From assembly GCF_011299575.1 (NCBI RefSeq), contig NZ_CP049863.1, positions 1,426,001-1,490,000 on the forward strand: 64,000 nucleotides of DNA, given 5' to 3'. Source of the stretch: Leucobacter viscericola. Lineage in GTDB: Bacteria; Actinomycetota; Actinomycetes; Actinomycetales; Microbacteriaceae. Positions 1 through 64,000 of this stretch are shown here, piece after piece. Position 1 is the stretch's first letter. Each line of letters opens with the position of its first letter. Below the pieces are notes generated by a model. That model was not told the origin of the DNA. It was given only the letters and a program-made list of their open reading frames with translations, and did no database searches. The position numbers and the translations under genes were made by a program.

Positions 1-52
1 CGTTTTAGTACCAGAAACTGACCCGCGAATTTGGGCTACGGGCCAGGACCTA

Positions 53-100
53 CCGGCCCACCGGCCCACCGGCCCACCGGCCCACCGGCCCACCGGCCCA
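53..100. repeat. Six perfect tandem copies of an 8-bp unit
   Basis: The unit CCGGCCCA occurs six times without a mismatch. It lies downstream of the first gene (which reads leftward) and upstream of nothing recognisable. Each unit contains the self-complementary CCGG, so the array can fold. No spacers are present, so it is not CRISPR. Copy number is likely to vary between strains. Confidence 0.9.
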
Positions 101-262
101 CAATAAGCCCGGGCATAAAAAATACCGAGCCGCAGAAACGCCTCTCGGCGGAAGGCCGCTCGAGGCGGCAAAAATTGGAGCCCGGGGTTACTGCGGCCCG
201 GCAGCTACGAGTTTAGCGTAGGCAGCCCGATCCTGACCACTCCCCGACCAATCACGCGCGGC

Positions 263-312
263 GTGAACGCAAGTCAACATTATGGTCGACCATACGGTTG
301 AGTTGCGTTCAC
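263..312 (-). repeat. 50-bp imperfect palindrome, copy A (likely terminator)
   Basis: The arms begin GTGAACGC and end GCGTTCAC, around a 6-nt centre (GTCGAC). The element spans the stop codon (309-311) of the leftward gene and the bases just after it, which fits a transcription terminator or mRNA 3'-end structure. A second element of exactly the same length and similar sequence lies at 41648-41697, also after the end of a leftward gene. Confidence 0.7.
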
Positions 313-938
313 TCCAGCGTGCCGTCGCGCCAGCGCGTGGCGCCACCGTGCAAATCGTGGGCAAAGGTTGAGTAGCGCAGCGCCCTTGTGGTGAGCATCG
401 CCGCGTGCTCGTCGTCGTTATTGTCGCGCGAATCCGCGAGATCGGCGGCTCCCAGCGACATGATCCTGCAGTAGCTGGCCGCACGTTCGAGTGCGTCGCC
501 GAGGTCACCGGTGAAGGCACCCCTCAGGATCGTGTCGCACAGCTCCGTGATCGAGGCTGGCGTCGCGGGCTCTGCCACTCCCGCAACGATGGGGTCAATC
601 GTCACCGCGATTGCGGCACCGCGTCGGTACAGCTCCGCGGTCAGCTCAGGATCGGCTCCCGCCACTCGCCGCAGCAGATACAGCCGCCAAAGAACCCCCG
701 CAAGCGAGTGCGCTCCCTGGTGCGCCCACAACTCAGCAATGTCGTTCAGACCGCTACCCGAGGCCAGCTGCACCACCCGCTCGACGATCACCGGATCGGC
801 CCCCTTGCGCACTCGATCGAGCAACGCCCAGGAGGTCTCCTGTGCAATGCGGTGCGATGCCCCGGGTTCATCTGAACCGATCAGCCAGTCAAAACTGTAA
901 CTCGGCAGCAGGACGGGACGTGGGTGCTCTCGACTCAA
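309..938 (-). CDS. Conserved actinobacterial protein of unknown function
   Basis: A 209-residue soluble protein with no signal peptide or membrane helix. The start is a TTG with a strong ribosome site (AAGGAG) eight bases before it. The N-terminus carries a 'SFDWLIG' patch and the body is rich in alanine and leucine, probably all helical. I recall similar proteins of about 200 residues in Microbacteriaceae that databases sometimes label 'DNA-directed RNA polymerase subunit beta'; nothing in this sequence supports a polymerase role, and that label is probably an error passed between genomes. It stands alone on this strand and ends inside a 50-bp palindrome that may be its terminator. Function unknown. 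Confidence 0.75.
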   Translation of the reverse strand: MSREHPRPVLLPSYSFDWLIGSDEPGASHRIAQETSWALLDRVRKGADPVIVERVVQLASGSGLNDIAELWAHQGAHSLAGVLWRLYLLRRVAGADPELTAELYRRGAAIAVTIDPIVAGVAEPATPASITELCDTILRGAFTGDLGDALERAASYCRIMSLGAADLADSRDNNDDEHAAMLTTRALRYSTFAHDLHGGATRWRDGTLE

Positions 939-1230
939 CGGTCTCCTTCAATTAGTTCAGGATCGCGGATCCTCAATTCGGATCAGCGACCCGGCGAGTA
1001 TACGCCGCATGCCTGATCTAGAGGTCAACATTGTTTTTGTAATAGAAAATCTTTCGATTTTCAAGTATGCAAAATTACTACTTACGACCCCTCTTTGACT
1101 ACGCAGAATGGGGAAAACAACTACGTATATCTCTTGTCGCGCGTAACTTCTGGACTTCATCAGATGACATCTTGGACCTGTAGCCCCCGGGCACGTCCCA
1201 GAATTTCGATCCAATGACGGAGAAACTGCT

Positions 1231-3537
1231 GTGCGAATAACGTCGCTGTCTAGAACACGCATTGTCTTAATGGTCGCCATGACCGCACTCGTAGCGCTGT
1301 GCGCGACGTTCCTTCCCCAAGTTTCAAGCCCGGGTGCGCGCGCAGATGTTCCCTGCGCAGAAGACGCACTCACCACACGATTCGATCGCTCACTCACAAA
1401 CGATGAGCTCATTCGCTACAGCGCCCACATCGTGCAGAACGGCGAGGTTGTCTACGACGGAACAGGCGGCGGGCAACCGGCGTCTGCGCGAATCTGGTCG
1501 GGGAGCAAGTGGCTCACCTCTGCCACAATCCTTCGCCTGCAGGAGCTCGGGATGCTCGACATCACGGCTCCCATCTCGACGTACCTGCCCGCCGGAACAG
1601 TGTTTTACGGCTCCAACGGGTCAATCACTCTAGAGCAGCTGCTCTCACACACCTCGGGGCTCAATGAAGCGCTGCTCCCCTCGGGCGTCAGCGATCCCGC
1701 CCTCTTGGCAGCCCCGCTCCTGGCCGGAGCACCGCAGTTCGCTGCGGGAGCGCAATTCCTGTACATGAACGGCGACTACGAGGTCGCGGCCTACATTGGG
1801 CAGCTTGTTGTTCAGTCGGCCACCGGCGCCGCAACCTTGCCGTCGTGGGATTCTGTCTTCCACACTTACATTGGCGATCCGCTCGGCATGACCGCAACGA
1901 CGTTCTCCTACAACGCGCTCGGCCGCGGCACAGCGGCTGCCGGCGCAACCTCAACCTCCGCCGACTACGGCAAGTTTCTCGCTGCGATCCTCGCAAATGA
2001 CGGATCCCTCCTCACCCCGGCAAGCATCGCATCGATGAAGACCCCGCGCATATCTTGGTCTCCCGCTGCCGCATCTGCGCGCGGCCAGTCGGGCACCATC
2101 GGCTACGGGCTCGGCGTGTGGCTCAACGATTACAACAATGATGGCGTCGCGGATGCCTACAACAGCGCGGGCATGGGTGGTGGAGTCGCGAGCTGGGGCT
2201 TCATCGACACTCTCAGCAACGCGTACGGCATGATCATGGGAACGCCCAGCACCCAGTCGGGCACCGCTTCGTCTTCGAAAACGTTCATCGATCTTGCGGG
2301 CAACATCGTTGGAATCCTGCGCGAACCCTGCCCGGTCGGCAACTTCAACGTCACCAAGACCGTGAGCGGCGCAGGATCCAGCCTCGTACCTGCAGCGACT
2401 ACATTCACGGTGAACTACAGCTACAACAACGTGGGAACCCCGGTCACCGGAACACTCTCGGTGAAGAACGGCGAGACCAAGGGCCTCACAGCCCTCCCCA
2501 CCGGAACCGTGGTCACGCTTTCTGAAGCGGCGCCGACCCCGATCGCGGGGGTCGTGTACGGCACCCCCGTCTTCTCCGGCAGCGGTGTCACAGTCTCGGG
2601 ATCAAGCGCGACATTCACCATCGGCGACGGCACGACCGTCAACGTCGGCCTCGAAAACCCCACCACACTCGCACCACCAACTCTTGGCAGCTTCGACGTA
2701 ACCAAGACCGTAACCGGCACTGGATCCGGCCTCGTACCGGCGACAACCGGGTTCACGGTGAACTACAGCTACGACAACGCGGGAGCCCCTGTTTCCGGAA
2801 CACTCTCGGTCAAGAACGGCGAAACGAAGGGTCTCACCGACCTTCCAAAGGGAACCATCGTCACGCTCTCCGAAGCGACTCCAACACCGGTCACGGACGT
2901 CACCTATGGCGAGCCCGTATTCTCCGGCAACGGCGTGACGGTCTCGGGTTCAAGCGCAACCTTTACGATCGGTGATGACACGACGGTCCATGTGAGCCTT
3001 GAGAACCCCACAACCAAGACTCCGCCGCCACCGGTTGTGGTCGACCACTTCGGAGACTTTGAAGTTACGAAGAAGGTTACGGGTAACGGATCCTCGCTCG
3101 TTCCCGCCACGACCAGGTTCTCCGTCAAGTACAGCTACCAGAAGTCGGGCAAGGTAGTGAGTGGATCTCTCGCCGTAAAGAACGGTGAGACCCAGGGCCT
3201 CGCGAATATCCCGACCGGAACCATCGTCACGCTCTCCGAGGCGAAGCCTTCCGCGGTCACCGGTGTGAGCTTCGGCACCCCCGTGTTCTCAGGTAGCGGT
3301 GTCACGGTAACCGAGACTGGTGCAAAAGTTACGATTGGTGATGGCACCACGGTCAAGGTTTCGCTCGAGAACCCCACCAAGGCGACTCCCCCGGGAACGA
3401 GCACCACAACGTTCTCGCCGACTGGCCTGGCCGTCACCGGCTCAACCGGTGTCGGGATCCTCGTCGGGATTGGGGCGCTCCTTGCACTTGCGGGTGGAGC
3501 CCTCGTGATGCGGCGCAAGCGCTACAGAAAGGTCTAG
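1231..3537 (+). CDS. Sortase-anchored serine hydrolase (beta-lactamase/penicillin-binding fold) with three DUF5979 modules
   Basis: 768 residues, GTG start after a GGAG ribosome site. Residues 1-39 form a signal peptide ending 'GARADV'. Residues about 45-365 are a class C beta-lactamase-type serine hydrolase: the SxxK nucleophile motif is S90-G-S-K93, the YxN motif is Y178-M-N180, and 'LLSHTSGL' near 137 is typical of the family. Three DUF5979 repeats of about 108 residues follow; each begins 'F(D/N/E)VTK' and ends 'LENPT'. The C-terminus has LAVTG at 733-737, a hydrophobic helix and an RRKRYRK tail, a sortase sorting signal. It is probably exported and fixed to the wall, with the DUF5979 repeats as a stalk. 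The substrate (peptidoglycan peptide, ester or D-amino acid peptide) cannot be told from sequence. Confident of fold and anchoring, not of reaction. Confidence 0.85.
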   Translation: MRITSLSRTRIVLMVAMTALVALCATFLPQVSSPGARADVPCAEDALTTRFDRSLTNDELIRYSAHIVQNGEVVYDGTGGGQPASARIWSGSKWLTSATILRLQELGMLDITAPISTYLPAGTVFYGSNGSITLEQLLSHTSGLNEALLPSGVSDPALLAAPLLAGAPQFAAGAQFLYMNGDYEVAAYIGQLVVQSATGAATLPSWDSVFHTYIGDPLGMTATTFSYNALGRGTAAAGATSTSADYGKFLAAILANDGSLLTPASIASMKTPRISWSPAAASARGQSGTIGYGLGVWLNDYNNDGVADAYNSAGMGGGVASWGFIDTLSNAYGMIMGTPSTQSGTASSSKTFIDLAGNIVGILREPCPVGNFNVTKTVSGAGSSLVPAATTFTVNYSYNNVGTPVTGTLSVKNGETKGLTALPTGTVVTLSEAAPTPIAGVVYGTPVFSGSGVTVSGSSATFTIGDGTTVNVGLENPTTLAPPTLGSFDVTKTVTGTGSGLVPATTGFTVNYSYDNAGAPVSGTLSVKNGETKGLTDLPKGTIVTLSEATPTPVTDVTYGEPVFSGNGVTVSGSSATFTIGDDTTVHVSLENPTTKTPPPPVVVDHFGDFEVTKKVTGNGSSLVPATTRFSVKYSYQKSGKVVSGSLAVKNGETQGLANIPTGTIVTLSEAKPSAVTGVSFGTPVFSGSGVTVTETGAKVTIGDGTTVKVSLENPTKATPPGTSTTTFSPTGLAVTGSTGVGILVGIGALLALAGGALVMRRKRYRKV

Positions 3538-3561
3538 CTAGGTCACCTGGCTACTGAGACG

Positions 3562-3596
3562 GGCGGTGCGGACATTGTTGTCCGCACCGCCTTTTT
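3562..3596 (+). terminator. Rho-independent terminator
   Basis: A perfect 13-bp GC-rich stem (3562-3574 with 3579-3591) closes a 4-base loop (TTGT) and is followed by TTTTT. It ends the serine hydrolase transcript 25 bases after the stop codon. Confidence 0.9.
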
Positions 3597-3797
3597 GGCC
3601 TCCAAGAGCAAACTACTTAGTCACCCTAGGTACACCACTTACTTTTCCAAGAAAAGCACTTCCGTCTGAGTCAAACATCACTTCACTGAGCAAATTTACC
3701 GAAATCATTTCGATTCCATCAAGTTGAATGAACACTGTGACATCCGCTCCATGGAACAGGGCGGACGGAACATCAACATCTAGGGGAAAGAATTATC

Positions 3798-6137
3798 TTG
3801 AGTAAATTTAAGAGAATTGTCGGCATGGTTGCACTGGGCGCTGTTGCGCTCGGCGCGGCTGGCGTCGGCACAATCGCCTCGCCCGCGAACGCGGTTGAGG
3901 CACCGAGTCTCACAAAAGTAGACCGCATGGAAGGCCACTGGACTTTCTTTAGCTATGACGGGACCCGCGCGCCCGTCGCATACCAATACGGCCTCAACAA
4001 GAGCGGTTACTTTAACTTTGATTACACGGACTGGGACGTAAACCGGACCGATATGCCGCAATCGCTCATCGACCTCGCTGGTGTTGTCTCAATGCCCGCA
4101 GTGGGCAAGACAGGCGAGATCATGGTCGGCACAAACCGGCAGTGCTTCCAGTACTTTCCTGCCGATACAAACAGAATCAGGACTAGCACGTGCGATGGTT
4201 CTGCTGCGCAGCAGTTTGACATCGTCGACACCGGTAACGGGAACAACACCTTCTACGTAATGCAGGGTGGCCTCTACCTCACCGACATGAGCGGCTTCGG
4301 TGTGATGTCCAGCAAGTGGAATCGAACCCACGCTTTCTATCTCCCCCCTTTCTCGCCAGTCGCAGACTCGACGGTCTCTCTGGCAGATGCCACCGGCACT
4401 GTCGGTGACGTTTCGGTCACCTACGGCCAGGCTGCCTCGGTCAGCGTGCCGGTAACTGATGCGCCGCCTTACTCGAGCATTGTCGTATCCGTTGACGGTG
4501 TTGCACAACCCGCCGTCAAGGTGAACACCACCACTCCAAAGGTCACGCTGCCAGCCGGCGCATACCCGGCTGGTGAGCACGACATCACAGCCTCACTCGT
4601 CAACACGGGTGACAACTCCACCGTGTACGCAATCAGCTCCGCAAAGCTGCGGGTGGCACAGGCCGCCTCAACTACTTCACTGGAACTCGGTGAAGACTTC
4701 GTCTCGGTCACGGGCAAGGTTGCTGGCCAGTACGGCACCATCCCAACCGGAACCGTCACTCTCACCTTCGAGGGCAAGACTGTTGGAACCGCAACTCTCG
4801 CAGCAGATGGCACCTACTCGACCACCCTTACGGGATGGTCTGCAACGGGCATTCTTGAGCGCGACCTCATTGCGAACTATGCCGGTGACACAAACCACAC
4901 CGCTTCCAGCGTGACCGTAGCGGTTCCCGCAAACCATGCAGAACCAACCGTCACCCTGGGTGACGGCGACGGTAAGGCTGGCGACGTAACGGTGACCTAT
5001 GGCCAGCCGGCAAAAATCGGAGTTGCGGTAACCGATGCCCCCGCTAATTCGAGCGTTGTTGTTTGGGTCGACGGCCTCGCGCAGACCCCTGTCGCGTTGA
5101 CAGGCACCACTGCGACTATCACGGTTCCTGCAGGCGCTTACACCGCGGGCGACCACAAGGTCACCATGACCCTCGTTGATGCGGCTACCGGTTCTACGCT
5201 GTACGCGTCGGGTGACGCGAAGTTGATCGTGAAGCAGGCGACCACCAAGACCACAGTCGCGCTAAATAAGGATCAGAAGTCAGTTGCTGGCAAGGTCACC
5301 GCACAGTACGGCACGATTCCGACCGGTACCGTTACCCTCACGTTCGAGGGCAAGCAAGTTGGCACAGCGACCGTCGCGAAAGATGGCAGCTACAAGGCCA
5401 CGCTGACCGGCTGGACTATCCCGGCCAAGGCCACAAAGCGCACCCTCCTTGCAAACTACGCGGGCGACAAGAACCACGTAAAGTCAACCGTGTCGCAGGT
5501 CGTCACTGTTGATGGGTCGAAGGTTCCGGGCGGTCTCTGCTCTGCTCCTCGTCCGATCCCTGTGTTCGCTGACACCCCTCTCGCTCACAAGTTCTACAAA
5601 GAGATCGACTGGATGGAGTGCATGAAGTACTCGACCGGATGGCGCCAGCCCGTTGGCAAGCCGCTCTACAAGCCTGCCGACAATCTGGAGCGTCAGGCAA
5701 TGGCAGCGTTCATCTTCCGTATGGAAGCTCCTAAGAGCTACAAGGCACCTGCCGTGTCACCGTTTGCTGATGTGAAGCCGGGCGACTCCTATTACAAGGA
5801 GATCGCGTGGATGTACGAAGCGAAGCTCTCCACTGGCTACAAGGAAGCCGCTGGCAAGCCGACGTTCCGCCCGCACGATTCCCTCTCACGTGAAGCAATG
5901 GCGGCGTTTATCTACCGCCTCGAGGCTCCCAAGAACTACAAGGCACCTGCGGTGTCACCGATGGCTGATATGAAGCCCGGAATGTCGTTCTACAAGGAGA
6001 TCTCGTGGATGTACGACGTGAAGCTCTCGACCGGCAACAAGACCGCGACCGGCAAGGAGTACTGGCCTAAGGACAACCTGTCGCGTCAAGCGATGGCAGC
6101 GTTCATCTACCGCCTGGTGCTCGACTACCGCGCCTAA
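3798..6137 (+). CDS. Secreted surface protein with Ig-like repeats and three SLH-like domains
   Basis: 779 residues. TTG start at 3798, with AGGGGAAAG about eight bases before it. Signal peptide at residues 1-33, ending 'ASPANAVEA'. Residues about 110-185 resemble half of a ricin-type trefoil (a 'QCFQYF...CDGSAAQQFDIV' pattern). Two pairs of Ig-like modules follow; the second module of each pair carries the 'GTIPTGTVTLTFEGK' sequence of Big_3/Ig-like domains. From about residue 590 there are three SLH-like repeats with 'FADV..F/YYKEI.WM....STGY' and 'SREAMAAFIYRLEAP'. There is no LPXTG motif, so attachment is probably through the SLH-like repeats to a wall polymer. It may be an adhesin or wall-layer component. 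Two other proteins in the window end in the same module. Confidence 0.85.
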   Translation: MSKFKRIVGMVALGAVALGAAGVGTIASPANAVEAPSLTKVDRMEGHWTFFSYDGTRAPVAYQYGLNKSGYFNFDYTDWDVNRTDMPQSLIDLAGVVSMPAVGKTGEIMVGTNRQCFQYFPADTNRIRTSTCDGSAAQQFDIVDTGNGNNTFYVMQGGLYLTDMSGFGVMSSKWNRTHAFYLPPFSPVADSTVSLADATGTVGDVSVTYGQAASVSVPVTDAPPYSSIVVSVDGVAQPAVKVNTTTPKVTLPAGAYPAGEHDITASLVNTGDNSTVYAISSAKLRVAQAASTTSLELGEDFVSVTGKVAGQYGTIPTGTVTLTFEGKTVGTATLAADGTYSTTLTGWSATGILERDLIANYAGDTNHTASSVTVAVPANHAEPTVTLGDGDGKAGDVTVTYGQPAKIGVAVTDAPANSSVVVWVDGLAQTPVALTGTTATITVPAGAYTAGDHKVTMTLVDAATGSTLYASGDAKLIVKQATTKTTVALNKDQKSVAGKVTAQYGTIPTGTVTLTFEGKQVGTATVAKDGSYKATLTGWTIPAKATKRTLLANYAGDKNHVKSTVSQVVTVDGSKVPGGLCSAPRPIPVFADTPLAHKFYKEIDWMECMKYSTGWRQPVGKPLYKPADNLERQAMAAFIFRMEAPKSYKAPAVSPFADVKPGDSYYKEIAWMYEAKLSTGYKEAAGKPTFRPHDSLSREAMAAFIYRLEAPKNYKAPAVSPMADMKPGMSFYKEISWMYDVKLSTGNKTATGKEYWPKDNLSRQAMAAFIYRLVLDYRA

Positions 6138-6169
6138 CCAGCAGTAATCCCGGTTCCGAACCGGAACGA

Positions 6170-6218
6170 GACCTCCGGTTGTGGAGAAGCGATCAATGCC
6201 TCTCCACGACCGGAGGTC
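6170..6218. terminator. Long-stem hairpin terminator without U-tract
   Basis: An 18-bp stem with one mismatch (6170-6187 with 6201-6218) around a 13-base loop, 32 bases after the stop of the SLH-like protein gene. It has no T run, only TT. A shorter dyad (CGGTTCCGAACCG) lies just before it. The layout matches hairpins at 22077-22126 and 23301-23350. Confidence 0.75.
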
Positions 6219-6273
6219 TTACTGCGTTCAAGAACCCGACAAACTTTCAAACTGTAATACCCAAGGAACCAGA

Positions 6274-6657
6274 ATGACGACAAAACCTATCCCCACTTCC
6301 TCAGGCAGCTACGCAACGCTAACCGGAACCACAATCACCGCCGGCTCGAAAGTCATCACAAAGCAGGGTTGTGTGGTCATCGAAGATGGACACATCGGCC
6401 TTCTGCGCGAGAACGGCGACCTGATTGATAGCGCCCCCGTGAGCGACTTGGTCGTCAAAGCCGGTTTCCTCTATTCGATGACGTCAATCCTTCTGCTCAC
6501 CCTCAACGGAAAGAAGTATCGAGTCATGCTGGTCTGGGAAAAACTGATCAACGCCGGGTTCGGCGACGAGCAGGCAAAGGAAGCCCAGTTCGCAGAAAAC
6601 AAGCGCTTTGCCACGGTCGTGCAGTCACTTGGAGGACAGGTCAAGGGCGTGAAGTGA
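6274..6657 (+). CDS. Small conserved protein of unknown function
   Basis: 127 residues from the ATG at 6274, which has AAGGAACC before it; longer reading frames would start inside the terminator hairpin and are unlikely. The middle ('VVIEDGHIGLLRENGDLIDSA') followed by a hydrophobic strand and 'LNGKKYRVMLVW' suggests a small beta-rich fold similar to a PH- or GRAM-like domain; this is impression only. There is no signal peptide. Its last bases overlap the next gene's start (GTGA), so the two are translationally coupled and probably work together. Confidence 0.7.
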   Translation: MTTKPIPTSSGSYATLTGTTITAGSKVITKQGCVVIEDGHIGLLRENGDLIDSAPVSDLVVKAGFLYSMTSILLLTLNGKKYRVMLVWEKLINAGFGDEQAKEAQFAENKRFATVVQSLGGQVKGVK

Positions 6658-7460
6658 GCCGGGAGCCGCTGGCTCCTCCTGCCTCGATCCGGTCCTACTG
6701 CGAGTCCCGGGGGTTTACCCTCCGGGACTCGTTGATCGATCCACCTTTTTCTGGAGTCCTCTTCCGTTCACGCGGTCACGTTGAGTTTTCCTCGGTCATT
6801 GATGCGAGCAACTCGAACAGTCCTTTCGTGCTCGCGCAAGTGCGCAACCGAAAGTTCACAAGCCCAAGGGTCGCTGCACTCATCATCCCCCTGCCTCGGC
6901 CAGTTCCAAACCTCATTTGCGCGAGCACCCGAGGTAGCCTATTTTCTAGGCTCGGCATCTCCATACACCCGAGCCAACGGCTCTCGCTCGAAGGAAACTT
7001 CAACTCCCATTTCACCCTCTACTGCCCCAAGCAGTTTGCGCACGATGCTCTCTATGTGTTGACCCCCGATTTGATGGCGCACCTCATCGATATCGAGGGT
7101 GTGCGAGACATCGAGTTTGTCGATGACAGGATCATTCTTTATTTCCCGGTCAGAGTCATGTATGCGAACGGCCAATTAGATGACGCGGCGACTCTCGTGC
7201 GAGCCGTAGAAAGCACACTCCGCAGGCAGACTGAGTTATACAGTGACTCGACTCAGGAAGCCGGCCTACACAAGGATCCTTTTCGTCGCGCCCAACTCAC
7301 GACGCATCAAGCACAAAGCCGTGTGATCAGCAATACAGGCAGACGCATCCGAACCAGAGCCACAAAGTGGCAACGGGCTGGACAGATCCTCGGCGGAACC
7401 GCAATGGCCCTCGCAGCCGCCTACTGGGTGACCACGGTTGCGAGCACTTTACTTCCCTAA
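6654..7460 (+). CDS. Tail-anchored membrane protein of unknown function
   Basis: 268 residues. The GTG start overlaps the stop of the preceding gene, with GGAGGACAGG about 15 bases before it. The first 180 residues look soluble, including 'FTLYCPKQFAHDALYVLTPDLMAHLID', a pattern I associate with a Microbacteriaceae family of unknown role. Residues about 244-265 are a single hydrophobic helix right at the C-terminus, giving a tail-anchored protein facing the cytoplasm. Basic, Arg/Thr-rich stretch before the helix. Function unknown; the tight coupling to the preceding small protein suggests a two-component membrane unit. Confidence 0.7.
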   Translation: MSREPLAPPASIRSYCESRGFTLRDSLIDPPFSGVLFRSRGHVEFSSVIDASNSNSPFVLAQVRNRKFTSPRVAALIIPLPRPVPNLICASTRGSLFSRLGISIHPSQRLSLEGNFNSHFTLYCPKQFAHDALYVLTPDLMAHLIDIEGVRDIEFVDDRIILYFPVRVMYANGQLDDAATLVRAVESTLRRQTELYSDSTQEAGLHKDPFRRAQLTTHQAQSRVISNTGRRIRTRATKWQRAGQILGGTAMALAAAYWVTTVASTLLP

Positions 7461-7685
7461 GTAACCACCGCAGCTCCCCGAACCCCACGGTCAGAACCCT
7501 CAACACTGTTACGTAGTGAGAACGAACCACACGCACTTCAGTAGAGATCACAGCAGAAACCGTACGTACTTCTTGTGGGCCGCTACGGGGGTTTGACGAA
7601 ACAAACGCACGTGCGCGATTCCATGCCGCATGCTCGATTCCGGGGCACTCAGTCATGTTTCATCCAAAACTTAGGGGATAGTAGA

Positions 7686-10253
7686 TTGGAACAACTCGGC
7701 AGACTCACGCAGGTGGAGCGGCTACTTCGCGGACGCAGCGACGAGCTCGCCATCGCGGCAGAACTCCTGCGCACACGCAGCAGCATCGATATCGTCGGCG
7801 CACACTTGAGCGGACGCACCTCGTTTTTGAAAGAACTGGGGCGTCGCCTCGACAGCGTTGGGCTCGATTACCTGTTCATCAGCGGTATTGAAGATTTTCA
7901 GGATCACCCCTTCGGCACGCTGATGGCGTCCGGACTCTTTGCACCAAACGATGCAAACGTAACCGTCTCGCGCGCGATCGAGGCCCTCAGCAATCAACTG
8001 GGCGACGGCAGGGCCGTCATTTTGGTCGACAACTGGAACGACCTCGACGACCTCTCGCGGGGTGTCATTCAGTCGGTCTCGGCGCAGCGAAATGTTCCAG
8101 TCGCCAGCACGCGCCTCAGCGTTCCGGCTCCACGCTCGCGTGCAGCGGAGAAGCACTCCGCCGCGGCGCGATCCAGACTGCTGATCGAAATGAAGCCGGT
8201 CTCCTCCGACGATCTTGCACTCATTCTTCGTGATTACCTTGGGGGTGCTGTCGATGCCTCGCTCGGAGCGAGGATCTTCTCGAAGTCCGGCGGAAACATT
8301 GGCCTCGCGATCAAGCTCGCAGACTCTGCGGTCACTCACAAGAGGATCCTGTCAGAGGGCACCGCGTGGAGGGTCAAACACGATCTCTGGAACCCGGCAC
8401 TGCTTGGTGTAATCGAAGACTTTCTCACCGGTCTGACCCCAACCGCGCAAGATGCCCTTGAGGTGCTCGCACTGTCGGGCGTTCGTGAGCTCCCCGCAGC
8501 GACAAAACTCGTCGGGTGGGACATGCTTGAAGAGCTTGAGTCGCACTCCTTCCTCAAAATGTATTCGGCTCAGGATCAGAACCTCCTCACGCTCTCACCT
8601 CCCCTCATCGTGGAGTATTTTCGGCGGTCACCCGCAACGCTCAGAAGGCTTCGCCAAGAACAGCTCATCGAGCACAAACTGGGTTGTGCGATTCCGCACG
8701 CGTCCGCCGAGCACCAGGCAGCAGACGCTCTTGAATCAGACGCTGAGCAAGATGCCATGTTCACCCGGATCATTCGCGAGCAGGCAAAGTCACGCGCCCT
8801 CGAAGCTGCTGAGCGCTGGCAGCACGATCCCACGGCAGACTCTTGTGTGGCCTACGTTAAGGCTCTCGCAAAAACTGATGCCTCGATGCTCGACATCGAA
8901 TCGGCGTTGTATGCCACGCCAGCAACCGGCTCGCTGGCTGCACAGGCTGAACTTGTGAGGCTTCGGGCGGAGTGGCGCGCCTGCACGCTCAACGATCTGG
9001 ATGGCGCCCTCGCCGACCTTGAAGCGAGCAGAGATCAGCTGGGCGAATACGAGCGTTGCGTCGACGCCTACGCGGTCACTCTTGAGTCCATGCTGAGGTC
9101 GGTGCCCGAAGACTTCGAGGCACGACTTACGCCCAGCCCGGGCCTTGTTGCCCCTGTTGAAGACAAGCTCGGCAGAACACTCGCTCTGGTTCTGAGCATC
9201 ACCGGCCGTTTCGACGAGGCAAAGGATGCCTACGACCGCACGGTTCAGGCGATAACAACCGGCAACGACCCGCTGCTGAACTACATTCTTTTTGGGCAGG
9301 GGCACGTACAGCAGGCACACGCACGCTCGGCCGAGGGGTTCGAGCATGCCCTGGCTGAGCTGGATCTCGAGGGCTGCCACGCTCACGCGGTGGTGCTTTC
9401 AGGGATCCTGATCCCAGATGGCAGGTTCACAGAGCTCAAGCGCATCCTGGCAACGATCCTCTCCGCCGGCGGATCCGCCCGTTTTCTTGCTGAGTGGTCG
9501 ACGCAGCAGAGTCTTGAGGTCAGCGCGGCGGTTCTCGCGCTGCACCAGGGACGCCCGAAGACCGCGCTCGCGCACCTCGAAGCCGCCGACGAGTTTGGCC
9601 TCGAGGGCCCCTTCCAGGCGCAGTCATCGCAGTGGGCCGCGGCTCAGCTCATGATTCAACAGGGTGAGCAGGCAAGCGCGGCTGAACTGTTGTGGGAAGA
9701 GTCGATTCACTTGTGGCGACGCAACGCAAAACCCGCGGCGGTCTACGGCATGCTTCGGAGCATCGAAATCTCGCCTTCCCCGCAGCGCCTCGCGCTCACA
9801 CAAACGAAACTGAAGACGATTCAGTCGCCATCACTCTCCGCTTACTTCGATTACCTCCTGCTTGTGCAGGAGAACAGGTACAACAACACTGCCGAAGTGG
9901 CGGCCAAGCTGCTTGACACCATGCAGACCGCACTTGCGCTCTCGAGCTATCGAGCCGCCGCGGATCACTTTCGCAAGGCTGGCGACACCGAGCGGACCGA
10001 GGCTATGAACGAGGCACTCGCGAAACTGAAGAAGCAGCACAGTGAGGTCTCAGATGCCGGGATGGGGCAGGCTCCACACCCGAGCCTCACACCCCGCGAG
10101 CTCCAGGTCGCATGGCTGGTCGCCTTTGGCAGAAGTAACCAGGAGATCGCGGAGGAGCTCACTCTCAGCGTCAGAACGGTAGAAACTCATGTTCACAAGA
10201 TCATGAAAAAGACAAACGCCAAAACCCGCCTGCAGGTTGCGGACCGGCTCTGA
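7686..10253 (+). CDS. Large LuxR-type regulator with N-terminal P-loop ATPase
   Basis: 855 residues if translation starts at the TTG at 7686, which follows AGGGGATAG at good spacing; a longer frame runs back to 7575 but has no clear ribosome site and would add 37 residues not matched in the paralogue. Near the N-terminus there is a Walker A-like 'GAHLSGRTS' in which the usual lysine is arginine, then a Walker B 'VILVDNWNDL'. The middle is a long helical repeat region, probably TPR-like as in MalT/LAL regulators. The C-terminus is a LuxR (GerE) helix-turn-helix with 'LTPRELQVAWLV...SNQEIAEELTLSVRTVETHV'. It likely senses a signal through the ATPase and repeat part and binds DNA. It converges with a paralogue, 5 nt apart, and lies among surface-protein genes that it may control. 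Confidence 0.85.
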   Translation: MEQLGRLTQVERLLRGRSDELAIAAELLRTRSSIDIVGAHLSGRTSFLKELGRRLDSVGLDYLFISGIEDFQDHPFGTLMASGLFAPNDANVTVSRAIEALSNQLGDGRAVILVDNWNDLDDLSRGVIQSVSAQRNVPVASTRLSVPAPRSRAAEKHSAAARSRLLIEMKPVSSDDLALILRDYLGGAVDASLGARIFSKSGGNIGLAIKLADSAVTHKRILSEGTAWRVKHDLWNPALLGVIEDFLTGLTPTAQDALEVLALSGVRELPAATKLVGWDMLEELESHSFLKMYSAQDQNLLTLSPPLIVEYFRRSPATLRRLRQEQLIEHKLGCAIPHASAEHQAADALESDAEQDAMFTRIIREQAKSRALEAAERWQHDPTADSCVAYVKALAKTDASMLDIESALYATPATGSLAAQAELVRLRAEWRACTLNDLDGALADLEASRDQLGEYERCVDAYAVTLESMLRSVPEDFEARLTPSPGLVAPVEDKLGRTLALVLSITGRFDEAKDAYDRTVQAITTGNDPLLNYILFGQGHVQQAHARSAEGFEHALAELDLEGCHAHAVVLSGILIPDGRFTELKRILATILSAGGSARFLAEWSTQQSLEVSAAVLALHQGRPKTALAHLEAADEFGLEGPFQAQSSQWAAAQLMIQQGEQASAAELLWEESIHLWRRNAKPAAVYGMLRSIEISPSPQRLALTQTKLKTIQSPSLSAYFDYLLLVQENRYNNTAEVAAKLLDTMQTALALSSYRAAADHFRKAGDTERTEAMNEALAKLKKQHSEVSDAGMGQAPHPSLTPRELQVAWLVAFGRSNQEIAEELTLSVRTVETHVHKIMKKTNAKTRLQVADRL

Positions 10254-10258
10254 GCGAC

Positions 10259-12820
10259 CTAGCGATCCACCTGGATCGAGTATTGAACGTCGTCCCTTGT
10301 GGCGCTGTTCGTCTTTCGCAGAATATGGCGAACATGGGTCTCAACGGTTCGCACGCTCAGAACAAGCCGCTCCGCAATCTGCCTGTTGGTCAGGCCCTTC
10401 GCGATCAGCACCGCCACCTCAGTCTCCCTAGTGGTGAGCCCTGATACCTGCGGGTTGTACCCCGCGACCTCGTAGTGGTTCGCGGGCAGAGATTGGATCA
10501 GCTGCACTCTGAAATCAACCAGCTGGGCAGATCTGCGGCCTCCCTGCTGCTCGTGATCCCAGCGAATCGCGTGATCCAGCGCGAGGATCGCGAGCCCACT
10601 GCGACCAGCTCGAACGAGCCGGTCAGCAAGCTCTTCGACGTTATCGCCATTGCCGAGAGACACGAACCTCAGGTAGTCAACGAGTGCGGCAACAAACTCA
10701 CCCTCAACCAGCTTTGCGGTTTGTGCGGCCTCTTCAAGCCGTTCGTCATTGGGTGAGGTGCGGATCGACGAGAGCTGCAGTAACACTCCCGCGTAGATCA
10801 TTCCACGATCTAAGAGGTCCTGTCCGCTGGCCCACAGCACTTCGGCGGCCTCGTCGGGCTTTCCCTCGCCGATCAACACCTGTGCCCGCAGGATCGCCAC
10901 ACTCTCATTCGGCATCGGCCCGTCGGGCAGTCCCATCTCTTGAACCGCACTCAGCGAAGCCTCGGCCTGGGCGGCTTCGCCGCTCCGTGCCGCAATCAAA
11001 CCCGAGGTCACCTCAAGCACAAACTGCGCGGAGGCCGACTCAAGCAGCCTCGGCGGTCGCCCTGCCGGGAAGATAGCACTGAGGATCTCCTCGGCATCGT
11101 CAAAGCGGCCGTCGGCCTCGAGGCAGTACACCAGCGCTGAAGCGTGGGTGCGAACGGCCTCAAAATCGAGCGCGTTGCGGGAGTCCTCGTATCCTTGCCT
11201 AGCCCAGGCAAGCGCGGAGTCGGCCCGACCCTGCCCCAACAGGGCAATGCCGTACAGCGCGTTGGGGGCGTTGCCAAGCCGCAGCCGCGACAGCGCATCA
11301 ACACGGTCGTAGGCTCGCTGTGCGGCTTCGAATCGCCCAACTGAGATGAGCACGTACATCTGGGAACGCAGGAGAGCGATCTCGACGTCGCTCGGCAGGT
11401 CGTGTGTAATCTCCAGTATTGAGGCGTAGTCCTCAGGGATTCGCCGCAGCGAACTCTGCAGCGTCACCGAAAACGCTTCCGAGATTCTGCGATACGAGCC
11501 CCAGCGTTCCGGTGCACTCTCGAGAAGCGCTATCGCCCCATCAACGTCTTTGGTCTCGTAGGCCATCCACTCGGCTCGCAAGCACAGGTAGTCGGCTTCC
11601 GCGCTGTAGTTGTTGCTCTCTTGCAAGGGGGTCTCAAAAATGGTCACGAATTCTTCGGGGGTGCTGCCAACCACGTGCATCGCCCGAATAAGGTGCCTTG
11701 CGGTTTCAGCCGATGGCTCGCGCTTCCATTCGGCGTAGGTCACCTGGGCTCGCGTTTGAGCCTGCTCGTGTGTGAGCCTCGTGAAGATCGCGCCGTCCTC
11801 AGAAGAGAGGTGCCCGTCTGGCGAGGCAACGGCGAACGGTGCGAGCGGCTGAGTTCCGAGTTTGCTCAGCAGTACATCAGTCAGGCGAATCTTCTGTATT
11901 CTTTGCGAGTCACTCCGCAGGTATTCGACCAGCGCAGGTGGGTACAGCGTCACGAGCTGCCGAGTTCCCGACGCGTACACTTTCAGCAGAGCGCTCGCCT
12001 CAAGAGATTCGAGGATGCTCCAGTCGACAACGTCGCGCAGCGTCTCGACGTCGCACACTCCCGCCAGGGCGATCGTCTGAACGGCGTCCCGCTCCCCCGC
12101 GTTGAGAGGTTCGAGGTACGCCTCCAGCACTCCGTTCAGCGCTGGCGACCACAGGCTGCGAACCGCGATCCAAACGCCGTTGCGCTGAACGAGCCTGCCG
12201 CTCAGCGCCCCCGACGCAAGCATTTTTGTGGCGATACCGGCAAGCCCACCAGATTTTGCGTAGAGGCGACTGAGGGTTGTTGGATCTACACTGCCACCGA
12301 GTTGCGCTTCCGCCATCTCAGTCATCTCCGCGAATCTGAGCGGATCAACAGTCGCCACAAGTGCGTTGGTTGACGAAGCGGAGTGCAGCCCACTCGGCGT
12401 CTGCCTCACCTTACGACCGAGCAATCGCGACACCGCAACGGGGTGCCGCGTGCGCTGGCGAACCACCTCGATGACACCCCACGTGGACTCGTCAAGATCG
12501 TCCCAGTTATCAACAACAAAAACGAACTCGTCCTCGCCCGCGTACTCAAGCAGTGAGTCTATTGCCGTCGCCAGTTGCGACTTCCCGGGCCCTGCTGTTC
12601 CGGGCAGGATCCCGGCCGTCATCAGCGCCCCGAAGTTTACGCTGGCGAGCGACGCGTTCCCGCGGATCCGCACGGCCTTCCAGCCCTCGTCACCCAAGCG
12701 GTCAATCAGATCGTTCAGGAAGAGTGTTCTGCCGCTTCCACGCATACCAACAACGTCGAGGTTCTCACCGCTAAGCAGTGTTTCCACCCCAAACCGCAAA
12801 GAGTCCATTCGATCAGACAT
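10259..12820 (-). CDS. Large LuxR-type regulator, paralogue of the adjacent gene
   Basis: 853 residues from the ATG at 12820, preceded by AGGGGGTAGCA; the frame is open to 12916 but those extra codons lack a ribosome site. Layout equals the facing gene: Walker A-like 'GMRGSGRTL' (again arginine in place of lysine), Walker B 'VFVVDNWDDL', a long helical repeat region, and a C-terminal GerE helix-turn-helix ('TTRETEVAVLIAKGLTNRQIAERL'). The two genes probably arose by duplication and inversion. It is divergent from the gene for the giant sortase-anchored protein, 178 bp away, which makes that gene a candidate target. The ligand is unknown. Confidence 0.85.
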   Translation of the reverse strand: MSDRMDSLRFGVETLLSGENLDVVGMRGSGRTLFLNDLIDRLGDEGWKAVRIRGNASLASVNFGALMTAGILPGTAGPGKSQLATAIDSLLEYAGEDEFVFVVDNWDDLDESTWGVIEVVRQRTRHPVAVSRLLGRKVRQTPSGLHSASSTNALVATVDPLRFAEMTEMAEAQLGGSVDPTTLSRLYAKSGGLAGIATKMLASGALSGRLVQRNGVWIAVRSLWSPALNGVLEAYLEPLNAGERDAVQTIALAGVCDVETLRDVVDWSILESLEASALLKVYASGTRQLVTLYPPALVEYLRSDSQRIQKIRLTDVLLSKLGTQPLAPFAVASPDGHLSSEDGAIFTRLTHEQAQTRAQVTYAEWKREPSAETARHLIRAMHVVGSTPEEFVTIFETPLQESNNYSAEADYLCLRAEWMAYETKDVDGAIALLESAPERWGSYRRISEAFSVTLQSSLRRIPEDYASILEITHDLPSDVEIALLRSQMYVLISVGRFEAAQRAYDRVDALSRLRLGNAPNALYGIALLGQGRADSALAWARQGYEDSRNALDFEAVRTHASALVYCLEADGRFDDAEEILSAIFPAGRPPRLLESASAQFVLEVTSGLIAARSGEAAQAEASLSAVQEMGLPDGPMPNESVAILRAQVLIGEGKPDEAAEVLWASGQDLLDRGMIYAGVLLQLSSIRTSPNDERLEEAAQTAKLVEGEFVAALVDYLRFVSLGNGDNVEELADRLVRAGRSGLAILALDHAIRWDHEQQGGRRSAQLVDFRVQLIQSLPANHYEVAGYNPQVSGLTTRETEVAVLIAKGLTNRQIAERLVLSVRTVETHVRHILRKTNSATRDDVQYSIQVDR

Positions 12821-12998
12821 TGCTACCCCCTGTGCCCTGATCCTACGAGGGAGAGTGGGGCTAGGTCGAGGGGTATTTAGTGCTGTTCGCAGCATTTCCG
12901 ATGCACAACGATTCAAATTTCACAAGCGCCTTGCGGCGAGCGCACATTGGGACGAATGTGAGGCTTATCTGCTGTTGAGCCAGGGGAGGCCGACCGTA

Positions 12999-15900
12999 AT
13001 GGAACCTGCACTTCGCACGAAGGCAAGTCGACTCACCTGTCACGTTGCGGTACTGGCCCTCGTTGCTGGCTGTCTCACTGTCGGCACGGGACCATTGGCC
13101 TTCGGGGATTCCGGGGACACATCGGGCACCGCAACCAGTGAGTCGAACGGTTCGGCACCGCCCGCTGCAGATGCTCCCGCGACCACGGCAGAACCCGAGT
13201 CAACTCCGGCGCCAACTCCCAGCCCCACTCCAAACCCGGCGCCGCAACCGGACCCGACTCCACAGCCGAAGCCGCCCGCCGATCCTCCCCCAACGCAAAA
13301 CCCCGAGCCAGCTCCTCAGCCCGAACCGCCGACAACGCCCGCTGATCCTGAAACACCCGCGACTCCCCAAGCGAAGCCAAAAGCTAACGTCCCCGACACG
13401 GGCACTCCATCCTCTAAGCTCATCACTCCCCTCATCGCAGTTCCAGGATCAGTCGTCGATGTCACCATTAACATTGCGGGCCCGGCAGCCGCCGTCGTTG
13501 GCGACACGTTCAGCTATACGGTGACCATCAGCAACAACGCGCTCCCAGTTGCTGACGGTGCACCCTTTTCCATCACCATGCCGACCGGCGCGACAAATGT
13601 CGCCGCGAGTTGTGGTGCAACTGCGGGTGCAGCGTGCCCTGGGGCCCTTAACACTACTGACACGGCTGTTTCGGGGTCAGCTTCCTTGCTGCCACATCTT
13701 GGTGTGCTCACCCTCACGATCTCAGGCGTGTATGGCGCTCAATCACCATCTTCGGTGACAGCAAATGCGCACGTCGATCCACCCGCAGGCACAACTGATT
13801 CAGATCTCACTTCAAATGACAGCGTGGTTGGCTCGGCCATTAATAACCGTGCGGACGTGTACGTAACCAGCTCAGCAAGCTCAACAACGATCGCACCAGG
13901 ATCGCCCGTTACCTACACCGTGACGTACGGCAACAATGGCCCGGCAACCGTCGACAACCCGATCGTCGGAAGCTACCTGTATTGGGACTCGTCCCTCTTC
14001 GATTCAATGAACATCGGCTTCGTCTCTTGCGCTCCAAGCGGGGGCGCCATCTGTCCCATATTTCTCACCAACGTGAGTCAATACACAAACGTGTTCAACG
14101 CAATGGGCACCCGAATGCCTGCGGGAAGCAGCGTCACCGTGGTCTACACGGCAGACCCAGTACTTTCTGCCACTCCCGGCTGTGGCTCCCTCACCACCGA
14201 CGTCGTCAACGATTCAGGAATCACGGCACCGTATCCCCTCGTAGACCCGAACACCGGCAACAACTTCTCCCGCATTTTCGCCACCGCAAATGGCCCTGGT
14301 GAGTGCCCGGCGACCGACTTGCAGGTCGACAAGACAGCCTCCGCGAGCACTATCGCTCCGGGATCGCCAGTCACGTACACGCTCACGGCAAGAAACAACG
14401 GGCCCATTGCTGCTGGCGGCGCGAGCCTTTCTGACTACGCAGATGTCAATACTTCGCTCTTCACCGGTTGGGTGTACCACCTCGTCTCTTGCACGGCGAG
14501 TGGTGGCGCCGTGTGCCCAGCCCTGAATACCGACAGCACGTTAGGAACATACGATCGGCTCATTAACACCAATATTCCGACCTTCCCGGTCGGTGGCGTC
14601 ATTACAGTGGTCTACACCCTCGACCCGATCCCAAATCCGACCCCGACGTGTGGTGAAGCAGTAAGTGTCGTCACGAACTACGCCGATCTGTACCCGCAGT
14701 CACCACTGCGCGACTCGAACTACAGCAACAATTACTCGCGACCCACTGTCACGGCCGACGGCCCGGGTGAATGCCCTCCCGCAGACTTGCAGGTCACAAA
14801 GACCCAAAGCAGCTCGACCGCGATGCCGGGGGCACCGATCACCTACACGGTGACGTACACGAACAACGGCCCCAACGCTGCGCCGCACCCAACCGTCTCT
14901 GACTATTACTACTGGGACAGCAACCTTTACACAGGCCTGAATTTCCAAGCAGTCTCTTGCACGGCGACGGGCGGGGTGGTTTGCCCGGCTTTGGTGCCGG
15001 ACGGCAATTTCAACCAGTACAACTCAATCTTTGCGGATGGCCAGGTCGACAATTTTCCCTCCGGCGCATCGTTCACCGTGGCCTACACGCTCGAACCGCT
15101 GGTTGTAAACGCCTCAAGCTGTTCTCAATCTCTCACCACGCTCCAGGGCAACGCAGGCATCAACGATTACAGCCGCACGGTGACCGACCCGAACAGCTCC
15201 AACAACTACGCGTACTCGACCGCCACCACTAAGTGTGCCGACGTATCTGTTAACAAATCAGTCGCCCCTGCCGCGGCCCAGGCGGGAAACCCGGTTGCAT
15301 TCACGATCCGAGTGGCAAATGGCAGTGACGTTGCCGTCAACGATGTCGCGTTCTCAGACCCGCTGCCCACAGGCTTCATCTTCACCTCTGCGAGTTGTAT
15401 ACCAAATTCCCCGGCCAGCACCTGTGGGGCCGTCACCTACGACCCGCTGTTGCGAAGGGTCTCCTCAAGTATTTCGCTCATTGGCCCAACCCAGGACTAC
15501 GTGACGATCACCGTGAACGGCACAGCCGGCACGATTCCGGGCACCTACAAAAACACGGCGACAGCATTCCCAACGCCGGGGGTGAACGACTTTGTCGATC
15601 CGATTATCGCTTCCAATACAAGCAACGTGTCACTGCAGGTCTTTAATACGGCGTCGACCATCAACTTCACCAAAGAACTCACTGGTCTGCCTGCTGGCGG
15701 CGTTCCGGTGCCGTTGACCTTCACCGGCGCCATTACTTGCGGCAGCCAGGGCAGCAAACCCTGGAGCGTCACGCTCCCCGCGGGCGAACGCGCCATTGAT
15801 GCCCTCACTCAGACATTTTTCGACGGCGAATCCTGCACCATCACCGAGGACCCGCCGCCCGCACTTCCCGCGGGATTTGGGTATGCGGGGCCCGCTGTGA

Positions 15901-17930
15901 TCACCCCGCAGATAATTCCCGTACTGGGGCCGTCGCAGGCGATTAATGTGACAAGTAGAACACCACTGCAGGTCTTGGCTGCACTGCAACTCAATAAGAC
16001 CGTCTCGACAACAAAAGCGACCACGGGCCAGACCGTAACGTTCACCTACGAGGTCAGCAACGGCAGCAACGTTGATGTCACGGCGTTCGAGATCATCGAG
16101 CGCAGCTTCTCGGGAACCGGATCGCTCTCGGCAATGAACTGTCCCAGTACAGCACTTCCCGCGCACACGAGTGTTGTCTGCACGGCCAATTACACAATCA
16201 CCGCCGCAGACGTCGTTTCCGGAGCACTCACAAATACTGCGTATGCAACTGGCACCCCGGTCTCGGGGCCGGATCCGGTCAGCGCCGACGCGAGCGCCCG
16301 AATCACGCTTGTGGCCCCTCCCTCGTTGACGCTCACCAAGTCAGCCTCCGTCGCGTCTGCCGACCAGGTTGGCCAGGTCATCACTTATAACTTCGCCGTC
16401 ATCAATAACGGCGGCGTATCGCTGACCGGCCTCAACGTCGTCGAGCAGAGCTTTAACGGCATCGGCACGCTGAGCGCGGTCAATTGTCCGGTCACCGCAC
16501 TCGCACCGGGTCGAGCGACCAGCTGCAGCGCCAACTACACGGTCACGCAGGCCGACCTCGACCGAGGCACAACCCTCAGCAACACCGCAGTAGCGACAGC
16601 GGATGCCGAAAACGGGTTCGACGATCCGCTCTCAGAACCCTCAACGGCAGACGTTGATCTGGTGCGTGACCCCTCCCTGAGCGTTGTGAAGTCGGCATCG
16701 TTGTCCGATGGTGCGCAAGTGTTGTCGAGCGGACAGGGTGTCACTTACTCCTACGTGGTCACAAACACGGGCAACGTGACCCTCGACGGACTCACAATTC
16801 AGGAGCGCGCGTTTAGCGGCGCGGGCGCAACCCCGACTCCAACCTGCCCCGATGTCACCCTCGCCCCCAACGACCAGGTCATTTGCGAGGCGACGTACAC
16901 GGTCACTGCCGCAGACGTAGCAAACGGCCAAATCGTAAACACTGCGGTCGCGAGGGCAGTCCCGGTGTCTGGTGACCCGGTCGAATCAGAGAGTTCGACC
17001 GTGGTGCTCCCCGAGGTACCAAGCCCCGAGCTTGAGCTCGAGAAGAGCGTGTCACCAGGGTCTGGCCTGTTTGAGGCTGACACGGTTGAGTATCTCTTCA
17101 CCATTACCAATACGGGCAACGTGACCGTCGACAACGCGGGCGTTACGGAGCAAACCTTCACGGGCAGCGACGCGATTCCAGTTCCGAGCTGCGCGATCCC
17201 GCCCCAGCTCATTCCGGGTCAGATCGTCACCTGCACCGCAGGCTACACAGTGACGGCCGCAGATGCTCTCGCCGGATCCTTCGACAACACCGCGGTCGCA
17301 ACCGCCCTGTTCCGCGACAAGCCTTTTTCGAGCGAACCGTCAACTGCCAGCGCGACCACAATCTCGCCCGCAACACCGGGGTCCCTCGCGATTATCAAGC
17401 GGGCGGCACCTTGGGACACCAACAAAGACGGTCTCATCGACCCGGGAGACACGGCGGGCTGGAGGATTCTGGTCACCAACACGGGCGGCACCGCCGTAAG
17501 TGGCATATCCATTGAGGATCCGCGTGCCGTTTCGATCAGCTGCCCGGCAACGTCGCTGGCCCCTGCCCTTTCCATGACCTGCACGGCTGTCGGAAACGTT
17601 ATTACGAAGGTGGGCGTTTACGAGAACACCGCGACTGCCCGCGGTACAACGGGTGAGAGTGCCATCACCTCGGCACCCTCGACCGCCGAGTTCACCGCCG
17701 TCGCGGCCCCGAACAACGGAGGCGGTGGAGGCGGTGGGACACCGCCGGGTGGTGGCGGCAACGGCGGCACGGCTGGCGTCGTTCCCACCACGCCCCGGGG
17801 CAGCCTCGCTTCGACGGGAGGTGAGTTCGGCTTCTTCGTAGTGCTCGGGAGCGTGTTCTTAGGCATTGGCATGCTTCTCGTGAGGCGGCGCCGCTACCCA
17901 GTTAACCGCGCAGCTAGCCCGCGGGGGTAG
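12999..17930 (+). CDS. Giant sortase-anchored surface protein with DUF11/CARDB-like repeats
   Basis: 1643 residues from the ATG at 12999, which has CAGGGGAGG before it; the frame is open upstream to 12366 only because it runs antisense through the LuxR gene. Signal peptide at residues 1-38. Next comes a proline-rich stalk of about 70 residues ('PTPSPTPNPAPQPDPTPQP'). The rest is a chain of beta-sandwich repeats: four or five of a 'TYTVTY.NNGP..A' type (DUF11-like), one 'CGSQGSKPWSVTLPAGE' module of the DUF5979/GramPos-pilin sort, then four of a 'YSYVVTNTGNVTLDGLTI' type. It ends with a glycine-rich patch, LASTG, a hydrophobic helix and RRRR, a sortase signal. Probably a long wall-anchored fibrillar adhesin. 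Confidence 0.85.
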   Translation: MEPALRTKASRLTCHVAVLALVAGCLTVGTGPLAFGDSGDTSGTATSESNGSAPPAADAPATTAEPESTPAPTPSPTPNPAPQPDPTPQPKPPADPPPTQNPEPAPQPEPPTTPADPETPATPQAKPKANVPDTGTPSSKLITPLIAVPGSVVDVTINIAGPAAAVVGDTFSYTVTISNNALPVADGAPFSITMPTGATNVAASCGATAGAACPGALNTTDTAVSGSASLLPHLGVLTLTISGVYGAQSPSSVTANAHVDPPAGTTDSDLTSNDSVVGSAINNRADVYVTSSASSTTIAPGSPVTYTVTYGNNGPATVDNPIVGSYLYWDSSLFDSMNIGFVSCAPSGGAICPIFLTNVSQYTNVFNAMGTRMPAGSSVTVVYTADPVLSATPGCGSLTTDVVNDSGITAPYPLVDPNTGNNFSRIFATANGPGECPATDLQVDKTASASTIAPGSPVTYTLTARNNGPIAAGGASLSDYADVNTSLFTGWVYHLVSCTASGGAVCPALNTDSTLGTYDRLINTNIPTFPVGGVITVVYTLDPIPNPTPTCGEAVSVVTNYADLYPQSPLRDSNYSNNYSRPTVTADGPGECPPADLQVTKTQSSSTAMPGAPITYTVTYTNNGPNAAPHPTVSDYYYWDSNLYTGLNFQAVSCTATGGVVCPALVPDGNFNQYNSIFADGQVDNFPSGASFTVAYTLEPLVVNASSCSQSLTTLQGNAGINDYSRTVTDPNSSNNYAYSTATTKCADVSVNKSVAPAAAQAGNPVAFTIRVANGSDVAVNDVAFSDPLPTGFIFTSASCIPNSPASTCGAVTYDPLLRRVSSSISLIGPTQDYVTITVNGTAGTIPGTYKNTATAFPTPGVNDFVDPIIASNTSNVSLQVFNTASTINFTKELTGLPAGGVPVPLTFTGAITCGSQGSKPWSVTLPAGERAIDALTQTFFDGESCTITEDPPPALPAGFGYAGPAVITPQIIPVLGPSQAINVTSRTPLQVLAALQLNKTVSTTKATTGQTVTFTYEVSNGSNVDVTAFEIIERSFSGTGSLSAMNCPSTALPAHTSVVCTANYTITAADVVSGALTNTAYATGTPVSGPDPVSADASARITLVAPPSLTLTKSASVASADQVGQVITYNFAVINNGGVSLTGLNVVEQSFNGIGTLSAVNCPVTALAPGRATSCSANYTVTQADLDRGTTLSNTAVATADAENGFDDPLSEPSTADVDLVRDPSLSVVKSASLSDGAQVLSSGQGVTYSYVVTNTGNVTLDGLTIQERAFSGAGATPTPTCPDVTLAPNDQVICEATYTVTAADVANGQIVNTAVARAVPVSGDPVESESSTVVLPEVPSPELELEKSVSPGSGLFEADTVEYLFTITNTGNVTVDNAGVTEQTFTGSDAIPVPSCAIPPQLIPGQIVTCTAGYTVTAADALAGSFDNTAVATALFRDKPFSSEPSTASATTISPATPGSLAIIKRAAPWDTNKDGLIDPGDTAGWRILVTNTGGTAVSGISIEDPRAVSISCPATSLAPALSMTCTAVGNVITKVGVYENTATARGTTGESAITSAPSTAEFTAVAAPNNGGGGGGGTPPGGGGNGGTAGVVPTTPRGSLASTGGEFGFFVVLGSVFLGIGMLLVRRRRYPVNRAASPRG

Positions 17931-18474
17931 TCACCCGGGCCATTGTCCACGTGTGACCGTCGCGAAGGTATTCGATCCTCGTGTGGTTTCGGTCGAGTCG
18001 CGCCTGCATAAATTCGAACTCGTCGGGCCAGAGCGCGTAGCGCTGCCAGTCGGGGTTTGGTGCTCCCTCGTAGCTCGGTCGCTCAGCCCAATCGGCCTGC
18101 GACACCTCGTCGCTCAGCGCGACGGCGTCGCCGGTGACCCGAACCTGGCGGCCCGACTCCCGCCAAAAGAACACAAACGAGATCCGTGGGTTATGCGCGA
18201 TCTCCACGCCCTTGCGCGAGCTGCGATGCGTCGAGAAGTGGTAGCCCTCGGCATCGATGTCTTTCAGAATTAGCGTGCGTCCGACCGGGGTTCCGTCGGG
18301 CCGAGTGGTGAGCATTGTCATCGCGTGCGGCTGTCTAGCCCCACTCTCGATTGCCGCATTCAGCCACTCGAGGAACAGCTCGTCTGGAGAAGCAGGCAGA
18401 TCCTCTTCGCGAAGCACCGGCAGTGGTTCTGGAAACGCAGGAAGCTGGCGAAGGCGTGATTCGAGTTCACTCAT
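17914..18474 (-). CDS. Pyridoxamine 5'-phosphate oxidase-like flavoprotein (PdxH family)
   Basis: 186 residues from the ATG at 18474 (the frame allows 18528). PdxH oxidises pyridoxamine- or pyridoxine-phosphate to pyridoxal-phosphate with FMN and O2. The diagnostic 'GRTLILKDIDAEGYHFSTHRSSRKG' region, with the FMN-binding R-x-x-L-K and S-R-K-G, is present, followed by 'FFWRESGRQVRVTGDA'. The C-terminus reads 'WTMARVTTPAG' where canonical PdxH ends with R-L-x-P, so substrate handling may differ. The gene is slightly shorter than typical PdxH (about 210). It overlaps the end of the preceding, opposite gene by 17 bp. Confidence 0.8.
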   Translation of the reverse strand: MSELESRLRQLPAFPEPLPVLREEDLPASPDELFLEWLNAAIESGARQPHAMTMLTTRPDGTPVGRTLILKDIDAEGYHFSTHRSSRKGVEIAHNPRISFVFFWRESGRQVRVTGDAVALSDEVSQADWAERPSYEGAPNPDWQRYALWPDEFEFMQARLDRNHTRIEYLRDGHTWTMARVTTPAG

Positions 18475-18537
18475 GGTGCCCAGCATACGAGCAAAGCCGA
18501 GGCTTTCGCATGGCAGCCGGACTGACATGGGATCCGC

Positions 18538-18657
18538 TCAGCGTGTGCTTTTGTGGTTTCTCAGAGCGGCCATGGCAGCGCGAAATCGGCCCGTTTCGCC
18601 AGTTCGCAGACGCTCCACAAGATCAATGTCGGTGAGTGGCTCCGGTGCGTTGCTCAT
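18538..18657 (-). CDS. Possible 39-residue protein
   Basis: An ATG-initiated frame lies between the lectin gene and the PdxH-like gene on the same strand. The product begins 'MSNAPEPLTDIDLVERL' and ends 'ALRNHKSTR'; codons look like those of neighbouring genes. The ribosome site is poor. It may be a real small protein or chance; nothing else is visible in this gap. Confidence 0.2.
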   Translation of the reverse strand: MSNAPEPLTDIDLVERLRTGETGRFRAAMAALRNHKSTR

Positions 18658-18670
18658 GAGAGCAATAATG

Positions 18671-19987
18671 TTAGCTCCACCCGGTTCCGCACGTTACTTT
18701 TTTGGTGGCGCTGTCGGTGAAAAGTGTCATTCCCGAATAGATGATCGACCCGCGTTCGTCGGTCACTCGTGCCTCGTATGTTTGGGTGGCAGTAGTGGGA
18801 AACGTTACGTTGAATGAGGTCACGGTGGTAGCGATGGATCCGATTGTGGTCCAGGGCCCATCCTCTGCGCGGTACTGAAGGCTGTAGGTTCGGGGTGTCG
18901 TGGTTACGCCGAGTCGAACCGTGAGAACGGCGCCACTCGCGCTGCAACCGAATGTGTCACGCGGGAGCGATTGCGTCTGATACGACGTGCCCGAGCAGGT
19001 GGCCACGCTGGCCTGAGCGTTTGCACCCGACCCGCTAAAGCAGAGTCCATTTTTTGCAGAGACGATCATGTAGGTCGTGGCCGAGATGCGGTCAACGCGC
19101 CACTGCTGGTCCGCTGCATCGATGTTGGGGGTTGCCAAGACTGTCTTGTTAGAAGCATTGATTGCAACGTTCAAAAGACCGGAGCTTTTCGGCCGTATGG
19201 TCACCAACTCGGTATCTGGAATCGGAACGATCTCGAAGCGCTGAGCCCCGGAGTTGTTGCAAGTGTATGACTGAACCGTGGTGCCCGCTGCGACTCCCGA
19301 TGCGTTCACATCGAGGCATCGGCCATCACCGGACTTAATCGCGAACCAGTTTGCCGCTGCCCCGTCCACAAGATAGCCGGTAGCCACAGGGTAAATCAGC
19401 TTTGTAGCTTGGGTGACAGTCGTTGCAGCGGCGGTTACCGTCCAGTTGCCCGCGGTGAGTGATGCGGCGATTTTTGGGCTCACGCTCTGGCTGCCAGTTG
19501 CACTCGTAACCGCATTTCGGTCGGCAATCGTCGTGCGCACGCAGACGGTGATTGTCGCAGCCGGGTCGAGCTGAATCGGCTCGAGCGCCGGGAAGTTCGC
19601 CCAGGTCCCCATCACAGCGGTCTCGGGTGCGTCTGTCGCCGTGGTGCAGGCGGCGGTGTTGGCAACGGGCCATGCCTGCACGGACATCGCCTCGGCCAAC
19701 GTACCGGTTGCAGTGACCACAGCACCAGCGACTCCGGCGGCGCCTCCGGTGTTCTTTATGGTGAAGCTGCCCGTGCTTGAGAGCGCGCTGTTCAGATAGG
19801 TCGCGGTGAGCCCGGTGAATCCGGACTGTGTAACCTCCACTTTCGGGACATTCACTGTGCCAGTCGCCGTGGAGGAAGCTTCCCACAATGCGACTGCGGG
19901 AAGAGCCCCCAGGCTCACGAGGAACGTCGTCACCGCGATGGTGGTAGCACTGAGCCTTGTGCGACGCGAGAAAGTGGGGATCTTCAA
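18671..19987 (-). CDS. Secreted protein with ricin-type beta-trefoil lectin domain
   Basis: 438 residues. TTG start preceded by CAGGAG at seven bases. Signal peptide with a long hydrophobic core and cleavage near 'AVALWEA' (residues 31-37). Residues about 45-185 form a beta-rich, Ser/Thr-rich domain; residues about 205-345 are a ricin-type trefoil with 'DGRCLDVNASGVAAGTTVQSYTC', 'AQRFEI' and 'DQQWRV' (the QxW signature). The last 90 residues are another beta domain. No sortase motif and no SLH-like repeat, so it is probably released or loosely bound. Likely binds a carbohydrate. It is divergent from a sigma-factor gene 280 bp away. Confidence 0.8.
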   Translation of the reverse strand: MKIPTFSRRTRLSATTIAVTTFLVSLGALPAVALWEASSTATGTVNVPKVEVTQSGFTGLTATYLNSALSSTGSFTIKNTGGAAGVAGAVVTATGTLAEAMSVQAWPVANTAACTTATDAPETAVMGTWANFPALEPIQLDPAATITVCVRTTIADRNAVTSATGSQSVSPKIAASLTAGNWTVTAAATTVTQATKLIYPVATGYLVDGAAANWFAIKSGDGRCLDVNASGVAAGTTVQSYTCNNSGAQRFEIVPIPDTELVTIRPKSSGLLNVAINASNKTVLATPNIDAADQQWRVDRISATTYMIVSAKNGLCFSGSGANAQASVATCSGTSYQTQSLPRDTFGCSASGAVLTVRLGVTTTPRTYSLQYRAEDGPWTTIGSIATTVTSFNVTFPTTATQTYEARVTDERGSIIYSGMTLFTDSATKKVTCGTGWS

Positions 19988-20266
19988 GTTGACGCTCCTG
20001 TCTTGTGAATGGTGTCACTAAGGAGACGCAGACGACCCGACCTCATAACGGTCTGCTGCACATTTATTTTGGGTGGATAGAAATCTGAGAGCTGTAGAGC
20101 CGATCAGCTTTCACAATCGCGACAGCGATTACACTTGGCTGACGTTTGACACGTGAATCGGCCGAACAGTTGCCGAGCGCTTCGATGGATCCGCAGTTCA
20201 GAAGGTTGTATTGCAATTTGTTTATGCAATCGTGAACGCGGGTCGGTTCTCGTGGCAATACTCAGT

Positions 20267-20908
20267 ATGGGCAACATGAAAAATAGTGAAGATTCTTGCT
20301 GCGATGCCGAGATCGTGGCACGCTCTCGCGACAGACCTGGGGAATTTGGCAAACTATACGATCGTCATGCCCGCGCCGTGTTTCGTTACATTGCGTCACG
20401 TCTCGGCGCAGAACAAGCTGACGACCTCACGGGCGAAACGTTCCTTGTCGCGTTCGAACGACGAGAGCGATACGACGCTACGTTTCACAGCGCGCTACCG
20501 TGGCTACTTGGAATCGCGACCCGCTTGATCCGGCGGCGCAGGCGTGACGAGGTTGCATTGTGGCGGTTAACCGCCGCCTCGCAGGGTCTTGGCGGAGAAG
20601 GAACGGTGCACGCCATACATGACCCATTTCTTGATACCGAGGATCGTATCGACGCGGGTCTTGCGGTGAGTTCGATTGCGGGCGTCATCGCTAAGCTTCC
20701 GAAACGGGACCGTGACGTGCTCACGCTCGCGGCTTGGTCTGAGCTCGATTCTGCGGGTATCGCCGAAGCGCTCAAGATACCTGTAGGCACCGTGCGGTCC
20801 CGCCTGCATCGCGCTCGAAAAATCATACGCACTCATCTTGATGTTGATCACACCCCCAGCGTTGAGGGCTGTGCCAATGAAACGGAGAAACACTATGCAA
20901 CAGCCTAG
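20267..20908 (+). CDS. ECF-type RNA polymerase sigma factor
   Basis: About 213 residues from the ATG at 20267 (or 20276); no good ribosome site precedes either, and the frame is open to 20153, so the start is uncertain. Sigma region 2 is 'GKLYDRHARAVFRYIASRLGAEQADDLTGETFLVAFERR' in outline, and region 4 is 'AKLPKRDRDVLTLAAWSELDSAGIAEALKIPVGTVRSRLHRARKII'. The stop overlaps the start of the next gene, which encodes a membrane protein of a family commonly paired with such sigma factors. The pair likely responds to an envelope signal. Confidence 0.85.
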   Translation: MGNMKNSEDSCCDAEIVARSRDRPGEFGKLYDRHARAVFRYIASRLGAEQADDLTGETFLVAFERRERYDATFHSALPWLLGIATRLIRRRRRDEVALWRLTAASQGLGGEGTVHAIHDPFLDTEDRIDAGLAVSSIAGVIAKLPKRDRDVLTLAAWSELDSAGIAEALKIPVGTVRSRLHRARKIIRTHLDVDHTPSVEGCANETEKHYATA

Positions 20909-22055
20909 GGATAGCGAGTTGGAGGCACTGCGTCGGCTTCGTGGTGAAGAAAACACGATGAGCGACGAAAGTTTTTTGGTCGGTCGGGCGAAACTTGAGC
21001 GCGCTATTGAAGCATCGCGCGCGGAGGGCTCAGCTTCTGCCACCCATACCCCGAATCGTTTTGGCAGAAGTACCAGTGCAAGGCGGACCCGTGGACTTGC
21101 TATCGCGGGAATCACGATGGCAGCGGCCGTTGCTGTCGCGGTTTCGGTATTCTCACCTAGTCCACCTGCCACAGAAACACCTGCCTCGGCAACGGAAGTA
21201 CTTCTCAAGGCCGCAAACAGCGTGAAAGTGAACGATCCGAAAATGCAACCTGGGCAATACCTCAGGTTGGTTGAATCCGGTGAATGGGACCAGACAAATT
21301 TTCCTGATTCCGCGTACTTCGATGAAAGCCTAACCTTCGAAGAACAGGTGGCTTCTCAGGGGGGCGTGCGATTCCGTGAAGCGTCAACAAACGTGACCTA
21401 TATTCCTAGCGACCGGAATGGCGACTGGGTGCAGCGCTTCGGAAAGTCGCGATTTATTGAGATGATTCAGCCTCTAAACGATCCACAGGCAGAAGAGTTC
21501 GCGAGAAATTCCTCGGAAGAGTACGCTGCGCTAACGGATTTTCCAGAGGATCAGATCTTGCCAGGAGGCCTCCACTATGAGGTGTCGGAAGAGACCGGAG
21601 AGCCGACGGGAACCCTCGCATTCGAAGGCAACCCCTCGTACAACAATGCTCCCCACGAACCGGCTGCACTGCGCGAATATATTTTGAACGGTTATAGGCA
21701 GACGGGTGAAGAGGATCCTGGTGAGAATCGCATCATCGAATGGCTCACTCCTGTATTGAGCGACCTCGCGTACCCCGCCGGATTGCGATCAGCAAGTCTT
21801 GAACTACTAGCTGAGCTGGAGGGCGTGGAACTGGGTACTGACCCCATAGCGCCAAAAGACACGAGCCGAGTTGCGGTGAGGTTGCCCTCAGGGGAGCCCT
21901 CGTCGGCAGGAGGTCAATATCTTGTGTTTGATAAGGACACCGGCATGTTTATTGGCGCACGAACCATGGAAGCGAACAAAACGGTTGGATACGTTTCAAC
22001 GTTTACGTCGACGGTGGTGGACGGTATCCCCCCACGCGACGAAGAAACCTGGTGA
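20895..22055 (+). CDS. CU044_5270-family membrane protein, probable partner of the sigma factor
   Basis: 386 residues from the ATG at 20895, which has GGAG seven bases before it and overlaps the sigma gene by 14 nt. Residues about 1-75 are cytoplasmic and charged, residues about 76-100 are one transmembrane helix ('GLAIAGITMAAAVAVAVSVF'), and the rest is outside the cell. This layout, and the position directly behind a sigma factor, match actinobacterial CU044_5270-family proteins. A role as anti-sigma factor or signal sensor is inferred from position. A perfect 18-bp-stem hairpin begins 22 bases after the stop. Confidence 0.75.
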   Translation: MQQPRDSELEALRRLRGEENTMSDESFLVGRAKLERAIEASRAEGSASATHTPNRFGRSTSARRTRGLAIAGITMAAAVAVAVSVFSPSPPATETPASATEVLLKAANSVKVNDPKMQPGQYLRLVESGEWDQTNFPDSAYFDESLTFEEQVASQGGVRFREASTNVTYIPSDRNGDWVQRFGKSRFIEMIQPLNDPQAEEFARNSSEEYAALTDFPEDQILPGGLHYEVSEETGEPTGTLAFEGNPSYNNAPHEPAALREYILNGYRQTGEEDPGENRIIEWLTPVLSDLAYPAGLRSASLELLAELEGVELGTDPIAPKDTSRVAVRLPSGEPSSAGGQYLVFDKDTGMFIGARTMEANKTVGYVSTFTSTVVDGIPPRDEETW

Positions 22056-22076
22056 GACGCTTAATGTTTGTTTGAA

Positions 22077-22126
22077 TACCTGGTATTGCCATGAACACCG
22101 GAAGGCGCTCATGGCAATACCAGGTA
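22077..22126 (+). promoter_or_regulatory. Perfect 18-bp inverted repeat enclosing a ribosome site and start codon
   Basis: Arms 22077-22094 and 22109-22126 pair without mismatch around a 14-base loop. The loop holds GGAAGG, the likely ribosome site, and the ATG at 22111 of the FemAB-type gene lies inside the right arm. It may terminate the sigma/CU044 transcript, or control translation of the next gene, or both. There is no T run after it. Confidence 0.7.
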
Positions 22127-23278
22127 TGAACTATCTGGAACCCTCGAGAGAATCCGTCCAGCCTGAACCTGTGCTTGATCAGCAAAGCAGCAACCGACCT
22201 GCCAGCACCTTAACGGTGAACGACACAGACGCCCCACTTCGTTTCGCTAACGAGGCCGAGTTGCTCAGGTGGAACGGTTCTATCGAAGCGTTGCACAGTG
22301 GCGGGGAGGTATGGCAAAGCCGGGAATACGCCTCCACCAAGCGATTTCAACGCTATGTTGACCGCTATGTGGTGGGCGATTCGTTTCCAGCGACGCTCGT
22401 GCTGGAGAGAAACGTACCTTTCCTCGGAAGATGGTGGTACGTACCTGGCGGACCCGATGCCACAGACACTGATTCGATGCTCGAGGCTGCAGGACGCCTT
22501 GCAAAGTTCGCTCGGACGCAGGGGGTGTTTTTACTGAATATTGAACCAAGGCTCTCTGAAAGACAAGGCCTCAATTCTTCGGTTATCGCAGCGAGGGTTT
22601 GTGCGCGCCGCGCGCATCTTGCCGAATGAATCAACGATTCTGCTAAACATCTCCGGTGACGAGTCGGATGTCATAGGCCGTTTCTCCGGTAGCACCCGCA
22701 CAAAGATTCGCAAGGCAGACAGGTCAGGTTTTACGGCCAGGCGCGTAGAAGCGACCGAAGCGAACTGTCGGATTATGTACAGCCTTCTCCGTGAGACCAG
22801 TGAAGGCCGATTTCAGCTGCGTCCCTACGAGTATTATCGGGGCTTCTGGCAGACGTTTGAGAAGACTGGCCGTGGCCAGCTTGTGCTTGGATATGCCGAC
22901 AGTGAGCCCATCGCGGGTATGTTCGGCACCGTGTTCGGTCATACGAGTGGTTACAAGGACGGCGCGTCAACTCGTCGGTTACGGCTGCCCGTCGGAGCAA
23001 TGTACCGCATGCAATGGGAATTAATTCTGTGGGCCCGCGAACACGGGGCCACCGTGCACGATCTCATTGGGACCCCGCCGAGCGATCGTCTTGACGATGT
23101 GACGCATCCGCTTTACGGAGTTGGTCAGTACAAGCTGCGACTCTCGAAAGCCGTTACCGATTACGTGGGAGTCTGGGACCTAGCGTTACGCGCGGGGCCA
23201 GCGAGAGTCTGGTATCGGTGGGGCGAGCCAGTGGCAAGACGCTTGTCGCTGAAATTCCACAAGGATCCCTATTACTAG
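22111..23278 (+). pseudogene. FemAB-type peptidoglycan bridge aminoacyltransferase, frameshifted
   Basis: Two overlapping frames encode the two halves of one FemA/FemB/FemX-type protein, which adds amino acids to the lipid II stem peptide. The first frame (22111 to about 22566) has 'RFANEAELLRWN', 'WQSREYASTKRF' and 'FLGRWWYVPGGP'; the second (about 22567-23278) has 'FSGSTRTKIRKADRSG', 'GYKDGASTR' and 'MQWELILWAREHGA'. Reading GAAAGAC at 22564-22570 with one A fewer joins them as '...IEPRLSEDKASILRLSQRGF', an unbroken protein of about 388 residues. So there is a one-base insertion, real or a sequencing error. The ATG lies within a perfect hairpin. The ancestral function is clear; current function is doubtful. 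Confidence 0.8.
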
Positions 23279-23300
23279 GAGAGCGCAATGGAAAAAACTG

Positions 23301-23350
23301 CCAGCGAGTCTTGCTCATTTCACCACAGTGCGATGAGCAAGACTCGCTGG
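23301..23350. terminator. Bidirectional long-stem hairpin between convergent genes
   Basis: A perfect 18-bp stem (23301-23318 with 23333-23350) with a 14-base loop, located between the ends of the FemAB-type gene and the LRR protein gene. No T run on either side. A second dyad of ten bp arms (23376-23396) covers the stop codon of the LRR gene. Confidence 0.8.
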
Positions 23351-23386
23351 GTCACAGTCTGCGGAACAGACCATCCACTAGCTGAG

Positions 23387-25741
23387 TCAGCTAGTGAGTC
23401 GACGTCTTGCAGTACGGTTCGCTGAGATCAGACCAATTCCTACCAGCAACGACGCGCCTGCTGCCCACCAGAGCATCGGAGCATCCGTGCCACCGGTAAC
23501 AGCCAGGTGGGCGTTTGTACCCGGTTCTGCAGTGACTGGAGGCCCGGAATTTGGGGTCTCAACGGGTGGTGTCGGCTTGGGCTTCTCCGGCGGAACAGCG
23601 ACTTTCTCCCATCCAGCGAAGACCGTGGTGTCCGCGGTAATGGCCTTCGAGAAATCGAAGGCTGCGCCGCTGGAGTCTTTCCAACCAGTGAAGGTGTAAC
23701 CGCTCCGGGTTGGCAGTACCTTTGGTTGGGTGGGCTTGAGTCCATTGGCTACGGTTTCCGCAGGGAAGGATCCAGCACCACCGGCAAGATCATACGAAAC
23801 AGTGTGCTTCACCACCGGGACATCTTCCTTGGTCCAGCTGGCAACAACCGTGGTATCCGCAGTAATGGCGGCCGAGAAATCAAACGCACTACCACTGGTA
23901 TCTTTCCACCCGGCGAACGTATACCCATCACGCGTCGGCACCGCCGTGGGCGCGGTAACGGTTGTACCATCGGCAACGGTTTCCGCAGGGAAGGATCCGG
24001 CACCACCGGCAAGATCATACGTAACGGTGTGCTCAACTACCGGAACGACATCCATAGTCCAGCTGGCAACAACCGTGGTATCCGCAGTAATGGCGGCCGA
24101 GAAATCAAACGCAGTACCACTGGTGTCTTTCCACCCGGCAAACGTATACCCATCACGCGTCGGCACCGTAGCGGGTGCGGTGACGGTTGCACCATCAGCA
24201 ACGGTTTCCGCAGGGAAGGATCCAGCACCACCGGCAAGATCATACGTAACAGTGTGCTCAACTACCGGAACAACATCCTCGGTCCAGCTGGCAACAACCG
24301 TGGTATCCGCAGTAATGGCCGCCGAGAAATCAAACGCACTACCACTGGTATCTTTCCACCCGGCAAACGTATACCCATCACGGGTCGGCACCGCCGTGGG
24401 CGCTGTAACAGTTGCACCATCAGCAACGGTTTCCGCAGGGAAGGATCCAGCACCACCGGCAAGATCATACGTAACGGTGTGCTCAACCACTGTCGGAACC
24501 TGCTTGACCAGCGTCAGGTCCATCCAACCCCAAACGAGTTGTGTGCTGTTCCAAGCGTTGAGTCGGTGCTCATAGCGAATACTTGTGAGTCCGTCGATGT
24601 CGGCAGTATTCCAAGTAATCGTCGCAATCTGAGTGGAGGGGTCCCAGCTCACGACTCCGTTGTAAGGCACCTTTGCGACCGCGGAGTTCGATACGGTGTT
24701 GCTTGCAACGGGCGACCGATCCGGTACTCCAGCGTTTGCGGGAGACTTATAGGGGTGAGTGTAGGTGACCGTCGCCGCTGAAGGGTCGTAGGTAAGGGTC
24801 TCTTTGCCGTTAACGCGACTCGCGTACAGAGTGTGCTTGTTGTAGTTCAGTTCACTAAAGTCGGTGACCTGCGTTCCTTCGCCAACTGACACCGCGGTCA
24901 CATTGGGGAGTGCGCTGATTCCCGCAATGCTGCGCAACCCACTGTTACCGTCAAGGGAGATACCCGTGAGACCATGCAGTGCAAGCAGTGGTTGGATCGA
25001 TGTGACGCGGTTCGCGTACTCCCCACTTCCACAGTCATGAGCGTCCTCATCATCTCGACAGGTGGAGAGATTGAAAGCTGTCACGCCAGTCGCTGCTGAC
25101 ATCTGGCTCAGCGCTTGGTCCGTCACGTTTGCTGATCGCGCTTCGAGGGTGCGCAGGTTTGACAGTGTCGCGAAGCTTGAAAAACCGGTGCTGAGCGGGT
25201 TGTAGCCAATCGCAAGATCGCTGAGGCCGCTTCCGCTCAACCCTGCAACGTCGGTGATTGAGTTCATCATTACGACAAGGCTGTTCAGCGTCGGAAAATT
25301 CTGAACCCCGTCCAGGTTCGTGAGGTTGTTGCCGCGCACGTCGATGGATTTCAGGCCTGTGAGGGGCGCGAGCTCATTGAGCGAAGCGAGATCCCCGAAC
25401 CGCATCTCAAAAGACTGGATACTCGCAAGCTGAGCTGGCGTCACGGTATCGGTGCGAGCCTTACCGAGCGCTGCCGCCACTTGGCCGGCCACACTGACTC
25501 GAGGGAAGAGGTCGTTGATCGTTGGATCGGCCGCCATTGCCGCGGAAGAGCCGACGGTAATACCGGAGAACACGATACCCACAGCGACGAAAGCCGCGGC
25601 GAACTTCTTGATAGAAAAACGTTTGTGTTTTGAAACTGTAGTTGAAATGTTAGGTTCCCCCAATGCTGATCTGACGTGCAACTTCCCAGAACCGGGCACG
25701 TCCTTGCCTAGAATTTTTCTCATTTTCGTTTCGTAATCCAT
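23387..25741 (-). CDS. Sortase-anchored internalin-like protein: leucine-rich repeats plus InlB B-repeats
   Basis: 784 residues from 25741. The first ATGs (25741, 25723) lack a ribosome site; a GGGGGA before an in-frame ATT further in suggests the true start may be about 30 codons later. Signal helix 'FAAAFVAVGIVFSGITVGSSAAMA'. Residues about 95-285 are leucine-rich repeats ('LTGLKSIDVRGNNLTNLDGVQNF'). A beta domain follows, then four Flg_new/InlB B-repeats of 75 residues ('HTVTYDLAGGAGSF... GYTFAGWKD'). The C-terminus has LAVTG at about 746, a helix and 'RTARRR', a sortase signal. Likely a wall-anchored adhesin. It sits 130 bp downstream of the sigma/anti-sigma fusion gene, which may control it. 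Confidence 0.85.
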   Translation of the reverse strand: MDYETKMRKILGKDVPGSGKLHVRSALGEPNISTTVSKHKRFSIKKFAAAFVAVGIVFSGITVGSSAAMAADPTINDLFPRVSVAGQVAAALGKARTDTVTPAQLASIQSFEMRFGDLASLNELAPLTGLKSIDVRGNNLTNLDGVQNFPTLNSLVVMMNSITDVAGLSGSGLSDLAIGYNPLSTGFSSFATLSNLRTLEARSANVTDQALSQMSAATGVTAFNLSTCRDDEDAHDCGSGEYANRVTSIQPLLALHGLTGISLDGNSGLRSIAGISALPNVTAVSVGEGTQVTDFSELNYNKHTLYASRVNGKETLTYDPSAATVTYTHPYKSPANAGVPDRSPVASNTVSNSAVAKVPYNGVVSWDPSTQIATITWNTADIDGLTSIRYEHRLNAWNSTQLVWGWMDLTLVKQVPTVVEHTVTYDLAGGAGSFPAETVADGATVTAPTAVPTRDGYTFAGWKDTSGSAFDFSAAITADTTVVASWTEDVVPVVEHTVTYDLAGGAGSFPAETVADGATVTAPATVPTRDGYTFAGWKDTSGTAFDFSAAITADTTVVASWTMDVVPVVEHTVTYDLAGGAGSFPAETVADGTTVTAPTAVPTRDGYTFAGWKDTSGSAFDFSAAITADTTVVASWTKEDVPVVKHTVSYDLAGGAGSFPAETVANGLKPTQPKVLPTRSGYTFTGWKDSSGAAFDFSKAITADTTVFAGWEKVAVPPEKPKPTPPVETPNSGPPVTAEPGTNAHLAVTGGTDAPMLWWAAGASLLVGIGLISANRTARRRLTS
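23812..24486 (-). repeat. Three near-identical 225-bp tandem repeats
   Basis: Units at 23812-24036, 24037-24261 and 24262-24486 encode the InlB-type B-repeats of the LRR protein and differ at few positions; a more diverged fourth copy lies to the left. Such near identity at DNA level implies recent duplication or gene conversion and predicts length variation. Confidence 0.85.
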
Positions 25742-25871
25742 TTCTTATAAGCAGCGCCGCCGCTCATTACGAGGAATTTGTCGGACGCAACAGCGCCCTC
25801 CATAAAACAAGACACGCGAGTCCAAAGAATCTGTCGCGGGCCAACGCTCCTGGCAACTGATGCGGCGAGGT

Positions 25872-27254
25872 TTACCAGTGACCGTCGGCAACACCCAAGA
25901 CCGTATCGCCGCCGATAGTCGAGGCAAGTCGCAGGTCGAATGATCCTGAGGCACCGTCATTCTCTGTGTAGATGGTGACGGCCGTTTCGGACTGGCTCTC
26001 AGTGGTCGGATCGCAGGTGACCCACGCACCAGTAGTGGTGCAGTTGTACCCGTTTGAGGCAGAAACGTAGCCTGTTCCAGGGGAAAGCTCCACCTCGATT
26101 CTTCCCAGCGACCACGAGACAGAGCCCTCAACAATCAAGTTCGTGGTGAAGCTCTCGAGTCGGCCCGTCGTATCTAGATTCAGGTCGACCGCAAGTTTGG
26201 CCCCGTGCGTATTTTCGCTGGTGAGATCAGCCCTTGTCGTCTGCCGATTGACAGCCCCAGCTTCCACCAGCGTCGGAACGAACAGCAACAGGGGCACGAT
26301 CAAGACGAGCACGACGCCAGAGACGAGTACGCCTCGCGACGAGGCGATCGCCGCGACGCGCGAAACGACGCTATTGCTTGCAGAGCGAGTTTCGGGGCGC
26401 GCGGCCGCGTCGGGCCTCGCCAATTCTTCCGGGGGTGACGCATATGCCGCCGCACCCTGATTGAAAGACGGCAGAGCGACAAGAGGAATGATTCCAAACA
26501 TCGACGCTGTAGCTGCGAAGCGGCGCCAGTTTCGTCGGCAGCGCTCACAATTTCTCGCATGAGCTATACCGCGCTCGTCTTTGTCATGCGCCTGCAGGTC
26601 AATGTGGATGCGTTTCGGGAGCTGTTCAGCGTTCTGTGCACACTCCTCACCACCATCCGTGAGGTAATCGACAAGCACAAATCTGCGTAGCGATTGTTTC
26701 GCTCGCATAAGCAGACTTGAGATTGCGGGCGCTTCCCGTCCGAGCGACCCTGTCAGCTCTCCGGGCTTGTGCCCCGAGACGACAACCCAGATGAGTATGT
26801 CGCGGTGGTCGCGAGGCAATGCTGCAAGCGCCCGCTGCACGGCGTTCCGCTCCCGCGTTAGTTCAGCCGCTTCGAGTCCGCTATCGAATTCAGCGAAGAC
26901 CTCTTCGTTGACCGTGTCCAGTGGGAACTCGCGGGATCGTGGCGAACGTAGCCGATTCGAGTACGAATTCCGCATCATCACGGTAACGTACGCGCGCACG
27001 TTGTCGGTGGGACCAATGCCACGTTTCCAGAGATCAAGAAGTTTAGTAACCGCAGCTTGCACGAGGTCTTCGGCATCTTCATGCTGACCACCAACGCGGA
27101 AAGCGCGCGAATCGGTGCCAATGATTTGCCTGGCGGCGCCCATCCAATACGGGAGCCAGGCAACGATCAGCCGCTCACCGGCATCAGTGTCACCTTCGTT
27201 TGCGAGTACCACCAAACGTCGAAAATCATCCACCGCAGTTGTCTCCCCCAACAT
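25872..27254 (-). CDS. ECF sigma factor fused to anti-sigma zinc motif, membrane helix and external domain
   Basis: 460 residues, ATG after GAGGAGAT. Residues about 20-110 contain sigma region 2 ('GGQHEDAEDLVQAAVTKLLDLW'), residues about 138-192 contain region 4 ('ALPRDHRDILIWVVVSG' through 'ISSLLMRAKQSLRRF'). Residues 232-239 read H-A-R-N-C-E-R-C, the HxxxCxxC zinc motif of anti-sigma factors. A hydrophobic helix spans about 309-330 and the last 120 residues are a beta-rich domain outside the cell. Sigma and anti-sigma functions thus lie in one membrane-bound chain; release would need proteolysis or a shape change. ECF groups with such extensions are known in Actinobacteria, but are uncommon. 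The downstream gene is a wall-anchored LRR protein, a natural target. Confidence 0.8.
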   Translation of the reverse strand: MLGETTAVDDFRRLVVLANEGDTDAGERLIVAWLPYWMGAARQIIGTDSRAFRVGGQHEDAEDLVQAAVTKLLDLWKRGIGPTDNVRAYVTVMMRNSYSNRLRSPRSREFPLDTVNEEVFAEFDSGLEAAELTRERNAVQRALAALPRDHRDILIWVVVSGHKPGELTGSLGREAPAISSLLMRAKQSLRRFVLVDYLTDGGEECAQNAEQLPKRIHIDLQAHDKDERGIAHARNCERCRRNWRRFAATASMFGIIPLVALPSFNQGAAAYASPPEELARPDAAARPETRSASNSVVSRVAAIASSRGVLVSGVVLVLIVPLLLFVPTLVEAGAVNRQTTRADLTSENTHGAKLAVDLNLDTTGRLESFTTNLIVEGSVSWSLGRIEVELSPGTGYVSASNGYNCTTTGAWVTCDPTTESQSETAVTIYTENDGASGSFDLRLASTIGGDTVLGVADGHW

Positions 27255-27742
27255 ACGAACAGTATCTCCTCTAGGAAATACCCAAAAAACTGAATCTGGT
27301 TCGAGTTAACAAACCGGAAACGAGCGCCTATACATCATCAAAAGTGTTCGCCAGCACCCTGCATAGATCAACAAGAAGCCTTCGAAACACACTGTTTCTA
27401 TAGGAATGCGCAGATCGAATTTCTCAGGTCAGCGATCCCTGTTCCGCTGAGCGCGGCCAGATCCACATTTCTAAGAAAATTTCTCAATTAGACTACCCCT
27501 ATTTTTTCCCCACACTGACCAAGATAGATTTGGCAGTAGTTCCACTCACATCATTCTGCGCTACATCTCGCAGTTGATTACGTGTCTCGCTGCTTTGACG
27601 TACTCTGCGAGTCCAAGAAAGAAGTGCCTCGGCCAAATAGTAAGTAGCCCCGGCGAGCACAAGTAGTAGTTGTCATGGATGCGTAAGTACCGATTCCAGA
27701 TCGATCTGCATTAGCCGTGGAACTTTTGATAACGGATGAGAA
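27255..27742. other. Gene-free stretch before the integrated element
   Basis: About 490 bases of lower GC than the surroundings. I see no convincing reading frame, RNA gene or hairpin. The right end abuts the partial tRNA-Lys copy. It presumably holds the promoter of the sigma-fusion gene near 27260-27330. Confidence 0.5.
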
Positions 27743-27787
27743 TGGTGCCCCCAGCAGGGATCGAACCTGCGACCTGCGGATTAAAAG
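27743..27787 (-). repeat. Left attachment site: partial tRNA-Lys copy
   Basis: The 45 bases match the 3' part of the intact tRNA-Lys at 41501-41545 except at 27755 and 27769. Those two changes pair with each other in the T-stem (G-C instead of A-U), so each copy is a good tRNA half. The last 18 bases (27770-27787) are identical and probably hold the crossover. This copy is most simply the host's original tRNA end, displaced by the element. Confidence 0.85.
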
Positions 27788-27930
27788 ACGGTCGGGAGTG
27801 TTTAGCTGGCGTTAGCTGGGGTCAACCAAGGCTGACCGGCATAAGCCCATGTGCTGTGGCAATTCGGTCCATTTCGATTCAGATGAGAATCGACTTCAGT
27901 CAAGGTTGAAGAATCGTGGCGAAGCGCGGT

Positions 27931-27950
27931 CGAGGGGTTTTGGAGGGGAT
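27931..27950 (+). repeat. 20-bp end repeat, left copy
   Basis: CGAGGGGTTTTGGAGGGGAT, matching 41434-41453 at 19 of 20 positions in the same orientation. Copies lie 143 bp and 47 bp inside the two attachment sites. Each has an internal GAGGGG/GGAGGGG doublet. It may be an arm-type site for the integrase or excision factor. Confidence 0.55.
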
Positions 27951-28030
27951 GCTTCAGCAAGCCAGTAAGACACGCCATAGCAGCAACCGAACGACAGACC
28001 CATTGCCGCGACGGAGCCAAAAACTGTGGC

Positions 28031-31000
28031 CTATTTATGCTTCTTGTTCACCTTGATCGGCGACGCTCTCGGGTCATAGGAGTTAACAATCCCTTCCATC
28101 TTCAACCGGTCAAGAAGTGCACGGTCTGCGGTGGTGTTTGAAATTTTTGGCCTGTCACGACCGACTGAGGTCAATTGCGAATAATCGCTGCCGAGTGCCT
28201 GCAGAATTTCAAACAGTTTGTCTCGTTCCAGTGACTTCAAAAGTGGCTCGAGCAGAACCAAAACGTATTGCGGTGGAACGCCCCCATGCGCAAGCCTGCA
28301 GACAATATCTTCCGATACTTGACGCTGGTTTTGCGCAGCAAATCGAGCGAGTTGAGTTAGGCCTGCGGTATCAGCTCCTGAGGTGAACTCATCAGCACAT
28401 TTCAAAATTAAAAACTTAATCGATTTGCCGACCTCTTTGCTCAGGAATAAGGCAGCGAGATCGCTAAGTACGTGGGAAGGTACAACAAACTCCTCAAACC
28501 TTCGCGATTCACGAATGAAAGCCTCTCTCGTAGGCCAATCAGTTTTGGCGAGACGTTCATAGCTGGTTGCGTTGTCTGCAATAATTTGTCGCTTACGCAG
28601 GAGCGCGAACAGATTACCGGTCTCCGCAGGAACATCGAGGACGTCAAGGTAGTTTTCGAGTTCCAGACTCTGAGCAAGTCGCGAACGCATTTCGGCCGAG
28701 GGGAGCACCTCAGTCGCGTTCAAGATGGTCTTTGCGAGAGATTCTTTTTCCTCTTCACTGACTCCATCAAATCGAAATATCTGACAATCTTTGGATAGTA
28801 GGCATGCGAGGTTTGCGTCTAGAGAACCAACGACATCAATGTATCTCCTCACATTGTCGAAAGTAGCCAGGAACCGTTGATGTTTCGCAAGTATGACCCA
28901 AACACTTTCGGAAACGTCTTTGAGGACATCGACAACGCAATCGCCGTCGGCTTTAGCAATAATCTCCTCAATGTCCGCGTTGCTGTCCTCAGCAAGGATG
29001 TCTTCAAGCACATCAACAAAGTACTCCGCAGCATCGACCGTCGAATACTTATCACCAATGGCAAGGAGGTACCGCTCCAGGTTGTCGAGACAGTAGTCGT
29101 AGACCGCAGGGGCGACCTCGCCAAGCGAGTCCAACGAGAGGCTTTGTTCATCCCCAGCGGCGACACGGAGATTCTCAAGCGAAAACGGGTATAGATGCCG
29201 TTCGACAAACGCAGTTTGAACGACCTCAGCAAGCAACCCGAGTCTTGACGGTGCCGCCCCTGCTTTAGCAAAGAATTGCGCGACCCGCTCCGCTTGGGAG
29301 GCGCTTGTCTTTTCAGACGTCATGACGGAGAGCTCGGAGTAGTGCTTTTGTAAGTAATCCGACACTCCCTTACTTGCAAGGTTTCCCTTTTCCTGAGCGA
29401 GATTCATGAGGCCCGCATCAACAAGATCAAGTCGTTCATCATCACTGGCTTCAAGTTCATCAATCAGATAATTCATCAGCCCTCGCGAAATCGGTGCAAG
29501 GCGGGCGACCAGCAAAATACGGAAGCGCCCCGAACTTAGATAGGAGTGCAGGAAGCGTTTCTGGTCTTCTCCTAATGCAGCCAGCGAGCGAATCATGATG
29601 TTAGCGGCGGGCATATCCGATTCCATTATTCGGTCAAGAATCGCAGCGTTGTACAATGCAGGCTCCCGCAAAGACTCCCTCCCTCGTTCCCTAACCACCA
29701 TGTCAACATCATCAGCTGACAGTTCGAACTGGACGTCCATTTGGTCCTGCTCTACATGATGAATGATGAAGTTTGTCGCAGCTGTGCTCACCCGATCACC
29801 ATGAAAAGTGGAGGTGTAGAGCGTGAAGTTACGGTTGATGAACCCTGAACGCACAAGCTGAAATGCAAGACCATAGTCGAGCAAATCGCGACATATGGCT
29901 CCCAGAGAAAGCTCTTCGCCATGGTGGGCCACAAGAAATTCAGGCCGCTTCATCAACTTGCCCATATCCGCACTACGTAAGAACTTAATTGCTTCGGTTT
30001 TCTCAGAGATCTGTTCTTTCAGATTCTCCTTTGCCGACTCATCCCAAGCCGCAGCGTTTAGGGGATCTCCAAGTGCTTCGGCTAGGCTCTCTCGGGTGAA
30101 TGTGAGTGAATGGTTATAGCCATCATTCGTCTTCCAAATCAGGGTTGCTTCGCTAGAGTTTGCCGATACAAACTCGCTCCAGAACCGAACGCCTTGCAAA
30201 TCCTCTGGCGATTGCAAGGCGTTGGAAAAGGTGTATGTCACATCGTGTTCTTTAAACCTAGCTGCCTGCACCGTCCGATTCACGTGAGCAATGAGCTTGC
30301 GTCCGAGTGCTTGACTTCGGGAAGTTGCACCATTAACTCGGCCAAGCTCTTGTTGAAGTTCGCGACGTTCGCTTTCGATTCGCTTAATATTAGTGGCGAC
30401 GAGTTCGCGCCCCAAGGCATATAACGTATTGAGCTTGCTCTTACCGATCCGAATCGCTTCAAAGTCGCTCAGATGAGTACTTTTATAAAGCATCATCGCA
30501 AAGAGGTCCGTCTCGTTGAGATCTAGTTGTTCCCCGTCACCGGAGAATATCCGGTCTCGGAAAACGATGAACTCGTTGCAGATGTTCTTAAGGAGCCTCA
30601 TGTCAGGCACGTATTGTGCTGCGAGATCTAGCAATTCCGGCTTCACGTCATGCGGAACCGTACCTAGCAGCTGGGCAGCCAGGTTGCGCGCGCTTCGGTG
30701 AGTGATGAATGGCACGACCGGGATCACTAGGTCAAAAAATTTCGTACGATTCGCGCGGATCACCTCTGCCTGGGCAGGATCATCTGCCTCAATCATGTCT
30801 TGGTCGAGCGGTCTCCCCTGTTTCTCAAGACCAATTCTGTCGAAAATACTGTCCTTAATCGCATAGATGAAACGAATATTTCTCCTAATTTGCGGCGCAC
30901 TATTCAGGAGTGTATTAAGCGAGCGGAGAGTTTCAAAGATGTGTGAGTTGTTGAATCGATCTATATCCTCAAATATGACGATGTCTTGCTTATTCGAGAC

Positions 31001-31696
31001 CTCGAAAAAGTAGACGATCTCATCAAGGTATTGATCGAAATACGATACCGACTTGTCGTCAAGTGTGACTGTGGCGGAACCGGCAGTGAATTGTTTTACA
31101 TGGATTCGCCCGTGGAAAAGTATCCGAAACACGAGCACCGTCGCCGTCGCCAAGAGCAAGACAATCAGGTGCACCCAAAGCCCCAGATCGATGAGTGGTT
31201 TGAAAACGATGGCAACTTGATTTGACCAATGGGTAAGCAAGAAAACCGTGGCGATAATCAGGCCAGCAAGTATCGAGAACGCCAATTCTCGAGTCCAGCT
31301 AAACCGTTCAATCCTCTCAAACCGAGACCCGGGAGTCTTCCCTGGAACCTTGCGGTAGAGAAGCTGCTTAACTATTTCCTGCTGTATCTGGTTCGTTGGC
31401 GTGGTTGCCTGCTTCGGCACTGAATCGTCGATGTCTGAAGCTTTGACAGGAGCCAACGTAGAGAGCGATAGCTCCACGATTCGCTCTTTTTTTCGCTTTA
31501 CCAGTTCATTTAATATGCTGCTTTTGCCGACGCCGTAATTTCCCGATAACGCGATATTTAGGACGCGATCATTCTCAAGCGCTGCCTCTATAGCATTGAC
31601 GTATCCGCGATGTTCATCAGGCAAGTACTCAGGAGTAAGTGGAACAAGCATCCACGCTTCTTGATTTGTCGCCTCGATGCTGCTTGTTTCTGTCAC
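28031..31696 (-). CDS. YobI/KAP-like membrane P-loop NTPase, probable defence protein
   Basis: 1221 residues from the GTG at 31696, which has GAGGAG before it; the frame is open to 31804 but no earlier start has a ribosome site. Walker A is 'GNYGVGKSS' (about residues 52-60), Walker B 'DIVIFEDIDRF' (about 238-248). Two transmembrane helices (about 138-156 and 171-192) lie between them, the layout of KAP-family NTPases and of YobI-like proteins. The remaining 900 residues are helical and hard to place ('RFVSANSSEATLIW', long repeats), perhaps a sensor or effector region. Such NTPases are often found in phage-defence islands; that role is inferred. An XRE regulator lies upstream in the same direction. 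Confidence 0.75.
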   Translation of the reverse strand: MTETSSIEATNQEAWMLVPLTPEYLPDEHRGYVNAIEAALENDRVLNIALSGNYGVGKSSILNELVKRKKERIVELSLSTLAPVKASDIDDSVPKQATTPTNQIQQEIVKQLLYRKVPGKTPGSRFERIERFSWTRELAFSILAGLIIATVFLLTHWSNQVAIVFKPLIDLGLWVHLIVLLLATATVLVFRILFHGRIHVKQFTAGSATVTLDDKSVSYFDQYLDEIVYFFEVSNKQDIVIFEDIDRFNNSHIFETLRSLNTLLNSAPQIRRNIRFIYAIKDSIFDRIGLEKQGRPLDQDMIEADDPAQAEVIRANRTKFFDLVIPVVPFITHRSARNLAAQLLGTVPHDVKPELLDLAAQYVPDMRLLKNICNEFIVFRDRIFSGDGEQLDLNETDLFAMMLYKSTHLSDFEAIRIGKSKLNTLYALGRELVATNIKRIESERRELQQELGRVNGATSRSQALGRKLIAHVNRTVQAARFKEHDVTYTFSNALQSPEDLQGVRFWSEFVSANSSEATLIWKTNDGYNHSLTFTRESLAEALGDPLNAAAWDESAKENLKEQISEKTEAIKFLRSADMGKLMKRPEFLVAHHGEELSLGAICRDLLDYGLAFQLVRSGFINRNFTLYTSTFHGDRVSTAATNFIIHHVEQDQMDVQFELSADDVDMVVRERGRESLREPALYNAAILDRIMESDMPAANIMIRSLAALGEDQKRFLHSYLSSGRFRILLVARLAPISRGLMNYLIDELEASDDERLDLVDAGLMNLAQEKGNLASKGVSDYLQKHYSELSVMTSEKTSASQAERVAQFFAKAGAAPSRLGLLAEVVQTAFVERHLYPFSLENLRVAAGDEQSLSLDSLGEVAPAVYDYCLDNLERYLLAIGDKYSTVDAAEYFVDVLEDILAEDSNADIEEIIAKADGDCVVDVLKDVSESVWVILAKHQRFLATFDNVRRYIDVVGSLDANLACLLSKDCQIFRFDGVSEEEKESLAKTILNATEVLPSAEMRSRLAQSLELENYLDVLDVPAETGNLFALLRKRQIIADNATSYERLAKTDWPTREAFIRESRRFEEFVVPSHVLSDLAALFLSKEVGKSIKFLILKCADEFTSGADTAGLTQLARFAAQNQRQVSEDIVCRLAHGGVPPQYVLVLLEPLLKSLERDKLFEILQALGSDYSQLTSVGRDRPKISNTTADRALLDRLKMEGIVNSYDPRASPIKVNKKHK

Positions 31697-31964
31697 GGCG
31701 CGGGTGTCTCCTCTGCGCCATTCGGCGCGTTTTGTATGATCCTTGGTCCCTGCACCTACCATATCGCTGCACTTGACGCTTAAAAGGATCGAATGCAAGC
31801 GCACGAGCCGACTGAAACTTAGAGACCTTGGGCGGCATCACCGACTGCCAAGAGTCAACGCTCTCCAGAGGAACACCACGGAAATTATCCTCGCGTCCAG
31901 ATGCCAGCTAAAACGTGCCGAGGTGAACAGGAGATTGGATGAATCCTTACGCCCCTTGCGAGCA

Positions 31965-32189
31965 CTAAAGCAGGTCTCGGGCGCGTATTCCTAATGCTTC
32001 TGCGACCCGATGAATATTGTCGAGACTAATATTTCGTTCACCGCGCTCAACACCGCCTATATAGGTGCGGTCAAGTTCTGCGAGGTGAGCCAGAGCTTCT
32101 TGACTGAGCCCTCGATCCGTGCGCAGCAGCTTTACCCGGTTGCCGAATGCCCGCCGTTGGGCGTGCTGTACCGGTCCGACTGATGGCAT
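31965..32189 (-). CDS. XRE-family transcriptional regulator
   Basis: 74 residues, essentially one Cro/C1-type helix-turn-helix: 'RVKLLRTDRGLSQEALAHLAELDRTYIGGVERGERNISLDNIHRVAEALGI'. Its length and sequence resemble controller (C) proteins of restriction-modification systems. It is divergent from the 108-residue gene, with direct GACTAT repeats between them, and lies upstream of the NTPase gene on the same strand. It probably controls itself and neighbouring cargo genes. There is no methylase or restriction enzyme in the element. Confidence 0.8.
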   Translation of the reverse strand: MPSVGPVQHAQRRAFGNRVKLLRTDRGLSQEALAHLAELDRTYIGGVERGERNISLDNIHRVAEALGIRARDLL

Positions 32190-32211
32190 GCTTCAAGACT
32201 TCACTCCTGAT

Positions 32212-32232
32212 GACTATGAATCTACGGACTAT
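32212..32232. promoter_or_regulatory. Candidate operator: direct GACTAT repeats
   Basis: GACTAT occurs at 32212-32217 and 32227-32232, fifteen bases apart, between the divergent XRE and 108-residue genes. GACT half-sites are typical of controller-protein operators. Two ATTCAAGG copies follow at about 32240 and 32270. The assignment rests on position and half-site similarity. Confidence 0.3.
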
Positions 32233-32284
32233 AAGTAGCATTCAAGGTAAGGTAGTTCGAGTTTCATCGATTCAAGGAGCACCC

Positions 32285-32611
32285 ATGAGCGATATAAAAC
32301 CTGTAACCAACTTCTTCGGCGGGTACCCAAATTCGGCTAACGTGATTGCCGAGTGCATTGATCCGGTGGCAATGTGGCACCTTCTGCGCGAGAACCTCAT
32401 GGTGCAGTTGTCGCAGCGTCCGTCTGAGGTTCTCACTGAACGCATCATTGCTCAAGACAGGTCTGGCCGGAAGCGAATTCAAAAACTCACTGCGCATGGC
32501 TGGACGATCCAGAGCGCCACACCTCGACGAATGCTGCGCGGAGATGTCTACATCTTTATGCGCCCACAGACGACGCGAGAAGAGCGCGAGTTTCTCGGAT
32601 GGAACAAATAA
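32285..32611 (+). CDS. Hypothetical element-borne protein
   Basis: 108 residues from the ATG at 32285, after CAAGGAGCACCC. Begins 'MSDIKPVTNFFGGYPNSANV' and ends 'EREFLGWNK'. Basic C-terminal half with 'RSGRKRIQKLTAHGW'. No signal peptide or membrane segment. Not recognised. It lies opposite the XRE regulator and overlaps no other gene; it may be co-transcribed with the next membrane protein gene. Confidence 0.6.
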   Translation: MSDIKPVTNFFGGYPNSANVIAECIDPVAMWHLLRENLMVQLSQRPSEVLTERIIAQDRSGRKRIQKLTAHGWTIQSATPRRMLRGDVYIFMRPQTTREEREFLGWNK

Positions 32612-32694
32612 AGGGCACCACATCGCCGGGGATAAACCCCGCCGCTATTGATGCCAATATGATTCATTCCCGTTCACTCTACCTGAAGGAAAAA

Positions 32695-33366
32695 ATGCCC
32701 AACAAAGGACTCGCACTCTCATCAGTCATCGTCGGAAGCATCGCCTTCTTGATCGGCTGGATGCCTCTACTCGGACTCATGGTTGGCGCAGTCGCAGTAG
32801 TGCTTGGCATCGTGGCTCTCGTCAAGAAACAGCCGAAAGCGATGAGCATCATAGGAATTGCGCTGGGTGGCGTGGCTGCGATTGCTTCCATCTCATGGAC
32901 AATCTTTGCAATTGCCACTACCGACTGGAACAGCATCACCACCGAAGCGTCAACCGAGAGCATCTCACCCAAATCAAGCCAAGTGCCCACACCTACGCCG
33001 ACAAAAAGCCCCTCCCCAACCAAAACCCCCGAGCCGACCAAAACCGCTCCTCCGGCCAAGAAACCAACACCCACAAAAGAGCCAGGAGCGAAGCCCGTTC
33101 CAGCAAATTCAACTTCAGGCGGACTTACTGTTGGCATGGCTCAAATAGCCTGCGAGAATGCGGCGAAAGAGTCATTCCCATATGGGGTGAAGTTCCACTG
33201 GTATGTGGGCAAAATCGCGGAACGTCTGGAAAACGATGCGTGGTTCTTAAAGGTCGAGATCACCCCTAAAAACGAGCACGGTACGAAAGTCAACGGCATG
33301 GTGATGGAGTGTACGATCACCGGCTCCGAGAACGTTCCTGAGATTCTGGCGTTTGACGTTTACTAA
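32695..33366 (+). CDS. Two-helix membrane protein with Pro/Thr-rich linker and external domain
   Basis: 223 residues from the ATG at 32695 (GAAGGA before it); earlier in-frame starts lack a ribosome site. Two adjacent hydrophobic helices (about 8-43 and 55-80), as in DUF4190-type proteins, then a stalk of about 55 residues with repeated PTPT/KSPSPTK/PEPTK, then an external domain of about 75 residues with two cysteines ('QIACENAAKES', 'VMECTITG'). Similar proteins occur in actinobacterial phages and mobile elements. Function unknown; a surface exclusion role is only a guess. Confidence 0.7.
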   Translation: MPNKGLALSSVIVGSIAFLIGWMPLLGLMVGAVAVVLGIVALVKKQPKAMSIIGIALGGVAAIASISWTIFAIATTDWNSITTEASTESISPKSSQVPTPTPTKSPSPTKTPEPTKTAPPAKKPTPTKEPGAKPVPANSTSGGLTVGMAQIACENAAKESFPYGVKFHWYVGKIAERLENDAWFLKVEITPKNEHGTKVNGMVMECTITGSENVPEILAFDVY

Positions 33367-33829
33367 TTTGCGTCGTTTATGCGAACTGATTTTCCAGATT
33401 GCAAAGGTCACACTTGCACTCGCCTACCTCGGAGCGTAATCTATCAGCCAGAAGCTCACGCGGGAGTTCCCGCACGTCCTAGGACGAGCTTTATTTGCGG
33501 GCTGAGCCTGAAATGGAGACCGTTTTGCTGAGCGAAACGAGGAACCTGGAGTTTGGAAACGGCTGAGCCACCCCTGAGGGTACCAATACTTCTTAAATAT
33601 AGGACTAGGCGAGTGAAACTCGAAATTGGTAAACGTGTGGGGCTGAGCTCTCCACGATTGCCTGAAGGCCGTTTGGGCTAAGCCCTTTTCATACGACCTC
33701 TCATTTTCAAGGCAGGCAAGACCTGCTACTCGATCAACTCGCCTAGCTTTGGCAACCCTTTTCTGACGCTTGCCCATTCTGGTCGTTTGATCGTGTTCAT
33801 TAGGACATACCTAGTCGAAAGAGACGATC
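33367..33829. other. Intergenic stretch inside the element
   Basis: About 460 bases. A leftward open frame at 33424-33777 exists but has no ribosome site and unconvincing composition. The right end (33780-33829) precedes the replication genes and probably holds their promoter. No clear hairpin or tandem repeat. Confidence 0.4.
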
Positions 33830-34057
33830 ATGAATATCACTCTCAGCGAAAGTGTTTGGACGATAAAGACTGCGCCAGAGCACCCTTACGCTAAGCAATT
33901 CAGCATTTCAGAGCGACAATTCCGCCGCGCCGTTCAAAATGGCCGAATTGACTACGTGCGCCCCTGTGGGCTCGTAATCTACTTCACCCACAAAAACATC
34001 GTCGACTTCATCGAGAGTGGCGTAAACGCTCCACTCAAGCGAGGCGGTGCACGATGA
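33830..34057 (+). CDS. Small DNA-binding protein, excisionase-like
   Basis: 75 residues, ATG. The 'FSISERQFRRAVQNGRIDYVRPCGLVIYFTHKNIVDFIESG' core fits a winged-helix fold of the excisionase/MerR sort, with the pattern 'R...V..G.I.Y.R....I.F....I..FI'. The stop overlaps the next start (ATGA), so it is coupled to the primase-polymerase gene. Likely either the excision factor or a replication-linked DNA-binding protein. Confidence 0.65.
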   Translation: MNITLSESVWTIKTAPEHPYAKQFSISERQFRRAVQNGRIDYVRPCGLVIYFTHKNIVDFIESGVNAPLKRGGAR

Positions 34058-36255
34058 CCACCCCAAACACACGGAAGAAATCCGTATCTGCTGCGGCCAT
34101 TCGCCATGCAAAACTCGGACACTACGTCGGCCCACTGAAACCGGCAACCAAAGTTCCCGGTTCACGCCTGGGCAAAGGATGGCACAACAAAACCTCAAAT
34201 GATCCCAAGGTGGTGTCTCAGTGGTACACGGACCACCCAAAGGATGGCTTGTTTCTACACCTGGGTCAATCTGGCCTGATTGCATTCGATCTCGACGTTG
34301 AAGACCTTAACGAACTCCCCCAGCAAATTGCTGACGCACTCCGACTTGGCCTGTTCCAACGCTCTCGGGGCAAGGTTGATCGTGGCCACTACGTGTTTGC
34401 CACACCGGAAAGTTTCGGAAATAGTGCGGGGGGCTTTGCTGGCTGGGGTGATGTTCGCGGGAAGAATGGCGTGATCGTCCTTGCACCCACGATCCACCCC
34501 GTAACAGGGGAACCTTACGAGCTCGTACGTGGCAACTGGGACAATATTCCCGAGCTTCCTGCCGTGCTTCGAAGCCTCATACGTTCGGGTGGGCAACAGC
34601 AACAACCTGCGCTCACTGCATCAGAGTTCGAAAAGAAAGTCCTGTCTTTAACGAGCGGTACTCAGCACGGGCTACTTGAGAAGCACTGTCTGCGGTTTCG
34701 AGTCGATGTTGCTGATGGAGAATCGCGCCACCAAGCAATGCTGCGCTGCTCTCTCATCGTCATGCAAGAAACTCGAGAGGGACATTACCCAGCTGCAGAC
34801 GCGATAGCACGACTCCGCCAGGAGTTCGAACAATCCTTTTCTAACCGCTCCCTTGGAAGGCGGTCAGCGCCAGCAAAAGGCGAATTTGAGGGTTTGTTGC
34901 GATGGGCGAGCGCGCAACCCACTCCGTCCGAGACCCTTGTCGAGCTTTTCGATTCAACCGATGAGCTTCGCATGATTCGACGGTATGCCGAGGAACACTC
35001 AGTAGCACCAGTTGGGTTACTCGCAGCAGGGCTCTTGCGCGCACTCATTTGCCTGCCTCCGCGCAAAGTATTGCCGCCGATTGTAGGGAAAGAAGGACCG
35101 GTGAATCTCTTCGTAGCGCTCGTTGGCCCCTCTGGGGCTGGAAAGGGAGCGACAGAGGATCTTGCTCAAGAAGTGTTTGAACTACCCGATTCGGTCTTGT
35201 CTGACCTTCACATCGGGCGTCCCGGTTCTAGCGAGGGCATAGCAAAAATGTACGGTCGCATGCAGAAGGCCCTCAAATCGAAACTGTGGAAACCCGTTTA
35301 CAAGGTTTCCCGAGTGCTTGCGAGTTTGCCTGAGGTAGATACGCTCGCGGCACTTCTTGGCAGGGACGGCTCACATCTCTCGGCAACACTCCGAGAACTC
35401 TGGACCGGGAGTCGAATTGGCTACGACTATGCACATGTGGAGACGCAATTTACTGTCGGGGCAAAGAGATACCGGTTTTGTCTTTTGATCGGAGTACAAC
35501 CAGAGCGGGCGGGAACGATCATTCAGGGTCAAGCTGGAGGGCTCCCGCAACGCTTCCTCTGGGCAGGTGTCACCGTTCCGCCGAGCAGCTATGTTCGTCC
35601 TTCTGGCGACCGCTCGGACCTCAACCCGATCCAGTTACCGGAAGTGCCTGGTGAAAGTGAGGATACCCTCGCGTGGCGGGACAAAATGCTCTCTGAAGCA
35701 CAAACTGCGGAGCTTGAATGCCTTACGGTGCCCGAAGAAGCCAAAGCACAAATTCTTCGAGCAAGAGAACTCAACCTTCAAGGCTTGTCCGACGATAAAG
35801 AAGGCCATCGACTCTTCCTGCAATGCAAAATCGCAGTGGGGTTCGCGGTCATCCATGGTCGGGTCGACGGATTCAGCAGCGCGCATTGGGAGCAGGCGGG
35901 TCTGCTGCTCGAAGCGAGCGACACAACATATCGGTCGATCCTTCACGCAATCGCCGAGAAGCGGACGCGAGGACGGAACGATGAAGCGAGAGAAGCGGGC
36001 CGCTTACGCGGTATCAGATCCCATGCAGAGGAAGAAGCCATCTCGAAACAAGTGCGAGAACGCATCATCGACGTTCTTGGCGAAAAGGAAAGCACGTCGC
36101 AAACGACTCTCAAACGAAGACTGAGTAGACGGCAGCGAGAGTTTTTTGACGTCGCAATCGCCGCGTTGAAGGATGACAAGCTCATTGGCGTAAAGCGTCG
36201 TGCAATGCAAAACGGTGAGCGGAGCACGCACTACTTTCTCCGAAGCGCCCCTTAG
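34054..36255 (+). CDS. Bifunctional primase-polymerase fused to a P-loop ATPase
   Basis: 733 residues, ATG overlapping the preceding stop. Residues about 10-175 are a prim-pol domain: the acidic pair D79-x-D81 ('IAFDLDVED'), the histidine at 112 ('GHYVFATP') and 'GDVRGKNGVIVLAPTIHPVTG'. Residues about 330-570 contain a P-loop 'GPSGAGKG' (358-365) of the DUF3987 or helicase-like type. It ends with a winged-helix-like region ('STSQTTLKRRLSRRQREFFDVAIAAL'). It likely starts and drives replication of the excised element; such proteins occur in satellites and integrative plasmids. The dyad-rich stretch just downstream may be its origin. Confidence 0.8.
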   Translation: MTTPNTRKKSVSAAAIRHAKLGHYVGPLKPATKVPGSRLGKGWHNKTSNDPKVVSQWYTDHPKDGLFLHLGQSGLIAFDLDVEDLNELPQQIADALRLGLFQRSRGKVDRGHYVFATPESFGNSAGGFAGWGDVRGKNGVIVLAPTIHPVTGEPYELVRGNWDNIPELPAVLRSLIRSGGQQQQPALTASEFEKKVLSLTSGTQHGLLEKHCLRFRVDVADGESRHQAMLRCSLIVMQETREGHYPAADAIARLRQEFEQSFSNRSLGRRSAPAKGEFEGLLRWASAQPTPSETLVELFDSTDELRMIRRYAEEHSVAPVGLLAAGLLRALICLPPRKVLPPIVGKEGPVNLFVALVGPSGAGKGATEDLAQEVFELPDSVLSDLHIGRPGSSEGIAKMYGRMQKALKSKLWKPVYKVSRVLASLPEVDTLAALLGRDGSHLSATLRELWTGSRIGYDYAHVETQFTVGAKRYRFCLLIGVQPERAGTIIQGQAGGLPQRFLWAGVTVPPSSYVRPSGDRSDLNPIQLPEVPGESEDTLAWRDKMLSEAQTAELECLTVPEEAKAQILRARELNLQGLSDDKEGHRLFLQCKIAVGFAVIHGRVDGFSSAHWEQAGLLLEASDTTYRSILHAIAEKRTRGRNDEAREAGRLRGIRSHAEEEAISKQVRERIIDVLGEKESTSQTTLKRRLSRRQREFFDVAIAALKDDKLIGVKRRAMQNGERSTHYFLRSAP

Positions 36256-36558
36256 AGCGGTGGCCCTGGGGCGGTTGGCATCCCGCCGTGTTAATTAGGG
36301 ACGGTGAGGGAGGCTGGGGCGGTCGCGAGCCTGATTCAAGGATCAGCTCGTTCCCGGCCTAGCCTCCCCACCTCCCTGGCCTCCCCTAAAGAACTGTGGG
36401 AACTACCCACCGCCCTCCGGCGACCTCCGACGCATCGCCCTACTCGCGTAGGGGGTCGGTTCACTCCCCCTAGTAGTGAAATCTCTGGAGAAGAGGTTCG
36501 ATTAGCTCTCAGGCGGAAGGCGTAGATGGACGTTTTCGCCTGAAACAAAGGACAAGAC
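36256..36558. other. Dyad-rich gene-free stretch, candidate origin or resolution site
   Basis: About 300 bases between the primase-polymerase and serine recombinase genes. It contains a hairpin at about 36325-36350 with arms CGAGC(C)TGAT and ATCAGCTCG, a perfect 6-bp-arm hairpin at 36438-36453 (CCCTAC/GTAGGG), and matched GGGAGGC / GCCTCCC tracts at about 36308 and 36361. It has no credible frame. Placement fits a replication origin or the site used by the serine recombinase. Confidence 0.4.
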
Positions 36559-37197
36559 ATGCATATGATCGGATACATTCGCGTCTCAACCGAGGAGCAA
36601 GAGCGCTCAGGCCTTGGCGTCGAAGCTCAACAAGAGGCCCTCGACGCAGAATGCGAACGACGCGGCTGGACGGCCGAATTCGTCGCGGACCTTGGACGCT
36701 CCGGCAAAGAAGTAAATCCGCAACTGCGTCACGCGCTCGACTTGCTTGCGAGCGGACAGGCAGACGGCCTAATGGTCTCAAAGCTCGACCGCCTCGCTCG
36801 TTCCGTGCGGCACGCTTCAGCAATCATCAACGATGCACAAGAACGAGGCTGGAATCTCGTCGTACTTGACAATGCGCTCGACCTCTCCACCCCAGGAGGT
36901 CGGGCCATGGCGAATATGCTTGCCACGTTCGCTGAACTGGAGCGGGATCTTATCTCCACTCGCACGAAAGAGGCTTTAGCGGCTCGCGCCCGCCGCGGGG
37001 ATCTAAATGGGCGGCGTAGCGCTATACCAGCGGGACTGCTTCGCCGCATCGTCTTGTCTCGCGAGGCAGGTGCATCATTCTCTCGAATCGCACGAGAACT
37101 CACCGCCGAGGGCTTTCTCTCACCAACTGGTCTCGACATTTGGCAGGAATCCACCGTGCGCCGGGCATATGCAGCCACGACTCGAACGGAGGCATAA
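36559..37197 (+). CDS. Serine recombinase (resolvase/invertase family)
   Basis: 212 residues, ATG at 36559 after AAAGGACAAGAC. N-terminal catalytic domain 'MIGYIRVSTEEQERSGLGVEAQQEAL' includes the nucleophile serine in 'RVST', and 'VSKLDRLARSV' and 'GRAMANMLATFAELERDLISTRT' are conserved. The C-terminal part ('RRIVLSREAGASFSRIARELTAEGF') is a helix-turn-helix. Small resolvase type, not a large serine integrase. With a tyrosine integrase immediately downstream it is unlikely to be the integration enzyme; it may resolve dimers or invert a segment. Confidence 0.85.
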   Translation: MHMIGYIRVSTEEQERSGLGVEAQQEALDAECERRGWTAEFVADLGRSGKEVNPQLRHALDLLASGQADGLMVSKLDRLARSVRHASAIINDAQERGWNLVVLDNALDLSTPGGRAMANMLATFAELERDLISTRTKEALAARARRGDLNGRRSAIPAGLLRRIVLSREAGASFSRIARELTAEGFLSPTGLDIWQESTVRRAYAATTRTEA

Positions 37198-37202
37198 AAG
37201 AA

Positions 37203-38345
37203 ATGGCACACGTAAGAGAGGTCCCACGCAAGGGCGGCAAACGCGCCTACGAGGTGAGATGGCGTGACCTTGCTGGCAAGAATAGCCAGCGCACATTCAC
37301 GGTAAGACGAGAAGCTGAACGGTTCGCGGCAAGGATCGAAAACGAGCTAGCCGCTGGCGATGATTCCCATCATGCGTTGAAAAACAGGAAAACAATACAA
37401 GAAGCAATCGATGCTGTGCTTGCAGCCGACAGACACCGTCTGAAACCACGCACGTTAGATAGCTATCGAAAGATTTATGGCAAGCGCATCACCGAGAAGT
37501 TCGGCAACCGTCGTTTGAATACCCTGAAGCGCGGCGAGATACAACACTGGATAACGGAACTTGCGGGAGATGGTTTGGCGGCGGCTACCGTGAAACACCA
37601 CTACCTCGCTTTGCGAAAGCTGTTCAAATGGGCGATTAGGGAGCGTCTTCTCACGCACGATCCTTGTGAACACATTTCACTCCCACGTCGCTCAACGTCT
37701 AACGAGTATCCGATACTTTCGGTGGCTGAGATTCAACGTCTTGCTGAAGTGCTTGAAGACACCCCGCCTTACGGCTTACTGGTGCGTTTTATGGCATATA
37801 CGGGCCTGCGCCTAGCTGAGGTCGCGGGGCTGAGAGTTTCAGACGTAGAACTTGGCAATAGACGTCTTTTCGTGAGGCAAACGGCACAGCGGATCACGGG
37901 GAGGGGTTGGGTCCTCGGAGCCCCAAAGTCAAAACGGTCAACGCGGGAAGTTCCACTATTGGACAGCAGACTGATCGCCGACCTGAAGACTCATCTTTTG
38001 ACACACCCGGACCCTGGTCGATCCGGCGCACTCTTCTGGCCTGGCCGCTCTCCCGGCTCCAGAGAACTTGACTATGACCGCATGTTTGATGGGGCGAGTT
38101 TTCGCCGCAATCGTTTTAGTACCGCGCTAATACAGGCGAAACTGCCAAAGATGCGCCTCCACGATCTGCGCCACACCGCTGCGAGTCTCTGGCTGGCAGC
38201 AGGATTCCAACCATACGAGGTCAGCCGCTGGCTCGGACATGCGAGCGTTACCACGACTGACACGATTTACGGGCATCTCTACCCAACAAACTATCGCGAT
38301 CATATGGAGAAATTCGAACGATACATGGCACGAGAAACTGACTAA
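37203..38345 (+). CDS. int: Tyrosine site-specific integrase
   Basis: 380 residues from the ATG at 37203, with GGAGG ten bases before it, five bases after the recombinase stop. N-terminal arm-binding domain ('RRGGKRAYEVRWRD'-like), SAM-like core-binding domain at about 60-155 ('RTLDSYRKIYGKRI'), and catalytic domain from about 170. Catalytic residues visible: Arg in 'TGLRLAEVAGL', Lys in 'APKSKRSTREVPL', H-x-x-R in 'LHDLRHTAAS', His in 'WLGHAS', and the tyrosine in 'TDTIYGHLYP'. It presumably recombines the tRNA-Lys 3' half. Complete and probably active. Confidence 0.9.
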   Translation: MAHVREVPRKGGKRAYEVRWRDLAGKNSQRTFTVRREAERFAARIENELAAGDDSHHALKNRKTIQEAIDAVLAADRHRLKPRTLDSYRKIYGKRITEKFGNRRLNTLKRGEIQHWITELAGDGLAAATVKHHYLALRKLFKWAIRERLLTHDPCEHISLPRRSTSNEYPILSVAEIQRLAEVLEDTPPYGLLVRFMAYTGLRLAEVAGLRVSDVELGNRRLFVRQTAQRITGRGWVLGAPKSKRSTREVPLLDSRLIADLKTHLLTHPDPGRSGALFWPGRSPGSRELDYDRMFDGASFRRNRFSTALIQAKLPKMRLHDLRHTAASLWLAAGFQPYEVSRWLGHASVTTTDTIYGHLYPTNYRDHMEKFERYMARETD

Positions 38346-38465
38346 AACAATAGTCCATTCTCCGAGCCATAAGTTAGCAACGAACCGTCAATGTCAGCGG
38401 CCACGGGTAACATTTTGCTTTGAGAGTGCGACACAAGGTTGTTCTCTGAAATTAGGAGCATATAG

Positions 38466-39428
38466 ATGGCTGATTTTCTGTCCGACCTTACTGTCGGAAG
38501 CTTATCTGCATTCATTGGCGGGGGCGCAGTAGTTCTTGCGCCCACGCTTCTAAAATTTCTACGAACCCAAAAGGAGCTTGGTAAAGACAAACGAAAGACT
38601 GCAAATGCGCGATCAGGTAAAGGCGGGGTAGCAGTTGCTATCCAAGATTCCCCCAACAGTGACCTGGACATCCATGTGGATAACAGCCGTCAAATCACGA
38701 TCAAGAACATCACCCATTCAAACTCGCAGGTAGGCGCGAATACATCGAAATCCTCTGGTGACGACCCCTGGCTGATTGGAATCGCTGGCCTAGTTGCAGT
38801 GGGGGCGTTCGCAGTTTACTTCGACTACGTATTCTGGTTCACGCTTGGCGCGGTTCTTGGGCTTTTGGTTGCCGGTTCACTGGCTGTGATCCGGGCACAT
38901 TCCTTGCGCTTGTGGACCCGTAAAGATTTCCTGATTGCAATTGAAGTCTCAATTGCGCTTACGGCCACGATATGGACCTGGATCAGCATCTTCACCGCTT
39001 CACACCGGGGCGTAACGCTGGATGAACTACGGACTCGCGCTGCAGAGATGCCCTCTGAGTTTCCTACCGCTTCGGGGCTTGCCGGCTGGGCTTCCGAATT
39101 CTTCAGCCCAGTGATCTCATTTGTAAAGATCGCGTTCGATGAGGATCAATTATTCTTCGCTCTGACGCTCACTGGGGCTTGCGTACTATCGTCAACGCTG
39201 CTTGTCCTGGCATGGGTGAGACTCATCGATTGGTACACTTTCATGGGCTTTCGTTACGGCAAGGGAAGCGAAAGGGCCGCAAAGAAAGCTTGGCGTTATT
39301 CTCAGCCTAAGGGCGCAAACCTGATTTACTTCATCATTGTTGGCACTTTCGTCATACTTTTGGCAAGTGGTACAGCTCTACATTTCGTCGAAAATTCACT
39401 CGCCCAATCCACAGCATTGACCTATTAG
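38466..39428 (+). CDS. Multi-pass membrane protein of unknown function
   Basis: 320 residues, ATG after AGGAGCATATAG. A first hydrophobic segment at about 8-30, a soluble stretch of about 70 residues with 'NSRQITIKNITHSNSQVG', then about five more membrane helices. The C-terminus faces out or ends in 'STALTY'. No recognised family. It lies in the cargo slot between the integrase and the DUF262/HEPN pair and faces the latter. It could be a membrane effector of a defence system or an unrelated accessory gene. Confidence 0.6.
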   Translation: MADFLSDLTVGSLSAFIGGGAVVLAPTLLKFLRTQKELGKDKRKTANARSGKGGVAVAIQDSPNSDLDIHVDNSRQITIKNITHSNSQVGANTSKSSGDDPWLIGIAGLVAVGAFAVYFDYVFWFTLGAVLGLLVAGSLAVIRAHSLRLWTRKDFLIAIEVSIALTATIWTWISIFTASHRGVTLDELRTRAAEMPSEFPTASGLAGWASEFFSPVISFVKIAFDEDQLFFALTLTGACVLSSTLLVLAWVRLIDWYTFMGFRYGKGSERAAKKAWRYSQPKGANLIYFIIVGTFVILLASGTALHFVENSLAQSTALTY

Positions 39429-39593
39429 GCAATCGTCTGCACCACTGGGGTCGAGGTGCCGTTAGTTTCCCGTGGTCGTTGAGTCGTCTGAGACTAGGCG
39501 TGAGTTGCGACGATCATGGGAATCTGCCCCGAGCCAGTCGGAATGCCCACCAGATAGCGATTAAGAACTTTCCCCTGAAGCAAGATGCAGACT

Positions 39594-40307
39594 CTATTTC
39601 AGATACTTCTCATCAGTCAAATAGCTCGCCCATTCGATTGAAATGTGGATAATCAAAAAGACGAGATGTTCGAGATGTTGCTCAAGGTGATTCGCTGACC
39701 GATCCGCTTGTCGAAACACTTCCTCAATACTGATATTTCGATGGGCCACGTCATTTCGAATCTGGGTGAGCTTCTTTAATGAGGCAATCACAAATGCCGA
39801 AGGCTCAGGTATGGGGTTCTCGATCCCAAGAACCTGCCAAACCAACGCCAAATGACTGGTTTGAATAGTTTTGCCGTCAAGAGGAGGCTGGGGAGACTTG
39901 AAGGACCTTTCAGGGAAAACTGCAACCTCAGAAGCTTCGTCCAATGAAGTTAGCCCTAGCCGCTTCGGCCAAACCTTGCTCCTATCGCGAAGAGCGAGCA
40001 GCGATTCGAAATCAGAATGGGCCACAAGAGCGCGAAGTGACGGTTTCAAATCCCTGAGTCTTACTTGCGAGGAATTGATGCACTCTCCAATAGAAATAAG
40101 CATCTCGCGAAGAATCGCTTCTAGCTCAGCCATTCCCGCAATAACAGATGCTCCCTTGAGTTCTCGACCAAGGAAGCTCGTTTCAGATATGCCGGGCAAT
40201 GATCCCGCAGACAGCAGTATCAAACGCGATCGCCACTCAGACAAACGCTCTGTTGCTGAATCTGCTAAATCATATGCTCTTGCAGACGCAAGCTCATGCT
40301 TGGCCAC
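39594..40307 (-). CDS. HEPN-domain protein (MAE_28990-like), probable RNase partner of DUF262
   Basis: 237 residues from a GTG at 40307 that overlaps the stop of the preceding DUF262 gene; the frame is open to 40436, and starts at 40397 or 40436 are possible, so the start is uncertain. Mostly helical. Near the C-terminus 'RNDVAHRNISIEEV' holds the R-x4-H motif of HEPN ribonucleases (Arg184, His189). The combination of DUF262 with a HEPN protein of this type is a known pairing in defence islands; the family name is from memory of the pairing and the motif. Likely the toxic effector. Confidence 0.65.
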   Translation of the reverse strand: MAKHELASARAYDLADSATERLSEWRSRLILLSAGSLPGISETSFLGRELKGASVIAGMAELEAILREMLISIGECINSSQVRLRDLKPSLRALVAHSDFESLLALRDRSKVWPKRLGLTSLDEASEVAVFPERSFKSPQPPLDGKTIQTSHLALVWQVLGIENPIPEPSAFVIASLKKLTQIRNDVAHRNISIEEVFRQADRSANHLEQHLEHLVFLIIHISIEWASYLTDEKYLK

Positions 40308-41349
40308 TGAACAGCTTTTCAGCACGATCGACTCGCCTGGAGAGCATTGAGCGCGTATTTGTGCCGCCCGTGCTCGAATCAATGAGCTCTTTGTCATTGA
40401 GCCAGTCAACTTCTGGAACCCGCGGGCTCTCCCCACGTTCGATAATTCTTGCTATACCCAGCAACGTAGCCTCAAATTGAACAAGAGGCGTAACCGAGGT
40501 TCCTGAGCGCAAGAAAGGCCCCCCGACCGCTTTCGCCAGAAACGAAACGGTTGCCTCAAAAGTTGCCTGTTCCAAGACATAGTCAAATTTGTCACCCGGT
40601 TGCTCTGCAAAGTTGTTTAAGAAAGTAGTAACTGCCCCTTTGAATTTATCTGAGTCATTTTTGTAGGCAAAGAACTTTAAGACTTGTTCGGTCGAAGTGC
40701 CATCGTGCTTATTCGAGTCTTGAAGTTTAAGCAACGAGCCGAGATCGCTGTTAGCCGAGATTCTTTCAATGAAGTCGAGAAAATCGCCACCATAGACCGC
40801 AGTTCTGACTTCCTGCGGAGTGAGAGATATCGAACCTGTATTTAGGCGTTCAAAAAGATCAAAACGAACAGACTTGTCGCTCTTATCAGTTAATGAAATT
40901 ATCTGTAGCGGCTGCCGTGAGAAGTGCCTCTGAATCGTGTCCGGAAGGTCCGCATAGCCGTATCCATTGAGCTGCGTTAGTTTTTCCAATTCACCTAAGG
41001 CAAGAGGGGTTTCGCTTCGAACACGTTCCCTTGCTTCCGCATCAGAACTCATGAACAGAATTAGGGTCGAAATGCGTTGCAGCCCGTCTACCACTTCCCA
41101 ACGAAAATCACTGTTCGTAGCAACGAAGATCGGAGGGATGGGAAGCCCCAGGAATATTGACTCAATAAAAGCGGACGCAACCTTCTTACGCCAACGATAT
41201 TTTCTTTGGTAGGCGGGAGCGATGCTTAGTTCATCGGCCTCGTACATGCGCACTAGCTCTCGGGTCGAAAAGCTAACACTAGCAACATCTACCTTTCGTC
41301 TCTCGACTGCTAGCTGCGCTTCAAGCCCATCGAAAACAGTTTGTGTCAT
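40294..41349 (-). CDS. DUF262 (GmrS/ParB-like) protein
   Basis: 351 residues, ATG at 41349. Residues about 25-100 have the DUF262 layout: 'ELVRMYEADELSIAPAYQRKYRW', 'ESIFLGLPIPPIFV' and the D88-G-L-Q-R92 motif in 'WEVVDGLQRISTL'. Related proteins are NTP-using or ParB/Srx-fold nuclease subunits such as GmrS of type IV restriction. The rest is helical. It lacks a GmrD/DUF1524 HNH domain, whose place seems taken by the overlapping HEPN gene. The gene lies at the edge of the element, beside tRNA-Lys, a common site for defence cargo. Confidence 0.8.
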   Translation of the reverse strand: MTQTVFDGLEAQLAVERRKVDVASVSFSTRELVRMYEADELSIAPAYQRKYRWRKKVASAFIESIFLGLPIPPIFVATNSDFRWEVVDGLQRISTLILFMSSDAEARERVRSETPLALGELEKLTQLNGYGYADLPDTIQRHFSRQPLQIISLTDKSDKSVRFDLFERLNTGSISLTPQEVRTAVYGGDFLDFIERISANSDLGSLLKLQDSNKHDGTSTEQVLKFFAYKNDSDKFKGAVTTFLNNFAEQPGDKFDYVLEQATFEATVSFLAKAVGGPFLRSGTSVTPLVQFEATLLGIARIIERGESPRVPEVDWLNDKELIDSSTGGTNTRSMLSRRVDRAEKLFSGQA

Positions 41350-41433
41350 GTAATCATGCTAGCTCTCTTTACCACCCCGCCACTCGAAGTCTTACAATAA
41401 CGAAGTTGGCACCTAACTGCAGGGACTGGGCGC

Positions 41434-41453
41434 CGAGGGGATTTGGAGGGGAT
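41434..41453 (+). repeat. 20-bp end repeat, right copy
   Basis: CGAGGGGATTTGGAGGGGAT, one base different from 27931-27950. It lies 47 bp from the tRNA-Lys end of the element, on the element's side. Candidate recombinase or excision-factor binding site. Confidence 0.55.
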
Positions 41454-41500
41454 TTCTAGAATCCCACCAGAACAGGAGGCTTGCGTTCCCTTACAAGCAT

Positions 41501-41545
41501 TGGTGCCCCCAGTAGGGATCGAACCTACGACCTGCGGATTAAAAG
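41501..41545 (-). repeat. Right attachment site inside tRNA-Lys
   Basis: The 3' 45 bases of the tRNA-Lys gene, repeated at 27743-27787 with two paired T-stem differences. In the usual geometry this 3' half was supplied by the element at integration. Confidence 0.85.
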
Positions 41546-41575
41546 TCCGTAGCTCTACCGCTGAGCTATAGGGGC
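41501..41575 (-). tRNA. tRNA-Lys (anticodon UUU)
   Basis: 75 nt including an encoded CCA (41501-41503). Acceptor GCCCCTA pairs with TGGGGGC; D-arm GCTC...GAGC; anticodon loop CTTTTAA gives UUU; T-arm GTAGG-TTCGATC-CCTAC. The 3' 45 bases are the right attachment site of the element, so the gene was probably rebuilt by integration and remains functional. Confidence 0.95.
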
Positions 41576-41647
41576 CAACCCGACTAGCGTAGCGGATACT
41601 TCGCCGCCTCGCGATTCGGGCACACAACCCGCGCTTTTAGGCCTGCG

Positions 41648-41697
41648 GTGAACGCATCCCAACATAATGGTCACTCATTACGTTGGAACGCGTTCAC
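41648..41697 (-). repeat. 50-bp imperfect palindrome, copy B (likely terminator)
   Basis: Begins GTGAACGC, ends GCGTTCAC, with inner arms CCAACATAATG and CATTACGTTGG. Pairing extends outward to 41643-41702, giving a 27-bp stem with few mismatches. It lies 50 bases after the stop of the leftward desaturase gene, before tRNA-Lys. Same length and layout as 263-312. Confidence 0.75.
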
Positions 41698-41746
41698 CGC
41701 AGATGCAAAAGCAGGGTAGCGACATTAGCCAGGCAATAACAGAGCC

Positions 41747-42814
41747 CTAAGCCTTACGGTACTCCGCCATAATCGGGCATTCGAAGGGATCCCTTGCAGC
41801 CAGGCCAACTCGGTTCAGATAGTCGATCACAATCCCGTACGACTTCCAGATCGTGGTCTCGGTGTAGGGCACATTCAAGGTCGAGCAGTGCTCGATCACA
41901 ATCTCGCGAGCCTTCGCGAGGTGTGGCCGGGGCATGCTCGGGAAGAGGTGGTGCTCGATCTGGTAGTTCAGGCCGCCCATAAACCAGGTTGCGGCCCAGC
42001 CACCGGATACGTTGCGCGACGTGCGCACCTGCTTCGAGAAGAAGTCGAGGCGGGCGCCCTTCGCGAGAACCGGCATACCCTTGTGGTTTGGCGCGAACGA
42101 TGCACCCATGTACACACCAAACACCGCGAGCTGTACTCCCACAAACGCGAACGCCATGCCGAGGGGCAAAAACAGGAACACGGGAGTGAGGTAGAGCGCA
42201 AAGCGGGCGAGGATCATTGCGATCTCGTACCAGCGCTTTTTCACGGGACCGGTCGAGAACAGGTGCTTCAGGCTGAGGTAGTGCAGGTTCAGGCCCTCAA
42301 GTGTCAGCAGCGGGAAGAACAACCAGCCCTGCTTGCGGGTAATCAGCCGAATGATGCCACGAGACTTGGCGGCGTCCTCTTCCAAGAACGAGATGGTGTC
42401 GACATCGATGTCGGGGTCTTTACCCACCATGTTCGGGTTCGAGTGGTGCCTGGTGTGCTTAGAATCCCACCACGAGTAGCTCATGCCGATGGATCCGGCG
42501 AGGATCCGCGCCAGCCGATCATTAGCGGGACCGAGCGGCATGATCTGGCGGTGGGCCGCCTCGTGCGTTAGAAACGCAATCTGCGTGAAGATGATCCCGA
42601 GCGCACCAGCGATGAGCAGCTGGAACCAGCTGTTGCCGAGAAGCACAAACCCGGTGATCGAACCGCCAAGGGCGACAGCGATCAACACGGCAACGAAGGT
42701 GTAGAACCAGGGAGTGCGCCGTAGTAGGCCGCTTTCACGGATAGTCTGGGCGATCTCGGTGTAAGCGCGCGTCATCTTGGGAAACGTGTCGCTGGTGGCG
42801 TAGGTCTGACGCAA
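41747..42814 (-). CDS. Membrane fatty acid (acyl-CoA type) desaturase
   Basis: 355 residues from a TTG at 42814; no clear ribosome site, and the frame stays open about 40 codons further upstream without a standard start, so the N-terminus is uncertain. The three histidine boxes are visible: 'HEAAHR', 'HTRHH' and 'QIEHHLFP', the last typical of front-end or linoleoyl-CoA-like desaturases. Two pairs of membrane helices lie between them ('FVAVLIAVALGGSITGFVLLG', 'LTPVFLFLPLGMAFAFVGV'). It inserts a double bond in membrane fatty acyl chains, using diiron and O2. An 18-bp palindrome lies upstream. Confidence 0.85.
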   Translation of the reverse strand: MRQTYATSDTFPKMTRAYTEIAQTIRESGLLRRTPWFYTFVAVLIAVALGGSITGFVLLGNSWFQLLIAGALGIIFTQIAFLTHEAAHRQIMPLGPANDRLARILAGSIGMSYSWWDSKHTRHHSNPNMVGKDPDIDVDTISFLEEDAAKSRGIIRLITRKQGWLFFPLLTLEGLNLHYLSLKHLFSTGPVKKRWYEIAMILARFALYLTPVFLFLPLGMAFAFVGVQLAVFGVYMGASFAPNHKGMPVLAKGARLDFFSKQVRTSRNVSGGWAATWFMGGLNYQIEHHLFPSMPRPHLAKAREIVIEHCSTLNVPYTETTIWKSYGIVIDYLNRVGLAARDPFECPIMAEYRKA

Positions 42815-42904
42815 CGGACCAAGGTGCGAAGCTGGAGTCGACGGGGTGACAGTTGAAGGAACGATGATGACGTCCTCGTCTTTTACAGAAACACTTCGAT
42901 GTTT

Positions 42905-42922
42905 CTTGGCTGTACAGCCAAG
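42905..42922. promoter_or_regulatory. Perfect 18-bp palindrome upstream of the desaturase
   Basis: CTTGGCTGTACAGCCAAG is fully self-complementary with no loop, so a dimeric repressor site is more likely than a terminator. It lies about 90 bp before the desaturase reading frame. The regulator is unknown; the nearby MocR protein is a candidate but such proteins usually bind direct repeats. Confidence 0.5.
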
Positions 42923-42989
42923 GGCAGAGGCGCCGATCGCTAACTCCAGGGTAAGCCTCGCACCATACCGGCAGCTGTATACATCGATA

Positions 42990-44429
42990 TTAGACCTGTG
43001 AAACCCCCATCACGGCCGCGATCCTCTCCACTCCCTGCAACGTGCGCGAGACCGATTCGGCGCCGTACCCGACAATGATGCCATCGGGTCCGCCCTCGTC
43101 AGCAAGACTCTGCACCTGGCCGACGAGCACCCCACGTTTCTCTAGCTGCGCGACGACCTCTAACCCAGTTTTCCCGGGGGCAAGCGGGATCACCACATGC
43201 AGGCCACCGGCAGCACCGGTCACCGTGAGCCCGAGCTTCGTGCACTCGGCAAGCAGCAGTTCGCGTCGATGCCGGTATTCACGTCTGGTGCGGCCCACCT
43301 CTCGGCGAAAACCTCCGCCGCTCAAAAAGGCGGCGAGCGCCCGCTGAATCATCGCAGACACCGCCTCGCCCAGATCTTGTCTCGCTCGAAAAACCGCGGC
43401 CCGCAGCGCTTCAGCGTGCTGGCCTCGTCCCAGAACGATGGCTCCGCAGCGCAGGGAAGGCGAGAGCACTTTGTTGAGTGTCGTGACGTAGATCACGGCT
43501 CCGCCCCGATCCAGCGAAGCCATCGCCGGTAACACGGCGCCGTCGTGGCGAAACTCGCTGTCGTAATCGTCCTCGATCACATACGCACCGGTCTCTTCTG
43601 CCCAGCTCAGGATCGCGTGCCGCTCGACAGCGGGAATCCGCCCACCGAGCGGGTACTGGTGACTCGGTGTCACCATAACGGCATCAATCGTGTCAACTGC
43701 GGCGAGCGCGCGCAGACCAGCTGCTGTCACGCCGTCGTCCCCGACCGGAATGGGCACGAGTGTGGCTCCCGCCCGCCGCAGCGCCCACGCCCCCTCAATG
43801 TATCCGGGATCCTCCACCGCAATCCGGGGCTCACGGCCTCGCAGCTCCCGGAGCGCAAGGGCAATAATCGCGAGCGCCTCAGAGGTTCCGGTGGTGACCA
43901 CGGCGTCTTCGGCATCGCAGTCGATGCCCCGGCTTCGCCGAGCCTGATCCGCAATAGCCCGCCGCAGTGCAGGTTCGCCGCGTGAATCGGGCGCATCCGA
44001 CCGCCAGGGTTCTCGGGCCGCCGCGGTGAGCGCACGCACCCACTCCCTCGGAGGTGAGGGCGGCGTGTAGGGCCGACCGGGGCGCAGGTCGATCGGCGGG
44101 GTACTTGTGGCGGCCTCACTGGCCGCTTCAGGATCGCGCTCAACCGCGACAGCAGTCGGTTCGACGACCCAGTCCGGCAGCTCCTCGACAACCCGTGTGC
44201 CCGATCCCTGCTGGCTCTCGAGGTACCCCTCACCCACCAGCCGCTCGTAAGCACTCACCACGACTGACCGTGAGACCAGCAGCGTCTCGGCGAGCAGGCG
44301 ACTGGGTGGCAGACTCTCACCGGGCCGTGTTGCTCCGCTCAGGATCAGCTCGCGCAAGTTGTGGGTGAGCTGGTCGGAGAGTGGTGTCGGCGATCCACGA
44401 TCCACAACAAGCTGCGGGAACTGTTCCAC
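42990..44429 (-). CDS. MocR-type regulator (GntR helix-turn-helix fused to aminotransferase domain)
   Basis: 479 residues from the GTG at 44429 (CAGGGGG before it). N-terminal winged helix of the GntR type: 'PLSDQLTHNLRELILSGATRPGESLPPSRLLAETLLVSRSVVVSAYERLVGEGYL'. The rest is a fold-type I PLP domain with 'VMVTPSHQYPLGGRIP', 'IEDDYDSEFRHDG' and the PLP lysine in 'YVTTLNKVLSPSLRCG'. MocR proteins sense PLP or amino-compounds. It is divergent from a pyridoxamine-phosphate-oxidase-family gene, suggesting control of that gene in response to a vitamin B6 or amine signal, as in PdxR systems. Confidence 0.85.
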   Translation of the reverse strand: MEQFPQLVVDRGSPTPLSDQLTHNLRELILSGATRPGESLPPSRLLAETLLVSRSVVVSAYERLVGEGYLESQQGSGTRVVEELPDWVVEPTAVAVERDPEAASEAATSTPPIDLRPGRPYTPPSPPREWVRALTAAAREPWRSDAPDSRGEPALRRAIADQARRSRGIDCDAEDAVVTTGTSEALAIIALALRELRGREPRIAVEDPGYIEGAWALRRAGATLVPIPVGDDGVTAAGLRALAAVDTIDAVMVTPSHQYPLGGRIPAVERHAILSWAEETGAYVIEDDYDSEFRHDGAVLPAMASLDRGGAVIYVTTLNKVLSPSLRCGAIVLGRGQHAEALRAAVFRARQDLGEAVSAMIQRALAAFLSGGGFRREVGRTRREYRHRRELLLAECTKLGLTVTGAAGGLHVVIPLAPGKTGLEVVAQLEKRGVLVGQVQSLADEGGPDGIIVGYGAESVSRTLQGVERIAAVMGVSQV

Positions 44430-44565
44430 GCGCCACCCCCTGCCCTGCCACAATCCAAAATTGGTACGTCATTAGTTTAAAGATTTGGACTTATTCAAAG
44501 ACCTCTTGTGATCCTATCGTTGCTTCATCGACCCAGTTTTGGCGAGCCACTCAGAAAGGGCCACC

Positions 44566-45222
44566 ATGGAAACCGCAACCGCCCCACTCGTTCCCCAGCG
44601 CATGCCCGAGAAGATGTCGAGCGACTTCGCTGATTTTGAGGCGCTGTGCGCAAGCACAACCCTCGCTCACGTCGCCTACAGTGGCGACAGCGGCCCGCTC
44701 GTCTTTCCAACCGCGTTCGCACTTCTCGACGGACACCTCATGATCCACGGTTCGACCGGCTCCCGCTGGATGCGCCACCTCGACGGCGCCCAGGCATCCG
44801 TCGCCATCACCAAAATTAGCGGGCTCATGGTTGCGCGCAGCACCTTCGAGTCGTCGGTGCTGTATCGCAGTGCGGTGGTCTTCGGCACGTTCACGCGGGT
44901 CGGGGCGGATCGGCACGAAGATCTACTGAACCGACTGTCTGAGCGGCTGATTCCTGGTCGCACGGCAGAAACCCGAGGCTCGGCGCGCAAAGAGCTGGCA
45001 GCGACGATGCTGCTGGAGATGCCGCTCGATCGCTGGTCACTGCGCGTATCCGAGGGCTGGCCAGAAGATGAGGACGACGACATCGCGGGCGATGCCTGGG
45101 CGGGAGTGATCCGACTCGGCGACCCGGTGGCAACATCCGAGGCCGCGCCTGACCTGCGGGCGGGGATCCCTGAACCCGAGTCAGTGCGCGCTCTGGTGCG
45201 GTCCCCGCGCGGGATTGTGTAA
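44566..45222 (+). CDS. Pyridoxamine 5'-phosphate oxidase family protein
   Basis: 218 residues from the ATG at 44566 after AGAAAGGGCCACC. FMN-binding split-barrel: 'TLAHVAYSGDSGPLVFPTAFALLDGHLMIHGSTGSRWMRHLDG' and 'VARSTFESSVLYRSAVVFGTF'. This belongs to the 'PNPOx-like, putative' branch (Pyrid_ox_2), which is not proven to oxidise PNP; some bind F420, haem or flavin. Divergent from a MocR regulator, 136 bp apart, the usual arrangement for a regulated pair. Converges with the LysE-type gene, 19 bp apart. Confidence 0.8.
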   Translation: METATAPLVPQRMPEKMSSDFADFEALCASTTLAHVAYSGDSGPLVFPTAFALLDGHLMIHGSTGSRWMRHLDGAQASVAITKISGLMVARSTFESSVLYRSAVVFGTFTRVGADRHEDLLNRLSERLIPGRTAETRGSARKELAATMLLEMPLDRWSLRVSEGWPEDEDDDIAGDAWAGVIRLGDPVATSEAAPDLRAGIPEPESVRALVRSPRGIV

Positions 45223-45241
45223 TAGTCCCTGCAAGAACGCC

Positions 45242-45877
45242 TCAGTGCAAAAAGAGCAGCAGTCCGGCGACCGACATAAAAAGCACCCCGAAGATCGTGT
45301 TGAGCACCTTCTGACCACGCTCGCTCGAAACGTATCGCCTAAAAGGTCTGGCAGTCGCCGCGAAGAAGAACCACATGACGATCACATCGACGCCCACAAC
45401 GGTCAGGGTAATGAGGGTGTACTGCGGCAACAACGGTTCGTTGACCCGAATGAACTGCGGGAGAAACGCGAGAAAGAAAACAATGGCCTTCGGGTTGAGC
45501 AGGTTCACCCAGAACCCACGCCGCAGCATTGACCAGGCGCTCTCTCCCTGCTGCGCGGCCGCATCATCATCGCTCGTCTTTGCGGAGGGCTTCGACAGGA
45601 TCAGCCGGATCCCGAGATAGGCGAGGTAGGCGGCTCCCAGATAACGGATCCCGGTGAACAGCACCGGTGTCTGCGTGACGAGCACCCCAACACCCGCCGC
45701 AACGATCACGATGTGCACAAGCAGTGCGAGCTGTTGCCCGAGCACACCCCAGATCGACCGCCGCCACCCAACGGTGAGCGCGTTCGACATGGTGTTGATC
45801 GCGCCCGCTCCAGGAGTAAGGCTGATCACGACGGATGCCGTCAAGAGGGAAAACCACAGCGCAGGAGCCACCAGCAC
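45242..45877 (-). CDS. LysE/RhtB-type amino acid exporter
   Basis: 211 residues, GTG start. Six membrane helices in the LysE layout. Signature 'SVVISLTPGAGAINTMSNALTVGWRRSIWGVLGQQLALL' near the N-terminus (usual 'TPGPxxxxxxxxxxxxGxxxG') and 'RRGFWVNLLNPKAIVFFLAFLPQFI' in the middle. Central cytoplasmic loop is charged ('KPSAKTSDDDAAAQQGE'). It exports an amino acid or derivative; substrate unknown. Confidence 0.85.
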   Translation of the reverse strand: MLVAPALWFSLLTASVVISLTPGAGAINTMSNALTVGWRRSIWGVLGQQLALLVHIVIVAAGVGVLVTQTPVLFTGIRYLGAAYLAYLGIRLILSKPSAKTSDDDAAAQQGESAWSMLRRGFWVNLLNPKAIVFFLAFLPQFIRVNEPLLPQYTLITLTVVGVDVIVMWFFFAATARPFRRYVSSERGQKVLNTIFGVLFMSVAGLLLFLH

Positions 45878-46074
45878 AGCCTAACGGTTGAACTACTTCG
45901 TCGTGTTCCCGCTGCTACTTCACACCACAATTCGGCTACGTATTTACCCCGATGATTTCCGCTTATGTGTCATTTGCACTACGCAATTGGCCCCTGTCGC
46001 GGTGTGGAATAGAAACGTAGTCTTTTCTGTAGGGGTACCGCGGGCCATATCGGCCAGCGGAAAAGGGGCACATC

Positions 46075-46236
46075 ATGTATGAAGACGGCACACTCGCGGT
46101 CACCGGAGGAGCACTCACGATCCTCGGTATCGGCACCGGCCTGTGGTGGATCTTTGGCGGCATCGCAATTGCGGCGGGCCTCGGGATTCTCGCAGTTCGA
46201 CTCGTCGCCCAGCGGCGAGCTCGCGCAGCGGAATAG
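46075..46236 (+). CDS. 53-residue mini-protein: a near free-standing sortase sorting signal
   Basis: ATG at 46075 with AAAGGGG eight bases before it. Residues 1-6 are MYEDGT, residues 7-11 are LAVTG, then a glycine-rich hydrophobic helix (12-41) and a basic tail ending 'RRARAAE'. This equals the C-terminal signal (LAVTG/LASTG, helix, Arg) of the three anchored proteins in the window, but nothing precedes it. It has no separate signal peptide; the helix alone could insert with the N-terminus outside. Sortase cutting would leave a 10-residue peptide ending LAVT. It is 2 nt upstream of a hyaluronan-synthase-like gene. It may be a small anchor, acceptor or partner for the polysaccharide; this is inference. 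Confidence 0.8.
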   Translation: MYEDGTLAVTGGALTILGIGTGLWWIFGGIAIAAGLGILAVRLVAQRRARAAE

Positions 46237-46238
46237 CG

Positions 46239-47570
46239 ATGAACCGTCGCAGTGCGGGCCTCATCGTATTGGCGCTCGCACTCTTAGCGGTCGCTTTTCT
46301 CTGGTTAGAGGCCGGCACGATTCCCTGGTACGGGCTCACTCTGGTCTCACTCTTTGGCATCAAGATTGGCTTCTCTTGGCGCGCTATTGATCGCAAGGCA
46401 GCAACTGAACCGGAGATCGCACAGCTCGCGTCCTTCCGCGTCGGAACAGCGATCCCGGTCTACAACGAAGACCCAGAGCTGCTCGCGCGCTGCCTCGAGT
46501 CTCTGCTCGCCCAGACGCGTTTGCCCGAGTCAATCGCCGTCATCGATGACTGCTCAAACGACTCGGCCGCGATAGACGTTGCGCGCGCAATGAAACCGGC
46601 CTTCGAGGCCGCCGGGGTCCGGCTCCTGATTCGCCAAATGCCTGTCAATCGCGGCAAGCGCGAGGCCCTCATCACCGCGCTCGATATGCAGCCAGACATC
46701 GACACGATGCTCTGCGTTGATTCAGACACCGTACTGCTCGAGACGGCGGTCGAGCGCCTGCTACCGGCATTTCTCGACGACGACACTCACGCCGCGACCG
46801 GCCTTGTGCTCCCCCTCAACTTCGACAAGAACTTGCTGACCAGACTCACCGACGTGCGTTACGCCAACGCCTTTTTGTTCGAGCGCGCGGCCTACTCCTC
46901 GCTGGGTTCGGTGCTCTGCTGTTGCGGATCGCTCGCGATCTACCGCGCCGCGCTCATGCGAAAGTACCGCGATGATTTTCTTGGCCAGACTTTCCTTGGC
47001 CAACCCGCGGTGTTTGGTGACGACCGTCGGCTCACCAACTACGCGCTTCTTGAGGGGCAGGCGAAGTTCCAGTCAACCTCCGTGGCGTTCACCGCAGTTC
47101 CCGAACGGCTCGGCCACTACGCGCGCCAGCAGGTGCGCTGGTCAAAGTCCTTCTTCCGCGAGTCGATCTGGGCGGTCGGACACCTCCCCACGAAGCGCCC
47201 CGCCTTCTGGCTTTCAGCTGTAGAGCTCGCTTCGTGGGTGGTCTTCTCCCTCGCGCTCGTCATTTCATTGATCGTGATGCCCGTGGTGGTGGGTCAACTC
47301 CTTATTGTGCCTCTGCTGCTCTACGTCATGTTGCTCGCCTACGCCCGCTCGGCGCGCTATTTCGAAGTCACCGGGCTGCATCGCACCAAATCAGACGTGT
47401 TCATCGGCTTTGCGATCGCACCGCTCTACGGGGTGTTCCACGTCACCGTGCTGGTTTGGCTGCGTATCTATGCGCTGGCCACGCTCAATCGCGGCAGTTG
47501 GGGCACCCGTAAGCAGGTCGAAGTCCGAGCACATCAACCCATCATCCAAGCATCTTCAGGATCGGAATAA
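46239..47570 (+). CDS. Processive family 2 glycosyltransferase, hyaluronan-synthase-like
   Basis: 443 residues, ATG 2 nt after the mini-protein stop. Two N-terminal helices (about 5-48), a cytoplasmic GT-A domain, then about three membrane helices (322-430). Catalytic motifs: 'AIPVYNED' at 71, D161-S-D163, the acceptor-site 'FGDDRRLTNY' at 259-268, and 'QQVRW' at 297-301. These match processive GT2 enzymes (HasA, NodC, cellulose synthase), which polymerise and extrude a beta-linked polysaccharide. The partner UDP-glucose dehydrogenase suggests UDP-glucuronate as one substrate. The 'CCCGSLAIYR' segment differs slightly from typical 'CGPLAMYR'. Confidence 0.85.
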   Translation: MNRRSAGLIVLALALLAVAFLWLEAGTIPWYGLTLVSLFGIKIGFSWRAIDRKAATEPEIAQLASFRVGTAIPVYNEDPELLARCLESLLAQTRLPESIAVIDDCSNDSAAIDVARAMKPAFEAAGVRLLIRQMPVNRGKREALITALDMQPDIDTMLCVDSDTVLLETAVERLLPAFLDDDTHAATGLVLPLNFDKNLLTRLTDVRYANAFLFERAAYSSLGSVLCCCGSLAIYRAALMRKYRDDFLGQTFLGQPAVFGDDRRLTNYALLEGQAKFQSTSVAFTAVPERLGHYARQQVRWSKSFFRESIWAVGHLPTKRPAFWLSAVELASWVVFSLALVISLIVMPVVVGQLLIVPLLLYVMLLAYARSARYFEVTGLHRTKSDVFIGFAIAPLYGVFHVTVLVWLRIYALATLNRGSWGTRKQVEVRAHQPIIQASSGSE

Positions 47571-47572
47571 CC

Positions 47573-48886
47573 ATGCGCATCTCGGTCATCGGTTGCGGTC
47601 ACCTCGGCGCAGTCCACGCGGTTACCCTCGCGAGTTTGGGACACAGTGTCGTTGGCATTGACGTCTGCGAGGCGACGATTGCTTCCCTCAGCTCGGGACG
47701 ACCCACGTTTCTCGAACCGGGCCTCAGGGAGGGACTGCGGGATCAGCTTTCCTCTGGGCGCCTCACGTTTTCAACTGATGTGTCGCTTGCCCGCGGCGCA
47801 GACGCGCACTTCGTGTGTGTTGGTACACCCGCAAAAGCCGACGGCGAAGCCGACCTCGGCGCGCTTTTCGCGGCCGTCGACGCGCTCGCGCCCCTGCTGA
47901 CAGAGAACGACGTTCTGATCGGAAAGTCGACCGTACCTGTCGGCACCGCCCGCTTGGTTGCTGCGCGGGTACGCGCCGCCGTTGCGTGGAATCCCGAGTT
48001 CTTGAGAGAGGGAACCGCGATTGCAGATTCCTTGCGCCCCGATCGCATCATCATCGGTGCAGACACGGCGGCGGCTCAAGAACGAGTTGCTGCCGTGTAC
48101 AGTGGCCTCTCGGCAGCGGGCGTGCCGATCCTGCGCACCGGGCTCGAATCAGCCGAGTTGGCCAAAGCCGCGTCGAACGCGTTTCTCGCGCTACGTCTCA
48201 GCTACATCAACTCCCTCGCGCAGCTCTGCGAGGCAACGGGTGCAGACGTGCGTGAGCTCTCCGCGGCGATGGGATCAGATGCCCGGATCGGAAGCTCATA
48301 CTTCAACGCCGGTTTAGGCTACGGTGGCGGCTGCCTCCCAAAGGATCTCTCGGCGCTGCGGGCCCAAGCGCTGCACGCCGAGGCAATGGATCTCTTTCAC
48401 CTGCTCGACACGACGGCCCGAACGAACCAGACTGCGCTTCAGCGGGCCGCGGAACTCGTGCTGGGGGCGATCCTTCCCGGCGAAAAAATCGCGATTCTGG
48501 GGCTCACCTTCAAGCCCAATACCGATGATGTGCGGCAGTCACCCGCTCTCAACCTTGTCAGCCAGTTGGTTTCACACGGCCTCAGCGATTTCGCCTGCAC
48601 TGATCCGGCGCTCGTGGGCACGGCAGTCTCTCTGGCGACCGGGGTCTGCCAGGTGAGTGATCTCCACTCCGCGCTCGAGGGGGCAGCAGTGGTTGTGCTC
48701 GCCACCGAGTGGCCGGAGTACACCGCGGAGCGGGTCACACGGGGCTCACCCCGAGTGGTGCTGGATCTTCGGAACGCCCTGGATCCTGCGTCCGTTCGCG
48801 CGCAGGGATCGCAGTACATCGGACTGGGTCAGGGGCCGAGCCTGAGCCCGGCCCCCTCTCCAACCACGGTGCCGCAAACTACCTGA
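47573..48886 (+). CDS. UDP-glucose 6-dehydrogenase
   Basis: 437 residues, ATG 2 nt after the glycosyltransferase stop. It oxidises UDP-glucose to UDP-glucuronate with two NAD+. Visible: NAD site 'GCGHLG' (7-12), 'CVGTPAKADGEADL', 'VGTARLVA', 'WNPEFLREG' (139-147), Lys198 in 'ELAKAASNAF', and the catalytic Cys254 in 'GYGGGCLPKD'. The tail ('SLSPAPSPTTVPQTT') extends beyond the usual end. UDP-mannose-type relatives differ mainly in substrate, so UDP-ManNAc is possible. Its 3' end overlaps the opposite M1 peptidase gene by 8 bp. Confidence 0.85.
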   Translation: MRISVIGCGHLGAVHAVTLASLGHSVVGIDVCEATIASLSSGRPTFLEPGLREGLRDQLSSGRLTFSTDVSLARGADAHFVCVGTPAKADGEADLGALFAAVDALAPLLTENDVLIGKSTVPVGTARLVAARVRAAVAWNPEFLREGTAIADSLRPDRIIIGADTAAAQERVAAVYSGLSAAGVPILRTGLESAELAKAASNAFLALRLSYINSLAQLCEATGADVRELSAAMGSDARIGSSYFNAGLGYGGGCLPKDLSALRAQALHAEAMDLFHLLDTTARTNQTALQRAAELVLGAILPGEKIAILGLTFKPNTDDVRQSPALNLVSQLVSHGLSDFACTDPALVGTAVSLATGVCQVSDLHSALEGAAVVVLATEWPEYTAERVTRGSPRVVLDLRNALDPASVRAQGSQYIGLGQGPSLSPAPSPTTVPQTT

Positions 48887-51614
48887 GCTTTTCCGCCCGG
48901 TACAGGAACGCGGCGGTTGCCTCGCGGCTCGTCGCACCCTTGGGAACGAACTTCAGCGTTCCATTGCGCTGTTTGTAGCCCTCAGTGATTCCGTTCGAGG
49001 CCATCCACCGAATCTCTTTCGCGAACTTGTGATTCGCGGAGACATCGGTGAACTTCGCTGAGATCGAACCGTTCGGAATCTGCTTGGAATAGTGGCGGTA
49101 CATGAAGGCCGCCATAGCCTCGCGTGTGATCGGCTCCTTCGGACCAAACTTCAGCTTGCCGCCTGCGAGCTTGGTGCCAGTCGTCACCTTCGTCTCGTAG
49201 GCCCACATAATCTGGGTGTAGAACTTGTCCCCGGGCTTCACATCGACGAACGGAGACTTGCCCTTTGGTGTGTAGTTCTTGACGCCGCTGTCGCGGTACA
49301 AGAAGGTGACCATTGCCTCGCGGCTCACCTTCTCAGCAGGCATGAACTTGAGCGTGCCGTCCTGCTGCCTGTATCCGGTCGTGATGCCCTTGCCCGCGAG
49401 CCACGCGATGGGTTCGTAGAACTTGTGGTTCTTTGGCACATCGGTGAACTTGTCTGGCTTGGGAGCAACATCGGCAGGAACCACCTCGGTGGTTGCCCAG
49501 CCAATGAGCTCGTTGAGAGCAGAGTGCACTGCAACCTTGTGGCTGCCCAGTGCTGCGTCGGCGGGAACCGTCAGCGTGAGGGTCTTGTTCTGCACCGCAG
49601 CACTACCCAGGACTCGCGGGGCAGAGAACAGCAGCCCGGTGAGCGTCTCTCCATCGTAATCAGCGGTGGGCAGTGTTATGGTGAGGGTCTCCCCCTGCTT
49701 CACCTTTGAGGGCATCGAGATGCCCCCGCGAGCCGCATCGGTCAGGTCGGCCTCGGTCACCGCGGGCAGCGCCGGCGTTGTGTGCTCAACCGAGCAGGAA
49801 TCGCAGGTCACACCGAGCGTGGCGCCTACGGCCGACACCGGCAGCGTGACACCGTGGGCGCGATTCGACAGCTTCGCAGTGAACGAGGTTGTCGCGGTCC
49901 CGGCAACTGCCGTATCGGGCACCGCCCAGGTGAGCGCAAGACCGTTGAGAGTCAACTCTGCTGGCAAGGAGGACGCGTCAACGGTTGCTGCCGATCCCAA
50001 CCCGCTCAGGTCGATCGTCGCCACCCCGCCGGTCACCGGAACCTTACCGGTGTTGGTCGCCGAGAGCTGGTACTCGATGGTGTCGCCTGGAGCGACTGCA
50101 CCCGAGGCAGGAGTGCTCGTGAGCGACAGGGTCCAGGGTGATGACCAGGCGGGTTTACCCGCGTTGTAGATCCACGACTGGAAGAACGGATCGAGATCCT
50201 TACCGGAGAGTTCTTCGGCCAGGGCCTGAAACTCGACTGTGGTCTGGCTCGTGCCGTTATTGCGCGCGTTCCACTCCTTGAGCAGCTGGTCAAACACGCT
50301 CGGGGTCAGCGACTGCTTCAGCGCTTCGTAGGCCATCGCGCCTCGGGTGTACACCTGCCAGTCGAACAATTGGCGCGGATCCGTCATCGCCCCGGGCGGA
50401 ACGGTCCATCTCGCGTGAGACGAGGCCGTGCTATTCCAGGTGTTGTAGTAGGTGTCTGCCGTTTTGGCTCCCCCGGTCACCTCTTGCGTGTACATCGCTG
50501 AGGCGTAGGTTGCCATGCCCTCGCTGATCCAGATGCTGTTCCAGTCTCGCGGGGTGACACCGTCACCGAACCACTGGTGTGCGATCTCGTGCACTAGCGT
50601 GCCAAGCGAAACGCTGCGCTCAAAATAGGATCGATCCTGCGTCTCAAGCGCGTATCCCAGTGTCGTGATGTCTACGACGATGCCGGTGCTGCCACCGGGA
50701 TAGGGGCCGTACTTTGATTCGAGGAAGTTGATGATCCCCTCGATTTGGCCGCGCCGCGTCTGAATTGTTGCCTGGTTGGCTGTCGTGACGGCCGGATCCA
50801 CGAAGGTCCACTCTTGAATCGTGCGTCCGCTCGAGAGGTTAATGGGGGCGTTGTAAACGAGGTAGTTGCCGATCGAGACCATCGTGGCCATCGTCGCCTG
50901 CTGCCGCTCTTGTTTCCACTGCCAGGTCGTCTCGGTGCCGTCGGCCGACGGGGTCTTTGCCACGAGTTCACCGTTGCTCGCGGCCGCAGCATCTTTGCCG
51001 CCGATCTGAGTCGGGATCGTGAACGCAAAATCAAACGTCGCTTTGTCTGCGGGGGTGTTGTTGCTCGGGATCCAGGTCATCGTTCCGACCGGTTGCCCCA
51101 GTGCCGTCGCTCCGTCGGCGGTCTGTACCCAGCCTTCCTGCGAGCCATCAAGGTCGTTGTGTGTGACGGGCGTGCCCGAGTACGCGACCTCTACCGTGAA
51201 CTCGCCCGCCGGGATCGGGGTCGCCGGGGTGATGTGCAGCTTGAACGACTCGATGGAGGGATCGGAGCTGCGCGTGAATGCCGCATCAACACCGTTTACT
51301 TTGAGGGAATCAACGTTCAGCCCCTCGAAGTCGAGCGAGAAGGATCGCAGCGGCTGCGCCGCGGTGGCCGTGATGGTGGTGACCGCCGTAATCGACTTGT
51401 CAGCCAGGTAGTGCAGCTTAACGTCGTAGTGAGTGACGTCGTATCCGGTGTTACCGATGCCCGCGAAGAGCGAGTCACCAATAGTGGGTGCTCCGTCGAT
51501 TGGGTCGACAGCGCTGGCGGCGGTCGCACCGAGCGGTGCGGCGAGCGCGATTGCGACGGCTGTTGCCGCGGCAAGCCCGGCTCTGCGGGCGCGCCTCAGT
51601 GAATGAAACTCCAT
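48879..51614 (-). CDS. Secreted M1 metallopeptidase with SLH-like repeats
   Basis: 911 residues, ATG. Signal peptide 1-36 ('AAATAVAIALAAPLGATAASA'). Peptidase part about 50-480: zinc site H342-E343-x-x-H346 with E365 in 'WISEGMATY', and an exopeptidase-like loop 'GYALETQ' at 320-326 in place of GAMEN. Residues about 490-700 are two beta modules. From about 715 three SLH-like repeats ('FTDVPKNHKFYEPIAWLAGKGITTGY'). The enzyme is thus an aminopeptidase-like protein held at the cell surface. No sortase signal. Likely processes peptides outside the cell. Confidence 0.9.
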   Translation of the reverse strand: MEFHSLRRARRAGLAAATAVAIALAAPLGATAASAVDPIDGAPTIGDSLFAGIGNTGYDVTHYDVKLHYLADKSITAVTTITATAAQPLRSFSLDFEGLNVDSLKVNGVDAAFTRSSDPSIESFKLHITPATPIPAGEFTVEVAYSGTPVTHNDLDGSQEGWVQTADGATALGQPVGTMTWIPSNNTPADKATFDFAFTIPTQIGGKDAAAASNGELVAKTPSADGTETTWQWKQERQQATMATMVSIGNYLVYNAPINLSSGRTIQEWTFVDPAVTTANQATIQTRRGQIEGIINFLESKYGPYPGGSTGIVVDITTLGYALETQDRSYFERSVSLGTLVHEIAHQWFGDGVTPRDWNSIWISEGMATYASAMYTQEVTGGAKTADTYYNTWNSTASSHARWTVPPGAMTDPRQLFDWQVYTRGAMAYEALKQSLTPSVFDQLLKEWNARNNGTSQTTVEFQALAEELSGKDLDPFFQSWIYNAGKPAWSSPWTLSLTSTPASGAVAPGDTIEYQLSATNTGKVPVTGGVATIDLSGLGSAATVDASSLPAELTLNGLALTWAVPDTAVAGTATTSFTAKLSNRAHGVTLPVSAVGATLGVTCDSCSVEHTTPALPAVTEADLTDAARGGISMPSKVKQGETLTITLPTADYDGETLTGLLFSAPRVLGSAAVQNKTLTLTVPADAALGSHKVAVHSALNELIGWATTEVVPADVAPKPDKFTDVPKNHKFYEPIAWLAGKGITTGYRQQDGTLKFMPAEKVSREAMVTFLYRDSGVKNYTPKGKSPFVDVKPGDKFYTQIMWAYETKVTTGTKLAGGKLKFGPKEPITREAMAAFMYRHYSKQIPNGSISAKFTDVSANHKFAKEIRWMASNGITEGYKQRNGTLKFVPKGATSREATAAFLYRAEKLR

Positions 51615-51813
51615 TGTTTACACTTTCTCATCGACGGCGGGCAGCACAATAACTGCGGACCCCCCGGTCGACGTAGTCGCTTCTGAGTAGGCCCATGCGA
51701 ACCTCGCATCAGATTAGCTGACTGGGAGTTGCCTGACAAGAGTTTTGGTCGGGTGCTGGACGTTTGTTCGCGTCGGTACTCGAAACCGACCCCGTTTACG
51801 AAGCCGATCGGAG

Positions 51814-51886
51814 TGGATCTGAGGGGAATCGAACCCCTGACCTTCTCATTGCGAACGAGACGCGCTACCAACTGCGCCACAGACCC
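51814..51886 (-). tRNA. tRNA-Ala (anticodon CGC)
   Basis: 73 nt. Acceptor GGGTCTG pairs with CAGATCC, discriminator A; D-arm GCGC...GCGC; anticodon stem TCTCG/TGAGA with loop TTCGCAA, giving CGC; T-arm CAGGGG-TTCGATT-CCCCTC. CCA is not encoded. Confidence 0.95.
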
Positions 51887-51950
51887 TTACGGCGAACAAC
51901 ATTACCAGCCGCACGACCACCGCACGAAATTAGCAGAGATTCGGTGCGGG

Positions 51951-53000
51951 CTAGCTGGCATTGCGACGACGGCGCAGCACGGCATCGAGATCGGGCATGC
52001 CCTCGCTCGTGTCTCCAACGACGCCCATACGGCTCAGGCGAACACGCGCTTCTTGTTCCTGAGCCTGTTGTGCCTGCTTCTGCGCCTGGGCGCGAGCTTG
52101 CTCCCGAGCAAATTTCAGCTGCTCGGCCTGCGCGGCACGCTTGCGCTCAACCTCGGCAGCATCGATGCTCTGGGCTGCCGCTGTCTGCGATGTCTGGGCA
52201 CGAGCGACCTGTTCGCGAGCTTCCTGCAGCAGCATCGAATCCTGCTGGTTCTCACGCACCGGCGCCTGACCAGATCGAGCACGGGCGCGAGCAAGAGCAC
52301 GCGCCCGGTCGATGCGCTCTGCTGCCGCACGCTGAGCTGCGGCGTGCGCGGCGCTCGCTTCGGCCGTCTCACCAGTCGCGACAACCTCGTCAACAACCGG
52401 CGTAGGAGCAGCCTTGGTCACAACAGCCTGCTCGACCGCGATCGGAGCAGCCGTCGCTCGCCCCGGAGCAAGCAGCATGAGTCCCGCAAGAGCCGCCGCA
52501 AACAGCGCGGCAGACCACAGCAGGATCAGCGTGCCACTTCCGGCGATTGCCGCACCAGCGCCGACCAACAGTCCCAGCAGCCCAACCACGGCACCGAGAA
52601 ACACGACGCCGCGCACGCGCCGAACAATAGGACGACGAAGTTTTGCGGATCGTTTAATAGCGGCCTGCTTACGATTCACCTGCTGGGCACGAATTTCGGC
52701 GCGCAGCTGCTCTGCTCGGGCTTCCGACAGCTCTGCGTCGCGCTCGGCTTCTTGTCGGCGCTGTGCCGTGCGAAGGAGCTTTTCGTGTGCAAGCGCCTGC
52801 TTTGCGGTCGCCTCGAGCCGCACTTCCTGAGGGACCTCAGAAGTCTCAGCGAGAACTCGCAGCGTGCGCTGCAGCCGAAGGGCGTTGCGCTCGGCCGCGC
52901 GAAACTCCTTGCGCCGCACCCAGGCGGGCACCAAAACGGCAGCCCAAAGAAGCGCTGCCACGACGAAGATTACGCCGCCCCCGAGTCCTCCGCCTGTCAT
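51951..53000 (-). CDS. Membrane protein with long Ala/Arg/Glu-rich coiled coils
   Basis: 349 residues from the ATG at 53000. Hydrophobic helix at about 7-27 ('VIFVVAALLWAAVLVPAW'), a charged coiled coil (about 28-130), two more helices (about 140-185), then a second long coiled coil rich in Ala, Arg and Gln, ending 'GMPDLDAVLRRRRNAS'. A conserved Microbacteriaceae neighbour of galU in my recollection, sometimes called 'large exoprotein'. Role unknown; perhaps a cell-envelope scaffold. Confidence 0.7.
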   Translation of the reverse strand: MTGGGLGGGVIFVVAALLWAAVLVPAWVRRKEFRAAERNALRLQRTLRVLAETSEVPQEVRLEATAKQALAHEKLLRTAQRRQEAERDAELSEARAEQLRAEIRAQQVNRKQAAIKRSAKLRRPIVRRVRGVVFLGAVVGLLGLLVGAGAAIAGSGTLILLWSAALFAAALAGLMLLAPGRATAAPIAVEQAVVTKAAPTPVVDEVVATGETAEASAAHAAAQRAAAERIDRARALARARARSGQAPVRENQQDSMLLQEAREQVARAQTSQTAAAQSIDAAEVERKRAAQAEQLKFAREQARAQAQKQAQQAQEQEARVRLSRMGVVGDTSEGMPDLDAVLRRRRNAS

Positions 53001-53083
53001 GCCGTTCACACTACGGTTTCGGGGCGTGATCTGGCACTCGGCGCGCCGATGAGCTGCAGTAATTGCCCACATGTTCACGAGGC

Positions 53084-53110
53084 CACGAGTCACGAGTCAC
53101 GAGTCACGAG
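53084..53110. repeat. 7-bp tandem repeat (CACGAGT, nearly four copies)
   Basis: Three full copies of CACGAGT and a partial fourth, between the GNAT gene's 3' end and the coiled-coil protein gene's 5' end. Likely variable in length; it sits where the promoter or leader of the coiled-coil gene could be. Confidence 0.8.
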
Positions 53111-53172
53111 ATTAGCAACGAGCGGCCTGCTTAAATGCCTGCTGCCAATCTGGGCACTCGTCGCTTACCTGG

Positions 53173-53793
53173 TCACTGGTCAGTGGTTTCCATCAACCGC
53201 GCCACCAGACCGCCCGGCACCTCGCCGCGCGTCAGCGCAAAACTCTCGTGGTCGCGCCAGGCGCCGTCGATATGGATGTAGTCGCTGCGGCGCCCCTCGT
53301 AGCGCATCCCCAGCTTTTCGACCACGCGCAGCGAGGCCGCGTTCTCCGGTCGAATGCAGATTTCAACGCGATGCAGGCCAAGCGCACCGAAGAGGTAGTC
53401 GATCACAAGCGCTACGGCAACGGGAGTGATCCCGAGCCCAGCGACGTGTTCAGATACCCAGTATCCAATCTGCGCCGACTGCAGCGCTCCCCCGCTCACC
53501 TCAGAGACGCTGAGTTGGCCGACGACCTGAGAGTCGTAGCGCACCACAAACGGCACACCCGTACCCGCCTTCAGCTGGCGCCGAAGCGAGCGAATGGTCG
53601 GCCGCAAGACCACCGAACCCGGCACGATGCCCCGTCCGGAGGGATGCGTCGCCTCCCACTTTTGCAGCCAGTGCCGGTTATCAACCAACAGCTGGCGCAG
53701 CGGTTCGGCGTCTGACAGCCGCACGAGCCGCACCTCTACACGACCGGCAACGAGAGTCCCCGGATCTTCGATGGAGCGACCGAGCGGAGCCAT
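53173..53793 (-). CDS. GNAT-family N-acetyltransferase, RimJ/RimL-like
   Basis: 206 residues, ATG, 3 bases after the galU stop, so in the galU operon. 'VEVRLVRLSDAEPLRQLLVDNRHWL' at the start, 'QIGYWVSEHVAGLGITPVAVALVIDYLF' (acetyl-CoA loop) and 'HRVEICIRPENAASLRVVEKLGMRYEG' are typical of RimJ/RimL acetylation of protein N-termini. The exact target, ribosomal S5 or otherwise, is unknown. Confidence 0.85.
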   Translation of the reverse strand: MAPLGRSIEDPGTLVAGRVEVRLVRLSDAEPLRQLLVDNRHWLQKWEATHPSGRGIVPGSVVLRPTIRSLRRQLKAGTGVPFVVRYDSQVVGQLSVSEVSGGALQSAQIGYWVSEHVAGLGITPVAVALVIDYLFGALGLHRVEICIRPENAASLRVVEKLGMRYEGRRSDYIHIDGAWRDHESFALTRGEVPGGLVARLMETTDQ

Positions 53794-53796
53794 GAG

Positions 53797-54726
53797 CTAG
53801 GCGCCGGTTTTTTGTGCGCGCAGCTGGTCTGCGAACTCCAGCACCCACTCAGTGATTTCGTCACCGAGATCGTGGTGGTCAACACCAAGCAGCACGTTCG
53901 CCTTGATCCAATCGGCACGATCACCCGTGTCATATCGACGCCCGCGGAAAATCACACCGTACACGGGCCCCTCGCCCTTGCCCTCGGCGAGGTAGTTGAG
54001 CGCGTCAGTCAGCTGAATTTCGCCGCCACGACCGGGCTCAAGCGTGTCGATCACGTCAAAAATCTCGGGGCGCAGCACGTAGCGTCCGATGACCGCGAGG
54101 TTCGAGGGAGCATCCGCAACATCGGGCTTCTCGACAAGGCCGGTGATCTTCACGACGTCAGGATCGTCCGTCGTCTCGACGGCAGCACAACCGTAGAGGT
54201 GGATCGATGCCTCGGGCACCTCCATCAGCGCGATGACAGTGGCCTCGCGCGCATCATGCTCGGCGACCATACGATCGAGCAGCGGATCCCGCGCATCAAT
54301 CAGGTCATCACCGAGCAGCACGGCAAACGACTCGTTGCCGACGTGACGACGCGCGCGCCCAACCGCGTGACCGAGGCCAAGCGGCTGGCCCTGACGCAGA
54401 AAGTGCACCTCGGCGAGCTCACTCGACTCGTGCACCTTGCCGAGCTTGCCTTCGTCGCCCTTGCGCTCGAGGGTGTATTCCAGCTCAGGCACGCTGTCGA
54501 AGTGGTTAATGAGGTTGTCTTTATTGCGCCCCGTGATGATGAGCACGTCATCCAGCCCAGCCGCCGCTGCCTCTTCGACCACGTACTGAATCGCGGGCTT
54601 ATCCACGATCGGCAGCATCTCTTTGGGCATGGCCTTTGTCGCTGGCAAGAACCTTGTTCCAAGGCCTGCCGCGGGTACCACTGCTTTGGTCACTGCCCGA
54701 GCGGGCATGCGCTGAGAATCAGTCAT
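53797..54726 (-). CDS. galU: UTP-glucose-1-phosphate uridylyltransferase
   Basis: 309 residues from the ATG at 54726; the frame runs back further into the folate gene's promoter without a start signal. It makes UDP-glucose from UTP and glucose-1-P. 'AVVPAAGLGTRFLPATKAMPKEMLPIVDKPAIQYVVEEA' is the canonical nucleotide-binding signature, followed by 'QGQPLGLGHAVGRARRHV', 'LLGDDLID' and 'GRYVLRPEIFDVI'. Feeds the UDP-glucose dehydrogenase gene 5 kb away. Operon with the GNAT gene. Confidence 0.95.
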   Translation of the reverse strand: MTDSQRMPARAVTKAVVPAAGLGTRFLPATKAMPKEMLPIVDKPAIQYVVEEAAAAGLDDVLIITGRNKDNLINHFDSVPELEYTLERKGDEGKLGKVHESSELAEVHFLRQGQPLGLGHAVGRARRHVGNESFAVLLGDDLIDARDPLLDRMVAEHDAREATVIALMEVPEASIHLYGCAAVETTDDPDVVKITGLVEKPDVADAPSNLAVIGRYVLRPEIFDVIDTLEPGRGGEIQLTDALNYLAEGKGEGPVYGVIFRGRRYDTGDRADWIKANVLLGVDHHDLGDEITEWVLEFADQLRAQKTGA

Positions 54727-54802
54727 GCGCTTCAGCCTAGTATCCCGGCTATTTCCCACCAACTTCTCGACGTTCAGCCCGCAGATTCCGTAGGCTGAAG
54801 GT

Positions 54803-55450
54803 GTGCCCACAAACCAGCGCAGCGAACGCAGCGAGAGCCGACGCGATACGACGCAGCGTGACGGAGTACAGCCCCGAACCAAGCCGCAGATCCGAGCGAC
54901 AGTGCGCACAAGCCGGGCCAAACGAAGCCTCGAAGCACGGCAGAGAGTTCGGGATCAGCTCACCGCACAACTCATCTCGCTCGCCACGCAACGCAACGCC
55001 AAGGCCGTCTCCTGCTACCTCCCGACACCGGGCGAACCCGACACCACGGGGTTCATCGATTGGGCACGCGCGCATAACATCGACGTTTTCCTCCCGATAT
55101 CCCGCGAAGACCGTGGCCTAGATTGGGCCCGCCTCGGCGCGGCAGGCACCACCACGGGACTCCACGGCATCCAAGAGCCAGTCGGAGAAAAGCACTCGGG
55201 CGAAATCCTGAGCCACCTAGATCTCCTCGTCATTCCCGCCTGCGCGGTCGACGAACAGGGCATGAGGCTCGGGTGGGGCCTCGGATACTACGACAGGCTG
55301 CTCGCTTCACTGAATACGCTCCCTCCGGTTTTTGCCGTGATCCACGACGACGAACTCTTGGCACACATTCCAGCAGATACCCACGACATTCCTGTTAGCG
55401 GAGTCATCACTCCCACCCAAACCAGGTTGTTTAGCAACAACCCAGGCTAA
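54803..55450 (+). CDS. 5-formyltetrahydrofolate cyclo-ligase
   Basis: 215 residues, GTG. Converts 5-formyl-THF to 5,10-methenyl-THF with ATP. The C-terminal signature 'LVIPACAVDEQGMRLGWGLGYYDRLLA' and 'VFAVIHDDELL' are diagnostic; the basic N-terminal extension of about 30 residues is atypical. Divergent from galU, and 11 bp before the zinc-ribbon gene. Confidence 0.9.
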   Translation: MPTNQRSERSESRRDTTQRDGVQPRTKPQIRATVRTSRAKRSLEARQRVRDQLTAQLISLATQRNAKAVSCYLPTPGEPDTTGFIDWARAHNIDVFLPISREDRGLDWARLGAAGTTTGLHGIQEPVGEKHSGEILSHLDLLVIPACAVDEQGMRLGWGLGYYDRLLASLNTLPPVFAVIHDDELLAHIPADTHDIPVSGVITPTQTRLFSNNPG

Positions 55451-55461
55451 ACTCGACGATT

Positions 55462-55752
55462 GTGCCTAACTACGCCTACCGCTGCGCCAAGTGCGACCAC
55501 GCCTTCGACATCTACCAGTCGTTCACAGACGATTCCCTCACGGTGTGCCCCGAGTGCGGTGGCCCCTTGCGCAAGGTCTTCGGGTCGCTCGGCGTAACCT
55601 TCAACGGCTCGGGCTTTTACCGCACCGACTCGCGCGCCTCGGGTGACAAGAAGTCGAGCGGCTCATCAGATTCGGGATCAAGCAGCGGTTCGGGATCAAG
55701 CAGCAGCTCCGGCTCAGCCAGCAGTTCGGGATCCTCCAGCGCAAGCTCTTAA
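55462..55752 (+). CDS. FmdB-type zinc ribbon protein
   Basis: 96 residues, GTG. 'MPNYAYRCAKCDHAFDIYQSF' and 'VCPECGGPLRKVFGS' carry the CxxC...CxxC zinc ribbon of the FmdB/regulatory family; the rest is a Ser/Gly tail of about 40 residues ('GSSSGSGSSSSSGSASSSGS'). Probably a nucleic-acid or protein binding regulator; role not defined. Follows the cyclo-ligase gene closely and is likely co-transcribed. Confidence 0.9.
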   Translation: MPNYAYRCAKCDHAFDIYQSFTDDSLTVCPECGGPLRKVFGSLGVTFNGSGFYRTDSRASGDKKSSGSSDSGSSSGSGSSSSSGSASSSGSSSASS

Positions 55753-55817
55753 CCACAACACGTCAGCCGGCGTTCACACATCAGCCGGACAAAAACACCT
55801 GGATCCGTCCGGCAGAC

Positions 55818-55960
55818 GTGCCAGCACCGGCCGACATGCACGATAGGTCTCGGCCGTGCCAGCACCGGCTGACAGACACGACAGGCACAACGGGTCTCGG
55901 CCGAGCCAGCACCGGCTGACAGACACAACAGCCGCACCAGCCACAACAAGTCCCGGCCGA
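55818..55960. repeat. Irregular repeats with a GCCAGCACCGGC core
   Basis: The core recurs at 55820, 55858 and 55915 (and once more at about 56027), followed by YGACA and preceded by GTCTCGGCC tracts, with spacing of 38 and 57 bp. The stretch lies between convergent genes; it is GC-rich and can form hairpins through CCGGC/GCCGG. Confidence 0.55.
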
Positions 55961-55969
55961 GCCGCCACC

Positions 55970-56185
55970 TCACCCCCAGTGCGGCGGCCGATCCCGTCGC
56001 AACTGTTCGTCGTTCTCACCGGATTTGCCAGCACCGGAAGCCCCGGAAGCCCCAGAACCACCCCACCCCTCGGGTCGATCCTCAGACGCCGCAGCGTCCA
56101 AGGAGTGATCCGACGGATTCGGGTCAACTCCCTCGGGCGCGGGTCGAGTCACACGGCGCCGTTTGCGAGCACCAGGTTCGGTCAC
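55970..56185 (-). CDS. Small conserved disordered protein
   Basis: 71 residues, ATG overlapping the stop of the upstream large gene (ATGA), so coupled to it. Begins 'MTEPGARKRRRVTRPAPEGVDP' and ends 'GENDEQLRRDRPPHWG', an ending I recall from similar actinobacterial small proteins. No fold apparent; Gly/Ser-rich middle. The pairing with the degenerate helicase suggests a shared role. Confidence 0.65.
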   Translation of the reverse strand: MTEPGARKRRRVTRPAPEGVDPNPSDHSLDAAASEDRPEGWGGSGASGASGAGKSGENDEQLRRDRPPHWG

Positions 56186-59100
56186 AGCGCCGAGTATTCC
56201 TCGGTCGCTTGAGCGTCCAAGGGATCAGCAGATTCCGAGTAGCCCAGGGTCCGCGCGATCCGCAGCGCAGCCTCGTCAGGGTCAGAGAACAGGTCGAAGC
56301 TGTGGACGCGGTAGTAGTGCCAGCCGAGCCTGCGAAGCACCGCCGGGCGCAACCGCAGGGTGTCGCGGAGGCTGTCGTGGTCTTCACCGAGGTCGAGGTC
56401 GATGGCAACTGCACGATCCCCGAGGGAGGCAGCAAGCGGGATCGCACCGCGGTAGTCGAGCGCAACCGTCAGGCCCAGCTTCTCCAAGCGGTCGGCAAGC
56501 TCGCCAACCATCGGATCACGCTCAGACGGAAGCGCCGGCGGCTCCGGTGCGGGGTTCTCCAGCGCCAGCAGTTCAGCGAGATCCACAACCCCGTGCTTGA
56601 TGCGTGCGGCGTCGAGATCCTTCGGCTTGAAGCAGCTGACGATCGTCATGGCGCGGCGCGCGCGGGTCATTGCAACGGCAAGCAGACGCTCGCCACCGGG
56701 CTGCCCGAGAGCACCAAAGTTTGAAAGCACACGCCCGTGCGGGGTGCGGCCGTAGCCAATCGAGAAGATCACGCGATCCCGACTCTGCGCGGTCGCCTGT
56801 TCGAGTGTCAGCACTGCAAATGGCTCAGCACGCTCGCCCAGCAAAAATTCGCGGTACTGCGGGAACTTCGAGAACGCCTGCAGCACAGCCTGGTAGACAC
56901 GCACCGCGTGGCGCTCGCTCGCAGTGATCACCATGAGTGATTCGCTCGAACGCTCGCTCGCGTGCTCAAGCACGAGCTGCACAACTCGATCAACCTCGGC
57001 ATCGGTGCTCTCGACGGCGCCGGTCTGCTGATCGGGCAGTCCCTGCCCGCCGTGCACAAACTCGTAGGTGAGGCTCGAGTGCCCGAGGAAGCTACCGGCC
57101 CACGGCAGCGACTGGATCGCACCGTTGTAGAAGCGGGTGTTCACAAGGCTCGTGAGATCCTCACCGCCAGCACGGTAGCTGCGAGTCAGCGTAAGCATCG
57201 GCAGCACCTCGCCCAGCTGGGCGAACGCGGAGCGGGCGTGCAACGCCTCGACATCAACTGAGACAGGCTCAGCACCAACGGCCATCTGGAACGGCATCGG
57301 ACTCTGCGTCATCGTATCGCCGAAGGCAACGACCTGGCGAGCCCTGCGAACAGCACCCAGGTTCTCAACGAGGGTCGTTGCACCGGCGTCAACAATCAGC
57401 ACCGCATCAAATCGCATGGTGTCGGGCAGCTGTGCGACCTCGTAGGGCGACATCGTCCACACGGGAGCGAGCACCGACATGAGGTTCGGCGCATACTTGC
57501 CGAGCATCGCGGCCGACACGTACCCGCTGCGCAGCGACTCGCGCAGCGCGCGGGCCTCCTGCTTGTGGTCAAGCACCGAGACGCGCCACGCGTCGGAGAG
57601 CGAACCAGCGAGCAGCGTTCCGTTCGCACCGGAGTGCGCGTCATCGACGAGACGGAAGTCGGCCTCAAGTCGCTCAATCACACTCGTGTTGGCGCTGAGC
57701 AGCGCGGGGTTCGTCTGCAGCATGCGCTCAAGCGCTGACTGCCACCAGGCAAGCTCAAGCTCGGCGGCGACCTCGTCTGAGGGCACATGCCTGGCCGACA
57801 GGTCGTCAAGCAGCCCCTCGAGGTGCGAAGCACGCAGACGCTCAATGATCGTCGTGCGCTCCTGAATGTTCTGCAGCACCTCGGATTCGCGCGACAAATC
57901 AGAGATACGAGCAGCCAAAGCGCTCAGCGACAGGTTCTTCATGCGGGCAGGATCAGTCACCGTGCCCAGCGTCTTGTCGAGCTCGTCGAGCTGCTGGTAC
58001 GCCAGCTGGAACGCAACGACCACATCGGCGATCCCGAGCGGCACCTCGGGTCGCGTGCCCGTGACCGTTGTGTAACGCTGCCACAGCACACGCTGCTGCT
58101 GAATCTGCACCAGACGCGAATACATGTCGGTGATGTGCACACCGGGGCGCACATACTCGCGAGCGAGCTTGCGCAGGCGGCGCTTGTTCGCGGCCGACAT
58201 CTCGTCACTGCCACGGGGGGCGTGCGCCGCAATCACCTCGGTGAGGGAGCGATCGTAGACCTCGGGGGTGAAGCGGTCGAGGGTATCGCGGATCCCCATC
58301 AGCAAACGCAAGAAGATGCCGAGCTCGGCGATCGTTTCGTACGGGCGCATGGAGGTCTGGCCGATGACCTCGTTCGCCATCGAGATGAGTCGCGGCAGCT
58401 GCGATTCGGCGAGGTCAACAGCCACGCCATACGCGGAACGCGCCTCTTCGGTCGAGGCAAAGTCAACGCCGTACCAGGGCGAATCTTCGGGACCGTACTG
58501 GAACTGGCCCAGACGCGCGACCTCGGTCAGTGCTTCAGCTACAGAGGATCGGTCGAGCGTCAGCTGACCCAGCGCCTGGTCGTCCAGCCGCACGGTTGTT
58601 GTCGGTGGTTTGTCGCTCAGCGCGAGCATCGTCAGCTTGCGCAGCGCCTCAAGCGGCGAGACCCCAAAACGCTTGTCGGGGGTCGATAGCGCCGACTGGT
58701 AATCGCTCAGCACACCGCGCAGGCGCACGAGTGCCTCGTCGACGTCGCGCAGCTGCTCTGGTCGCGCGTTTTCGTTGCGGCTGATCGACTCGACCAGGTT
58801 GCGACGCAGGCGGCGCGGGCTCACTGAGAGTCCGGCGAGACCAGCGCGAGTCAGGCGGTGAGTAATGCCGTCAAGGGTTGCGCGCCGCGGCGACACAACA
58901 AGAACCCGTTTGCCGGATCGCACGAGGCTGCCAATGGCGTTGACCACTGTCTGTGTGCCGCCGGTGCCGGGCAGGGTGTGCACCACAATCGAGTGCCCCG
59001 CGTCGATCTGCGCGAGCACATCCTCTTGCTCGGCATCCGCGTCGTAGAGGTAGCGGTCCGTCTCGGGCGCGCGCTCGTCGGGAGGCGTTGCACTCACCGG

Positions 59101-59982
59101 GCGGAAAGACTCTGTGAGCTGCTTGCGAGCAGGCTCGCTACCGCACACGGCCTCAAGAATCGGAGAGTCCAGGTTCTTCGCGTCAGCAACCATCTGCTGC
59201 GACACGTTGTGGAACGAAGACACCACCAGGCGCGGCTGCACAACAAACCCGGGCAGACCAGCAACCATCTGGCGCAGACGGTCGATTACCGGCTGCGGCT
59301 TAAACACACCCTCGGACTGCGAAAGCTCGATCAGCGTGCGCGCGTCGAGACTGATCCCGAACTGCGCGCGCAGCACCCGGATCAGCTCGGAGTTCACAAC
59401 CGGAAACTGCTTGAGCTTCAGCTCGAAGTCGCGGCCGTAGCGCCGGATCGCGAGCGGACGCAGCAGCACGGGGGCACAGAAGTCTTCGCCCTCAAAGCTC
59501 CACTTGGCGATGCCAACGCCGAGGTTGACGGTTTCGAGACCGCGCACCGTGCGCATCTCGATCGCCTTGTCAGTGACACGACCGGCGGCTGCGCGCGCGT
59601 GGCGCAGCGCGAGATCGTCACGAATCAGAGCGGAGAGCAGAATCTTGTTGCCCGTAATAAACTGCGGCAGGCCCCCGGGGTGTGTGGTGGAGAGCTCAAT
59701 GCGGTTTGCGGGGCGATCGTCGAAGTGCAGCAGCGGGTTCTCGCCGCCGATGGTCGCGAGTTCTTCGCGCCAGGCGGCGTGCTCGGAAGCGTAACTGTCT
59801 ACGAGCGTCACGGATCCCGTGAGCGGGGCCGTCAACTGCTCGTCAACACTGGTGGGTTCAGGATCGGGCGCGGTCGCGAGCGACCCCTCAATTCGAGGCT
59901 CGACGGAATCCGCGGTTGTCGTCTCCGCGTTATTGTCGTCGCGATCCTTATCTGATCGCCGTCGCCTATCCACACTCCACAC
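56182..59982 (-). CDS. Large SF1-helicase-like protein with degenerate nucleotide sites and Vsr-like C-terminus
   Basis: 1266 residues, GTG. SF1/DNA2-like layout, yet the Walker A reads 'LPGTGGTQT' (337-345): the catalytic Lys of GTGKT is Gly342. The Walker B-like 'VLIVDAGATTL' has Ala in place of the catalytic Glu. Later helicase patterns remain ('LTRSYRAGGEDL', 'LTLEQATAQSRDRVIFSIGY', 'LAVAMTRARRAMTIV'). The last 85 residues look like a Vsr/MTES-type endonuclease fold ('LAASLGDRAVAIDLDL', 'LGWHYYRVHSFDLFSDP'). Probably binds nucleic acid without ATP hydrolysis. Whether the change is family-wide cannot be judged here. Confidence 0.75.
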   Translation of the reverse strand: MWSVDRRRRSDKDRDDNNAETTTADSVEPRIEGSLATAPDPEPTSVDEQLTAPLTGSVTLVDSYASEHAAWREELATIGGENPLLHFDDRPANRIELSTTHPGGLPQFITGNKILLSALIRDDLALRHARAAAGRVTDKAIEMRTVRGLETVNLGVGIAKWSFEGEDFCAPVLLRPLAIRRYGRDFELKLKQFPVVNSELIRVLRAQFGISLDARTLIELSQSEGVFKPQPVIDRLRQMVAGLPGFVVQPRLVVSSFHNVSQQMVADAKNLDSPILEAVCGSEPARKQLTESFRPVSATPPDERAPETDRYLYDADAEQEDVLAQIDAGHSIVVHTLPGTGGTQTVVNAIGSLVRSGKRVLVVSPRRATLDGITHRLTRAGLAGLSVSPRRLRRNLVESISRNENARPEQLRDVDEALVRLRGVLSDYQSALSTPDKRFGVSPLEALRKLTMLALSDKPPTTTVRLDDQALGQLTLDRSSVAEALTEVARLGQFQYGPEDSPWYGVDFASTEEARSAYGVAVDLAESQLPRLISMANEVIGQTSMRPYETIAELGIFLRLLMGIRDTLDRFTPEVYDRSLTEVIAAHAPRGSDEMSAANKRRLRKLAREYVRPGVHITDMYSRLVQIQQQRVLWQRYTTVTGTRPEVPLGIADVVVAFQLAYQQLDELDKTLGTVTDPARMKNLSLSALAARISDLSRESEVLQNIQERTTIIERLRASHLEGLLDDLSARHVPSDEVAAELELAWWQSALERMLQTNPALLSANTSVIERLEADFRLVDDAHSGANGTLLAGSLSDAWRVSVLDHKQEARALRESLRSGYVSAAMLGKYAPNLMSVLAPVWTMSPYEVAQLPDTMRFDAVLIVDAGATTLVENLGAVRRARQVVAFGDTMTQSPMPFQMAVGAEPVSVDVEALHARSAFAQLGEVLPMLTLTRSYRAGGEDLTSLVNTRFYNGAIQSLPWAGSFLGHSSLTYEFVHGGQGLPDQQTGAVESTDAEVDRVVQLVLEHASERSSESLMVITASERHAVRVYQAVLQAFSKFPQYREFLLGERAEPFAVLTLEQATAQSRDRVIFSIGYGRTPHGRVLSNFGALGQPGGERLLAVAMTRARRAMTIVSCFKPKDLDAARIKHGVVDLAELLALENPAPEPPALPSERDPMVGELADRLEKLGLTVALDYRGAIPLAASLGDRAVAIDLDLGEDHDSLRDTLRLRPAVLRRLGWHYYRVHSFDLFSDPDEAALRIARTLGYSESADPLDAQATEEYSAL

Positions 59983-60020
59983 ACCGCCACCCTAAGGTGT
60001 GAAAGCGTGAATTTGCGGAA

Positions 60021-61382
60021 TCAGCGCGGTGTTTCTTCTCCCGCGGTCACAACCGGCGCCGCGACTTCAACCTGGCCACCGCGGATCTTCGCCAGCGCTC
60101 GCATGAAGTGATAGACCACAACGGCGGAGATCGTGCCGAGCGCAATGCCCCCGAACTGCACCGATCCGATGGTCAGCTCGAAGTTCGCGATGCCGACGAT
60201 TAGCGGCACTGCCGCCGAGAACTGGTTAATGGGCTTCGAGAAGTCGACGTTGTTGTCGATCCAGATCTTAATGCCGATCAGGCCGATCAGGCCGTATAGC
60301 GCAACGGTCACACCGCCGAGCACCGCGGGCGGCACCGAGTAGATGACCTGGCCGACCTTGGGAGAAAAGCTGAGCAGGATCGCCATCACGCCCGCAGCCC
60401 AGTACGCGGCCGTGGAGTAGACGCGCGTCGCAGCCATCACACCGATGTTCTCGCCGTAGGTGGTGGTGCCGGATCCGCCGCCGAACCCGGCGAGGATCGT
60501 CGAGACGCCGTCGGCGAGCAGAGCACGACCCGTCACGGGGTCCATGTTTCGGTTGATCATCAGCCCCACGCTCTTCACGTGACCGACGTTCTCCGCGATC
60601 AGCACGAGCACCACGGGGAGGAAGGCCGGCAGCAGCCCCCAGAGTGACGGATCCGCGAAGGGATTTCCGACGGCGTGGAAGCTGGGCAGGCCGATCCAGG
60701 CGGCGTCTTTGACCGCACTGAAGTCAACGAGACCGGCCAGCATCGCAACGATGTAACCGACCGCGACGCCGAGCACAATCGAGAGGCGCCCGATGAGTCC
60801 GCGGAACAGCACGGTAATAAGAAGGATCGCCACGAGCGTCGCAACCGCGACCCACGACGAGAGGCCCTGATCCACGTCTGGATGGTTTGCCGGATCCCCC
60901 AGCCAGTTGTTCTTGACCGCTGGCGCGAGGTTGAACCCGATCAGTGCGACGACCGAGCCCATAACGACGGGCGGCATGAGCGCGTTGACCCAGCCGGTGC
61001 CCCAGCGGTTCACAATCAGGCCGACGATCGCCATCAGCACACCGATCGCGAGAATGCCGAAGGATGCACGGCCGAGGTCGTCTCCGCCTGCGGTTGCCGC
61101 CATGATCGGCGCGATGAACGCGAATGATGAACCCAGGTAGCTAGGCAGGCGGTTGCCCGTGATCAGCAGGAACAGCAGTGTGCCCAGGCCCGAGAAGAAC
61201 AGTGTCGCCGTCGGGCTGAAGCCGGTGATGAGCGGCACGAGGAACGTGGCGCCAAACATCGCGACCACGTGCTGCGCACCGAAGCCGATAGTGCGCGGCC
61301 AGCTCAGACGCTCTTCTGGCAGCACGATCGCGTCGGCTTTGACGCTGTTGCCTTCTGCGTGCAGCTTCCAGGGCAGGGCCAT
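60021..61382 (-). CDS. Uracil/xanthine permease (nucleobase:cation symporter 2)
   Basis: 453 residues, ATG after CGAGGAGTCCCA. About 14 membrane segments. Family signatures 'FGAQHVVAMFGATFLVPLITG', 'AENVGHVKSVGLMINRN' and 'GFGGGSGTTTYGENIGVMAATRVYS' are characteristic of UraA/RutG-type carriers: the glutamate in 'AENVGH' and 'TTYGENIG' line the substrate site. Imports uracil or a related base with H+. Divergent from the DoxX-like gene. Confidence 0.9.
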   Translation of the reverse strand: MALPWKLHAEGNSVKADAIVLPEERLSWPRTIGFGAQHVVAMFGATFLVPLITGFSPTATLFFSGLGTLLFLLITGNRLPSYLGSSFAFIAPIMAATAGGDDLGRASFGILAIGVLMAIVGLIVNRWGTGWVNALMPPVVMGSVVALIGFNLAPAVKNNWLGDPANHPDVDQGLSSWVAVATLVAILLITVLFRGLIGRLSIVLGVAVGYIVAMLAGLVDFSAVKDAAWIGLPSFHAVGNPFADPSLWGLLPAFLPVVLVLIAENVGHVKSVGLMINRNMDPVTGRALLADGVSTILAGFGGGSGTTTYGENIGVMAATRVYSTAAYWAAGVMAILLSFSPKVGQVIYSVPPAVLGGVTVALYGLIGLIGIKIWIDNNVDFSKPINQFSAAVPLIVGIANFELTIGSVQFGGIALGTISAVVVYHFMRALAKIRGGQVEVAAPVVTAGEETPR

Positions 61383-61564
61383 TGGGACTCCTCGGTGTGC
61401 GGTGGTTCACGGCGTGCGGTGTGCAGTGCCTCACGGTGGACGCGCGCAGCGAGTTGCGGGCCCCAAAGCTATATCTTATCGACCCCGATAGCGGCTCCTC
61501 CAGACCAAAGCGCGAGGGATCCGCCACCATATACTCGAATCAAACGAGAACAGTGAACGGAACC

Positions 61565-62073
61565 ATGAGCACCTCGCAACAAGATCCCAGCTTTTCGGCG
61601 AAGATGACACGCTTTGTCGACCGTGTCGAGGTACTCGCGCAGAAGGCAGCCGTGCCGAGCATGCGCTACGCGATCGCGCTCATCATGATCTGGTTCGGGT
61701 TCCCGAAGCTCTTCCCCGGTTCTTCGTCCGCTGAGGATCTCGCGGTCAACACGGTCGATATTCTGACCTTCGGCCTTGTCGCTGGCGACACGGCGCGCGT
61801 CATTCTTGCGGCCCTGGAGGTCGGCTTCGGCATTGTGCTTCTCATAGGGCGGTGGATGCCGCTGATGCTCGTGTTGATCCTCGGCCACATGATCGGCACG
61901 TTTACGCCGTTCTTGTTCTTCCCCGATCTGCTGTGGAAGTCCCCGGTGTGCTGACCATCGAGGGTCAGTACATCGTGAAGAACGTCGTCATTATTGCTGG
62001 GCTTATTTTCCTCGCCGGTTGGGGCATGCGCAGGGGTGGGCATCGGCGGCCTGCGAATTATCCGCATGGCTAG
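61565..62073 (+). pseudogene. DoxX/YkgB-like membrane protein, frameshifted near its C-terminus
   Basis: The ATG at 61565 opens a frame that stops at 61952-61954 after 'FPDLLWKSPVC'. A second frame continues the protein: 'GVLTIEGQYIVKNVVIIAGLIFLAGW' and 'GHRRPANYPHG', ending at 62073. One C missing in the CCCC run at about 61943 (TCCCCGG) would join them as 'WKSPGVLTIEG'. The intact protein would have about 169 residues and four membrane helices ('ALIMIWFGFPKLF', 'VILAALEVGFGIVLLIG', 'LMLVLILGHMIGTF', the last after the shift). Either a real mutation or a base-calling error. Confidence 0.75.
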
Positions 62074-62103
62074 CATTTTGGGAAGCATCCGCGAGCACAA
62101 GAG

Positions 62104-62145
62104 AGGGAGGTGGATCGCCTGCCCCAGTGCGCGATCCACCTCCCT
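62104..62145. terminator. Bidirectional hairpin between convergent genes
   Basis: A perfect 15-bp stem (62104-62118 with 62131-62145) around a 12-base loop, between the DoxX-like and LRR/SLH-like genes. No T run. It adds to the window's set of long-stem hairpins. Confidence 0.75.
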
Positions 62146-62165
62146 GTGCTGCTCAGAAAGCTTGT

Positions 62166-64000
62166 CTACTTGCGGTAGTCAGTTACCAGACGATAGATGA
62201 AGGCGGCCATCGCCTCACGAGAAAGGTTGTCCTTCGGGCGATAAGAACCGTCTGAATACCCCGTTGAAAGCTTAGAGTGCTTCATCCAGGCAATCTCTTG
62301 GTAAAACTTCTGATTCTTCGGGACATCGCTAAACGGAGACTGTTTTGGAGCCGTGAAGCTCGTGGAGGTTTTCGCTTCTAGGCGATAAATAAACGCCGCC
62401 ATCGCCTCACGCGACAGGTTATCTTTCGGATGGTAGCCACCATCGGCATATCCCGTCGTCAGCTTCGATTCCTTCATCCACGCGATCTCTTTGTAGAACT
62501 TGTGGTCCGTCGGCACATCACTAAACGGGGACACCTTCGGAGCTTCATAGTTTTTCGGTGCCTGCAACCGGAACATGAATGCCGCCATTGCCTCGCGCGA
62601 TAGCTCCGTCTTTGGGCGATAGGTCTTATCTGCATACCCCGTGGACAGTTTCGTGCAGCGCATCCAGTCGATCTCTTTATAGAACTTCTGGTTCGTGGGG
62701 GCATCGGTAAACACGGCCTGCTTGCGCGGCTCACCGCACTGAACATTCGGCGGGGTAACCTCCGCCGGTGTGATTTTTACTGTGTGCTTCGCGGATACCG
62801 CACCGCTCGTATTCTTAGCCTCGACCCGAAAGGTGTAGGTGCCAGGGGTTGTTGGCGTGCCGTATAGCTTTCCGCCAAACGTAAGCGTCAAACCTGCAGG
62901 AAGACTCCCCTCAGTTACGGAAACCGTAGGTGTCGGCGAGCCAGTTACTGCGAATAAATAGCTGTAGGCTTTACCGACCGAACCGCTAGTCGGGGTTCCC
63001 GAAAGCGTGGGATCCCCCACGAGGTAATAACCAGCCACACCGCTGAACACAGTTCTTACCGACCCGACGGTTACGGGAGTGTCCCATTTCAATTCGCTGC
63101 CCGCCAATTTGGTCCAGGTGACCTTACCCGCGCTAATAGACCCAGCGCCGGTCTTAATTTCGACTGGAACTGACGATCCATCGACGTTCGTAATGACAGG
63201 CAGTGGAACGGCCACGCCTTGTTTGGCGGGCGCCGGAACTAGTCTCTGCCCTGAAATGTAAAGCGCAGTGAGGTTAGTGAGGCCCACCAGCGGAGACACG
63301 TCCTGGACCTGATTGTTATCTAAGGATAAAATCTTGAGATTGGAAAGATTTGCGAACGGTGAGATATCCACAATTTGGTTAAGGTAAATTCTTAGCTCGG
63401 TGAGTTTAGTAAGATTCGCCAACGCGGATACATCATAGATCTTGTTGTTATTTAATTCTAAACTGGTGAGATTAGTGAGCCCTAACAATGGCGAAACATC
63501 CGCAATCTGATTGGAACTCAAATTCAAGGATGTGAGGTTCACAAGCCCCGACAACGAGGTTATGTCAGCGACTCGACTCGAGGTCCACCTGAGAGTGGTG
63601 AGGTTAGTGAGATTCTTCAGTGGCGCTAAATCCACCGCCTGAGCACCAGTCACTTTCAGTTGGGTCAGATTTGTGAGACGCCCCAATGGTGTCGCATCCT
63701 CGACTTGAGTGGCGATCAAGGACAGGTACGTAAGGCCTGTGAGGCCCGCTAACGGCGACACATCGTTAAGTGGATTGCTGGAGAGATCAAGGACCGTGAG
63801 ACCAGAGAGACCTGTCAAGGGTGAAACGTCCACAAGTCGGTTGTTGTTCAGGGTTAGCGACGTAAGACCCGTGGCGTATTTCAGAGGGGCAATATCAGCG
63901 ATCACAAGATTTCCACACCCCAGCGCCCCACTCATAGAGGCAAGCTGTCCCTGGGTGATCGCAGAGGTAGTGGGCACACCAAGTTTTGAAGCGACACAGG
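62166..64000 (-). CDS. Internalin-like LRR surface protein with three SLH-like repeats (N-terminus beyond the window)
   Basis: The frame is open through 64000, so the start lies outside; codons before the GTG at 63977 read 'CVASKLGVPTTSAITQGQLASM', clearly the middle of an LRR-protein N-terminal cap. About ten 22-residue leucine-rich repeats follow ('LTNLTSLELNNNKIYDVSALANL'), then an Ig-like/putative-Ig domain ('GSPTPTVSVTEGSLPAGLTL'), then three SLH-like repeats ('FTDAPTNQKFYKEIDWMRCTKLSTGY'). Likely a secreted adhesin held by its SLH-like domains. It has no sortase signal, unlike the LRR protein at 23387-25741. Confidence 0.9.
   Translation of the reverse strand, partial: CVASKLGVPTTSAITQGQLASMSGALGCGNLVIADIAPLKYATGLTSLTLNNNRLVDVSPLTGLSGLTVLDLSSNPLNDVSPLAGLTGLTYLSLIATQVEDATPLGRLTNLTQLKVTGAQAVDLAPLKNLTNLTTLRWTSSRVADITSLSGLVNLTSLNLSSNQIADVSPLLGLTNLTSLELNNNKIYDVSALANLTKLTELRIYLNQIVDISPFANLSNLKILSLDNNQVQDVSPLVGLTNLTALYISGQRLVPAPAKQGVAVPLPVITNVDGSSVPVEIKTGAGSISAGKVTWTKLAGSELKWDTPVTVGSVRTVFSGVAGYYLVGDPTLSGTPTSGSVGKAYSYLFAVTGSPTPTVSVTEGSLPAGLTLTFGGKLYGTPTTPGTYTFRVEAKNTSGAVSAKHTVKITPAEVTPPNVQCGEPRKQAVFTDAPTNQKFYKEIDWMRCTKLSTGYADKTYRPKTELSREAMAAFMFRLQAPKNYEAPKVSPFSDVPTDHKFYKEIAWMKESKLTTGYADGGYHPKDNLSREAMAAFIYRLEAKTSTSFTAPKQSPFSDVPKNQKFYQEIAWMKHSKLSTGYSDGSYRPKDNLSREAMAAFIYRLVTDYRK

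Follow-up and report, generated by a model that had tools for sequence, protein, structure and literature searches.

A LAxTG-bearing microprotein gene paired with a hyaluronan-synthase-like GT2 gene in Leucobacter viscericola and other actinobacteria

The window analysed here, a stretch of 64,000 nucleotides from Leucobacter viscericola (contig NZ_CP049863.1, positions 1,426,001 to 1,490,000), carries a cassette of three consecutive genes on its forward strand. The first of these (46075–46236) encodes an LAxTG microprotein of 53 aa (referred to as the mini), which is laid out as MYEDGT, LAVTG, a single hydrophobic helix and an Arg tail (RRARAAE). It is followed by genes for a hyaluronan-synthase/NodC-like processive GT2 enzyme of 443 aa (46239–47570) and for a UDP-glucose dehydrogenase-like nucleotide sugar dehydrogenase of 437 aa (referred to as UGD; 47573–48886). 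The start of the GT2 was taken to be the ATG at 46239, the mechanical open reading frame (ORF) beginning at 46143. Upon re-reading of the sequence, the coordinates, the lengths and the 2-nt gaps between the three genes were found to be exactly those of the preliminary description of this DNA. A likely ribosome-binding site of the mini (GGAAAAGGGG) could be read at 46059–46068 on the same strand, and purine-rich stretches occupy the same place 5′ of many other minis. The LAVTG codons (46093–46107, + strand; mini residues 7–11) form a candidate class E sortase site. Moreover, the likeness drawn earlier between the C-terminal pattern of the mini and that of three anchored proteins in the window was borne out, as LAVTG or LASTG followed by a helix and a basic tail ends the three large proteins encoded at 1231–3537 (+), 12366–17930 (+) and 23387–25741 (–).

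Convergent with the cassette lies a gene for an M1-type peptidase with three SLH domains (48879–51614), which overlaps the end of the UGD gene by 8 nt. An empty-site comparison in the genus yielded a match to this M1 peptidase in four of six genomes, with a long match only in G323, and the surroundings of the latter held none of the window neighbours that were searched for. The window also contains a stretch of low GC content (28000–42800; 52.9% vs 62–64% on the right) that leaves the cassette outside and that harbours a tRNA-Lys (41501–41575) and, by reading, an integrase-like ORF (37140–38345). This stretch may be an integrated island.

The window GT2 matched PF13641 (Pfam), and all five of its PDB matches were hyaluronan synthases (including 8smm at 8.3e-31 and 7sp7 at 1.8e-29), with the 8smm and 7sp7 alignments spanning the GT2 domain as well as the membrane region. 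Its score against the NodC model TIGR04242 (184.4 bits) was under the equivalog cut-off of 550. The window UGD contained three UDPG_MGDP_dh domains and scored 357.8 bits against TIGR03026 (cut-off 189.8), with UDP-glucose dehydrogenases as its best PDB matches and with scores under the TuaD and AglM equivalog cut-offs. Going by the adjoining UGD and by similarity alone, the product of the window GT2 would be a GlcA-GlcNAc polymer.

The preliminary description had treated mini, GT2 and UGD as one three-gene unit. Among 39 chromosomal GT2 genes in wide loci, a close UGD (44% identity or more) was found near four, that of the window included, and a more distant nucleotide sugar dehydrogenase (27–29%) near another five; these counts are minima, as several loci end at contig ends. 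An earlier gene clustering had given five UGD loci and missed distant ones. Elsewhere, a UGD was present in two of seven actinobacterial plasmid records and, in distant form, in three of 74 viral loci, and none was found in the region of Streptomyces phage Kromp. In the viral contigs L186 (3318–4532), L187 (3324–4358) and L236 (2465–3694), the gene for a distant nucleotide sugar dehydrogenase precedes that of the mini. The complete mini-GT2-UGD order recurred on two Streptomyces plasmids, where gaps of 213 and 333 nt separate GT2 from UGD. With a close UGD near only four of the 39 wide chromosomal loci, we rejected UGD as a defining partner: the mini-GT2 part of the proposed cassette recurs, and UGD accompanies it occasionally.

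The mini had no family in Pfam, NCBIfam or PHROGs, and a single-sequence search retrieved itself alone among 5.8 billion proteins, so that relatives were traced via the GT2. The resulting collection comprised 55 distinct chromosomal GT2 genes from the family, order and class of the window's genome, from three other families and from two further loci, gathered at thresholds of 1e-60 to 1e-100, with few candidates scored per genome in the larger searches. Start codons of minis were picked by eye, the counts take in related sequences, and a GT2 scored as mini-less may hide a mini missed by the filter (cf. L171 and L179). At E<=1e-40, one of 54 genomes of the genus contained such a GT2, namely the window's own, and a second search of the family with a Leifsonia relative as query again returned only this genome among 199. 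The same genome carries a second mini-GT2 pair (L030, 8303–9894), the mini of which contains both LSTTG and LAMTG; the two GT2 copies are 33% identical. A profile search of a protein collection, in which 7992 candidates were scored, revealed 34 mini-like proteins including both from the window's genome, with LPMTG in one and LTLTG in another. No plasmid matched a Nocardiopsis mini used as query, and the Firmicutes synthase loci L015–L021 (seven of ten) showed no sortase-type mini.

A separate one-helix mini was located upstream of 37 of the 55 chromosomal GT2 genes, another five (one clade) carried a comparable helix fused to the GT2 at its N-terminus, and for the remaining 13 none was found. 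A helix with a basic end is common to almost all minis. The mini and GT2 genes possibly overlap by 1–8 nt in 22 of the 37 pairs, an upper estimate obtained by placing the GT2 start as close as possible to the stop codon of the mini. Both features fit a subunit that is made together with the synthase. The recurrence of tiny LAxTG proteins directly 5′ of GT2 synthases across actinobacteria, in the same gene order, had been put forward as a check and was indeed observed; judged from these comparisons, the recurring unit is mini plus GT2, with its gene order kept across actinobacteria. When fused N-termini were compared with the mini profile, one of four beat 200/200 shuffles and the others were reached by 5, 9 and 10 of 200, so that the profile lends weak backing to an equivalence of fused helix and mini. 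The fused N-termini that were read contained no LAxTG.

The LAxTG motif was present in 19 of the 37 chromosomal minis vs 0.31 expected from composition shuffles. In these 19 it sits 36–48 residues from the C-terminus, with 4–28 residues ahead of it. LA.TG was also the commonest pattern of its kind, the runner-up occurring in nine of the 37 minis. Over 33 minis, the x position took 13 residue types (A, S, G, T, Q, V, M, L, R, K, I, Y, H) whereas L, A, T and G were constant. Among seven related chromosomal minis (21 pairs; mean pN 0.23, mean pS 0.55, ratio 0.41), the LA.TG codons varied synonymously with the residues kept. A Tyr at residues 2–4 was found in 15/19 chromosomal and 9/15 other LAxTG minis. 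In the window mini, with its helix core at residues 25–41, the gap between motif and helix is wider than in other minis (e.g. that of L081). Conversely, 18 of the 37 chromosomal minis were devoid of LAxTG and kept the helix and basic tail, including every one of the five minis that stem from the five other genomes in the family to which the window belongs, and the trait required at least 7–8 changes on the GT2 tree. The preliminary description had stated that free variation of the motif would refute its proposal; on this point the picture is divided, as LA_TG is fixed where present, yet roughly one chromosomal mini in two has lost it. Where it occurs, LA_TG is, by these sequence counts, conserved beyond chance.

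Plasmid, phage and IMG/VR sets served as later tests, being examined once the motif was already defined. Of 22 plasmid records matching the GT2, seven were actinobacterial, and all seven were examined. Six of these had an upstream LAxTG mini, with LATTG, with LAQTG (two Streptomyces records) or with LAYTG (three Pseudonocardia records sharing one identical protein), and an Actinomyces oris record carried the fused helix-GT2 form. Among 50,697 phage records, only Streptomyces phage Kromp matched, its gp78 being a LASTG mini whose gene shares 4 nt with gp79, which encodes the GT2 (L163, 5696–7374). Two scans of IMG/VR gave 27 and 47 loci with 16 contigs in common, and three loci truncated within the N-terminus of the GT2 were passed over; this left 55 contigs whose viral status is the assignment of that collection and of which four repeat another's mini exactly and a fifth nearly so. 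These 55 comprised 27 with LAxTG, seven with LPxTG, 14 whose mini has neither motif and seven in which no mini was found, placing L[AP]xTG in 34 of the 48 mini-bearing contigs. Two ORFs neighbouring IMG/VR loci matched a phage recombination exonuclease and phage repressors. Across the plasmid, phage and viral set, LAxTG was present in 14 of 21 minis vs 0.21 expected from shuffles, and in 15 of 23, alongside three LPxTG, once two filter-missed minis had been added. The mini-GT2 pair in Kromp and the IMG/VR contigs (L171–L190, L200–L246) is possibly a module for host-surface conversion.

As a further control, small ORFs with a transmembrane segment and a basic tail were compared over 119 loci (duplicates and overlapping viral loci retained; L104–L120 left out), and L[AP]xTG was found in 57 of the 90 that adjoin a GT2 start vs three of 200 elsewhere. 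This rarity elsewhere bears on the idea of the mini as an independent small surface anchor of the ordinary kind, sharing the GT2 operon by chance. NCBI does name some relatives as LPXTG cell wall anchor domain-containing proteins (as with some Nocardiopsis proteins among the 34 found by profile), and a small LAXTG family, NF058583, exists; however, mini and GT2 are found together in many GT2 lineages, on plasmids and in one phage, their genes frequently overlapping, few comparable ORFs at other places carry the motif (3/200) and a fused form exists, making an independent anchor highly improbable.

According to PMC5148588, LAXTG is the signal of class E sortases, whose substrates include the Streptomyces chaplins. 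The window's genome encodes one class E sortase (L121, 612–1412; NF033747 at 194.5 bits vs a cut-off of 160) and two class C sortases, and the window mini follows the class E substrate pattern of LAxTG, hydrophobic helix and basic tail. A Pfam sortase match was present in all 35 genomes searched, by which we rejected sortase absence as the cause of LAxTG-less minis; and since 18 of the 37 minis have no LAxTG in spite of this ubiquity, the module does not depend on the site. On Pseudonocardia plasmids, a class E sortase gene is divergent from the mini-GT2 pair (L157, 2588–3313; source Apterostigma dentigerum), and the one such sortase that was scored reached 204.8 bits vs the class E cut-off of 160. 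A search of 43 loci with four sortases returned this Pseudonocardia locus only, and a regularly adjacent sortase gene was thereby rejected. No signal peptide was found ahead of the sorting signal of the window mini, where MYEDGT alone precedes LAVTG; insertion with the N-terminus outside would fall to the helix itself. K and R were more numerous beyond the helix core than ahead of it in 36/37 chromosomal and 22/23 plasmid, phage or viral minis, from which the motif is expected on the outer side, the one served by sortase; C-terminal ends of the Rxx[FW]R type occurred in 21/37 and 16/21, respectively.

The mini had originally been proposed to be a free-standing sorting signal that acts as anchor, primer or regulator for the polymer. 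The occurrence of LAxTG beyond chance supports that proposal in part, and the 18 of 37 minis that keep helix and tail without the motif indicate that it is more than a signal; together with the fused clade, these minis make the more basic role look like that of a synthase subunit. One could take this further and regard the mini as purely an accessory helix for the GT2, comparable in role to PgaD/IcaD or the membrane anchor of BcsB, with LAxTG as a side effect of an Ala/Gly/Thr/Leu-rich segment. The retention of helix and tail in motif-less minis and the absence of the motif from the fused N-termini read fit this; the 19 occurrences against 0.31 from composition shuffles, the chemically free x next to steady L, A, T and G, the synonymous changes at the LA.TG codons and the presence in some relatives of LPxTG, another sortase signal, do not, and we consider a purely accessory helix unlikely. 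On balance, it is somewhat probable that the mini is a dedicated single-helix subunit of the hyaluronan-synthase-like GT2 whose short outside segment, here as in many other lineages, is a genuine site for class E sortase.

Under this reading of the mini as subunit and sortase site, the GT2 and UGD would together make a glucuronate-containing, hyaluronan-like polymer. The mini would be oriented with its N-terminus outside and its basic tail inside, its helix packing with the synthase. Sortase E could then cut LAVT|G and join the exposed N-terminal peptide to peptidoglycan, by which the synthase or the nascent polymer would be tied to a wall site served by sortase, this purpose of the tether being conjectural; the linked peptide may anchor the polymer, prime it or simply free the subunit. 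The same sequence evidence might also be read as a sortase-licensed switch, in which cleavage removes the short outer peptide to activate or localise the synthase and the wall-linked peptide has no role. The run of just 4–28 residues before the motif speaks for it, but the outer peptide is partly conserved in its Tyr at residues 2–4 (15/19 and 9/15), and we regard the switch as quite unlikely. A more far-reaching proposal would be a class of actinobacterial and actinophage systems in which a stand-alone sortase signal acts as synthase subunit and as polymer anchor or primer, sortase E joins polysaccharide covalently to the wall via a short peptide, and phages and plasmids use the system to recoat their hosts; this appears rather improbable to us.

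Wall attachment by sortases is known for proteins and not for polysaccharide systems. If the preferred reading is true, a microprotein with a sortase signal that recurs next to a processive synthase, on plasmids and in a phage too, would link sortase anchoring with polysaccharide making, and the small mini-GT2 pair would lend itself to easy genetic testing. The pairing further hints at a surface-conversion module of actinophages and, for the hyaluronan-synthase-like GT2 enzymes of actinobacteria, at a partner in the form of a small subunit.

Compared with known systems, the mini shares LAxTG, hydrophobic helix and basic tail with class E sortase substrates, from which it differs in being paired with a GT2 and in having neither signal peptide nor outer domain. 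NCBIfam NF058583 (LAXTG_small_WW, LAXTG motif-containing small protein) likewise describes a small LAXTG protein, and its existence means that curators have noticed such proteins. It matched 14 of 24 proteins at E<=0.01 (19 LAxTG minis and five database relatives), the best of which scored 33.8 bits vs a cut-off of 65; the window mini did not match it at E<=1, and none of 149 genomes of the window's order contained a protein over the cut-off. The hyaluronan synthase/NodC family includes the solved relatives of the window GT2, which differs from that family in having a microprotein partner. Small membrane partners of processive GT2 synthases include PgaD/IcaD and the BcsB helix; to our knowledge these carry no sortase motif, and we liken them to the mini by role alone. 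Literature searches, with most subscription journals outside reach, revealed no sortase-signal microprotein paired with a GT2. For Actinoplanes missouriensis, PMC13251363 gives class E substrate candidates of 219–762 residues; in the LAxTG minis, 4–28 residues come before the motif. In MatAB of Streptomyces, a membrane protein is combined with a GT2 synthase for a surface polymer (PMC4391728, PMC5972031). According to these two papers, in which the word sortase is absent, the stop and start codons overlap, as in many mini-GT2 loci, and the authors liken MatA to IcaD. MatB differs in carrying a deacetylase domain and MatA is far longer than the mini, a matA frameshift yielding a stop at residue 176; it is by this length alone that we set MatA apart from the mini as a different protein. 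Among the studied actinobacterial pairs that we found, MatAB comes closest.
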